In this document: in pieces, positions 1 through 37,558 of the stretch
How positions within the stretch are numbered: position 1 is the stretch's first letter
Layout of the letters: each line of letters starts with the position of its first letter
Assembly (NCBI GenBank): GCA_018057705.1
Contig: JAGPDF010000044.1
Span: 1-37,558, forward strand
Direction: 5' to 3'
DNA from: Thermoanaerobaculia bacterium
Lineage (GTDB): Bacteria > Acidobacteriota > Thermoanaerobaculia > Multivoradales > JAGPDF01
DNA length: 37,558 nucleotides
Program-made: the position numbers and the translations under genes
The notes under the pieces: model-generated
The model's input: the letters and a program-made list of their open reading frames with translations, nothing else
Told to the model about the DNA's origin: nothing
The model's database searches: none

Positions 1-917
1 ACGATCCAGTGCGGCACCTGCTGGGCAGCGAGGAACTCCTCGGCGCCTTCTCCGGAGAGCATCGCGAGCGTCGACAGGAGTCCGGCCTCGGTGCAGTTGC
101 CCGCCGCGACCGTGACCAGCCGGGGCGCCGACACCACCGGCCACCCGGTGCGCGGGTCGAGGATGTGGCCGTAGCGGACGCCGTCCTTGAGGAGGAAGCG
201 CCGCGCGTCGCCACTGGTGCAGACGGCGCCCTGGCGGACCTCGAGGATCTGTTCGGTGCGGGCCGAGGCGGGATCGTCCACTCCCACCACCCACGGTTCG
301 CCGTCGCGGCGCGGGCCGGTCAGCACCAGATCTCCTCCCAGATTCACCAGGCAGGCGACTTCCGGGGCGGCCTGCCGCAGCAGCAGCGCCGCGCGGTCCG
401 CGGCATACTCCTTGCCGAGGCCGCCGAGATCGAGCTCCATCCCGGCGGGCAGGGTGAGGACAGGTCGTCGCCAGGTCACGCGCTGCCAGCCCACCAGCGG
501 CACGAGCTCAGCGACCTGGGCCGCGGTCGGAACCCGGTCGCTGCCGTCGAACTTCCAGGCGCGCCGGAGCACTCCGGAGGTGACGTCGAACGCACCTTCG
601 GAGATGCGGTGGCAGCGGGCGGCGAAGTCGAGCAGATCGGCGGTTTCGCTATCCACCGCGAACGGTTCGCCGGCGGCGGCGTGCAGCCGGGCCAGCACCG
701 AGTCGCTGCGGTAGCGCGAGAACTTGGCCTCGATGCGGTGGACCTCGACGGCGGCAATCTCGGTCAGCCGGCGCGTCACCCGCCGGTTGCCACCTTCGAC
801 GAGGACTTCACAGGGGCTGGCCATGGCGTCGAAGCGGCCCGCCCCATGGCCGGCCGCCCGGCGCACACGGAGCGTGCCCGGATCGAAGGTCAGCGCCGCC
901 TCAGAAGGCGCACCCAA
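1..917 (-). CDS. apbE: FAD:protein FMN transferase (ApbE family), 3' end beyond the window
   Basis: ApbE enzymes move FMN from FAD onto a Thr or Ser of an extracytoplasmic target protein. About 305 residues are visible and the C-terminus runs off the left edge. Family landmarks, numbered from the proposed TTG start: DAMASPCEV near 30, LDLGGLGKEYAADR near 163, NLGGDL, GEPWVVGVDDP, TSGDARRF near 235 and GHILDPRTG near 250. The motif after it reads CTEAGLLSTLAML, so the usual metal-binding Asp of the ADALxT motif is not in register. The TTG start overlaps the end of the DUF3570 gene by 17 nt. The first ATG (position 824) would fall at the conserved MGT position and is too late. No signal peptide is evident. 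It is the last visible gene of a four-gene operon, and the neighbouring barrel is the obvious candidate substrate. The family call is firm; the start is uncertain. Confidence 0.9.
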   Translation of the reverse strand, partial: MGAPSEAALTFDPGTLRVRRAAGHGAGRFDAMASPCEVLVEGGNRRVTRRLTEIAAVEVHRIEAKFSRYRSDSVLARLHAAAGEPFAVDSETADLLDFAARCHRISEGAFDVTSGVLRRAWKFDGSDRVPTAAQVAELVPLVGWQRVTWRRPVLTLPAGMELDLGGLGKEYAADRAALLLRQAAPEVACLVNLGGDLVLTGPRRDGEPWVVGVDDPASARTEQILEVRQGAVCTSGDARRFLLKDGVRYGHILDPRTGWPVVSAPRLVTVAAGNCTEAGLLSTLAMLSGEGAEEFLAAQQVPHWI

Positions 918-2196
918 ACTGCACCATCAGCGCATCCACGGCAGGAAAGAGCTCGTAGTCTGCCAGCACTCCGGGTTGCGCGCCGGAGACGGTGCCACTC
1001 TGCTCGTAGTACTCGAGCTTGATGTTCCACTCGCGATCGTGGCGCATCGGGCGCCCGTACTTGAGGCCGAACGTGACGCCAGTGAGGTCGCCAAGCCGGT
1101 AGTCGGCGCTGGCGTGGCCGGGAAGGGCTTCGCCCGCCGCGAGATAGCGGGTATAGAAACTGGCGGCGGACTGCTGGTAGAGCCGGGCGTGAGGCTGCAG
1201 GTAGCCCGCCCCGCCGAGGTCCCAGCGATAGCGCAGGTCGATCGTATGTGAGCGGATCCGCCAGTCGTCCCAATGGTAGCGATAGCTCACGTCCGCCGCA
1301 TCCTCGGAGCGCATCTGGCGTTTGTAGGCCACGTAGAGACTCTGTTTCGTTCGCGCGTCGGGCCGCGACTCGTAGAGCTGATCGACCGGGTTCCCCTGGT
1401 TCGGGCCGGGCAAGGGGTCGATCAGGCTCACCAGCTTGTAGGGATCCGTCAGGTAGCCGGAGCTCCTGCCGACGCTGTAGTTGATCTGTACCAGGGAGCG
1501 GCGGTCGAGGATCTGCGTCAGCCCGAACAGCAGGTCGTAGAGCGACTTCGTGTCCCCGCTCCCGATGCGATTGAGCGGTGGGACTCCGCCGCCGTCGTCC
1601 TCACCACCGCCGGGAACTTCGGGCGACATGCTGCCGAGCGGCTCCGGCAGGCCCCCCACCGGGTCGACGGTGTCGTAGCCGAGCGCGGCCCCCAGCGAGA
1701 GCGTGGTGTTGCGTTGGTTGAAGTCGCGTGCCAGGACAGCATTGACCGAGTAGGAACCGTAGTCGTATTCGGTCGAGACATTGGCACCGAACGTCGCTTT
1801 CCAGAGCGGCGAGAGCGGCTTCTCCCAGCTCATGTTGAGCGCCCAGCGCGTGTCGAGGAAACTCGTGTCGAGCGGGGTCTCCCCCGGCTGCGTGGCGTAG
1901 CTCCCGTGACCCGAAGGCGTGGTGTAGGTCTGCGCCCGGGAGGAGGGCGTCGCGCCGTTGGCCGAGGCGCCGGTCAGCGAGTCAACCGTGAGTCGGAAAT
2001 TCAACGCCTTGCCGTCACCCCGGTCCCAGCGCGCCGAGACCACAGGTTCGATAGCGGTGACCCGGTTGGTTTCGCTGTAATAGAGCACCTGCGAGTCGAA
2101 GCTCCAGCCGTCGGCCTGCGCTGCAGGGCAGCCGAGCAGCACGCCGGTCGCCGCGGCCAGCGCCAGGCGCACGCTGTTGTCCCGATTCAGTTGCAT
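901..2196 (-). CDS. DUF3570-type outer-membrane beta-barrel protein with a possible flavin attachment motif
   Basis: The product has 431 residues. A signal peptide of about 28 residues ends in AAQA, followed by alternating aromatic and polar strands typical of an outer-membrane barrel (FDSQVLYYSETNRV, VSARWDRGDGKALNFRLTV), and the protein ends in Phe (QFGCAF). The region fits DUF3570 as I remember it. Residues 72-78 read DSLTGAS, followed by NGAT. This resembles the D-x-x-T-G-A-T/S motif in which ApbE attaches FMN to the last Thr or Ser. The ATG overlaps the preceding DUF4266 gene by 10 nt, and the stop lies inside the start of apbE, so translation is probably coupled. The reading frame is open upstream to 2793, but that part is a shadow of the two upstream genes. 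Barrel and family calls are good; flavinylation is inference. Confidence 0.82.
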   Translation of the reverse strand: MQLNRDNSVRLALAAATGVLLGCPAAQADGWSFDSQVLYYSETNRVTAIEPVVSARWDRGDGKALNFRLTVDSLTGASANGATPSSRAQTYTTPSGHGSYATQPGETPLDTSFLDTRWALNMSWEKPLSPLWKATFGANVSTEYDYGSYSVNAVLARDFNQRNTTLSLGAALGYDTVDPVGGLPEPLGSMSPEVPGGGEDDGGGVPPLNRIGSGDTKSLYDLLFGLTQILDRRSLVQINYSVGRSSGYLTDPYKLVSLIDPLPGPNQGNPVDQLYESRPDARTKQSLYVAYKRQMRSEDAADVSYRYHWDDWRIRSHTIDLRYRWDLGGAGYLQPHARLYQQSAASFYTRYLAAGEALPGHASADYRLGDLTGVTFGLKYGRPMRHDREWNIKLEYYEQSGTVSGAQPGVLADYELFPAVDALMVQFGCAF

Positions 2197-2549
2197 CCGC
2201 AGCCTCCGCCCGCAAAGCCCGAGCCACCGCTCGAGGCCTCTTTGCTGAAATAGATGTGTTCGTCGAGCGCGAGCTCGAGCGGATAGCCGTCGAAGCGCAT
2301 GCAGCGTTTGGCGAGCTCGCCGCGGTCCCAGGGCTTCGCCCCCAGGCGGGGAGCGGCCGGGGTCGCTTCCGGAGACGTGGCCGCGGCCTGCTCCGTGGCG
2401 GCGGACGCGGACGATGCGGGCGTCCCGGACGTCGAGGGCGATGCCGATGACGTGGACGATGCGCAACCCGCGAGCGCGCTCGCCAGCATCAACGCGAGCA
2501 GCGCCAGAATGGGTCGAGTCCGGTCGATCCAGCGGATCCTGCAGATCAT
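2187..2549 (-). CDS. DUF4266-type small lipoprotein ending in GGGCGCN
   Basis: The product has 120 residues. It has an N-terminal hydrophobic stretch and a lipobox LAGC with the lipidated Cys at 29, then a low-complexity Ser/Ala/Thr linker (about 30-70). The conserved C-terminal block includes PWDRGELAKRCM, LDEHIYFSKE and the Gly-rich end GGGCGCN. This block matches DUF4266 from memory. The C-x-C at 117-119 sits at the very end of the chain and could bind a metal or take part in disulfide exchange. The ATG overlaps the TGA of the thioredoxin-like gene (ATGA), and the 3' end overlaps the barrel start, so the three proteins are made together. It is probably anchored in the outer or inner membrane facing the periplasm. 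Its molecular role is unknown; the neighbourhood suggests it works with the barrel and ApbE. Confidence 0.82.
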   Translation of the reverse strand: MICRIRWIDRTRPILALLALMLASALAGCASSTSSASPSTSGTPASSASAATEQAAATSPEATPAAPRLGAKPWDRGELAKRCMRFDGYPLELALDEHIYFSKEASSGGSGFAGGGCGCN

Positions 2550-3016
2550 GGGGCCTCCTCGTCGAGCAGTTGCGCGATCCTGCTTTGGAGCTTCGCCTCA
2601 TCGGCCTTGCGAAAACCGCTCTGACGGAAGCGGGTCTTGCCGTCCCGCGCGATGAGCACGGTGGTCGGCATCCCTTCGAGCCGCCACTGCTCGGCGAGCT
2701 TCCCGGCCGGGTCGAAGGCGATCCTGAAGCCGACCGGAGTCTCGGCGAGGAACTCCTCCGCGAGGCGACGATCCGTGTCGACGTTGACCGCAATCACCAC
2801 CAGGCCCCGTTTCCCGTGCTCTGCCTGGAGCCCGTCCATGTAGGGAAAGCTCGCACGACAGGGTTGACACCAGGAGGCCCAGAAATCGAGGTAGACGACC
2901 TGGCCGGCGTAGGCTGAGAGGTCAAGCGCAGCGAGCTCCTCGTAGGCGGCCGCTGGCGGTCCCAGGAGCACCACGAAGACGAATACGAGAATTCCCGTTC
3001 TCTTGGCCAGGCGCAT
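2546..3016 (-). CDS. TlpA/ResA-like periplasmic thioredoxin
   Basis: The product has 156 residues. A membrane or signal helix (TGILVFVFVVLLGPPAAA) is followed by a thioredoxin fold with WASWCQPC as the redox site, the cis-Pro segment EGMPTTVLI, and an N-terminal part typical of peroxiredoxin-like TlpA proteins (GQVVYLDF). Such proteins reduce or oxidise Cys pairs outside the cytoplasm. I chose the ATG at 3016 because it starts directly before the signal helix and has a purine-rich GGGAG stretch upstream; the frame is open further upstream to 3094. It is the first gene of the minus-strand operon and ends in an ATGA overlap with the DUF4266 gene. A TATACA hexamer lies about 31 nt upstream. A likely partner is the C-terminal C-x-C of the DUF4266 lipoprotein, which is inference. 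Confidence 0.9.
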   Translation of the reverse strand: MRLAKRTGILVFVFVVLLGPPAAAYEELAALDLSAYAGQVVYLDFWASWCQPCRASFPYMDGLQAEHGKRGLVVIAVNVDTDRRLAEEFLAETPVGFRIAFDPAGKLAEQWRLEGMPTTVLIARDGKTRFRQSGFRKADEAKLQSRIAQLLDEEAP

Positions 3017-3047
3017 GAGGAGCGACTCCCGGAGAGGCGACCCTGGC

Positions 3048-3053
3048 TGTATA
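3048..3053 (-). promoter_or_regulatory. Possible -10 box of the tlpA-DUF4266-DUF3570-apbE operon
   Basis: On the minus strand this reads TATACA, an AT-rich hexamer in a GC-rich gap, about 31 nt before the ATG of the thioredoxin-like gene. No clear -35 was seen. The divergent kinase gene K1 starts 86 nt further on. Confidence 0.35.
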
Positions 3054-3122
3054 TCACCCGCTCCCGCCGGCCGACCCGTCCGAAGGGGCGGCAACCGCCG
3101 GGCACGCGAGCGCCAACGGCGC

Positions 3123-3128
3123 TAGACT
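3123..3128 (+). promoter_or_regulatory. Possible -10 box (TAGACT) of kinase gene K1
   Basis: TAGACT ends 10 nt before the TTG start of K1, and no Shine-Dalgarno sequence is present. The same arrangement occurs before K2, K4, the phosphoesterase at 7210 and the sigma factor at 37236, which makes a chance match less likely. Confidence 0.45.
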
Positions 3129-3138
3129 GCAGCGCAAC

Positions 3139-5880
3139 TTGAACGACAACGAACGACGCGACCTCGGGCCCGGCAGTTCGCTCGCCCACTACCGCATCAC
3201 CGCCAAGCTCGGCGAAGGCGGCATGGGCGAGGTCTGGAGCGCCACCGACACCCGACTCGACCGCGAGGTCGCCATCAAAGTGCTGCCCGCCGCGTTAACA
3301 GAAGACAAGGAGCGCCTGGCACGTTTCGAACGCGAGGCGAAGCTCCTCGCCCAGCTCAACCACCCGAATATCGCCCAGATCTACGGCCTCGAAAGCAGCG
3401 GCGCGACCCACGCCCTCGTCATGGAGCTCGTCCCCGGCCCGACCCTGGCCGAACGCCTCGAATCCGGGCCTCTTCCCTTTTCTGAGAGCGTTTCTTTCGC
3501 GCTGCAGATCGCGCAGGCGCTCGAAGAGGCGCACGAGAAAGGCATCGTCCATCGTGACCTCAAGCCCCAAAACATAAAGGCTTCCAGTGAAGGCAAAGCC
3601 AAGGTCCTCGATTTCGGATTGGCCAAAGCGATGGAGGCAGCGCCCGGTTCCGCGTCCGCCACCGATCTCGCGCGTTCGCCGACGCTGATGAACTCCCCCA
3701 CCCTGACCGCGGTCCACGGCACCCAGCTGGGCATCATCCTGGGCACTGCGGCCTACATGGCGCCGGAGCAGGCGCGCGGCGCGGCCGTCGACAAGCGGGC
3801 CGACATCTGGGCGTTCGGAGTGCTCCTCTACGAGATGCTCACCGGCGAGCGTCTGTTCGAGGGCGACAGCGTCGTTGACACCCTCTCGGCGGTGATGCGC
3901 AAAGAGATCGATCTCGGTCGCCTCCCCGCCGGCACACCGGGGGTGATCCGGCAGCTCCTGCGCCGCTGCCTCGAACGCAACCCGAAACGGCGGCTGCACG
4001 ACATCGCCGATGCGCGGATCGTGCTCGAGGACGTATTGGCTGGCGTCGACGTCGACGAGCGGGGGGCACCGGTTGGGCGAGCGCAATCGCGCACGCCCGG
4101 GCGAACTCACCTGACCTGGCTCGCCGGTCTCCTCATCGCGGTCGCCGGCACCGCCCTTCTCACCCGCTTCGCGGGTGAACACGGCGCGGCGCCGGGCGAG
4201 CCGCAGCGCCTGGCCATCCATCTTGCCAACGACCAGGAACTGGCCATCGGCGGCAACTCCCTGCTGACCTTTTCGCCCGACGGGCGCAGCCTGGTGTTCG
4301 CCGTGATGGAGAAGGGTCGGCGAGCGATCTACCGGCGCGAGCTCGGCCAACGGGACGCCGAAAGGATCGAAGGCACCGAAGACGGCGAGGCGCCCTTCTT
4401 CTCGCCCGATGGCCGCTCGCTCGGCTTCGTCGCGCGGGGACAGGTGATGAAGGTCGCGGCCGCGGGGGGCCGCCCGGTCCGCATCGGCGAGGCGCGCGGC
4501 GCGGGCGGCGCGACCTGGCTCGACGACGGCACGATCGTGCTGGCGCCGATCTACTCCGACGGGCTCTTCCGCATGACCGCCGAGGGCGCCAACCTGACAC
4601 GGCTGACGACCCCCGATCGCGACGCCGGCGTGCTCGGCCACTGGTGGCCCGACGAGGTTCCCGGCGGACGGTGGGTGTTGTTCACCGCGTTCCGAACGCC
4701 GGTCGACACCTCGCGGGTCGGCGCTGTCGACCTCACCACAGGGGAAGTCCGCTGGCTCGTCGAGGGCGGCTTCTTCGGCCGCTACCTGGCGACCGGGCAT
4801 CTTCTCTACGCCAAGGGGCAGCGTCTCTACGCCGTGCCGTTCGACGCCGCGACGGCCACCGTGGGCGGTGCGGCCGTGACCGTTCTCGACGACCTGCTCG
4901 TCGAGCAGACTGGCGGCTTCGCCATGCTGGCGGTGTCGCGCCGCGGCACGCTCGCCTACGTCAGCGAGTCGCTCGGCCACCTGCCGACCGAGCTGGTCTG
5001 GCTCGATCGCGCCGGGATCGCAACGCCGGCGGCGACCGAGCGCCGGCGCTACCTGACCGTCGGCCTCTCGCCCGATGGCCGTCGGGCGGCTCTCACCGTG
5101 CAAGGCGAAAGCCGCGACCTGTGGGTTCTCTCGTTCGACCGGGGCACCCTCTCGCGCCTGACCAGTGGCGACGACACGGAGTTCGACCCCACATGGACGC
5201 CCGACGGCAACGAGCTGATCTACGTCGTGGACCGTCCGCCGTTCGAGCTCCATCGTATTGCCGCCGGAGCACCCGACTCCGGACGCCCGGTCTGGAACGA
5301 GCCGGCGGAGCTCGACCACACGACGCCGGTCGTCGCGCCCGATGGCCGGACGGTCGTCTACAGCCTGACCGAGGAGGGTACGGGGACGAATCTCTACGCT
5401 CGCCCGTTCGCCGGCGGCGAGCCGCGGGCGCTCCGCGCCAGCCGCGGCCAGGAGCTGTACGCCTCGTTCTCGGCGGACGGCCGTTGGCTCGCCTACGAAT
5501 CGGACGAAACCGGGCGCCCGGAGATCTACGTCGAGGCGTTTCCGGGACCGGGGGAGCGCGTCCAGGTCTCCGCCGACGGCGGGCGTCAGCCGCGCTGGGC
5601 CGCCAACGGCGAGCTCTTCTACCGTCATGACGACGAACTGCGCGTCGTCGTGACGCGCTTCGACGGGCGCTTTGCCTTCGAGCCGCCGCGCTCGCTGTTC
5701 CGGTATCCAATAAAGCAGAGCAGCAGCGGCGGCACCGAGGCCCACCTCTACGACGTCAGCGCCGACGGCCGGCGCCTCCTGGCCATTACCACCCCGGAAA
5801 CGCTGCGACCACGGCAGATCGACATCGTCACCGAATGGACGACCGAGCTCGTTCGCCTGATGTCCGGGGGCAAACCGTAG
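3139..5880 (+). CDS. Receptor-type Ser/Thr protein kinase with C-terminal PD40 propeller (K1)
   Basis: The product has 913 residues. The N-terminal kinase domain has the glycine loop GEGGMGEV (25-32), ATP Lys47, HRDLKPQN with catalytic Asp140, DFG at 158-160 and MAPEQ at 207-211. The activation loop carries the Ser/Thr-Pro run RSPTLMNSPTLT, plausible autophosphorylation sites. One membrane helix lies at about 325-343. The remainder is a WD40/TolB-like propeller made of repeats such as [22 protein letters not shown] and FSADGRWLAYES. The kinase should face the cytoplasm and the propeller the periplasm; the ligand is unknown. The start is TTG with no ribosome site. K1 differs from the other four in lacking the MIGxRLGPYE opening, with a longer N-terminus instead. 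It converges on the esterase gene, and a dead kinase 5' end lies just behind it. Confidence 0.93.
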   Translation: MNDNERRDLGPGSSLAHYRITAKLGEGGMGEVWSATDTRLDREVAIKVLPAALTEDKERLARFEREAKLLAQLNHPNIAQIYGLESSGATHALVMELVPGPTLAERLESGPLPFSESVSFALQIAQALEEAHEKGIVHRDLKPQNIKASSEGKAKVLDFGLAKAMEAAPGSASATDLARSPTLMNSPTLTAVHGTQLGIILGTAAYMAPEQARGAAVDKRADIWAFGVLLYEMLTGERLFEGDSVVDTLSAVMRKEIDLGRLPAGTPGVIRQLLRRCLERNPKRRLHDIADARIVLEDVLAGVDVDERGAPVGRAQSRTPGRTHLTWLAGLLIAVAGTALLTRFAGEHGAAPGEPQRLAIHLANDQELAIGGNSLLTFSPDGRSLVFAVMEKGRRAIYRRELGQRDAERIEGTEDGEAPFFSPDGRSLGFVARGQVMKVAAAGGRPVRIGEARGAGGATWLDDGTIVLAPIYSDGLFRMTAEGANLTRLTTPDRDAGVLGHWWPDEVPGGRWVLFTAFRTPVDTSRVGAVDLTTGEVRWLVEGGFFGRYLATGHLLYAKGQRLYAVPFDAATATVGGAAVTVLDDLLVEQTGGFAMLAVSRRGTLAYVSESLGHLPTELVWLDRAGIATPAATERRRYLTVGLSPDGRRAALTVQGESRDLWVLSFDRGTLSRLTSGDDTEFDPTWTPDGNELIYVVDRPPFELHRIAAGAPDSGRPVWNEPAELDHTTPVVAPDGRTVVYSLTEEGTGTNLYARPFAGGEPRALRASRGQELYASFSADGRWLAYESDETGRPEIYVEAFPGPGERVQVSADGGRQPRWAANGELFYRHDDELRVVVTRFDGRFAFEPPRSLFRYPIKQSSSGGTEAHLYDVSADGRRLLAITTPETLRPRQIDIVTEWTTELVRLMSGGKP

Positions 5881-5919
5881 GCGAGAGCAGGTCCGGCGCC
5901 CGGCGAGCGGAGCCCCAGG

Positions 5920-6024
5920 TTCGGCAAACGCCTGGGCCCCTAGGAGATCACCGCCAAGCTCGGCGAGGGCGGCATGGTAGTGGTCTACCGAGCGACCGAC
6001 ACCTAGCTCAATCCTGAGCTCGGC
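5920..6024 (+). pseudogene. Kinase 5'-end remnant with two in-frame stops
   Basis: Read from 5920 this gives [18 protein letters not shown], then VVVYRATDT*LNPEL. It lines up with the first 34 residues of K2 ([20 protein letters not shown]...). A conserved Tyr codon has become TAG and a second TAG replaces an Arg codon. Similarity ends before the ATP-binding Lys. It lies 40 nt behind K1, in the position that K3 occupies behind K2, so it is probably what is left of a former tandem kinase. Confidence 0.8.
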
Positions 6025-6042
6025 GCGAGCCCGGCCGCTGGT

Positions 6043-7113
6043 TCAGAATCCGAAGGCGAAGCGTAGCGCCTGCTCGAGCTCGCGGTCGCGCCCCTCTGCC
6101 GGCGGGAACTCGTGGCCGAGGCCGGGGTAGATCCGTACCCGGACACCAGCCCCGGCCTTCTCGAGCCGTCTTGCCGCGAGCCGGTTGTTGGCAGCCGCTT
6201 CGTCGCGCTCGCCGTTCAGGAACGCGAAGCGCGGGAACGGACTCGGCAGGCGCTCCGGAACCGGCGCCAACCGCTCCTCGAACCAGCCCGCGACCGCGAC
6301 AACTCCGGCGAACCTCTCCGGGTAGCGCGCGGCCATCGTCAGCGCGACGCCGGCGCCCTGCGAGAAGCCGGTGAGCACGACCGGACCGATGGGGCGTTCT
6401 TTGGCCGTGCGTGCGATCGCCTCGAGTACCAGATACTCGGCCTGCTCGACGACGCCCCAGCCGAAGCCGTTGCCGACCCCCTCCTGCCCGCGCGGGACGA
6501 CCAGCAGCGCCCCGAGACGGGAAGCCGCGGCGCGAAACGCCTCGGCGATCGGTTCCGGAGTGCCGCCGTAGCCGTGCAGCGCGACGACGAGCGGCAGGGG
6601 CCCGTTCGGCGTCCCCTTGGGCGTGCGCTTGGGCGCGAACGAGAGCAGCGGCGCGCTCGCCAGGCGCGGCTTGGTGAGCTCGAGCTCCGCGGCGTTGTTC
6701 CCGCGAATGCGCTCCAGGGCCGCGGCGTAGCCGCGCTGCTCGCGGATCGGATCGAGGTCTTCGTCCCGCAGCAGCGTCGAGGTGAAGGCGAAACCGAGCT
6801 CGGCGCTCCGCGTCAGCGCGACGACCGCATCCTCTTTGCGGCCGCCGCGCGACAGCATGCAGGCGAGATTGTAGGCGTCGGGCGCCGAATCGGGGCGCGC
6901 GGCCGTGAGCTGCCGCGCCACCTCGACCGCCGCCTCCCAGTCTCTCCTCGCCGCCGCGCGGGCGAGCTCGCGGGAGAGCGCCTCGACGCTGGCCGGCGCG
7001 CTCTCCTTGGGGAAAGCGAATACGGAATGCTGGGCGACCGCCAGCCCGAGCACGAGCGTGAGCCCCATGGCGAGCTGGCGGCGGAATGCGTTCGTTCGAC
7101 TACGGAGCGGCAT
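6043..7113 (-). CDS. Secreted alpha/beta-hydrolase (phospholipase/carboxylesterase type) with TPR-like N-terminus
   Basis: The product has 356 residues. It has a signal peptide (about 1-33), then a helical region (44-130) with TPR-like pairs (WEAAVEVARQLTAARPDSA, AYNLACMLSRGGRKEDAV), then an alpha/beta-hydrolase fold. Visible catalytic residues are Ser251 in GFSQGAG, Asp304 in NGERDEA and His334 in GLGHEFP; the oxyanion region is VALHGYGG. This matches the PF02230 esterase group, which hydrolyses small carboxyl esters or lysophospholipids; the substrate cannot be told. Usual members are about 220 residues, so the TPR-like part is an added module that probably binds a partner. It is divergently transcribed from the phosphoesterase at 7210, with a 96-nt shared gap, and converges on K1. 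Confidence 0.86.
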   Translation of the reverse strand: MPLRSRTNAFRRQLAMGLTLVLGLAVAQHSVFAFPKESAPASVEALSRELARAAARRDWEAAVEVARQLTAARPDSAPDAYNLACMLSRGGRKEDAVVALTRSAELGFAFTSTLLRDEDLDPIREQRGYAAALERIRGNNAAELELTKPRLASAPLLSFAPKRTPKGTPNGPLPLVVALHGYGGTPEPIAEAFRAAASRLGALLVVPRGQEGVGNGFGWGVVEQAEYLVLEAIARTAKERPIGPVVLTGFSQGAGVALTMAARYPERFAGVVAVAGWFEERLAPVPERLPSPFPRFAFLNGERDEAAANNRLAARRLEKAGAGVRVRIYPGLGHEFPPAEGRDRELEQALRFAFGF

Positions 7114-7148
7114 CGCCTCCGTCTACGCTGTCCGCCCAGTCGAGGTTT

Positions 7149-7168
7149 CTTTGCCCGGAGGGGCAAGG
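7149..7168. promoter_or_regulatory. Inverted repeat in the divergent esterase/phosphoesterase gap
   Basis: TTGCCC and GGGCAA are perfect 6-nt arms around a GGAG loop, extendable by one wobble and one further pair. It lies upstream of the proposed -10 at 7194, so it is better placed as an operator or DNA-level site than as a terminator. It could also be chance. Confidence 0.3.
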
Positions 7169-7193
7169 ACGGCATTTCCGGCTCGACACTCGC

Positions 7194-7199
7194 TATTGT
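7194..7199 (+). promoter_or_regulatory. Possible -10 box (TATTGT) of the phosphoesterase gene
   Basis: TATTGT ends 10 nt before the ATG at 7210, and no Shine-Dalgarno sequence lies between. The spacing equals that seen before kinases K1, K2 and K4. Confidence 0.4.
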
Positions 7200-7209
7200 G
7201 CTGCTCACC

Positions 7210-8799
7210 ATGCCCCGGATCACCCGCCGCACCTTCGCCTGGCTGGCGGCGCTCGCGCCGGCTTCGATCGGCCGCGCTTTCGGCGCCCTCTGGAACGACG
7301 TCGGCCGACTCGGCGGCGGCGAGCACGAGCTCACGCTGCTCTATACCAACGACTTCCACAGCGCCTTCGAGCCGATCCCGGCCTACTGGCTCCCGGGCTC
7401 GCCACGGCTCGGCGGCGCCGCGCACCTCGCCACCCTGATCGACCGCCAGCGCGCCGCGGCGCGGACCACCTTCCTGCTCGACTCGGGCGACATGTTCACC
7501 GGCACGATGTCGGTTCTCACCCAGGGCGAAGCCTTGATGGAGATGATGACCGTGATGGGCTACGACGCGATGGGCGTCGGCAATCACGAGTTCGACTACG
7601 GCTGGGAGGTCTTCGAGCGCCAGATCACCCGGGTGCCGTTCCCGGTCCTCTGCTGCAATGTCCGCCACCTCGGTGCGCGGTCCCGCTTCTGCCGGCCCTA
7701 CACCCTCCTGGAGCGCAACGGCGTGCGCCTGGGCGTCATCGGGGTGATGGGCAGCCGGGCAGCGAAGTACACCATCATGCCGTCAAAGGTCGACGGGTTG
7801 CAGTTCACCGATCCCGTGGAGGAAGCGGCGGCCTGCGTCGAGGCTCTGCGGCCGGCCGTCGACCTCATCGTCGTGCTCGCCCACCAGGGCCTGCCCGGCC
7901 CGATGCAGACCGACGCCGAGAACGACCCCGACGTGCAGCGGCCGCTCGACGAGGACCTCGCCTTCTGCGGCGCCATCCCTGACATCGACGTCTACATCGC
8001 TGCGCATTCGCATCGCGGGCTCGAGACGCCTCTCGTCCATCCCGAAACCGGCACACTCCTCGTCCAGACCTACGGCTACGGCACGCGGCTCGGCGCGCTG
8101 CACCTGAAGCTCCGCGACCGCCGGGTGGTCGAGCATCGCGGCGAGCTGCTCAAGGTCTGGAGCGACGAGCTGCCGGCGCATCCCGCGGTGGCGGCGCGTG
8201 TCGGGCACTACCAGAAGATCGTCGGCAGTCAGATCGGCGGCGACATCGGGCGCGCAAGCGCGCGCTTCGTCCGCAAGTACAACACTGAGTCGCCGCTCGG
8301 CAGCTTCGTCGCCGACGTGATGCGGGAGCGTGCGCGCTGCGACGTCGGCTTCACCAACGCCGGTGGCCTGCGCGCCGACCTGCCGGCGGGTGGTCTGCAT
8401 CGCGGTCATGTCCTCGATGCGCTGCCTTTCATCAACACGCTCGTCACCCTCGACCTCTCCGGCAGAGACCTGCGCAGCGTCGTCGAGCAGGGCGCCTCGC
8501 TCACAGCCGGCATGGTCCAGGTTTCGGGGCTGCGCGCCGTCTACGATCTCGCCCGGCCGATCGGCAGCCGGGTGCTCGATCTTCGGGTGGGCGACCGCCC
8601 GGTCGAGGACGACCGGCGCTACCGCGTCGCCACCAACAGCTTCCTCGCCGAAGGCGGCGACCGCTACGAGTCGTTGCGCAACGGCCGGGAGCTCGCGCGC
8701 GACGCCCTCTTGAGCGACTGCGTCGTCGACCACCTCCGAGCCACGGGTACCATCGCGCCACCGCCGCCAGGTCGGCTGGTGCCCGCGCGCCGGACATAG
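7210..8799 (+). CDS. 5'-nucleotidase/UshA-family metallophosphoesterase, Tat-exported
   Basis: The product has 529 residues. It starts with a twin-arginine signal (TRRTFAWLAALAPA). The metallophosphatase domain shows all metal-site motifs: TNDFHS (Asp48, His50), SGDMF (Asp94), GNHEFD (Asn125, His126) and AAHSH (His266, His268). The C-terminal 5'-nucleotidase domain shows TESPLGSFVADVMRE, FTNAGGLRADLP, LPFINTLV and NSFLAEGGD. Enzymes of this type release phosphate or sulfate-linked groups from nucleotides and related esters outside the cytoplasm; the exact substrate is not readable. Tat export would suit loading of metals in the cytoplasm. It is monocistronic in appearance, with a stable inverted repeat behind it. 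Confidence 0.92.
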   Translation: MPRITRRTFAWLAALAPASIGRAFGALWNDVGRLGGGEHELTLLYTNDFHSAFEPIPAYWLPGSPRLGGAAHLATLIDRQRAAARTTFLLDSGDMFTGTMSVLTQGEALMEMMTVMGYDAMGVGNHEFDYGWEVFERQITRVPFPVLCCNVRHLGARSRFCRPYTLLERNGVRLGVIGVMGSRAAKYTIMPSKVDGLQFTDPVEEAAACVEALRPAVDLIVVLAHQGLPGPMQTDAENDPDVQRPLDEDLAFCGAIPDIDVYIAAHSHRGLETPLVHPETGTLLVQTYGYGTRLGALHLKLRDRRVVEHRGELLKVWSDELPAHPAVAARVGHYQKIVGSQIGGDIGRASARFVRKYNTESPLGSFVADVMRERARCDVGFTNAGGLRADLPAGGLHRGHVLDALPFINTLVTLDLSGRDLRSVVEQGASLTAGMVQVSGLRAVYDLARPIGSRVLDLRVGDRPVEDDRRYRVATNSFLAEGGDRYESLRNGRELARDALLSDCVVDHLRATGTIAPPPPGRLVPARRT

Positions 8800-8842
8800 T
8801 ACTGTCGCCCCCGATCCGCCACCGGCATCCGGAACGAAAGCT

Positions 8843-8876
8843 CGCCAGCACCGCATTCTCCCGAGCCGTGCTGGCG
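8843..8876. terminator. Perfect 9-bp inverted repeat between phosphoesterase and cupredoxin genes
   Basis: CGCCAGCAC (8843-8851) and GTGCTGGCG (8868-8876) pair perfectly around a 16-nt loop, 44 nt after the phosphoesterase stop. No T-tract follows, so it would be a non-canonical terminator or an operator for the cupredoxin gene. Confidence 0.45.
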
Positions 8877-8901
8877 CGGGTAGCGTCAGAGGAGGGCAGC
8901 C

Positions 8902-9369
8902 ATGCAATCGCCTCGGGTTACGCGCTGGTGGAGCTCGGTCGCGCTCGCGACGATTCTTCAGGTCTCTCCTGCCGTCGCTGCACAGCGGTTTCACGCTCGT
9001 TTCGACCCGATCCCCGCGGGGCCGGTCCTGATCTTCAGCGACGACTTCGAGAGTGCCGGCACCTGCGATTGGGTCTCGACCGCGCCCTGCGCGCTCTACA
9101 TCCTCACGATTCCGCCGGGAACCGACAGCGGCGATCACGGCTTCCCGACCGTGATCCAGCTCCAGGTCGGTGCTGTCCTGCACATCGTCAACGGCGATCC
9201 GACGCCGCACCGGATCCATGCCAACAACAACATTGGACTCCTGCACCAGCCAACCTCGATGACCCAGGGCCAGGAGTACGTAGGGACGGTCAACCAGACA
9301 GGTCAGGACACTCTCTACTGCCACGACCACGGGACGGCCAGCGGCGAGCTCATCATCATCGTTCCCTAG
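8902..9369 (+). CDS. Secreted cupredoxin-like (plastocyanin-type) small protein
   Basis: The product has 155 residues. It has a signal peptide ending near AVAA (27), a short segment with the motif IFSDDFESAGTCDWVS (44-59), then a single cupredoxin fold. Probable copper ligands are His103 or His106 (TPHRIHANN) and the cluster Cys140-His141-Asp-His143 (YCHDHG). No Met axial ligand follows in the usual place. Such proteins carry electrons or hold copper outside the cytoplasm. A GAGGAGG ribosome site lies 5 nt before the ATG, unlike the apparently leaderless genes nearby. The D-x-F-E-x6-W motif recurs at the C-terminus of the LamG-like protein at 35110, so it may be a shared surface-protein signature. 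No partner oxidase is adjacent. Confidence 0.83.
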   Translation: MQSPRVTRWWSSVALATILQVSPAVAAQRFHARFDPIPAGPVLIFSDDFESAGTCDWVSTAPCALYILTIPPGTDSGDHGFPTVIQLQVGAVLHIVNGDPTPHRIHANNNIGLLHQPTSMTQGQEYVGTVNQTGQDTLYCHDHGTASGELIIIVP

Positions 9370-9428
9370 GCACAGGCGTCCCCATCCGCTTCACGCCGCA
9401 GAGTCCGGCAGATCGCCGCGCCGTCGGG

Positions 9429-9434
9429 TAGGAT
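9429..9434 (+). promoter_or_regulatory. Possible -10 box (TAGGAT) of kinase gene K2
   Basis: TAGGAT ends 10 nt before the TTG start. The surrounding GTCGGGTAGGATC...GAATTGATCGG is nearly the same upstream of K4 (28201-28230), so the promoter seems to have been copied along with the gene. Confidence 0.5.
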
Positions 9435-9444
9435 CGGCGGCGAA

Positions 9445-12201
9445 TTGATCGGCAAACGACTGGGCCCCTACGAGGTCACCGCCAAGCTCGGCGAGGGCGG
9501 CATGGGTGAGGTCTATCGCGCCACCGACACCAGGCTCAAGCGCGAAGTGGCGATCAAAGTGCTGCCGGCGGCGTTCACCGCCGACCCGGAACGGCTCGCC
9601 CGCTTCGAGCGCGAAGCGCAGCTCCTCGCGCAGCTGAACCACACCAACATCGCGCAGATTTACGGCCTCGAGACCAGCGGCGCGATCCACGCCCTCGTGA
9701 TGGAGCTCGTCCCCGGTCCGACGCTCGCCGAGCGCCTCGAATCCGGGCCTCTTCCCTTTGCCGAGAGCCTTTCTTTGGCGCTGCAGATCGCGCAGGCGCT
9801 CGAAGAGGCCCACGAGAAGGGGATCGTCCATCGTGACCTCAAACCCCAGAACATCAAGGCTCCCAGTGAAGGCAAGGCCAAGGTCCTCGACTTCGGGTTG
9901 GCCAAGGCGATGGAGGCGACCCCCGGCGCCGCGTCCGCCGCCGACCTCGCGCGCTCGCCGACGCTGATGAACTCCCCCACCCTCACTGCGGTCCGCGGCA
10001 CGCAGATCGGCATGATCCTGGGCACCGCGGCCTACATGGCGCCGGAGCAGGCAAAGGGCAAGACGGTCGACAAGCGGGCCGACATCTGGGCGTTCGGCGT
10101 CGTGCTCTTCGAGATGCTGACCGGTCGCCCCCTGTTCGGCGGCGAGACCGTTTCCGAGACGATCGCCGAAGTCCTCAAGCAGGAGATCGACTTCACGAAG
10201 TTGCCTGCAGGCCTTCCAGCCAGTGTCGGGCGGCTCCTTCGGCGGTGCCTCGAACGCGATCCGCAGCGCCGCCTGCGCGATATCGGCGAGGCGCGACTGC
10301 TGATCGAAGGCGCGCTCGCCGGCGAACCGGAGGCCGCGGGAGGGTCGGTCGAGGGGGCTGCCTGGAAGATCTCGACTCCTTCGGGATCGTTCCTGGTCAC
10401 CAGCTACCGCATCGGGATCGCCGCCGCGATCGCCGGAGCCGCCCTGATCGGTCTCGCGGCGGGCCGTCTCGTGCAGTCTTCTGAATCCGCCCGGACCGCG
10501 AAGGCGATCCGCGCCACGATCGCGCTCCCGCAAGGGCTCGAGCTCGACGGAGTCGGAGCGCCCGAGATCGCGATTTCTCCGGACGGCTCGACGCTCGCCT
10601 TTCTGGCGCGGGGCGAGAGCGGGCCGCAACAACTGTACGTGCGGCGCCTCGACGGCGACGAAGCGAGGTTGGTGCCCGGAAGCGAAACCGCCGAGGGCCC
10701 GTTCTTCTCGCCCGATGGCAAGTGGGTCGCCTTCGCGGTCGGCGTCTCCGGCCTGGGCGGCGGCGTTCCGCGTGAGCTGCGGAAGCAGTCGCTCGAAACC
10801 GGGCTGACCCAGACGGTCGCTCCGATCCAGGACTATTTCGGCGGCGCCTGGCGGAACGACGGCACGATCTTCTTCGTCGACGCCACCGACGGAACCGTCT
10901 CGTCGGTTCCGGCGAGCGGCGGCAAGCCGACGCTCGCGGTCGCCAGGGCGAGCGAGCGCGGCGAGTCGCCGCCGGTGGCGCTCTTCTGGCCCGAGCTGCT
11001 GCCCGACGGAGGCGCGCTCGTCTTCAGCACGCTCGGGCGCCCGACCGGCGAGCTGGTGGTGCTCGACCTCGGCTCGGGCGTTCTCACCCGCCTCGGCGTG
11101 AACGGCATGAGCCCACGCTACCTGCCGACCGGGCACCTCGCCTTCGGCGGCGAGAGCGGATCGCTCGAGGTCGTGCCGTTCGACGCCGACGAGCGTCGGA
11201 TCCTCGGCGCGCCGGTGGCGATGCTCGCCGGCCTCGCGCGGGCGCGGAATCGATCGGCGACCTTCGCGGTCGCCGCGGACGGGACTCTGGTCTATGCGAC
11301 CGGCTACTTGAGCAACAGTCGTCACGAGCCGATGCGAGTGGTGCGCGCCTCGCGCGGCGGGCTGTTCGAAACCCTGCCGATCGAGCCCGATCTCTACGGC
11401 CGCGCGCTCGCGTCCACGCCGGACGGGCGGCGCCTCGCGCTGGCGCGCGAAGACCGTGGCGCCTGGGTCGTCGATCTCGCGCGGGGCACTCGGACCCGGG
11501 TCGCCGGCGACGAGATCACCGGCGCGATGGGTGTCGCCTGGTCGCCCGGCGGCGACCAGCTCGCCTGGATCGCGAAGCCGCCCGAAGGCGACGACGTCGC
11601 CGTGATCGTTCAGCCGAGCGACGGACGAGGAGCTCCGCGGGCGCTCGGCGTGAGGGACAGCGATCTCAGCGTCGCCGGCTGGATGCCGGACGGCCGCGAG
11701 CTGGTCGTCAGTCGTTGGGGAGCCTCGGCGACGATCGAGCGCGTGCCCCTCGCCGGCGAGAGCGAGGTCGTGTGGCGGGATCCCGGCTCGGTCAGCTCGA
11801 GCGCTCTGTCGCCGGACGGCGAACTCGTCGCTTTCGAATCGGACGCCGGAGAGGGTTACGAGATCTACCTCCTCTCCCTCGCCACGGGCGCACGCACGCA
11901 GGTGACCGGGACGGGCGGGCGCGCTCCGTTCTGGTCGCACGACGGTCGCGAGCTCTTCTTTCGACGCGGCCCGGCGGTCCTCGCGGTTGAGGTTTCGACC
12001 GCGGCCGACGGCTCGCCCCGCATCGGGCGCGAAGTGCGGCTGTTCGACTGGCCCGCGGCCTACAAGGTCGTCGCTGGAGCCGACGGCTCCTTCTACGGCA
12101 CCGAGCCGGTTCCCGGCGCCGCGACGCAGACGAGCCTCGAGCTCCAGACCGGCTGGCTCGAGAGCGTGAGGCGGCTGGCGAGCGCGGGAAAGAGGAACTG
12201 A
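9445..12201 (+). CDS. Receptor-type Ser/Thr protein kinase with C-terminal PD40 propeller (K2)
   Basis: The product has 918 residues and opens with [19 protein letters not shown]. Kinase landmarks: Lys38, HRDLKPQN with Asp131, DFG at 149-151 and MAPEQ near 198. One membrane helix lies at about 322-341. The propeller half begins near 365 with repeats such as IAISPDGSTLAFLA, FFSPDGKWVAFAV, LSPDGELVAFES and WSHDGRELFFRRG. The TTG start has no ribosome site. K3 begins 30 nt after its stop, so the two are probably co-transcribed. From 10054 to 10193 the DNA is identical to K3 (12841-12980), while the propellers differ, which points to recent duplication or gene conversion limited to the kinase half. 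The signal sensed is unknown. Confidence 0.93.
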   Translation: MIGKRLGPYEVTAKLGEGGMGEVYRATDTRLKREVAIKVLPAAFTADPERLARFEREAQLLAQLNHTNIAQIYGLETSGAIHALVMELVPGPTLAERLESGPLPFAESLSLALQIAQALEEAHEKGIVHRDLKPQNIKAPSEGKAKVLDFGLAKAMEATPGAASAADLARSPTLMNSPTLTAVRGTQIGMILGTAAYMAPEQAKGKTVDKRADIWAFGVVLFEMLTGRPLFGGETVSETIAEVLKQEIDFTKLPAGLPASVGRLLRRCLERDPQRRLRDIGEARLLIEGALAGEPEAAGGSVEGAAWKISTPSGSFLVTSYRIGIAAAIAGAALIGLAAGRLVQSSESARTAKAIRATIALPQGLELDGVGAPEIAISPDGSTLAFLARGESGPQQLYVRRLDGDEARLVPGSETAEGPFFSPDGKWVAFAVGVSGLGGGVPRELRKQSLETGLTQTVAPIQDYFGGAWRNDGTIFFVDATDGTVSSVPASGGKPTLAVARASERGESPPVALFWPELLPDGGALVFSTLGRPTGELVVLDLGSGVLTRLGVNGMSPRYLPTGHLAFGGESGSLEVVPFDADERRILGAPVAMLAGLARARNRSATFAVAADGTLVYATGYLSNSRHEPMRVVRASRGGLFETLPIEPDLYGRALASTPDGRRLALAREDRGAWVVDLARGTRTRVAGDEITGAMGVAWSPGGDQLAWIAKPPEGDDVAVIVQPSDGRGAPRALGVRDSDLSVAGWMPDGRELVVSRWGASATIERVPLAGESEVVWRDPGSVSSSALSPDGELVAFESDAGEGYEIYLLSLATGARTQVTGTGGRAPFWSHDGRELFFRRGPAVLAVEVSTAADGSPRIGREVRLFDWPAAYKVVAGADGSFYGTEPVPGAATQTSLELQTGWLESVRRLASAGKRN

Positions 12202-12231
12202 GTTGAGATCGCGAGAGAGGGAGCCGAAACT

Positions 12232-14988
12232 GTGATCGGCAGGCGTCTGGGTCCGTACGAGATCACCGCCAAGCTCGGCGAAGGCGGCATGGGCGAGGTT
12301 TACCGCGCCACCGACACCAAGCTCAAGCGCGAAGTCGCGATCAAGGTACTGCCACAGGAGTTCACCGCGGACAAGGAGCGCCTGGCGAGATTCGAGCGCG
12401 AGGCACAGCTCCTCGCCCAGCTCCACCATCCCAACATCGCCTCGATCTTCGGCCTCGAAGAATCCGACGGCGTGCGCGCTCTCGTCATGGAGCTCGTCCC
12501 CGGACCGACGCTCGCCGACCGCCTCGAATCCGGAGCCTTTTCCATTACTGAAAGCCTTTCTACCGCGCTCCAGATCGCGCAGGCGCTGGAAGAGGCGCAC
12601 GAGAAGGGGATCGTCCATCGTGACCTCAAACCCCAGAACATCAAGGCTCCCAGTGAAGGCGTGGCCAAGGTCCTCGACTTCGGGTTGGCCAAGGCGATGG
12701 AGGCGACTCCCGGCGCCGCGTCCGCCGCCGACCTCGCGCGCTCGCCGACGCTGATGAACTCCCCGACCCTTACTGCGGTCCACGGCACGCAGCTCGGCAT
12801 GATCCTGGGGACGGCGGCCTACATGGCGCCGGAGCAGGCGAAGGGCAAGACGGTCGACAAGCGGGCCGACATCTGGGCGTTCGGCGTCGTGCTCTTCGAG
12901 ATGCTGACCGGTCGCCCCCTGTTCGGCGGCGAGACCGTTTCCGAGACGATCGCCGAAGTCCTCAAGCAGGAGATCGACTTTGCGGCCCTCCCGGCAGCGC
13001 TTCCGGCCGGCATTGCGCAGCTCCTTCGGCGATGCCTCGAGCGGAATCCGCAGCGCCGCCTGCGCGACATCGGCGAGGCGCGCATCGCGCTCGAGCAGGC
13101 GCTCGCTCCCGGAGCGGGCGAGGTCGTGCCCGCGCGCTCCCTGCCACCCGAAGGCGCCGTGTCCTGGCGACGCGCGCTGCCATGGGCTGTGGCCGCCTTG
13201 CTCGCTTCTGCCGTCGTCGCCCTCTGGATCGCGGGCCGGGGCCCGGAAGGGGCTCCGGCGCGTCCGCCGATCGTTCTCGCCGCTCGCCTCCCCGTCGGCC
13301 TCGCCTTGCCGCTCGACAACCGCGGGCTCTACGGCCAGACCGGCCTGCTCGCGATCTCGCGCGACGGCCGGCGCATCGCCTTCACCGCCGGACCGGGCGA
13401 CGAGACGCACCTCTTCATCCGCAACCTCGACAGCGCCAAACTCGTCCCGATCGAGGGCACCAGCGGCGCGAGCAGCCCGTTCTTCTCGCCCGACGGGCGG
13501 TGGATCGGTTTCTTCGTTCCCGGGAAGCTGCGCAAGATCGCGGTCGACGGCGGCAAGCCGATCGATCTCGCCGACGCGAGCCTCGACCGCGGAGCTGCCT
13601 GGTGCCCCGACGGATCGATCGTCTTCCCGACCAACGTGACCTCGGGGCTCGTCCGTCTGCCACCGGGCGGCGGGCCGCCCGTCCCGCTGACGCAGCTCGA
13701 CCCCGCCCAGGGCGAGCGCACGCATCGCTGGCCGGCGGTCCTGCCGGGCGGCAAGGAGGTGGCCTTCACGGTCGGACGTGTGGGCCAGCCGGGTGACTAC
13801 GAGTCGGCGGCGATCGACGCCGTCGAGCTCGCGACCGGCAAGCGCCGTCCGCTGTTCCGCGGCGCCAGCATGGTGCGCTTCACCTCCACCGGCCACGCCC
13901 TCCTCGCGCGCGAAGGCCAGGTGCTCGCCATGCCGCTCGCCGGGGCTTCGGGGGCGACGACCGAGGATGCCGCGCAGGTGCTCTCGGGCGTCGCCGGACT
14001 CGCCGCGAGCGGCGTGCTCTACTTCGACGTCGCCGACGACGGCACGCTGGTCTACGCGGAAAGCGATCCTGGAGCGAACCGCCTCGAGCTCGCCTGGCTC
14101 ACGCGCTCGGGAGCTCTCGAGAGCCTCGGCTTGCCGCCGCGCGAGTACCAGGGGCCGCGAATCTCACCCGACGGCAAGAAGATCGCCGTCACCATCGGCC
14201 CGAGCGGCGGGCGCTCGGGCGACGTCTGGATTCACGATCCCGCGAGCGCAGCGCTCACCAAGCTCTCCTTCGAGGGCCGCAGTTGGACGCCGATCTGGAG
14301 CCGCGACGCACGCGACGTCACTTACGCCACGATCCTGCCGGAGGGAGGGGACCAGCTCCTGATGCGCCCGGCGACCGGCGGCGAAGAGCCGAAGACGGTA
14401 TTCGCCTTCGAGCAGGGCCTGGCGCGACAACCGGTCGCCTGGATGCCGGACGGTTCGCTCCTGGCGTGGGAAGACGCCGGCACTCCCACCGTCGGCAACA
14501 TCGTCTACTTCCCTCCGGGCGCCCGCGAGCCGCTGCCGTTCGCGAAGACTGCGGCGATCGAGATCCAGGCCACCGCCTCGCCCGATGGGCGCTTCGTCGC
14601 CTACGCCCACGATGCGAGCGGCATCTCCGAAATCTACGTCCAGCCGTTTCCGCCGACCGGCGCGAAGTGGCAGGTCGTGACCGGCGGATCGATGCCGCTC
14701 TGGTCGCCGGACGGGCGTGAGCTCTTCTTCCTCCAGGGACGGAGCCTCATGACGGCGCCGATCTCGACCGCCGGCACCTTCAGCGTCGGCGCGCCGCGCA
14801 AGCTCTTCGACATGCCGCCTGCGCTCCTCCTGTCGACCGACACGACGACCAACTTCGACATCGCCCCGGATGGCCGCTTTCTGGTGGTGCGCCAGACCTC
14901 GCAGGAGAACATGGCGGGCCACATCGTCGTCGCTCTCGACTGGTTCCAAACCCTGCGCAAACTCGCCCCGCTCCCGGCCGCCCGATGA
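12232..14988 (+). CDS. Receptor-type Ser/Thr protein kinase with C-terminal PD40 propeller (K3)
   Basis: The product has 918 residues with a GTG start preceded by a purine-rich GAGAGAGGGAG stretch. Kinase landmarks match K2 (Lys38, Asp131 in [16 protein letters not shown]), with the activation-loop RSPTLMNSPTLTA run. One membrane helix lies at about 318-338. The propeller repeats include LAISRDGRRIAFTAG, FFSPDGRWIGFF, ISPDGKKIAVTIG, SPDGRFVAYAHDASG and LWSPDGRELFFLQG. It is the second gene of the K2-K3 pair. Its N-lobe (12360-12590) departs from K2 more than the C-lobe does, for example FGLEESDGVRALVMEL against YGLETSGAIHALVMEL, so the identical block is a patch rather than an even spread. 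A dead kinase C-terminus lies just behind it. Confidence 0.93.
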   Translation: MIGRRLGPYEITAKLGEGGMGEVYRATDTKLKREVAIKVLPQEFTADKERLARFEREAQLLAQLHHPNIASIFGLEESDGVRALVMELVPGPTLADRLESGAFSITESLSTALQIAQALEEAHEKGIVHRDLKPQNIKAPSEGVAKVLDFGLAKAMEATPGAASAADLARSPTLMNSPTLTAVHGTQLGMILGTAAYMAPEQAKGKTVDKRADIWAFGVVLFEMLTGRPLFGGETVSETIAEVLKQEIDFAALPAALPAGIAQLLRRCLERNPQRRLRDIGEARIALEQALAPGAGEVVPARSLPPEGAVSWRRALPWAVAALLASAVVALWIAGRGPEGAPARPPIVLAARLPVGLALPLDNRGLYGQTGLLAISRDGRRIAFTAGPGDETHLFIRNLDSAKLVPIEGTSGASSPFFSPDGRWIGFFVPGKLRKIAVDGGKPIDLADASLDRGAAWCPDGSIVFPTNVTSGLVRLPPGGGPPVPLTQLDPAQGERTHRWPAVLPGGKEVAFTVGRVGQPGDYESAAIDAVELATGKRRPLFRGASMVRFTSTGHALLAREGQVLAMPLAGASGATTEDAAQVLSGVAGLAASGVLYFDVADDGTLVYAESDPGANRLELAWLTRSGALESLGLPPREYQGPRISPDGKKIAVTIGPSGGRSGDVWIHDPASAALTKLSFEGRSWTPIWSRDARDVTYATILPEGGDQLLMRPATGGEEPKTVFAFEQGLARQPVAWMPDGSLLAWEDAGTPTVGNIVYFPPGAREPLPFAKTAAIEIQATASPDGRFVAYAHDASGISEIYVQPFPPTGAKWQVVTGGSMPLWSPDGRELFFLQGRSLMTAPISTAGTFSVGAPRKLFDMPPALLLSTDTTTNFDIAPDGRFLVVRQTSQENMAGHIVVALDWFQTLRKLAPLPAAR

Positions 14989-15021
14989 GACCACTCCGTC
15001 GCGCCTCAGATTCCGTCGACT

Positions 15022-15108
15022 CCCCGTCTTGAGTCCCGAGAATCGCAGGCCATGGACGTGATCCTCAACTGGTTCCCCGAGCCCGCCAGCAAGGTGCCGG
15101 CGCGATGA
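15022..15108 (+). pseudogene. Kinase/propeller 3'-end remnant
   Basis: The frame ending at the TGA of 15106-15108 reads ...ESQAMDVILNWFPEPASKVPAR. The order hydrophobic strand, Trp, short basic tail is the way these kinases end: K3 finishes HIVVALDWFQTLRKLAP and K4 IRVVLGWRERLQ. No start or upstream part survives. It lies directly behind K3, so it is likely the tail of a deleted third tandem kinase. The stretch is short, so the match is suggestive only. Confidence 0.55.
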
Positions 15109-15146
15109 CTTCGCAGGGGGCCGGTCCTCTGCCAGGAGGTTCTGCC

Positions 15147-15707
15147 ATGGACTCCACCGCCGATCGCTGCCGGAAAGAATTCTCCCTGCAGGAAGCCCGC
15201 GTGCTGCTCGCCCGCACGCCGGCGGTTCTCGACGCCTGGCTGCGCAATCTGCCGGACGGGTGGGAGCGCGCCCACGAGGGCGGCGAGAGCTGGAGCCCCT
15301 TCGACGTCGTCGGCCATCTCATCCACGGCGAGAAGACCGACTGGATATCGCGGCTGACGCGGATCCTCGAGCACGCAACGGCCCTGCCGTTCGATGAGTT
15401 CGACCGCTTCGCACAGTTCCAGGACTGCTCGGGCAGGAGTCTCGAGGAGCTTCTCGACGAGTTTGCCAACCTTCGCGCCGCGAGCCTGCGGGCCCTCGAC
15501 GCATTGGCGCTCGACGAGTCGGCGCTCGAACGGCGGGGAATGCACCCGATTCTGGGCGAGGTCACCGCGCGGCAACTCCTCGCCACCTGGGTGGCACACG
15601 ATCACGATCACATCGTGCAGATCGCGCGCGTCCTCGCCAACCAGTACGCCGACGAAGTCGGTCCCTGGCGCCGGTTCCTGCGCATCATCTCCGGCCAACC
15701 CGGCTGA
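15147..15707 (+). CDS. DinB-like four-helix metal-binding protein
   Basis: The product has 186 residues. The pattern is that of the DinB/YfiT fold: N-terminal helix (SLQEARVLLARTPAVLDAWL), WSPFDVVGHLIHGEK with His57, and ATWVAHDHDHIVQIARV supplying further His ligands near 151-155. These three His usually hold a divalent metal. Members include thiol-dependent transferases and many proteins of unknown task, so no reaction is assigned. The ATG at 15147 is chosen because a strong AGGAGG lies 7 nt before it; the frame is open back to 15105 but has no ribosome site there. It stands alone between the kinase pair and the protease gene. Confidence 0.85.
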   Translation: MDSTADRCRKEFSLQEARVLLARTPAVLDAWLRNLPDGWERAHEGGESWSPFDVVGHLIHGEKTDWISRLTRILEHATALPFDEFDRFAQFQDCSGRSLEELLDEFANLRAASLRALDALALDESALERRGMHPILGEVTARQLLATWVAHDHDHIVQIARVLANQYADEVGPWRRFLRIISGQPG

Positions 15708-15804
15708 ACGGCGAGAAGGTCCGGCCCCGAGATGTCCCGGCGTCACTCGGTGATCCGCGCGTGACTTTCTCTCGGAGATCCCCGGAGCCGCGACCCGCAG
15801 CGGC

Positions 15805-15810
15805 TTGACA
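15805..15810 (+). promoter_or_regulatory. Possible -35 box (TTGACA) before the clostripain-family gene
   Basis: A perfect TTGACA lies 59 nt before the ATG at 15870. The best -10 at an 18-nt spacing is a weak CAGTGT. The gene also has a clear AAGGAG ribosome site, unlike the leaderless-looking genes. Confidence 0.35.
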
Positions 15811-15869
15811 GGATCGAGACCGGCAGGACAGTGTAGCGCCCGCCGTCCCGCAGACCCCAAGGAGATGCC

Positions 15870-18770
15870 ATGAAACTCTTCACCGCGACCAGGGGAATCC
15901 TGGCCCTTTGTTCCCTCCTCGTCGCAACTCTCGCTCTGGCGCTCGGAGCCGCGCCTCCAGGCGCCCATGCACAGGCAGGAGCCCCGGCGAGCGGCCCGTC
16001 CGCCGCTTCCCTGGTCAAGAGGCCGCCGGCGCCCCAGGCGAAGGCGTACGAAAAGCCCAAGGTCGCGAAGAAGGTCGAACGCAGCAAGGGCGCCGTCGCG
16101 GAGCGCGACTGGACGGTCATGTACTACCTCGACGCCGACTGCAACCTCGAGGCGCCGATGCTCGACGATATCGACGAGATGGAGAGGATCGGCTCGACGG
16201 ACAACGTGAACCTGCTCGTCCTCCTCGATCGCACCCCCCAGCACGACAAGCGTGACGGCAACTGGTCGAACAGCCGCCTGCTCTTCGTCACGCGCGACAA
16301 CACGAACGGCAAGATCAAGTCCGAGGTGCTCGAGAACCTCAAGGAGATGGACACCTCCAATCCCGAGACACTCGTCGGGTTCGTGGCCTTCGCGATGCAG
16401 AACTTCCCCGCCAAACACTACGCCCTGGTTCTCGGCAACCACGGCGGCACCTGGATGGGGATGCTCAACGACGACACCGACAACGAGGCCGGGATGCGGC
16501 TCGCCCCGTTCATCGACGGCCTGGCGGCGCTCAAGGCGGCCGGAGCTCCGAAGCTCGACCTGATCGCCTTCGACATGTGCCTCATGGCCCAGGTCGAAGT
16601 GATGGACGCCATCGCACCCTATGCCTCCTATGGCGTTGCCTCCGAAGAGCTCGAGCCGGGCAACGGCTATCCGAACCACCGGGTGCTCCATGCGCTCACC
16701 CGCAACCCGAAGATGTCGCCGCGCGAGTTCGCACAGTCGATGGTGAAGGAGTGGACCGCCTCCTACGCCGAAGAGGGTGAGGCGACCGTGACCAGCTCGG
16801 CGACCGACCTCGGCAAGGTCCCGGACCTGGTGGCCGCCATCGACGCGCTGGCCGCCGCCCTCGGCCAGGCGCCCGAGTCCGTGCAGGTGGCGGCCGCCCG
16901 GGCGCGCGCCTCGACGCACTACTACGGCGGCGAGCAGGGCGGCGGCGAGATCGCCTCCTTCGACGTCGGCGAGTTCGCCGGCATCCTCGCCCGGATGCCG
17001 GAAGCGGCCGCCATCAAGCCGCAGGCGGATGCGGTCGCTGCCGCGGTGAAGGCAGCCGTCGTCGAGCACGGCGAAGGCGAGGCCCACAAGGGCTCGACAG
17101 GCCTCGCGATCTACTTCCCCGCCAACCGGAAGGTCCATGCCGACTACGCGTCGATCCCTTTCGCCCGCGGCGGCTGGGACGAGTTCCTGAAGAGAGGCTT
17201 CTCCGGCGCCGCAGCGGCGGCCGCGACAGTGACGATCTCCGCGCCCGACCCCGGACAGAACCATCGCCTGGGCCAGGGGCTCAAAGTGACCGCCCAGGTC
17301 GCGGGGGCGCCCGCCAGCATCCGGGCCTCGATCGGCTTCCGGGACAAGGACGGCAGCATCACGACGATCAGCGACGAGGAGGTCGCGAGCCCCGGCGCCT
17401 GGAAGGACGGCACGACGTTCAGCTACACCGTCCGCCCGAAGGTCCGCGGCATCGGCGACGGCAAGAACACGCGCCTCGCACCGACGACGCCGCTCTCGCC
17501 GGGGAGCCCCTACCTGCGCGCCGACGCCTCCTACAACTCGCTGATGGGAGATCTGCAGGTCGCGACCATCTTCGATTCGCGCACCGGCAAGCTCGAGACG
17601 ATCTTCTGCCTGAACGAGAACGGCGCCAGCAACCCGACGGCGGTGCATCCGGTCAAGGGCGAGAAGCTCGTCTTCTACCAGACCGTCTCGTCCGGCGACG
17701 ACAAGCCGCTGCGCTACCGCCCGGTGCCCGCCCTGGTGAGCTCCGGCAGCCAGCAGGGGAAGGCGAAGGGAAAGGCGAAAGACGGCTCCGGTCTGCGGTT
17801 GGTCGACACCGGTCTGCCCGCCGGCGACTACATCCTGTCGCTCACCGCCTACAACGGCGCGGGCGCCCCGATGGGTCGCTCCCACCTGCAGTTGACCGCC
17901 GGAGGCGAAGCGGTCGCTCCGGGCGTCGGCTACCCCAACTACGGCTACCCGGCAGTGCATGGGTACGACCTGCAGTATGTGGACCTCACCCTGATCATTC
18001 CGGTCGCGGAGTACGGCCAGTTCGAAGCCACCTGGAGCGACTACAACTTCATGGCGGCGGCGCAGGCCGACGACTATTCGACCCAGGATCTCGTCTTTCT
18101 CGACGAAGTGGCGCTCGACCCGCAGGAGCTGGCTTTCGACGAAGAGAACTGGTCCGACGAGTTCGAGGACGACTCGCTCGAGCACGACGGCGATGTCGAT
18201 GACGATGGGACTCTGGACGCCAGCGACCTCGACGACGACAACGACGGCACTCCGGACGCCGCCGATCTCGACGACGACAACGACGGCGAACCGGACGCGG
18301 AGGAGGAGGACGAAGACAACGATGGCACCTCGGACGACGAGGATCTGGACGACGACAACGACGGCACTCCGGACGCAGAGGATCTCGACGACGACAGCGA
18401 CGGCATTCCGGATGCCGAGGACGAAGAGGCCGACGACGAAGGCGAGGACGAAGCCGCCGACGACGAGGGTGAAGACGAAGAGGCCGACGACGAGGGTGAA
18501 GGCGAAGAGGCCGACGACGAAGGCGAAGACGAAGCCGCCGACGACGAGGGTGAAGACGAAGAGGCCGACGTCGAAGGCGAAGACGAAGCCGCCGACGACG
18601 AGGGTGAAGGCGAAGAGGCCGACGACGAAGGCGAAGACGAAGCCGCCGACGACGAGGGTGAAGACGAAGAGGCCGACGTCGAAGGCGAAGACGAAGCCGC
18701 CGACGACGAGGGTGAGGACGACGGGGGTGAGGAGGTCGAAGAGGATTACGGCGACGACGAAGAGCGCTGA
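15870..18770 (+). CDS. Secreted clostripain-family (peptidase C11) protease with acidic repeat tail
   Basis: The product has 966 residues. It has a signal peptide (about 1-36), a Pro/Lys-rich linker, then a caspase-like C11 domain starting at DWTVMYYLDADCNLE. The catalytic dyad is visible as His191 in LGNHGGTW and Cys237 in FDMCLM. C11 enzymes such as clostripain cut after Arg or Lys and often need calcium. A beta-rich region follows (about 440-740). Residues 773-851 are thrombospondin-type-3 calcium-binding repeats (DLDDDNDGTPDA), and 852-950 are 11 acidic nonapeptides. The gene has an AAGGAG ribosome site. The very acidic tail may bind calcium, keep the enzyme on the surface or be a flexible spacer. 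It converges on the glucan synthase gene. Confidence 0.9.
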   Translation: MKLFTATRGILALCSLLVATLALALGAAPPGAHAQAGAPASGPSAASLVKRPPAPQAKAYEKPKVAKKVERSKGAVAERDWTVMYYLDADCNLEAPMLDDIDEMERIGSTDNVNLLVLLDRTPQHDKRDGNWSNSRLLFVTRDNTNGKIKSEVLENLKEMDTSNPETLVGFVAFAMQNFPAKHYALVLGNHGGTWMGMLNDDTDNEAGMRLAPFIDGLAALKAAGAPKLDLIAFDMCLMAQVEVMDAIAPYASYGVASEELEPGNGYPNHRVLHALTRNPKMSPREFAQSMVKEWTASYAEEGEATVTSSATDLGKVPDLVAAIDALAAALGQAPESVQVAAARARASTHYYGGEQGGGEIASFDVGEFAGILARMPEAAAIKPQADAVAAAVKAAVVEHGEGEAHKGSTGLAIYFPANRKVHADYASIPFARGGWDEFLKRGFSGAAAAAATVTISAPDPGQNHRLGQGLKVTAQVAGAPASIRASIGFRDKDGSITTISDEEVASPGAWKDGTTFSYTVRPKVRGIGDGKNTRLAPTTPLSPGSPYLRADASYNSLMGDLQVATIFDSRTGKLETIFCLNENGASNPTAVHPVKGEKLVFYQTVSSGDDKPLRYRPVPALVSSGSQQGKAKGKAKDGSGLRLVDTGLPAGDYILSLTAYNGAGAPMGRSHLQLTAGGEAVAPGVGYPNYGYPAVHGYDLQYVDLTLIIPVAEYGQFEATWSDYNFMAAAQADDYSTQDLVFLDEVALDPQELAFDEENWSDEFEDDSLEHDGDVDDDGTLDASDLDDDNDGTPDAADLDDDNDGEPDAEEEDEDNDGTSDDEDLDDDNDGTPDAEDLDDDSDGIPDAEDEEADDEGEDEAADDEGEDEEADDEGEGEEADDEGEDEAADDEGEDEEADVEGEDEAADDEGEGEEADDEGEDEAADDEGEDEEADVEGEDEAADDEGEDDGGEEVEEDYGDDEER
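18186..18422 (+). repeat. Thrombospondin-type-3-like calcium-binding repeats (coding)
   Basis: About five copies of D-x-D-x-D-G-x-x-D-A-x-D-L-D-D-D form residues 773-851 of the protease. The spacing of Asp residues matches TSP3 calcium loops (DNDGTPDAADLDDDND). Confidence 0.85.
18423..18719 (+). repeat. Eleven 27-bp tandem repeats coding acidic nonapeptides
   Basis: Eleven in-frame copies of a 27-bp unit code EEADDEGED and close variants (EAADDEGED, EEADVEGED, EEADDEGEG). Order matters: a four-unit block (108 bp) with the variants in the same sequence occurs twice in a row from 18504, differing only in the last residue. This higher-order structure points to duplication of a block by slippage or unequal crossing over. 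Confidence 0.95.
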
Positions 18771-18831
18771 CGCGAAGGCGGGACGGTCAGGAGCCGCACG
18801 CGAGCTGGCGCGGGCGGGCGAGACCTTGCGG

Positions 18832-18849
18832 CGGCGAGGCGACTCGCCG
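18832..18849. terminator. Hairpin between convergent protease and glucan synthase genes
   Basis: CGGCGAG and CTCGCCG form a perfect 7-bp stem with a GCGA loop inside the 87-nt convergent gap, 8 nt from the end of the glucan synthase gene. There is no T-tract. A two-way terminator is plausible. Confidence 0.4.
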
Positions 18850-18857
18850 GGAGGGCT

Positions 18858-21800
18858 CTACCTCGCCTGGGCCTCACCGAGGACGACGGCCAGACGATGC
18901 ACCGCCCCGTCGTCGGCGAGGGGAACGGCGGCCGGATCGACGCGGACGCCGTCGAGCAGTGCGCTCGCCACGCCACGGCAGCGCTGGTGCGGATTCTCGA
19001 CGGTGATCTCGTAGCGCGAACCGCCGTAGCGGAAGGTGAGCGAGAAGCCGCTCCACGCCGCAGGGATGCAGGGGGCGAGAGCGAACGTCTTTCCTGCGAG
19101 GCGCAGTCCGAGAATGCTCTCCAGCCCGGCGCGATAGAGCCAGCCTGCCGCGCCGGTGTACCAGCTCCAGCCGCCCCGCCCGGCATGCTCGGGATGGGCG
19201 TAGACGTCGCCCGCGAGCACATAGGGCTCGGCCTTGTAGCGCTCGACGTCGGCGCGGCTGCGGCTGTGGTTGATCGGATTGAGCATGTGGAAGAGCTCGA
19301 CCGCCTCGTCGCCGCTCCCCAGCGCCGCGACGGCCATCACGACCCAGATGGCGGCATGGGTGTACTGTCCGCCGTTCTCGCGCACTCCGGGCGGATAGCC
19401 GCGGATGTAGCCGGGGTCCTGGGCCGAAACGTCGAACGGCGGCTGTAGCAGCAGCACCTGGGAGGTCCCGCGCTTGACGAGGTGCGCCCGCACCGCGTCG
19501 AGCGCGCGATCGGCAAACTTCAACGGGACGGCCCCAGAGAGCACCGCCCACGATTGGGGCAGGGAGTCGATCCGGCACTCGTCGCGTGCCGCCGACCCGA
19601 GCGCCGAACCGTCGTCGTAGTAGCCGCGCCGGTACCACTCGCCATCCCAGGCAAGCTCCAGGGCGTTGACGAGCCGCTCCGCCTGGGTTCGATAGCGCTC
19701 GGCGCGCGCCTCGTCGCCGCGCTCGGCGGAGAGAGCCGCGAAATCTCCGAGAATGCCGTGGAGGAAGAAGCCGAGCCAGGTGCTCTCGCCGCGTCCCTCT
19801 CTCCCGACCCGATTCATGCCGTCGTTCCAGTCCCCGCTGCCCATCAGGGGGAGACCGTGGCCACCCACTGCCTGCGAGCGATCGATCGCCAGCAGGCAGT
19901 GATCGAACAGCGAGCCGGATTCGCCAGCGAGCCCGGGAAGGAAATAGGCCTCGTCCACTCCGGGCTCGAGCACCGGGGCGGCGAGGTAGGGCACGCGTTC
20001 CTCCAGTACCGCGAGATCGCCGGTCGCACGAACGTAATGCGCGACGGCGAACGGCAGCCAGAGGAGGTCGTCCGAGCAGCGTGTTCGCGTTCCCTGGCCC
20101 CCGGGCGGGTGCCACCAGTGCTGGACGTCGCCCTCCACGAACTGTCGTGCCGCCGCGCGCAGAAGGTGCTCCCGTGTGAGATCCGGCCGGGTGAAGAGCA
20201 GCGCCAGCGTGTCCTGCAGTTGATCGCGGAATCCGAAGGCGCCGCCCGGCTGGGAGTAACCCGACCGCGCCCAGATGCGGCAACCGAGCGTCTGGTAGAG
20301 CAGCCACCGGTTCATCATCACGTCGAACGAATCGTCCGGCGTCTTCACCTCGATCCTCCCCAGCATCTCGTCCCAGGCGGCGAGAGCGCCGTCGCGGGCG
20401 ACCTCGGCGGCGGCGACCGTGCCATGTCGGGCGATGAGCGCGCGAGCATGCGCCGCGTCGTCGCCTTCTCCGAGCAGGACGACGAGGTAGCGCACCTCGC
20501 CCGGCGCGAGCTCGAGGTCGACCGCGAGCGCCGCGCAGGGATCGAGGCCGGCGCCGAAGTCGCCCGCGAGCTCGGCCAGTGCGAGGGCCGCCGGTGCGGC
20601 GAGCGAGCCGTTGCGTCCCAGAAACGAAGCGCGGTCGCCGCTCGCCCCCCGCTGTGCCTCGCTCGTCGAGAGAAAAGCGACCCGCCTGGCGAAATCGCGC
20701 CCGAACGGGTTCCTCGCCAGCACCGCTCCGGTCTCGCTGTCGAGCTCGGTGATCACCTGTCGGTGCTGGTCCGGAGACGGCGGACCGAGAGCCCATTCGC
20801 AGTAGGCGAAGGCGCGGAGGCGCCGCGGCCGGTCGCTTTCATTGGTGAGCGTGAGCAGCGAGAACTTCACCGGTTCGGTCCGGTGCACGAAGATCTCGAG
20901 CTCGTGCCGGATGCCCTCCGCGAGGCGGGAGAAGCGGGTGATGCCCGCGGCGTGCCGGACGGTCCATCGAGCCTCCGTCCGCATCCCCCCTGCGTGCGCC
21001 AGGCCGGAAGGCCCGGCCGCTCCGCGATAGCGCATCGGTCCCGGCGTCGGCGTCCAGAGGGCTCCGCTGTCCTCGTCCCGCAGGTAGATCGCCTCGCCCG
21101 TCGGATCGCTGACCGAATCGCCAGCGTGCGGCGTCAGCCGGTTTTCCCGACTGTTCATCGACCAGGTGAAGGCCGAGCCCGAGGAGCTCACGATCGTCCC
21201 GAAGTCCGGATTGGCGATCACGTTCGTCCATGGCAACGGTGTTTCGCGGTCGCCATCGAGCACGATGCGGTACTCCCTGCCACCCTCCACGAAGCCGCCG
21301 AGATGGTTGGCCAGGAGCAGCGGCTCGGCCCCTCGCCGGCGCTCCGCCTCGCCGGCGAGTTCGGGCGATCGAGCGCTCCTCTCGGCGCCACCACTCTCGT
21401 CCCTTCGCGCCTGCACCTCGAGACGCTGGGCCGGGAAGGCGGGCAGAGGGGGATCCGGCCGGTCGAGATGCTGGGCGAGCGACCCGCGACCGCTGTCGAG
21501 GACGGCGGCCGCAGCCGCCGCAAAAAGCGCGCGCTCCGCCTCCGCCAGGCTCCCGCCGCGCAGCAGGAAGGCTCCGCCGGAACGGTGTCTCCAGGAGCGC
21601 CAGGGCCCGTCGTCGAGCAACGCTTCGAGCTGCGTCTGCATCTCGTCGAGATAGCTCGCCGGGTTGTCGTTGATCAGCACGACGTCCGCGGCGAGCCCCT
21701 TGAGGCGCCAGTACTCCTGCGCCTGCAGGACCTGGCGGGCCAATTGCAAGTCGTCGCCCTCCCCCACCCGAACCAGCAGGATCGGCAGGTCGCCCGAGAC

Positions 21801-24800
21801 AGCGTGCGGCCAGAGGCTCGCCTGTCCGAGGACGTTGCCGGCCAGCGACTGCCGCGGCGCCCGCAGGGAGCCGTCGGCATAGAGGGCGCGCGACGCCAGT
21901 CGTTCGAACAGCACGGCCTCGTCGGCGCTCACCCCGAGGTGCCGCCGATCGCTGTGGGCGTGCGCGAAGGCCAGCGCGAAGGTGCGGGCCCCGGTGCCGG
22001 CGTCGTGGTACTTGTGCGCGAGCGCGACCGCGTCCTCGCGGCTGCCCGCGACGCCAGTGGCAAAGGTGAGGCGCGCCGACGCCCCAGGCGCGAGGCGCAG
22101 ACGCTGACGAAGGCAGGCGACGGGGTCGAGCACGGCACCGGTCGTGCCGCTGAGCGGCCGGCCGTCGAGCGCCGCCGGATTCGAGAGATCGCGTCCCCGG
22201 CCGAGGAATCGGGCGCGGTCGCTCTCCCATTCCACCGGTCCCTGCGCCCGGCCTTCCAGCCCCAGCACGTGAACGGCCCAGGTCGCGCCCACCGTCGGCG
22301 TTCGCGAGCGGCGGCGAAAGAGCAGGGCGGCGGCGTCCCCGAGCAGCTCGCTCTCGACGAATAGCTTGGCGAACGCCGGGTGGGCCAGGTCGTCTGCCGG
22401 CGAAGCCAGGACGATCTCGGCATAGCTCGTGACTTCGATCTCACGCGGACGGTCGCTATGGTTCGTGACCCGCAGGCGCCGCACCTCGAAATCGTCCTCG
22501 GTCGACACCGCGATCTCGAGCAGCGTGGCGATGCCCTCCGCGCGTCGCCGGAAGGTGGCCTTCTCCGGCTGGAAGGTGGCCAGGTAGTCCTTCGGGCTGG
22601 CGTCCGCAGGTGCCTCGTATCGGGTCGGCAGGAAGGTCGGTCCCCACACCGCGCCGCTGCGCACGTCGCGCAGGTAGATCGTCTGACCGGCGGGGTCGCA
22701 GGTCGAATCGGCGCGATGCCGCGTGACCGCCAGTCCGCGGTGAAAGCTCGCTCCACCACCGGCGTTGGTGACCACCACCGTGTAGCTGCCGTTCGACAGG
22801 AACTGGGCGTGCGGGAAGGTGGTGTGCGGCGTGCGGAAGCGTCGCAGCATCACCGCCGGAGCCGGCATGGAGGCCCGCGTCGCTTCGGCGGGGCGCGGCT
22901 GCGTCACCGGCGCCTGGCGGGGGATTCGCTCCTGGAGCAGCAACTCCGTGGCGCGCACCCGCGGATCGGCGTGAAAGCGCTCGACCATCGGCTGACCCAG
23001 CAGGACGTTGGCGAGCGCGACCAGGGTCATTCCCTGGTGGTGCGCCATGTAAGTGCGGATGATCTCGCCTTCCCGGCGCTGCGGCCGGCTGCCGCCCCCG
23101 CTATCGCTCTCGCCTTCGGACTCGCCCGGCAGGCCACCGCCGCGCGGCGTGTAGTCGACCGCCTCGTAGAAGCCGAACTCGCCTTCGAGCCCCAGCCCGG
23201 CCAGGCGGCGGAAGTTGCGCGCCGCCGCCGCCGGCTCGACCATCGCGGCGAGCGCCGTTGCGTAGGGCGCGATCACCAGGTCGTCGCCGAGACCGCGCTT
23301 CAGGCCGAGCCCGGGAACCCCGAACGCCTGGTACTGATAAGTGTCGTGGCGGTCCACCGCGCTGAACGCCGACTCGGAGATTCCCCAGGGCACGCCGCGC
23401 TCGCCCGCGTAGCGCCGCTGCATCCGCACCGCCATCCGGCACGTTCGCTCGAGCAGCGTCTGCGCGTAGCTGCGCATGAAGAGCTGCGGCATGAGGTACT
23501 CGAACATCGTCGAGCTCCACGACAGGAGCGTCGGAGAACCGTCGACGCTCGTCACCAGGCGCCCGAGATGGAACCAGTGTGACTGCGGCACGTCGCCGCG
23601 GGCGATCGCGATGAAGCTGGCGAGGCGGGACTCGGAGGCCAGGAGATCGTAGAACGACGGATCGAGCCGCCCCGGGGCCTCCGCTTCGGCCAGACGATAG
23701 CCGATCGAGAAAATGCCCCGCTCGCGATCGTAGAGGAAGGTGAAGTCGATGCCGTCGGCGAAGGCCGCAGCGCGGGCGGCGAGGCTGCAAAGCTGCGCTT
23801 TGCGGTCCGCCGCCTCCCTCTCGGCGCTCGCCGCCTGGCGCAACCCTTCGGCAAGGCAGAGGAGCGCGCCCGAGAGATTGCCGCTGTCGACCGTCGAAAC
23901 GTATCGCGGCTCGAGCGCCAACAGGGTCCGTGAGTCGTACCAGTTCAGCAGATGCCCCTTGTGGCGCTCCAGCCGCTCCATCGCGTCGAGCGCCCTGGCG
24001 GTGCGAAGGACGAGCTCGTCGATGCCGATGAACCCCAGATCCCGCGCCGCGAGCGTCGCGAGCAACCCCATCCCGATGTTCGTCGGCGAAGTGCGGTGGG
24101 CGATGCGGGGCTCCGGCACCTCCTGGAAATTGTCCGGCGGCAGGCCATTGTCCTCAGGGCCAGCGAAGGTGGCGAAGAAGCGCCAGGTATTGCGCGCCAC
24201 TCCTTCGAGGTAGAGCCGATCCTCGGGACCGAGCTCGATCTCCGGCGGCGCAACCGGACGGCTCAGCCAGTAAGCGAGGAGCGGCGCGAGCAGCCACAGA
24301 AGCAGGATGGGAGCGGCGACCGGGAGCGCGGCCGGGTGCAACGTCGCGACCAGCGCCAGAGCGGTGAGCGCGCCCCAGGAGCTCGACGCCATCTGGCGGC
24401 AGAACCGCCAGGCGAGCGCACCCCTGCCGGCCGGGGCGGCGCGCGCGCCACCCTGGGTCCGATCGTCGCGCGCGGCACTCGCCGCAGAGGTCTCCCATTC
24501 GAGGAGCCTGCGGCGCGTGAAGCCGAGGCGAAAGAGCGTGACGACGATGGCGTGCGCCATCTGCCAGGACTGGTAGGCCAGAAAGGCGATCTGCAGGGCG
24601 AGTCGGGCCGCTTCGGTCGCGAGCGCGCTGCCGACTCGCCGGAAGAAGACCCGCCAGGGCTCGTGGCGCTCGGGTCCGCCGAGCGACGCCGCGAGCAACG
24701 GGTAAACCGGAAAGGCCAGGGCGAGAACCACGAAGACGGTCCAAGCCAGCGCCGCGCCCGGCAGCAACGACCAGCCCGCCACGAGGAGCGCCGCCGTCAC

Positions 24801-27389
24801 CGGCGGGACGAGGCTACGGCGGAGATTGTCGAGGATCTTGAAGCGCGCGATGAGCGGCAGGCGATTGCGCTCGACGCCGCCGGCCCGGTTGCGCACGAAC
24901 GGGAACAGCCAGCGCAGAATCTGCCAGTCGCCGCGCACCCAGCGATGCTGCCGCCGGGCGTGGGTCAGGACACTCGCCGGATAGTCGTCCACCAGCTCGA
25001 CATCGGTGACCAGCGCCGTACGGGCGTAGATCCCCTCGAACAGGTCGTGCGAGAGCAGCGCGTTCTCGGGCACCCGGCCTTCGAGCGCCGCGCTGAAGGC
25101 GTCGACGTCGTAGAGCCCTTTGCCGGTGAAGATCCCCTCGGCGAAGAGATCCTGGTAGGTGTCCGACACCGCCGTGGTGTAGGGGTCGACGCCGGTGTGA
25201 CCGGCGTAGAGCCGCGCAAAGAGCGAACCGGCGGCGCTCGCCATGGTGACGCTGACCCGGGGCTGCAGGATGCCGTAGCCTTCGACCACGCGGCCGAGAG
25301 CGTGATCGATGCGCGCCCGATTCAGGGGGTGCACGATAATGCCGATGAGCGCGCGCGCCGCTTCGCGGGGCAGGCGGGTGTCGGAGTCGAGGGTGATGCA
25401 GTAGCGCACGCCCGGCAGCAGATCCCGCTCTCCGACCACGAGGTTGAAGCTCGTGTCGGTGGCACCGCGCAGCAGGCGATTGAGCTCCTCCAGCTTGCCG
25501 CGTTTGCGCTCCCAACCCATGAATGCCCCTTCGCCCGGATTCCACAGGCGAGGGCGATGCAGGAGGAAGAACCGGCCGCAGGAGACCGCCGGATGACGAG
25601 CGTTGAGCGCCTCGATCCCCGCCTTCGCCGCCGCGACGATCGCTGCGTCGCCCGGCATTTCCGCCTGCGGAGCGTCGGTGAAATCGCTCAGGATCGCGAA
25701 GTGGATGTTGGGGTCGGTATTGCCCAGGGCGAGCACCTCGAGGTGCTCGACCATCTCTTCGACCCCGACGACGTCCTTGAAGAGCGTCGGAACGACGACG
25801 AGAGTGCGTGCCGACGGCGGAATGCCCGCGGAAGTGTCGATTCGAGGCAGGCGGCGCGGCGGAACCAGGCGCGCGACCAGCCGCTGAACGACCGCGATCG
25901 CGAGCTCGCTCGCCGGCAGGAACAGGAGGAGCGCCGCCAGCAGCGCGAGCTCCACGCCAGCACCCTGTCGCCGGGCGTAGGCGACCCCGAGCGCCACGAG
26001 GCCGCCGGTGAGCAGCGCGATCGAAGAGAGGTAGAGCCCCGTCGCGTGCGCGAAGGCGTAGCGGCGGGCTCGCAGACGCAGCCGCGGGCGATGGGCGATG
26101 TCGGATTCGAGACCGAGGCGGCCGCGCCCGACCAGGTGATATCCGACGTGCGCCGCGCGGTCGTCGCTCGCGCGGCTTCCTGCAGCGCCCGCGGCGCTTT
26201 CCGCGGCGAGGTGCTCGGCCGCCTGGCGCGCGCTCTCGACCGCCCGAAGGGCCACTCGCATCTGCGCATCGCCGTTTCTCTCGGCGAGCTCCTCCACCGC
26301 TTGGCGATAGCGGTCCCGGGAGAGGAAGTCCATGCGCCCGTAGGCTGCCGCCGGGTCCTGCTGCAAAGCGCGATCGACGAGACTCACCGCCTCGAAGTAG
26401 GCGCTCCAGTCGAGCGTCGCCACGAAGCGCAGGCTGCCGATCACGTTGCCGATCGAAACCTGGGCGGCCGCCTGCTGCTGGTGCTCGGCCCGGATGACCT
26501 CTTCGGCGCTCGACTGCTGCTCCTCGAGATAGGCGTCGATGGCGCCGCGCACCGCGGTGAGGCGCGGCCCCCCTTCGCGGATCCGCTGGAGCAACTGGAC
26601 GATGTAGGCCGTATGGAGGCTGGGCGGCAGTCTCGGCAGCGCCCCGTGACCGCTCTCGTCGATGTGGTCGACGAAGCTGTTCGCGGCGCGCCGGGCGGCG
26701 CGCGCCTCGAGCGTGCGGGCGGCGAGGCGGCGCAGGTTCTCGATCAGGCCGAGCCGCAGCATGCTCGGCCAGGCCCAGAGCTCGCCGATGGTGAGCGGCG
26801 CGACGGTCTGGAAGCTGTTGAGGAAGCGGACAAGGTGGGACCGCTCGAGCTTGCTGTCGCTGTGGCGGATGAGCTCGACGGCAAGTGCATAGATGCGCGC
26901 GGTGCCGCGCAGCTCGCGCAGTGCGAGCTTCGGAAGCTCGCGAAAATACCCGCGCGGCAGGTCCTGCCGGATGCCGCGGATCTCGGACGAGACGACGTGG
27001 TAGTTGTCGAGAATCCACTCGCCGGCCTGGGTGACGAACTCGCCGCGATGAACGTCGTCGGCCATCAGCCGGTAGGCGGCTTCGAGGAACCGTGCATTGT
27101 CCTCCAGGCGCGGGTAGTTCCGCTGCGCGCTCCGCCCGGGCGCCGGATCGACGGTGAATCGGGCCGCCAGCGCTTTGGCGCGCTCTTCGAGCTGCTCGAT
27201 GCTCGACAGTTCGTCCCGGAACGGCCGGTCGAGCTCCGCCGGCGCGCGGCGGAAGATCCGGCTCGCGAGTTCAGTCCAGGGAAAGGGCAGCAGTCCGCCT
27301 CCTCGTAGGGCCCGAGCACTGTGGGCCGGTTTCGACCCTACACGCAGCCGACGGCCCCCACCACCGCACTTTCTACCCGGCTTGGGCAC
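18858..27389 (-). CDS. ndvB: Cyclic beta-1,2-glucan synthase (NdvB/Cgs/ChvB type)
   Basis: The product has up to 2843 residues, close to the roughly 2850 usual for Cgs. Order: N-terminal helical domain (to about 440); two membrane helices (about 455-510); GT84 glycosyltransferase with TLDSDTRLP near 663 and QHRWVRGDW near 816; further membrane helices (about 870-920 and 1010-1050); a glucoamylase-like cyclisation region (about 1100-1400, with [20 protein letters not shown]); then two GH94 beta-sandwich units (from about 1520 and 2040) and a GH94 catalytic barrel with [13 protein letters not shown] near 2523. Known Cgs enzymes build UDP-glucose-derived linear beta-1,2-glucan, trim it by phosphorolysis and close the ring for export to the periplasm. 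The start is uncertain: GTG at 27389 has no ribosome site, and a CTG at 27293 follows a GAGGAGG. No exporter gene is adjacent. Confidence 0.93.
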
Positions 27390-27408
27390 GAGAAAGCTCG
27401 CACTCTCG

Positions 27409-27428
27409 GCAATATTCCGCTATATTGC
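27409..27428. promoter_or_regulatory. Operator-like inverted repeat and -10 of toxin-antitoxin pair 1
   Basis: GCAATAT and ATATTGC are perfect 7-bp arms around TCCGCT. A TATATT hexamer (27421-27426) overlaps the right arm and ends 9 nt before the antitoxin ATG. Antitoxins commonly repress their own promoter by binding such repeats, so this is the expected autoregulatory site. It also lies in the gap shared with the divergent glucan synthase gene. Confidence 0.65.
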
Positions 27429-27435
27429 TGGCAGT

Positions 27436-27693
27436 ATGAAGACGACCTTCGACCTTCCCGACACCCTGCTGGAAGAGGCGCGACGGGTTGCCGCAGCTCG
27501 CGCCACGACGGTCAAGGCGCTGGTCGAAGCCGGACTCCGCCGTGAGCTGCGCGAACGGGCTCGCTCCACTCCTTTCGCGCTTCGCGACGCGAGCTTCGAA
27601 GGCCGCGGCCTGCGGCCGGAGATGGAGAGCGCCTCCTGGGACCGACTGCGCGAGCTGGCGTACGGCGCTCGCGGCGGCGGCCGCGAAGAGTGA
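27436..27693 (+). CDS. vapB: VapB-type ribbon-helix-helix antitoxin (pair 1)
   Basis: The product has 85 residues. The N-terminus MKTTFDLPDTLLEEARRVAA is a ribbon-helix-helix DNA-binding element of the PF09957 VapB kind. The second helix has ATTVKALVEAGLRREL, and the C-terminal half (PFALRDASFEGRGL) is the disordered toxin-binding part. It should neutralise the PIN toxin downstream and repress the operon at the inverted repeat just ahead of its ATG. I start at 27436 because the frame upstream lies inside the antisense glucan synthase. The toxin GTG overlaps its TGA. Confidence 0.88.
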   Translation: MKTTFDLPDTLLEEARRVAAARATTVKALVEAGLRRELRERARSTPFALRDASFEGRGLRPEMESASWDRLRELAYGARGGGREE

Positions 27694-28136
27694 TCGCCCT
27701 CGATACCAATCTCCTGGTCTACGCCCACCGCGCCGATTCTCCCTGGCATCGACCGGCAAAGAGGCGGGTGCGCGACCTCGCCACCGGGCGAACCGCCTGG
27801 GCCCTGCCGTGGCCCTGCCTGCACGAGTTTCTCGCCATCGTGACTCACCCGCGCATCTACGATCCGCCCACCCCGCTCGCCCAGGCGATCGACCAGGTGA
27901 ACGCCTGGCTGGAATCGCCGAGTCTCGTGCTGCTCCAGGAAGGGCACGATCACTGGGAGGTCCTCGCCACGCTCCTCATCCGCGGCAAGATCGCCGGCCC
28001 ACAGGTCCACGACGCCCGCGTCGCCGCCCTCTGCCTCTCGCACGGCGTCAGCGAGCTCTGGAGCGCCGACCGCGATTTCGGCCGCTTCCGCGATCTGCCC
28101 GTGCGTAATCCGCTGCTCGATCCCGAAGCCGACTGA
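27690..28136 (+). CDS. vapC: PIN-domain toxin, VapC type (pair 1)
   Basis: The product has 148 residues. PIN landmarks: MIALDTNLLVYA with Asp5, Glu in CLHEFLAI, Asp in VHDARVAALCL, and ELWSADRDFGRF near the end. These acidic residues bind Mg2+ for RNA cleavage; VapC toxins usually cut tRNA or rRNA, and the target here is unknown. The GTG start overlaps the antitoxin stop by 4 nt (GTGA), giving coupled translation. Kinase K4 follows after 87 nt on the same strand, with its own apparent promoter. Confidence 0.9.
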   Translation: MIALDTNLLVYAHRADSPWHRPAKRRVRDLATGRTAWALPWPCLHEFLAIVTHPRIYDPPTPLAQAIDQVNAWLESPSLVLLQEGHDHWEVLATLLIRGKIAGPQVHDARVAALCLSHGVSELWSADRDFGRFRDLPVRNPLLDPEAD

Positions 28137-28207
28137 CCGCCCAGGAGTGTGGCGCCACGGCCCGGCACAGCTGGAGGCGGAAGCCGACAGTGCGGTCCGG
28201 GGTCGGG

Positions 28208-28213
28208 TAGGAT
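28208..28213 (+). promoter_or_regulatory. Possible -10 box (TAGGAT) of kinase gene K4
   Basis: TAGGAT ends 10 nt before the TTG start, and the flanks nearly match those of the K2 promoter at 9422-9450. No Shine-Dalgarno sequence lies between. Confidence 0.5.
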
Positions 28214-28223
28214 CAACGGTGAA

Positions 28224-30953
28224 TTGATCGGACAACGGCTCGGTTCCTACGAGATCACCGCCAAGCTCGGCGAAGGCGGCATGGGGGAGGTCTACCGTGC
28301 GACCGATTCGCGCCTCAGGCGCGAGGTGGCGATCAAGGTCCTGCCGGCGGCGTTCACGCAAGACAGGGAGCGCCTCGCGAGGTTCGAACGCGAAGCGCAG
28401 CTCCTCGCCCAGCTCAACCATCCCAACATCGCACAGATCTACGGATTGGAGACCAGCGGCGCGACGCACGCTCTCGTTATGGAGCTCGTCCCCGGCCCGA
28501 CGCTCGCCGAACGCCTCGAATCCGGGCCTCTTTCCCCTACTGAGAGCCTTTCCTTCGCGCTGCAGATCGCGCAGGCGCTCGAAGAGGCCCACGACAAGGG
28601 GATCGTGCATCGCGATCTCAAGCCCCAGAACATCAAGGCTTCCAGTGAAGGAAGGGCCAAGGTCCTCGACTTCGGCCTGGCCAAAGCAATGGATGCGACG
28701 GGCTCCGGATCATCGGCCGCCGATTTCGCGCGCTCTCCCACGATCCTGAATTCGCCGACCCTCACCGCGGTGCACGGCACCCAGCTCGGAGTGATCCTGG
28801 GTACCGCGGCGTACATGGCTCCCGAGCAGGCACGCGGCGCCGCGGTCGACAAGCGGGCCGACATCTGGGCCTTCGGTGTGGTGCTGTACGAGATGCTCAC
28901 CGGCCGCTCGCTCTTCGCCGGGCCCACGGTCTCCGACACCCTCGCCGGCGTGCTCAAGAGCGAGATCGACTGGCGGGCGCTGCCCGCCGGGACTCCGGTC
29001 GCCATTCGCAGCCTCTTGCGCCGCTGCCTCGAGCGCAACGCGAAGAACCGCCTGCACGACATCGCCGACGCGCGCATCGTGCTCGACGAGGTGCTCGGCG
29101 GCGGACCCGAGGAGGTGCTGCCACTCGCGGCAGAAGCGAGACCGGCCGCCCGGACGCGCGGCTGGACGTGGGGGCTGGCGGCCGGGGCGCTCGGCGTCGG
29201 CCTCGGACTCGGCGCGCTCGCCTTCCGCGCCGCCGCGCCTCCGGAGGTCGCGACGCAGGGCGCCGCGGTGCATGCCGAGTTCGAGATCGCCACGCCCCTC
29301 GCGACGACGATGGTGAGCGGGCTCGCGCTGTCGTCGGACGGACGTCAGCTCGCCTTCGTGGCGCGCGGCAAAGACGGGCGCACGGCGCTCTGGGTGAGGG
29401 CGCTCGGCTCGACCGAGGCGAAGGAGCTGCCGGGGACAGTCGACGCACGTTTTCCGTTCTGGTCGCCCGACGGTCGCCGGCTCGGCTTCTTCGCGCAGCG
29501 CCGGCTCAAGGTGATCGATCTCCTCGGCGGCTCGCCGCGCGTCGTCGCCGAGACGGGTTCGACGCAGGACGCCCGTGGCGGGGCGTGGAGCGCGGACGAT
29601 CGAATCGTGTTCGCGCCGACCTTCACCGGGACGCTCTTCGTCATCCCGGCGTCCGGCGGCGAGGCCGTGCCGGCGTCGCGGATTCCCGCCGGAACCGATA
29701 TCGGTACGCAGCGCTTCCCGAGCTTTCTCCCCGACGGCGAGCGCTTCCTCTTCTTCGCCTCGACAGGCACCGGGATCGAACCGGGCACGGCCTATCTCGG
29801 GCGGCTCGGTTCGCTCGAGGCGAAGAGGCTCGGCCCGGTGACATCCTCCGCGTTCTACGCCGCTCCGGGCTTCCTCATCTTCGTCCAGGGCGATGCACTG
29901 GTCGCGCAACGCTTCGATGACGGGAAGGAAGAGCTCGTCGGCGATACCCTCAGCCTGGGCGTTTCCCTCCCAGGCAGCGTCAGTGTCTCCGGCCAGCGGT
30001 CTCTCGCCGTCTCGGCGAACGGCGTCCTCGCCTATCGGGCGGACAAGCGCAACGGCACGCGCCTCGTCTGGGTCGACCGCCGGGGTGTGGAGTCGGGACA
30101 GCTGAACGATGACGACCGGAACTGGCACTACGCACCGGTCCTCTCTCCCGACGGCAAGAGGGTCGCGGTCTCCTACTACGAAGTCGGCGCCACCAGCGGC
30201 GGAATCTGGATCCACGATCTGGCGCGGCGCTATTCGACGCGGCTCACCAACGGCGAGTCCGGCGACGACACGCTGCCGGTCTGGTCGCCCGACGGACGTG
30301 AGCTCGCCTTCGGGCGAGTCGGACCCGCCGGGACGAGCGGCATCTATCGCATGGACGTAGGGCGGCCGGGCAGCGAGAGCCGGTGGTTTTCCGACGACGG
30401 TTTCCTGGCGCCCAGCGCCTGGCTGACCGACGGGACCGGACTGCTCGAGCAGCGCTTCGATGCCTCGGGCAGGGGTTCGATCTGGTGGCGGTCGTTGGCG
30501 ACGCAGGCGCCCCCGAAACTCCTCGGCTCCGAGCAGGCGTCGGAGTGGGGCGCGGTCGCTACGCTCGACGGGCGTTGGATCGCCTATGCGTCGGACGCCA
30601 CGGGGCGCATGGAGGTCTACGTCCGCCGGCTCGACGAACCCTCCAATTCGCCCGTTCGGGTCTCCATCGACGGTGGCGTGTCCCCGGCCTGGCGCGGCGA
30701 CGGCCGGGAGCTCTTCTACGTCGACGACGGCGGGCGCATCGTCGCCGTCCCGTTCGAGCCCTCGGATCCACCGCAGATCGGAGTGGGCGTGCCGCTCTTC
30801 CAGGGCGGACTCGAAGAGGCGGCGGACCGCCAGTTCGACGTCACCGCCGACGGCCAACGCTTCCTGCTGAACCGGAACTTCGCTTCCCCGGGAGAACCGA
30901 TCCGGGTCGTTCTCGGGTGGCGCGAGCGGCTGCAGCAGGGCCCACAGCGATGA
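28224..30953 (+). CDS. Receptor-type Ser/Thr protein kinase with C-terminal PD40 propeller (K4)
   Basis: The product has 909 residues and opens with [19 protein letters not shown]. Kinase landmarks: Lys38, HRDLKPQN (Asp131), DFG and MAPEQARG, with activation-loop [14 protein letters not shown] membrane helix lies at about 314-335. Propeller repeats include LALSSDGRQLAFVA, FWSPDGRRLGFFA, LSPDGKRVAVSYYE, VWSPDGRELAFGR and VTADGQRFLLN. I start at the TTG of 28224, not at the open frame upstream to 28149, because the MIGxRLG opening and TAGGAT box match K2. Positions 28534-28684 are identical to K5 (32623-32773). A dead kinase 5' end begins inside its stop codon (ATGA). It follows toxin-antitoxin pair 1. 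Confidence 0.93.
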   Translation: MIGQRLGSYEITAKLGEGGMGEVYRATDSRLRREVAIKVLPAAFTQDRERLARFEREAQLLAQLNHPNIAQIYGLETSGATHALVMELVPGPTLAERLESGPLSPTESLSFALQIAQALEEAHDKGIVHRDLKPQNIKASSEGRAKVLDFGLAKAMDATGSGSSAADFARSPTILNSPTLTAVHGTQLGVILGTAAYMAPEQARGAAVDKRADIWAFGVVLYEMLTGRSLFAGPTVSDTLAGVLKSEIDWRALPAGTPVAIRSLLRRCLERNAKNRLHDIADARIVLDEVLGGGPEEVLPLAAEARPAARTRGWTWGLAAGALGVGLGLGALAFRAAAPPEVATQGAAVHAEFEIATPLATTMVSGLALSSDGRQLAFVARGKDGRTALWVRALGSTEAKELPGTVDARFPFWSPDGRRLGFFAQRRLKVIDLLGGSPRVVAETGSTQDARGGAWSADDRIVFAPTFTGTLFVIPASGGEAVPASRIPAGTDIGTQRFPSFLPDGERFLFFASTGTGIEPGTAYLGRLGSLEAKRLGPVTSSAFYAAPGFLIFVQGDALVAQRFDDGKEELVGDTLSLGVSLPGSVSVSGQRSLAVSANGVLAYRADKRNGTRLVWVDRRGVESGQLNDDDRNWHYAPVLSPDGKRVAVSYYEVGATSGGIWIHDLARRYSTRLTNGESGDDTLPVWSPDGRELAFGRVGPAGTSGIYRMDVGRPGSESRWFSDDGFLAPSAWLTDGTGLLEQRFDASGRGSIWWRSLATQAPPKLLGSEQASEWGAVATLDGRWIAYASDATGRMEVYVRRLDEPSNSPVRVSIDGGVSPAWRGDGRELFYVDDGGRIVAVPFEPSDPPQIGVGVPLFQGGLEEAADRQFDVTADGQRFLLNRNFASPGEPIRVVLGWRERLQQGPQR

Positions 30954-31060
30954 TCGAGTTCCACCCGGGCCCCGGCGCGACCACCGCCAGCCTCGGCGGC
31001 ACCGAGATGGGAACGGCCAATCGCGCTACCGCCGCCCGGCGCAGGCGCGAGGCGGCGCCC
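30950..31060 (+). pseudogene. Kinase 5'-end remnant starting in the K4 stop codon
   Basis: From the ATG at 30950 (ATGA overlap with K4) the frame reads MIEFHPGPGATTASLGGTEM, then GTANRATAARRRREAA. Against the K5 opening ([20 protein letters not shown]...) it keeps MI, GP, TA, LG, MG, RAT, R and RE in register, and the DNA is similar over the whole stretch. The glycine loop and ATP-site Lys are lost. It is the degenerate beginning of a former second kinase in tandem with K4. Confidence 0.65.
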
Positions 31061-31074
31061 GGATGCAGATGCTT

Positions 31075-31084
31075 ATGTTAACAT
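31075..31084. promoter_or_regulatory. Perfect 10-bp palindrome before toxin-antitoxin pair 2
   Basis: ATGTTAACAT is its own reverse complement and ends 7 nt before the antitoxin GTG. Its right half contains TAACAT, which fits the local TAnnnT -10 pattern. It is a good candidate operator for autorepression by the ribbon-helix-helix antitoxin. Confidence 0.6.
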
Positions 31085-31091
31085 CACGCTC

Positions 31092-31325
31092 GTGAAGCGA
31101 ACGACGATCTACTTCGATCCCGAGCTCGAGGCGCTTCTGAAGGCGGAGACGCTGCGCCGCAATCAACCGATGGCGGAGCTGATTCGCGAGGCTGTGAGGG
31201 AGTACCTCGTTCGCACCCGTCCGGACCTTCCGCCGGGGGCGGGTGAGTTTTCGAGCGGCCACTCCGACACCGCGGACCGGAGCGAGGAGATCCTCGCCGC
31301 AACCGGCTTCGGCGTGAGTCACTGA
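31092..31325 (+). CDS. Ribbon-helix-helix (CopG-like) antitoxin (pair 2)
   Basis: The product has 77 residues with a GTG start and no ribosome site, so it is probably leaderless or nearly so. MKRTTIYFDPELEALLKAET is the RHH beta-strand and first helix, followed by NQPMAELIREAVREYL; the C-terminal 35 residues are likely the toxin-neutralising tail. It is unlike the pair 1 antitoxin in sequence. Its stop is directly followed by the toxin GTG, with no gap. It probably represses its own promoter at the palindrome 8-17 nt upstream. Confidence 0.86.
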   Translation: MKRTTIYFDPELEALLKAETLRRNQPMAELIREAVREYLVRTRPDLPPGAGEFSSGHSDTADRSEEILAATGFGVSH

Positions 31326-31760
31326 GTGGCGGTTCTCCTCGACAGCGGAATTCTCTACGCCTACTACGACCGAAGCGACCGCTGGCACCGAGCGGCCGTC
31401 GGGTTGATCACTGCCGAGCTCGGCGGTCTCCTCCTGCCCTCGCCGGTCGTGCCGGAAGTCGATCACCTGCTCGGAACCCGACTGGGTCGAGCCGCGCGGC
31501 AGCAGTTCTACCGCGGGCTCGTCGAAGCGAGCTTCCTGCTGGTCGATCTCCCGCAGGAGCGCGTGGGCCGCATCCGCGAGCTCGACGAACAGTTCGCCGA
31601 GCTCGATCTGGGCTTCGTCGACAGCGCACTCGTGGCTCTCTCCGAGTCGACCGGAGTGAAACGCATCGCAACTTCCGATCGCAGACATTTCGAGCCGCTG
31701 GCTCGCAAGTTCGACCTCACGCTCGTACCCGCGCCGCCGGAATCGCAGGCTCGGGAATGA
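31326..31760 (+). CDS. vapC: PIN-domain toxin, VapC type (pair 2)
   Basis: The product has 144 residues. PIN residues: MAVLLDSGILYAYYD (Asp6), Glu in PVVPEVDHLLGT, Asp in LGFVDSALVALSE and Asp in IATSDRRHFEPL. It should be a Mg2+-dependent ribonuclease held in check by the preceding antitoxin. It abuts the antitoxin stop (TGA then GTG), so translation is coupled. Its own stop overlaps the ATG of a dead kinase start (ATGA), which suggests that a kinase gene was once read straight on from the toxin. Confidence 0.9.
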   Translation: MAVLLDSGILYAYYDRSDRWHRAAVGLITAELGGLLLPSPVVPEVDHLLGTRLGRAARQQFYRGLVEASFLLVDLPQERVGRIRELDEQFAELDLGFVDSALVALSESTGVKRIATSDRRHFEPLARKFDLTLVPAPPESQARE

Positions 31761-31819
31761 AGCTCGAAACCCGCCTCGGCCCTTGCGAGATCTCCGCCAG
31801 GACCGGCGAGGGTGGCACG
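31757..31819 (+). pseudogene. Kinase 5'-end remnant starting in the toxin 2 stop codon
   Basis: From the ATG at 31757 the frame reads MKLETRLGPCEISARTGEGG. Against the kinase opening ([17 protein letters not shown]) it keeps T, LGP, EI, A and GEGG in register, with Tyr to Cys and Leu to Thr changes. The frame stays open into the next small gene, but the kinase likeness stops before the ATP-binding Lys. This is a third dead kinase start in the window. Confidence 0.7.
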
Positions 31820-31840
31820 ACTGCCGCTAGAATCGGCTCG

Positions 31841-32095
31841 GTGCGCACCCAGTTTGTGGACACTCCGCCGGAGATCGAAGCGATCCAGGTGCGGCTGTTT
31901 CGCGAGATGGGTCCGCGCGGCCGCCTCACCGCAGCGGCAGAGCTGAATGACGCACTCGACGATCTCGCCCGGGCTGGAATCCGTTCGCGCCATGGGGACC
32001 TGCCGGAGGCCGAGGCCCGGTTGCGGCTGTTCGCGCTCCGCCTGAGCCGTGAGCAGATGGTCCACGCCTTCGGCTGGGACCCCGGCCGCTCGTGA
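31841..32095 (+). CDS. Small helical protein of unknown function
   Basis: The product has 84 residues with a GTG start. A TAGAAT hexamer (31828-31833) ends 7 nt before it, and there is no ribosome site. The frame is also open back to 31757, but that part is kinase debris. The sequence is mostly helical (PPEIEAIQVRLFREMGPRGRL, AAELNDALDDLARAGIRSRH). From memory it belongs to a small uncharacterised family (helix ending in AGIRxRH, then a segment of Glu and Leu) often found just ahead of a nucleotidyltransferase-like gene. The next frame, overlapping by GTGA, is a piece of exactly such a gene. It may be an antitoxin-like partner, but this is inference. Confidence 0.6.
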   Translation: MRTQFVDTPPEIEAIQVRLFREMGPRGRLTAAAELNDALDDLARAGIRSRHGDLPEAEARLRLFALRLSREQMVHAFGWDPGRS

Positions 32096-32316
32096 CGACC
32101 GGCCGCGAGCCGAACGAGGTCGACCTGCGCGACGGCTTCAAGGCGGACATCTACCTCGCGGCTCGGGACGCCTTCGGCCGGGAGCAGTTCGCCCGCCGTC
32201 AATCGATCGAGCTCGCGCCGGGGACCTGGCTGCCGTTCGCTTCGCCCGAGGACGTCGTCCTGCAGAAGCTGCGCTGGTACCGCTTGGGCGAGGGCGTGTC
32301 GGGACCACGCCGATGA
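32092..32316 (+). pseudogene. Truncated nucleotidyltransferase-like gene, cut by kinase K5
   Basis: The frame has 74 codons starting at a GTG that overlaps the preceding stop. DLRDGFKADIYLAARDAFGR, ARRQSIELAPG and FASPEDVVLQKLRWYRLGEG match the middle of a family of AbiEii/DUF6036-like nucleotidyltransferase proteins of about 200 residues, from memory. The usual N-terminal GG...A / D-x-D part and the C-terminal half after KLRWYRLG are missing. The last codons (VSGPRR) run straight into the ATG of K5 (ATGA overlap). The gene seems to have lost both ends, the 3' end by joining to the kinase. It is unlikely to be active. Confidence 0.6.
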
Positions 32317-35084
32317 TCGGAACGAAGCTCGGCCCCTACGAGATCACCGCCAAGCTCGGCGAAGGCGGCATGGGCGAGGTCTATCGGGCGACCGACACCC
32401 GGCTGAAGCGCGAAGTCGCGATCAAGGTTCTGCCCCCTGCCTTCACCGAAGACAGGGAGCGCCTGGCGCGCTTCGAGCGCGAGGCGCAGCTCCTCGCGCA
32501 GTTGAACCACCCGAACATCGCCCAGATCTTCGGGCTCGAGACCAGCGGCGCGACGCACGCTCTCGTCATGGAGCTCGTCCCCGGCCCGACGCTCGCCGAA
32601 CGCCTCGAATCCGGGCCTCTTCCCCCTACTGAGAGCCTTTCCTTCGCGCTGCAGATCGCGCAGGCGCTCGAAGAGGCCCACGACAAGGGGATCGTGCATC
32701 GCGATCTCAAGCCCCAGAACATCAAGGCTTCCAGTGAAGGAAGGGCCAAGGTCCTCGACTTCGGCCTGGCCAAGGCGATGGAGGCGACTCCCGGTTCCGC
32801 TTCTGCGGCCGATCTGGCGCGCTCGCCGACTCTCGCGAACTCACCCACCCTCACCGCGGCGCACGGGACGCAGATGGGGGTCATCCTCGGCACGGCGGCG
32901 TACATGTCGCCCGAGCAGGCGGCGGGAAAGCCAATCGACCGCCGGACCGACATCTGGGCCTTCGGCGTCCTGCTCTGGGAGATGCTCGCCGGTCGGCGGC
33001 TGTTCGAGGCCGAGAGCGTGGCCGAGACCCTCGGCGCCGTATTCCACCAGCCGCTCGACCTCGTCGCCCTCCCCGCTTCGACGCCAGCGGCCGTCCGCCA
33101 GCTCGTTAAGCGCTGTCTGGAGCGCGATCCGAAGACGCGGCTGCGCGACATCGGCGAAGCGCGCATCGTTCTCACCGCGGCGATCGCCGCGGCGAGTGAA
33201 GCCGGGGCCGCAGCCGGCGGCTTCCCGGTTTCCACAAGTTCGCACAGTCACGCCATGACGGTTTCGCAGGGCTCATCGATGGCACGGTGGTGGCCCTGGC
33301 TGGCCGCGGCCCTCGCGACGGTCGCCGCTCTCGCGATCGTTGCCCTGATCGTGAAAATCCAGGGAACAGGATCCCTCCCCGACTCCGGATCGGCCGCGAC
33401 CGGGCGGCAGATCGCCGTCGCCGTAGCGCCGCCCGCGGGTCACGTTCTCGCCGCCGGCGACGCTCCGATCCTCGATCTCGCTCGCGACGGCAGCGCGGTG
33501 GCATTCGAAGCCGAAGGTCCGGACGGCCGCCAGCTCTTCCTGCGCCGCATCGACCTCGCCGAGGTGGTGCCGATCGCCGGCACCCTCGGCGCCTCGCACC
33601 CATTCTTCTCGCCGGACGGCCGCTCGCTCGGCTTCTTCGACAGGGGCAGGATCCGCAAGGTCGCGCTCGCCGGCGGACCGGTGATCGACGTCACTTCGGT
33701 CAACGCCAATCGCGGCGCCACCTGGACGGACGGCGGCTGGATCGTCTATACGCAGACTTTCAACACCGGGCTTCAGAAAGTGCGCGAGGCCGGAGGGCGG
33801 TCGGAGCCGCTGACGACTCTCGACCCGAAAGGAACCGAGCGCAGCCATCGCTGGCCGACCGCGATTCCCGGAACGCCCTGGGTGCTGTTCACCGTCGGCG
33901 TCTCGAACAGCCCGAACTTCTACGACGACTCGCGCATCGACGCCGTGAACCTTCAGAGTGGCGAGCGCAAGCCGGTTTTCGACGGCGCCTGGATGGCGCG
34001 CTTCGCGCCGCCCGGGACGCTGCTCGTGCAGCGCCGCGGGGCGCTTCTCGCGCTGCCTTTCGATCCGTTGCACGCCGAGGTCCTCGGCGAGGAGAGAGTG
34101 GTACTCGACAACGTCGGCGGCGAGCCCTCCAGCGGCGCCGGCTTTTTTGCCGGGGGCGAAGGCGGGAGTCTCGCCTACGTGCCGACCGAGGCGCTGGTCG
34201 AGGAGACGACGGTGGTGATCGTCGAAGCGGACGGCGCCTCGTCCCGCCTGCCGCTGCCGGAGAAGCGGTTCTGGTATCCGCGCTTTTCGCCCGACGGCCG
34301 TTCGCTCCTCCTCGATGTCGGGTCGGGCCAGGGTGCCGACGACGAGCTCTGGCGCTACGACCTCGCTCCGCAGCGGATGTCGCGGGTCTCTTTCGTCGCC
34401 GGTTCGGCGATCGCCAGCTGGTCGCCGGACGGCGAGTGGATCGCCTATACCGGGGGTACGGCGGACCGCTCCAGCAAGGTCTTCCGCAAGCGCGTCGACG
34501 GTTCCGCCGGGGAAGAGCTCGTCTGGGACGGCCAGGACCTGGCCTCGGCGGCGGATTGGACGCCCGACGGCCAGGCGATCATCGGCACCGACTTGCGCGG
34601 CGAGCTCGGGCTCTACCACGTACCGATCGACGGCAGCGAGAGCCGCCGGATCGTAGCCGCACCGGGAGGTCAGTACAGCGCCGCCTTCGACCCCAGCGGC
34701 CGCTTCCTCGCCTACACTTCGATCGAAACGGGGGTCGATGAGATCTTCATCTCGACCTATCCCGAAGGCGGCGGCAAGTGGCAGATCTCGACCGAGGGCG
34801 GCCAGATGCCGGTCTGGACGCGCGATGGCAAGAGCGTCCTCTACGTCAAGGGGGACACCCTCCTCGCGGTCGACATCGAGACCGGAGGCGCCTTCCGCTC
34901 GGCGACGCCGCGCGAGCTCCGCCGCGGGCCCTACATCCTGCGCACCGCGCCGTTCCGCAACTACGACACCGGCCCCGGCGGACGCCTCGCGCTCGTCACC
35001 CGCCGCACCGACGTGCCGGCGATGCGCCAGGTCGAGGTTCTCATCGGCTGGGATCGCTCGCCGGCCTCGCCGCCGCGCCCCTGA
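32313..35084 (+). CDS. Receptor-type Ser/Thr protein kinase with C-terminal PD40 propeller (K5)
   Basis: The product has 923 residues and opens with [19 protein letters not shown]. Kinase landmarks: Lys38, HRDLKPQN (Asp131), DFG and MSPEQAAG (Ser in place of the usual Ala), with activation-loop [19 protein letters not shown] membrane helix lies at about 328-348. Propeller repeats include [52 protein letters not shown] and [14 protein letters not shown] 32313 is chosen because it gives the family opening; the open frame back to 32049 runs through other genes. The start overlaps the truncated nucleotidyltransferase stop, so translation may depend on upstream reading. It shares 151 identical nt with K4. 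It converges on the LamG-like gene. Confidence 0.93.
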
Positions 35085-35088
35085 GCCC

Positions 35089-35109
35089 GCGGCGCGAGGC
35101 GCTAGCCGC
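35089..35109. terminator. Hairpin filling the K5 / LamG-protein convergent gap
   Basis: GCGGCGCG pairs with CGC-TA-GCCGC around an AGG loop: an 8-bp stem with a 2-nt bulge. The gap between the two stop codons is only 25 nt and the hairpin occupies nearly all of it, which fits a shared terminator. No T-tract is present. Confidence 0.45.
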
Positions 35110-37146
35110 TCAAGGCACGACCGACGACCAACCGAGGATGCTGCCGCGCTCGAAGCCGTCGCCGTAGAGGAACGGTCCGCGAAAGAGGCGGATTTCGTCC
35201 GTCGTGAGCGCGCGCCGCCAGACCTCGACCTCGTCGATGCGGCCGTCGAAGTAGTAGCGGTCGTTTACCCCGTCCCTGCCGAGCGCCGCAACCTGTGCCG
35301 GCACCGAGCGCACGGGCTCGCCGAGTGCGGCATTGAGGTGCGTGTCGACGAGCGTTCCATCGAGGTAGATCTCGGCTGCCTCGGAGTCGCCGCGATAGAC
35401 GCCGGCGACGTGAAACCAGCGATGGAGAGGCAGAAGGGCCTCGGGAATTCCGGGTCGCTCGGCGGTGCCGTCGGCGTCGGTGACCTTGAAGCGCAGCTCC
35501 GCGTTGTCGCGATCGAGGTAAAACACATAGTTGTCCTGGGCGGCGTCGTAGATCGAGGCGAACGGCTCGGCGAGATTACTTGGCGGGGTTTCGAGGTAGA
35601 GCCAGGCGGTGAGTGTCACCCCGGCGTCAGTGATGTCGAGATCGATCGATGGCGCGATGTCCGCCCAGCCGATGAGGGGAGCGAGTCCAGCGAAGGTGAC
35701 CGCACCGCGTCCGGGCCTGCCCCACGACCAGTCGATGCCGTCGCCGGTGAGCAGGGCGTCGTCGGCGTGGATCCCGGCGAGATCGGACGCCTCCGTCCCG
35801 GCGCCCTCTTCGCACCGCCAGTGGCCGACCCTGCCGATCGTGTACGAGCGTGCGTGTACGGAGGCGCCGTCCTCGTCGCCCCCGTGCGATCCTCCAGTCC
35901 TCTGCCAGGCGACCGCGAAGTCGCCCTCCGCATCGACTGCGATGGCGGGCACATCGGCCCAGCTGGAGGAGAGCGAGCCCGCGATCCAGATCTCCGGGCC
36001 GAGAGCGTGCCGATCGACGAGGCGCCGAGCCTGGACCGTGTCGGACGTCAAGAGCCAGGTTGCCGTGAGGTCGCCGTCCGGACCGCGAACCAGCGCCGGC
36101 TTGGCGACGGCGTAGCCGGGGGCGAAGTTGATCGTCGTCTCCAGGCCGCGAGGGGACCCGTCGGCGGCGAAGAAGCGCAGGTCGATGCCGTCGCCGATCG
36201 GTTCACCCTCCGGCGCGCGGACCGGAGCGGCCGGGAGGCTGTGCCAGATGACGGCGAAGCCACCGTCGCTGCTCGAAGCGACATCGGGGTACCACTGGTT
36301 CCCGGAGGTGAAGCTGTTGACCTGCTGTTGCGGGCCCACGAACGCGCCCGTGGCATCGAGGCGCCGCCATTGGACGCTTTCTCCGGAAGCGTCGCCGCCT
36401 GCCGAGGCGCTGGAAGCCCAAACGACAACGTGCCCCCTCCCGCCCTCGAGGCGGGCGATGCGCGGCGTTCGCACGGAGGCTCCGAGCGTGCTGGCCGCCA
36501 CCGCTTCGGCGAGAGCGGCTCCCTGGGAGTCGAAGCTCCGGATCCAGACGGTCGCCGATTCGACCCAGGTGACGACGAATCCGCCTCCGGGCGCGGAGGC
36601 GACGTCGAGCTCTTCGAGCGGGCTCTCGCCGTCGCGGATCTCGAGGATCGAGCCGGAGGCCGCTCCGTCGAGGTTGACGAAGCTGCCGCGGACCCCCTGG
36701 CCGCCGAGCCTGGACACCGCAAGGTTGGGCAGGCTCTCCGGCCAGACGACGATCGAGCGCCCGTCGTCGAGGCGCGCCACCTCCGGGTGGCCGATGCCCA
36801 GGGGCGACCAGACCACCAGGATCTCCGAGCCGATCGGCTGGCCGGCGCGATCGAGCCTCCGCGAGCGCAGCCGGTCGTTCGTGTCGCTCCGGTCGCGCCA
36901 GACGACGAACCAGCCGCCGTCGCCCACGGGCCCGATCGCGGGGGCGTCCTGGTCATCGAGGGTGAAGATGTGGTTGACCTGCACCATGTCTCCCATCGGC
37001 AAGGCGCTCGGCGGATCCCCGCCGGCCACGAGCGATTCGGCGGCGAGAACTCCTGACAACGCGGCCAGGGCGAGCAGGACAGCTTGGCAGCGAGGCCACG
37101 AGCCCCTGAGCTCCGGGAGCGGGCGGTGGGACGAAGCTCTCCTCAT
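35110..37146 (-). CDS. Secreted LamG/concanavalin-like surface protein with repeat propeller region
   Basis: The product has 678 residues. A signal peptide has its hydrophobic core at about 21-36. Residues 45-440 hold repeats built on GGxFVVxW (GGWFVVWRDRSD, GGGFVVTWVES, DGGFAVIWHS, EGDFAVAWQRT), alternating with RLD-G phrases, as in beta-propeller-like surface proteins. Residues 442-650 look like a LamG jelly roll: HWRCEEGAG, VTLTAWLYLET, HRWFHVAGVYRGD, EIYLDGTLVD, FDGRIDEVEVWRRAL. The end is YGDGFERGSILGWSSVVP. ATG 37146 is chosen for its AGGAGGT ribosome site; the frame is open to 37236. It probably binds glycans or proteins at the cell surface. It is divergent from the sigma factor gene. 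Confidence 0.82.
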   Translation of the reverse strand: MRRASSHRPLPELRGSWPRCQAVLLALAALSGVLAAESLVAGGDPPSALPMGDMVQVNHIFTLDDQDAPAIGPVGDGGWFVVWRDRSDTNDRLRSRRLDRAGQPIGSEILVVWSPLGIGHPEVARLDDGRSIVVWPESLPNLAVSRLGGQGVRGSFVNLDGAASGSILEIRDGESPLEELDVASAPGGGFVVTWVESATVWIRSFDSQGAALAEAVAASTLGASVRTPRIARLEGGRGHVVVWASSASAGGDASGESVQWRRLDATGAFVGPQQQVNSFTSGNQWYPDVASSSDGGFAVIWHSLPAAPVRAPEGEPIGDGIDLRFFAADGSPRGLETTINFAPGYAVAKPALVRGPDGDLTATWLLTSDTVQARRLVDRHALGPEIWIAGSLSSSWADVPAIAVDAEGDFAVAWQRTGGSHGGDEDGASVHARSYTIGRVGHWRCEEGAGTEASDLAGIHADDALLTGDGIDWSWGRPGRGAVTFAGLAPLIGWADIAPSIDLDITDAGVTLTAWLYLETPPSNLAEPFASIYDAAQDNYVFYLDRDNAELRFKVTDADGTAERPGIPEALLPLHRWFHVAGVYRGDSEAAEIYLDGTLVDTHLNAALGEPVRSVPAQVAALGRDGVNDRYYFDGRIDEVEVWRRALTTDEIRLFRGPFLYGDGFERGSILGWSSVVP

Positions 37147-37220
37147 GACGATCGACCTCCTGATCCAGACGCGGATTCGAGCGCAGAACGGGATCATCGG
37201 CGGCGCGAGCACATCGGGAA

Positions 37221-37226
37221 TAGACT
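37221..37226 (+). promoter_or_regulatory. Possible -10 box (TAGACT) of the sigma factor gene
   Basis: TAGACT, the same hexamer as before K1, ends 9 nt before the ATG at 37236. No ribosome site lies between. It sits in the 89-nt gap shared with the divergent LamG-like gene. Confidence 0.45.
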
Positions 37227-37235
37227 CCCTCCACA

Positions 37236-37558
37236 ATGCCTGGGGACGAGCGGCACGCCGCTGAGGCGGGCCACATCACGACCCTGCTCCATGCCTGGAG
37301 CGCGGGCGACGACGGCGCGTTCGGCGAGCTCGTGCCGCTGGTCTATGCGGAGCTGCGCGCCATTGCCGGGCGCCAGGCGCGCGCCGAGCCGGCGGGCTCG
37401 ACGCTCACACCGACCGCGGTCGTGCACGAGCTCTACATCAAGCTCGCCGGCCAGGACCGGGCCCGATGGGAGAACCGACGCCAGTTCTTCGCGGTGACGG
37501 CGCGGCTGATCCGCCGGATCCTGGTCGACCACGCGCGCGAGCGTGGAGCGGAGAAGCG
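37236..37558 (+). CDS. ECF-type RNA polymerase sigma factor (PF07638 type), cut by the right edge
   Basis: 107 residues are visible. The sequence MPGDERHAAEAGHITTLLHA leads into sigma region 2: WSAGDDGAFGELVPLVYAEL, then RAIAGRQAR, TLTPTAVVHELYIKL, and ENRRQFFAVTARLIRRILVD. This is the pattern of the Sigma70_ECF family common in Acidobacteriota and Planctomycetota. Region 4 lies beyond the window. In those phyla such sigma factors are often next to or controlled by Ser/Thr kinases like K1-K5, and the next gene outside the window may well be another kinase; that is inference. No anti-sigma factor is visible. The start is supported by the TAGACT box and the lack of any earlier in-frame alternative. 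Confidence 0.9.
   Translation, partial: MPGDERHAAEAGHITTLLHAWSAGDDGAFGELVPLVYAELRAIAGRQARAEPAGSTLTPTAVVHELYIKLAGQDRARWENRRQFFAVTARLIRRILVDHARERGAEK

Follow-up and report, generated by a model that had tools for sequence, protein, structure and literature searches.

Gene organization of the locus

The window, meaning the whole stretch of 37,558 nucleotides analysed here, carries on the minus strand of its first 3,016 positions four genes arranged head to tail, which encode a TlpA-like thioredoxin, a DUF4266 lipoprotein, a DUF3570 protein and an ApbE flavin transferase (Table 1). Consecutive genes overlap by 4 nt (TlpA-like/DUF4266, an ATGA at 2546-2549), 10 nt (DUF4266/DUF3570, 2187-2196) and 17 nt (DUF3570/ApbE, 901-917). 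The last overlap is conditional on the inferred TTG start at position 917, the earliest start codon past the preceding in-frame stop; an alternative in-frame GTG located downstream, near residue 17, would abolish it. With this dependence of the 17-nt value, the overlapping four-gene set described in a sequence-only reading of this DNA is real. The window begins at base 1 of its contig and ApbE continues beyond it; the C-terminus of the protein is absent because the contig ends there. The match of the remaining part to the ApbE family reaches 230.9 bits, above the curated cut-off of 25.6. In the closest relative, a locus from the Thermoanaerobaculia (L003) whose DUF3570 is 95% identical, ApbE is complete and is the last gene of the operon.

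The motif details given in that reading were also compared with the translations. The thioredoxin does contain WCQPC. For the lipoprotein, said to end in C-x-C, both a lipobox (LAGC) and the CxC are present, and the terminal residue is Asn.

Table 1. Features of the four-gene locus, with their positions in the window and the evidence for each assignment.
Feature	Position	Strand	Evidence
TlpA/ResA-like periplasmic thioredoxin, 156 aa, signal peptide, WCQPC	2546..3016	-	Pfam Redoxin PF08534 9e-22, AhpC-TSA 2.2e-17; ResA-like in NCBIfam, below cut-off
DUF4266 lipoprotein, 120 aa; lipobox Cys29, Ser/Thr/Ala/Pro-rich linker, tail ending in GGGCGCN	2187..2549	-	PF14086 2e-20
DUF3570 predicted outer-membrane beta-barrel, 431 aa, presumed ApbE substrate	901..2196	-	PF12094 2.9e-130; barrel model; matches to solved barrels
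Flavin-acceptor motif T75-G76-A77-S78 of DUF3570, canonical [S/T]GA[S/T]	1963..1974	-	Aligned with the conserved motif of relatives
Possible second DUF3570 acceptor, T92-T-P-S95-G96	1909..1923	-	Alignment with relatives
ApbE FMN transferase, C-terminus cut, TTG start inferred, without signal peptide, KE/G-type metal site	1..917	-	PF02424 2.6e-68

Correspondence to published clusters

The four-gene set is a DUF3570 flavinylation operon of the type already published by Méheust et al. 2021 (PMC8238504), here in a variant form. That study reported 285 DsbD clusters, which typically include ApbE, DUF3570, a thioredoxin-like protein and DUF4266, together with 316 DsbD-less clusters of the same genes, and drew attention to the CXC of DUF4266. 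In addition, in-gel UV fluorescence, the type of assay that the sequence-only reading had suggested, revealed that the DUF3570 of Chlorobium luteolum carries covalent flavin at two [S/T]GA[S/T] motifs. Our locus shares with these clusters the four families, the DUF4266 CXC and the [S/T]GA[S/T] motif, and its DsbD-less form has also been published. It differs from them in having an ApbE without a signal peptide and with a remodelled metal site, one canonical acceptor motif accompanied by a Pro-containing second one, a thioredoxin that fits Redoxin/AhpC-TSA and not PF13899, and an unlinked DsbD. In a limited literature collection, a search for DUF3570, DUF4266 or their Pfam numbers returned no further paper. 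The outer-membrane flavin redox module that had been proposed from the letters alone is therefore a conserved flavin/thiol redox set with a barrel, as claimed, and is not new; the remark that the set has no settled function still holds.

Conservation and phylogenetic distribution

TlpA, DUF4266 and DUF3570 occur together, mostly with ApbE, in 44 of 48 loci that were found by DUF3570 alone, and three of the four exceptions are cut by a contig end. The grouped loci come from Acidobacteriota, Pseudomonadota, Krumholzibacteriota, Planctomycetota and Verrucomicrobiota, and the same three genes are together in 20 of 20 additional loci of the host phylum. Across 396 genomes of that phylum, DUF3570 is present in 34, DUF4266 in 33 and both in 32 (hypergeometric P ~1e-43, for genomes that are not phylogenetically independent). 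The sequence-only reading had made its proposal depend on finding the gene order elsewhere; this was searched for, and the order is kept across phyla. Other arrangements are DUF3570-apbE-tlpA-DUF4266 in the Verrucomicrobiota and apbE-DUF4266-DUF3570-tlpA in a second DUF3570 lineage of the host phylum. Within the host's family, a strong match is confined to its own genus and a weak one appears in one further genome, a patchy distribution of the operon that suits transfer or loss.

An ApbE clade with a remodelled metal site

Lys-Glu replaces the canonical Lys-Gly in 53 of 90 aligned ApbE rows, and in 52 of these a Gly also replaces the Asp of ADALAT, the remaining row (L091) being broken in that region; we refer to this combination as KE/G. 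The window ApbE reads AGLLST at the conserved metal-binding Asp site (ADALST, D301 in Listeria FmnB), so that the Asp is absent, the equivalence of its Gly with D301 being based on alignment to FmnB. In Listeria, D301 is a ligand of both Mg ions and is required for activity (PMC8906456). The 50 non-duplicate KE/G rows form a single clade in the tree, corresponding to one change, with support of 100/94 from a bootstrap that had not fully settled. Of the 50 rows, 49 sit in DUF3570 clusters, the exception being a second copy in L034. One genome (G410) has an additional unlinked KE/G ApbE (L151), and three Woeseiaceae without an adjacent apbE have a KE/G copy elsewhere in the genome. The main text of PMC8238504 gives no count of the published clusters with such a variant. 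The KE/G subgroup is apparently undescribed, and the signal-less KE/G clade, together with the predicted surface-side flavin site discussed below, apparently goes beyond the published set.

Without its Mg-binding Asp, the transferase could be impaired or altered. The KE/G group retains the ApbE active-site motifs (His, TSG and Lys), and for this reason the enzyme is probably active; the newly gained Glu may take over the metal-ligand role of the lost Asp. The opposite possibility is that the KE/G ApbE is inactive or serves another protein, and that a canonical ApbE encoded elsewhere flavinylates DUF3570. Such an explanation would suit the essential nature of the replaced Asp in FmnB and the presence of other ApbE matches in the source genome, where the motif pattern found no match in the two ApbEs of one contig (C2). 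We nevertheless hold it to be very unlikely: almost every KE/G row of the tree belongs to a DUF3570 cluster, the Woeseiaceae that lack an adjacent copy still encode one of this type, the remaining active-site residues are kept, and a Glu has been gained beside the metal site. The paired Asp-to-Gly and Gly-to-Glu exchange offers a natural variant for probing ApbE metal chemistry.

Cellular location of the KE/G ApbE

Flavinylation of exported proteins is usually regarded as a periplasmic or cell-surface event, and the sequence-only reading had placed the whole set outside the cytoplasm. This part of the reading fails at ApbE. No convincing signal peptide was found in the ApbE of this operon or in more than 50 KE/G relatives by a simple hydrophobicity scan combined with in-frame reading of the upstream sequence. 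Two KE/G rows (L034 and L086) exceed the threshold of the scan, only via segments that lie far upstream of the domain and overlap the DUF3570 frame. In 12 relative genomes, the hydrophobic signal segment is absent from the KE/G ApbEs and present in the canonical ones. The KE/G ApbE is thus, as judged from its N-terminal sequence, very probably cytosolic. It shares with the periplasmic ApbE/Ftp/FmnB FMN transferases the T-fold PF02424 domain and the Lys, TSG and His motifs, and differs from them in this predicted location, in the Gly at the D301-equivalent position and in the Glu that follows the Lys.

Alternatively, ApbE, although it has no classical signal peptide, could enter the periplasm and flavinylate DUF3570 there before its insertion, as in the known periplasmic systems. 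Where ApbEs acting on exported proteins have been characterised, they are periplasmic lipoproteins (PMC12052999), and in the second DUF3570 lineage (L096-L103), seven loci of the alternative gene order have a canonical-type, signal-bearing ApbE. We consider this route improbable, given that more than 50 KE/G enzymes have no convincing hydrophobic N-terminus although one is present in the other ApbEs of those genomes, and that signal-less ApbEs acting in the cytosol are known, as for the Klebsiella fumarate reductase (PMC12052999). The Klebsiella enzyme resembles the one predicted here in lacking a signal peptide, and its flavinylation reaction is presumed to be cytosolic; its substrate, however, is a soluble cytosolic enzyme, whereas the presumed substrate in our operon is exported to the outer membrane. 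The validated ApbE of C. luteolum, being described as signal-peptide-truncated (PMC8238504), may be of the non-KE/G type.

The predicted DUF3570 barrel and its acceptor sites

The model of DUF3570 (AlphaFold2, 42 aligned relatives) has 16 strands, with a pLDDT of 88.1 and a pTM of 0.83. A signal peptide, an even number of antiparallel strands in the model and an aromatic last residue, Phe431, together predict an outer-membrane beta-barrel. Compared with solved outer-membrane barrel chains, the fold gave VIA-align Z values of up to 21.9; the comparison matched many outer-membrane barrels with no single one prominent, so that no functional relative is named here. With both termini placed in the periplasm, the periplasmic turns have 2-5 residues and all longer loops are extracellular.

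In this model, T75-G-A-S78 forms the extracellular end of strand 3, and the side chain of S78 is predicted to face the lumen near the extracellular mouth, the orientation of residues being derived from the strand alternation of hydrophobic columns. The lumen-facing extracellular third is the most conserved class of strand positions (0.757; permutation p 1e-4), followed by the middle (0.701) and periplasmic (0.516) lumen; lipid-facing classes range from 0.446 to 0.561, with 0.446 at the height of the extracellular third. The second motif, T92-T-P-S95, is degenerate, its Ala being mostly Pro, and its Ser is found in all aligned relatives that have the loop; the S95 site (T-x-P-S-G) aligns with second motifs of other lineages, such as TSAS and TGAS. 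On the periplasmic side, the turn NQRN is invariant and could be a docking site for a partner.

Once the barrel is inserted, S78 and S95 would be out of reach for a cytosolic or periplasmic enzyme, and flavin attachment would therefore precede insertion. The C. luteolum DUF3570 was found mainly in the insoluble pellet and was flavinylated nonetheless (PMC8238504), so a folded barrel seems to be unnecessary for the reaction.

The DUF4266 tail and the proposed supply of electrons

Among 37 aligned relatives, the DUF4266 tail shows no gap between Glu104 and the terminal Asn, and its GGGCGCN end is invariant. Folded alone, the protein gave a pLDDT of 63 and no confident fold, a result that is not proof of disorder. 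At 3.3-3.4 Å per extended residue and a strand tilt of ~40 degrees, we estimate that S78 lies ~35-40 Å above the periplasmic rim and that the stretch Glu104-Cys117, 13 residues long, could span up to ~44 Å. Since this span is comparable to the height of S78, it is possible in the model that a DUF4266 dithiol arm reaches the flavin; a CxC that remained in the periplasm would be too distant for direct transfer.

DsbD is absent from the window and from the L003 operon, and one DsbD_TM match occurs elsewhere in the source genome. Its candidacy as the source of electrons is supported by gene order, as dsbD directly follows apbE in Gallionellales and Sulfurimicrobium.

Proposed mechanism and comparison with outer-membrane conduits

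We propose that a cytosolic ApbE would load FMN onto the DUF3570 precursor while it is unfolded, before its export and its insertion via the usual outer-membrane route. In the periplasm, a DsbD-type protein would reduce the TlpA-like thioredoxin, and electrons would move on to the CxC of DUF4266, whose Gly-rich tail would reach up the barrel, and from there to the barrel FMN; the reduced FMN would hand them to an acceptor outside the cell, for which Fe(III) or another metal is plausible. Taken as a whole, with flavinylation before insertion, a thiol relay to the barrel FMN and delivery of electrons outside the cell, we judge this mechanism to have a little better than an even chance of being correct. 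If it is, a cytosolic ApbE tied to an outer-membrane barrel means that FMN-loaded precursors pass the export channel.

In porin-cytochrome conduits of the Mtr type, a barrel and its redox partners carry electrons across the outer membrane. The operon resembles them in pairing a barrel with redox partners, a likeness of logic only; here the system would be haem-free, with a flavin predicted to be covalently bound on the barrel and with dithiol partners. The most specific version of our reading, a haem-free conduit that combines a cytosolic ApbE with a relocated metal ligand and a CxC swinging as a dithiol arm inside the barrel to reduce a near-surface flavin, is tentative and, in all its parts together, rather doubtful. 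With a flavin predicted near the extracellular opening of the barrel, haem-free electron export becomes a concrete hypothesis for the role of the published DUF3570 system.

Neighbouring genes and the possible extracellular acceptor

Upstream of the operon, Fur boxes are not enriched in 23 relatives and the window, and most neighbourhoods, that of the window included, have no metal gene; the identity of the extracellular acceptor is for these reasons a guess. A membrane gene near Alteromonadaceae loci, at first considered as an FTR1-like iron permease, was dropped, as it had no Pfam match.

The module might instead serve outer-membrane metal handling or thiol repair, for example Cu/Fe binding or reduction by the CxC, with the flavin as a local cofactor. 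The GGGCGC tail could bind metal, VIT1 iron transporters are found in 25 of the published clusters (PMC8238504), and MbnP, cupredoxin, FecR and TonB-receptor genes lie near some relatives. We regard this explanation as possible but doubtful, because the metal-type neighbours are confined to some lineages, the Fur-box comparison gave no signal, and the conserved cluster of the barrel is extracellular in position, around the flavin site. Under our preferred reading, that of electron export through the barrel flavin, the neighbours are a hint, drawn from gene content, that points to metals: four to seven operons of Woeseiaceae and relatives have ECF sigma, FecR and TonB receptor genes next to them, a cupredoxin is encoded in L004 and an MbnP in L039, and cytochrome b561 lies near other relatives.

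Neighbours and ApbE copies in related loci

Genes hinting at a link to metals accompany several of the relatives' DUF3570 loci. In L018, genes for an ECF sigma factor, for FecR and for a TonB-dependent receptor lie immediately upstream of TlpA-DUF4266-DUF3570. L022, L024 and L025 have this arrangement too, all four loci coming from Woeseiaceae and relatives; in L015, L032 and L038 the receptor gene is divergent or set apart. The MbnP-family gene of L039 is two genes downstream of the operon, and a gene resembling it comes after the operon in L027.

The second ApbE of Sulfurimicrobium (L034) is divergent and lies past dsbD, adjoining the four-gene operon. In L091, the DUF3570-cluster ApbE is divided between two matched stretches and its frame is missing the metal-site region; we attribute the split to a frameshift or an assembly error.

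Other proteins of the window

The DUF4266 linker is absent from most relatives. Both kinase-like genes, identified by sequence reading only, have a C-terminal sequence that appears beta-propeller-like, and the first is divergent from the four-gene operon, with about 120 bp between them. The cupredoxin-looking protein, whose gene is adjoined by a 5'-nucleotidase-like gene, gave no match in Pfam, and the GH94 protein resembles cyclic beta-glucan synthases.

Coordinates of the features in the window and in related loci
Sequence	Positions	Feature
Window	2190-2549	DUF4266, ~40-residue Ser/Thr/Ala/Pro-rich linker past lipobox
Window	3139-5880	Long Ser/Thr kinase-like gene
Window	8902-9369	Secreted cupredoxin-looking protein
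Window	15870-18767	965-aa protein, clostripain (Peptidase_C11) domain
Window	18861-27389	GH94 protein, 2,842 aa, glucoamylase domain
Window	28149-30950	Long Ser/Thr kinase-like gene
L018	2147-6180	ECF sigma factor, FecR, TonB-dependent receptor
L034	7280-8305	Second KE/G-type ApbE
L039	10039-10836	MbnP-family protein
L091	5399-6222	Divided ApbE

Follow-up and report, generated by a model that had tools for sequence, protein, structure and literature searches.

Can an outer-membrane beta-barrel carry a covalently attached flavin and, if so, on which side of the membrane does the flavin lie and in which compartment is it attached? The question is posed by a DUF3570 gene in the window (the whole 37,558-nucleotide stretch of DNA that was analysed), in whose product an initial annotation had recognized a candidate ApbE acceptor site. 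That interpretation is supported, and it was largely anticipated by Meheust et al. (2021; PMC8238504): a flavinylated DUF3570 protein is not a new idea. What follows deals mostly with the sidedness of the site, the compartment of its modification and the source of its electrons.

The locus and its published relatives

The DUF3570 gene belongs to a minus-strand operon (3016-3) in which thioredoxin/ResA-like, DUF4266, DUF3570 and ApbE genes follow one another in that order, all four together (Table 1). The Pfam match of its product to PF12094 has an E-value of 2.9e-130 and a score of 435 bits (cut-off 25), and extends over profile positions 4-426 of 427. The transferase gene does lie directly downstream, as had been pointed out, its start overlapping the DUF3570 stop; it is incomplete because the contig ends at window base 1, and the closest relative of the locus (L002/L038, with a 95% identical DUF3570 protein) has a complete apbE. 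The thioredoxin matches the Redoxin, AhpC-TSA and Thioredoxin models of Pfam.

Table 1. Features of the operon in window coordinates
Feature	Position	Strand	Basis
DUF3570 (PF12094) outer-membrane beta-barrel, 431 aa, 16 predicted strands, C-terminal Phe	901..2196	minus	Pfam match, fold model
Sec-type signal peptide region, ~residues 1-28, without twin arginine	2113..2196	minus	sequence read directly
Predicted extracellular loop 2, ordered, residues 76-113, joins strands 3 and 4 and holds Ser78	1858..1971	minus	DSSP, pLDDT; sidedness from strand parity and fold matches
DSLTGAS flavinylation motif	1963..1983	minus	translation and 167-member alignment; acceptor role by homology to PMC8238504
Ser78, predicted FMN acceptor	1963-1965		homology to PMC8238504
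TTPSG (residues 92-96), second-motif region of two-site relatives; without acceptor consensus here	1909..1923	minus	alignment
apbE, FAD:protein FMN transferase (PF02424), without signal peptide; last few codons missing at contig end	3..917	minus	Pfam, alignment, hydropathy rule
DUF4266 (PF14086) small lipoprotein, LAGC lipobox, C-terminal GGGCGCN	2187..2549	minus	Pfam
CGCN C-terminus of DUF4266, CxC redox motif	2190..2201	minus	kept in 165/166 loci
Secreted thioredoxin/ResA/TlpA-like protein, signal peptide and WCQPC active site	2546..3016	minus	Pfam, sequence read directly

Clusters of ApbE, DUF3570, thioredoxin-like and DUF4266 genes, with or without DsbD, have been described, 316 of them without DsbD (PMC8238504). 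All four gene families of the DsbD-associated cluster are also present in the window operon, with the difference that the thioredoxin of the published cluster is PF13899 and that of the window is Redoxin/ResA-like. A Pfam scan of the window genes on the thioredoxin side found no DsbD, the apbE side being the contig end. The window locus is a member of this published system, of a form that has a single acceptor site.

The experimental precedent is the Chlorobium luteolum DUF3570 protein (ABB24424.1), which is flavinylated by its cognate ApbE (ABB24423.1). ApbE-associated DUF3570 proteins have two conserved [S/T]GA[S/T] motifs; the C. luteolum protein becomes UV-fluorescent in gels when co-expressed with ApbE, and the fluorescence is lost only in the double Ser-to-Ala mutant (PMC8238504). 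The window protein shares with it the Pfam family, the ApbE partner and the acceptor motif, and differs in having one site instead of two. The signal peptides were removed from the C. luteolum constructs, which were expressed in E. coli, and the DUF3570 protein was found mostly in the pellet of lysed cells and purified under denaturing conditions (PMC8238504). Since the substrate was signal-less and largely insoluble, ApbE can evidently act without an assembled barrel. The C. luteolum ApbE was made signal-less by truncation; the window ApbE has no signal peptide to remove.

The motif and its conservation

DSLTGAS, encoded by 1963-1983 on the minus strand, makes up residues 72-78 of the DUF3570 protein (start ATG at 2196), and translation and alignment bear out both its position and its agreement with the ApbE acceptor consensus, given in a recent review as D-x-x-[S/T]-G-A-[S/T] (PMC12052999). 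It is the sole match to that consensus among the 52,240 residues of the stop-to-stop frames of at least 100 aa in the window. Composition-preserving shuffles of the protein produced a match in 132 of 20,000 cases (0.7%). Conservation makes the stronger argument that the motif is a real one, as judged from the aligned proteins. The full consensus is satisfied in 126 of 167 aligned DUF3570 proteins; the D and the position-4 S/T (166 each) and the final S/T (167) come close to the invariance that had been asked about, but the G (146) and the A (148) do not. Non-consensus SSAS, TGSS and SAAS forms are found beside apbE, and some close relatives of the window protein have TGSS or TGPS despite a linked apbE, which counts against the explanation that we favour below.

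Motif and transferase gene travel together: apbE is linked in 149 of 168 DUF3570 loci, for which the available flank was often only 1.5 kb. We take Ser78 to be the acceptor because a homologue has been shown to be flavinylated at [S/T]GA[S/T] motifs (PMC8238504), and consider it very probable, by homology, that the window protein is modified at this residue. A further candidate for a second site, SGAQ near the C-terminus (SGAQPGV), was discarded, being SGVQ in a sister genome and not conserved.

The DUF3570 family

The 168 loci come from Acidobacteriota, Pseudomonadota, the phyla of one Zixibacteria and one Fibrobacter/Latescibacterota genome, and two Hymenobacter plasmids, which provide the Bacteroidota examples (one of them frameshifted). 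The motif region sorts the proteins into types. Type A, to which the window protein belongs together with proteins of Gammaproteobacteria and others, has DxLTGAS (in some members TGSS or TGPS); type B (Acidobacteriota) has DxISGASPTG; type C has a tandem DNISSAS...DxVS[SG]AS; type D reads DAISAASDSCARCH; type E has DTVSSASIDVxxTAS; type F (Proteobacteria) often has a second motif some 15-30 residues on, as in DTVSGGTPIWVDTVSGAS. Each of the types A to E is a single group in the tree; support for A is 94/67, and the other four have full support. We refer to types A, B and F below as group I. The signal peptide of group I proteins contains an unusually conserved stretch resembling ATCxLLG (A2 consensus; AATGVLLG in the window), which is not a lipobox.

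Relatives with a second acceptor-like motif in the same loop, ~15-30 residues downstream (L173, L174, L177, L165, L166, L168, L169, L170 and L026), probably represent the published two-site form. The window protein has no second acceptor motif, TTPSG standing where some relatives have one; to judge from the alignment, the second motif was either lost from the window type or never present in it.

A few loci are out of the ordinary. Genomes of the Zixibacteria phylum have second DUF3570 copies (L225, L226, L227) that are accompanied by DUF4266, without linked apbE or thioredoxin; these copies keep the motif (DGLTGAT/S), and the other DUF3570 copy in each genome has apbE. Broken copies also occur: the ApbE of L015 is spread over two frames, and the DUF3570 of L215 (Hymenobacter DG25B plasmid) is in two genes. 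A tblastn search of plasmids with the window protein returned only distant, unannotated Vibrio matches.

Barrel fold and sidedness of the loop

The AlphaFold (AF2) model built from 80 relatives (pLDDT 91.8, pTM 0.86) has 16 strands: 31-42, 47-60, 63-75, 114-127, 132-143, 146-159, 164-177 and 215-231 (strands 1-8), followed by 234-247, 281-294, 300-310, 315-326, 332-342, 371-384, 388-401 and 420-430 (strands 9-16). It superseded a first model made from 12 sequences (pLDDT 74), but fold searches were run with that first model. The top matches are outer-membrane barrels: the BamA barrel aligns collinearly over residues 28-431 (VIA-align Z 22.9), and OmpC, FhaC and BcsC also match. A closed barrel, an even number of strands, termini on the same side and a terminal aromatic residue (Phe431) are all features of the predicted structure, and we have little doubt that the window DUF3570 protein is an outer-membrane barrel. 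The proposal of an ApbE acceptor site within such a barrel finds support from the homologue experiments (PMC8238504), from the 16-strand fold and from the pairing with apbE.

The long loops of the model (76-113, 178-214, 248-280, 343-370 and 402-419) all come after odd-numbered strands, and should therefore be extracellular if the N- and C-termini are periplasmic, as they are in the matched barrels. The motif comes at the end of an early strand, as had been noticed (strand 3, 63-75), and Ser78 would accordingly lie at the start of extracellular loop 2, an ordered segment flanked by DSSP strands, with a block pLDDT of 86-95. Of the two locations that had been suggested for it, a periplasmic turn or a surface loop, the model favours the second. 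We think it probable that loop 2 is extracellular; the model also allows that it may instead fold into the lumen, where it could be reached from the periplasm.

A heme motif at the acceptor position

Type D, from one class of Acidobacteriota, carries a different redox signature at the same place. All 14 of its loci (L229, L025, L027, L029, L030, L031, L230, L231 and L234-L239) read DA[IV][ST][AGS][AS]SDSCxRCH, in which a CxxCH heme-c motif follows two residues behind the flavin acceptor, and one of them, L229, combines CxxCH with the full flavinylation consensus (DAITGASDSCARCH). These heme-type proteins form a single clade (support 100/100). Most of their loci keep a linked ApbE; it was not seen in four, where the flank is short. 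The heme-type ApbE retains the catalytic His, but has GGN in place of GGD and, mostly, DPRTL or DPRTM in place of DPRTG. Because the sister clade places a heme-c motif at the same position of the loop, the loop is likely, as far as comparison of the sequences goes, to be a site of electron transfer.

A putative thiol-to-flavin redox unit

The explanation that we prefer treats the thioredoxin, DUF4266, DUF3570 and ApbE (genes 3016-3) as one redox unit. The dedicated, signal-less ApbE would place FMN on Ser78 of the cytoplasmic DUF3570 precursor; the FMN-bearing chain would then be exported by Sec and assembled by BAM, with the flavin ending up either on extracellular loop 2 or at the loop's entry into the mouth of the barrel. 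The secreted thioredoxin and the CxC lipoprotein DUF4266 would hand electrons to the flavin, and the barrel would serve as a surface thiol-to-flavin redox site, for example in the reduction of metals or minerals. Taken as a whole, we hold this account to be somewhat better than an even bet. The most likely function of DUF3570 is that of a redox site at the surface which receives electrons through a thiol relay; that thiol proteins in particular are the electron source is a proposition that falls a little short of even. We are inclined to doubt the full combination, namely attachment of FMN in the cytoplasm to a Sec-exported barrel, a flavin on an extracellular loop that is hidden from any ApbE once the barrel is mature, heme c beside or instead of flavin in the sister clade, and a cytochrome-poor route for electrons across the outer membrane that is powered by thioredoxin and a CxC lipoprotein.

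Barrels that hold a redox chain at the outer membrane are familiar from the porin-cytochrome conduits of the MtrAB type. The likeness is one of outline: MtrAB has a multiheme cytochrome as its partner, whereas here a CxC lipoprotein takes that place and the barrel itself would carry the flavin (or one heme c in the sister clade). The resemblance to NqrC/RnfG (FMN_bind) and to NqrB/RnfD is of a different kind. These share the ApbE consensus and a Ser/Thr-phosphodiester FMN with the predicted site, but are small soluble or inner-membrane proteins of unrelated fold.

The flavin might instead serve a closed periplasmic or outer-membrane function, such as quality control or the uptake of metal through the barrel, without export of electrons. 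DUF4266 and thioredoxin are, after all, thiol proteins rather than cytochromes, no multiheme protein adjoins the heme-type loci that were inspected, and a VIT1 iron transporter is found in 25 published DUF3570 clusters (PMC8238504). The acceptor loop is, however, predicted to face outward, and the sister clade has its heme-c motif at the same position; both point the other way, and we regard a closed function as unlikely on balance.

A dedicated ApbE subfamily and the compartment of flavinylation

Both the catalytic His and the DPxTG region are present in the window ApbE (GHILDPRTG, aligned with SHIIDPTTG of FmnB, and also when compared with other solved ApbE enzymes). It has neither a signal peptide nor a lipobox, and no hydrophobic N-terminus is available in its frame. 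Essentially all of the ApbE proteins beside types A, B and F (~135 loci) likewise lack a signal peptide, as called by a simple hydropathy rule rather than by SignalP, a rule that passes over some evident cases. Several of these ApbE frames open only 12-25 residues ahead of the domain (e.g. L046, L048 and L054). Among linked ApbE proteins the rule-positive cases are L011 and, in L204, an additional ApbE of another kind; L011 lies in a 705-codon read-through frame, and we judge its call to be spurious. Where these genomes have further full-length ApbE genes, most of them encode signal or lipoprotein peptides; among these controls, L120 has a hydrophobic N-terminus that escaped the rule, and L145 appears to have none.

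The subfamily also keeps close company with its presumed substrate. Of 297 Acidobacteriota genomes, 14 give a score above 298 bits with a profile of this subfamily (A3). They are exactly the genomes that have DUF3570 of type A or B, the two genes being adjacent in every case; the profile included part of the sequences that it matched, eight of the genomes not being represented in it. The next best score elsewhere is 230 bits; in a fifteenth genome (G170) the gene is broken and scores 204 bits. Three Thalassotalea/Thalassomonas genomes have DUF3570 without linked apbE; two encode a member of the subfamily elsewhere (L148, L149), and the third has only an ApbE fragment at a contig edge (L138). 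Since the dedicated, linked ApbE subfamily is without signal peptides, we infer that FMN is attached to group I barrels in the cytoplasm, before export, a conclusion drawn from gene content and N-termini to which we give a slight preference.

The alternative is flavinylation in the periplasm, by an ApbE that is exported along an unrecognized route or by another, exported ApbE, with loop 2 accessible through the lumen. The DUF3570 proteins of types C, D and E pair with ApbE proteins most of which have signal peptides (encoded beside the DUF3570 gene in types C and D, 6-18 kb from it in type E), and three more ApbE genes are present in the window genome, one of which adjoins an FMN_bind gene and has a clear signal peptide. 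Set against these are the strict co-inheritance and adjacency of the signal-less subfamily with group I DUF3570 and the lack of any hydrophobic N-terminus in ApbE frames that start 12-25 residues before the domain, and we consider periplasmic attachment to group I barrels distinctly unlikely. Two genomes, G603 and G676, carry both systems, with one unexported and one exported ApbE.

On another view the motif is a structural feature, a turn of the barrel, that in this lineage carries no flavin or has ceased to carry one, and the thiol proteins serve barrel assembly or disulfides. This would agree with retention of the D and the final S in proteins whose G or A is replaced, but is very improbable given that flavinylation at [S/T]GA[S/T] has been demonstrated directly for a family member (PMC8238504) and that a dedicated ApbE is strictly co-inherited. 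Type E had been considered as an ApbE-less set in which the motif would be structural, and was rejected as such: it has no apbE within ~5 kb, but a genome-wide search located one 6-18 kb off in at least six genomes, and most of these ApbE proteins have a signal peptide. Gammaproteobacterial type E loci (L216-L224, L259, L260 and L264-L267) include thioredoxin, DUF4266 and nearby envelope genes, and some genomes hold both group I and type E systems.

What appears to be new

The predicted outward-facing loop, the apparent attachment of flavin inside the cell before export and the heme signal at the same spot in a sister family look new. Full-text searching of the literature yielded a single paper that mentions DUF3570 by name, PMC8238504. 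The terms barrel, porin and CXXCH are absent from its main text; a 2024 follow-up (PMC11334425) does not name DUF3570 and refers to the outer membrane in one summary sentence only; and the outward loop, the signal-less dedicated ApbE and the heme motif at the same site were not found in the text of either. If this account is right, ApbE flavinylation can precede the export of an outer-membrane protein, which would explain how a flavin comes to be placed on an outward-facing loop. Widespread flavin- or heme-tagged barrels may then carry thiol-derived electrons to the cell surface, in a system that would span Pseudomonadota, Acidobacteriota, Zixibacteria, Fibrobacterota/Latescibacterota and Bacteroidota.

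Other genes of the window

The remainder of the window has some features of its own. Three of its genes (3139-5880, 28149-30950 and 32049-35081) encode Ser/Thr protein kinases fused to PD40 beta-propeller repeats, and the minus strand at 18864-27389 encodes a 2842-residue GH94 protein with glucoamylase-like and glycosyl hydrolase 94 domains, of the cyclic beta-glucan synthase type.
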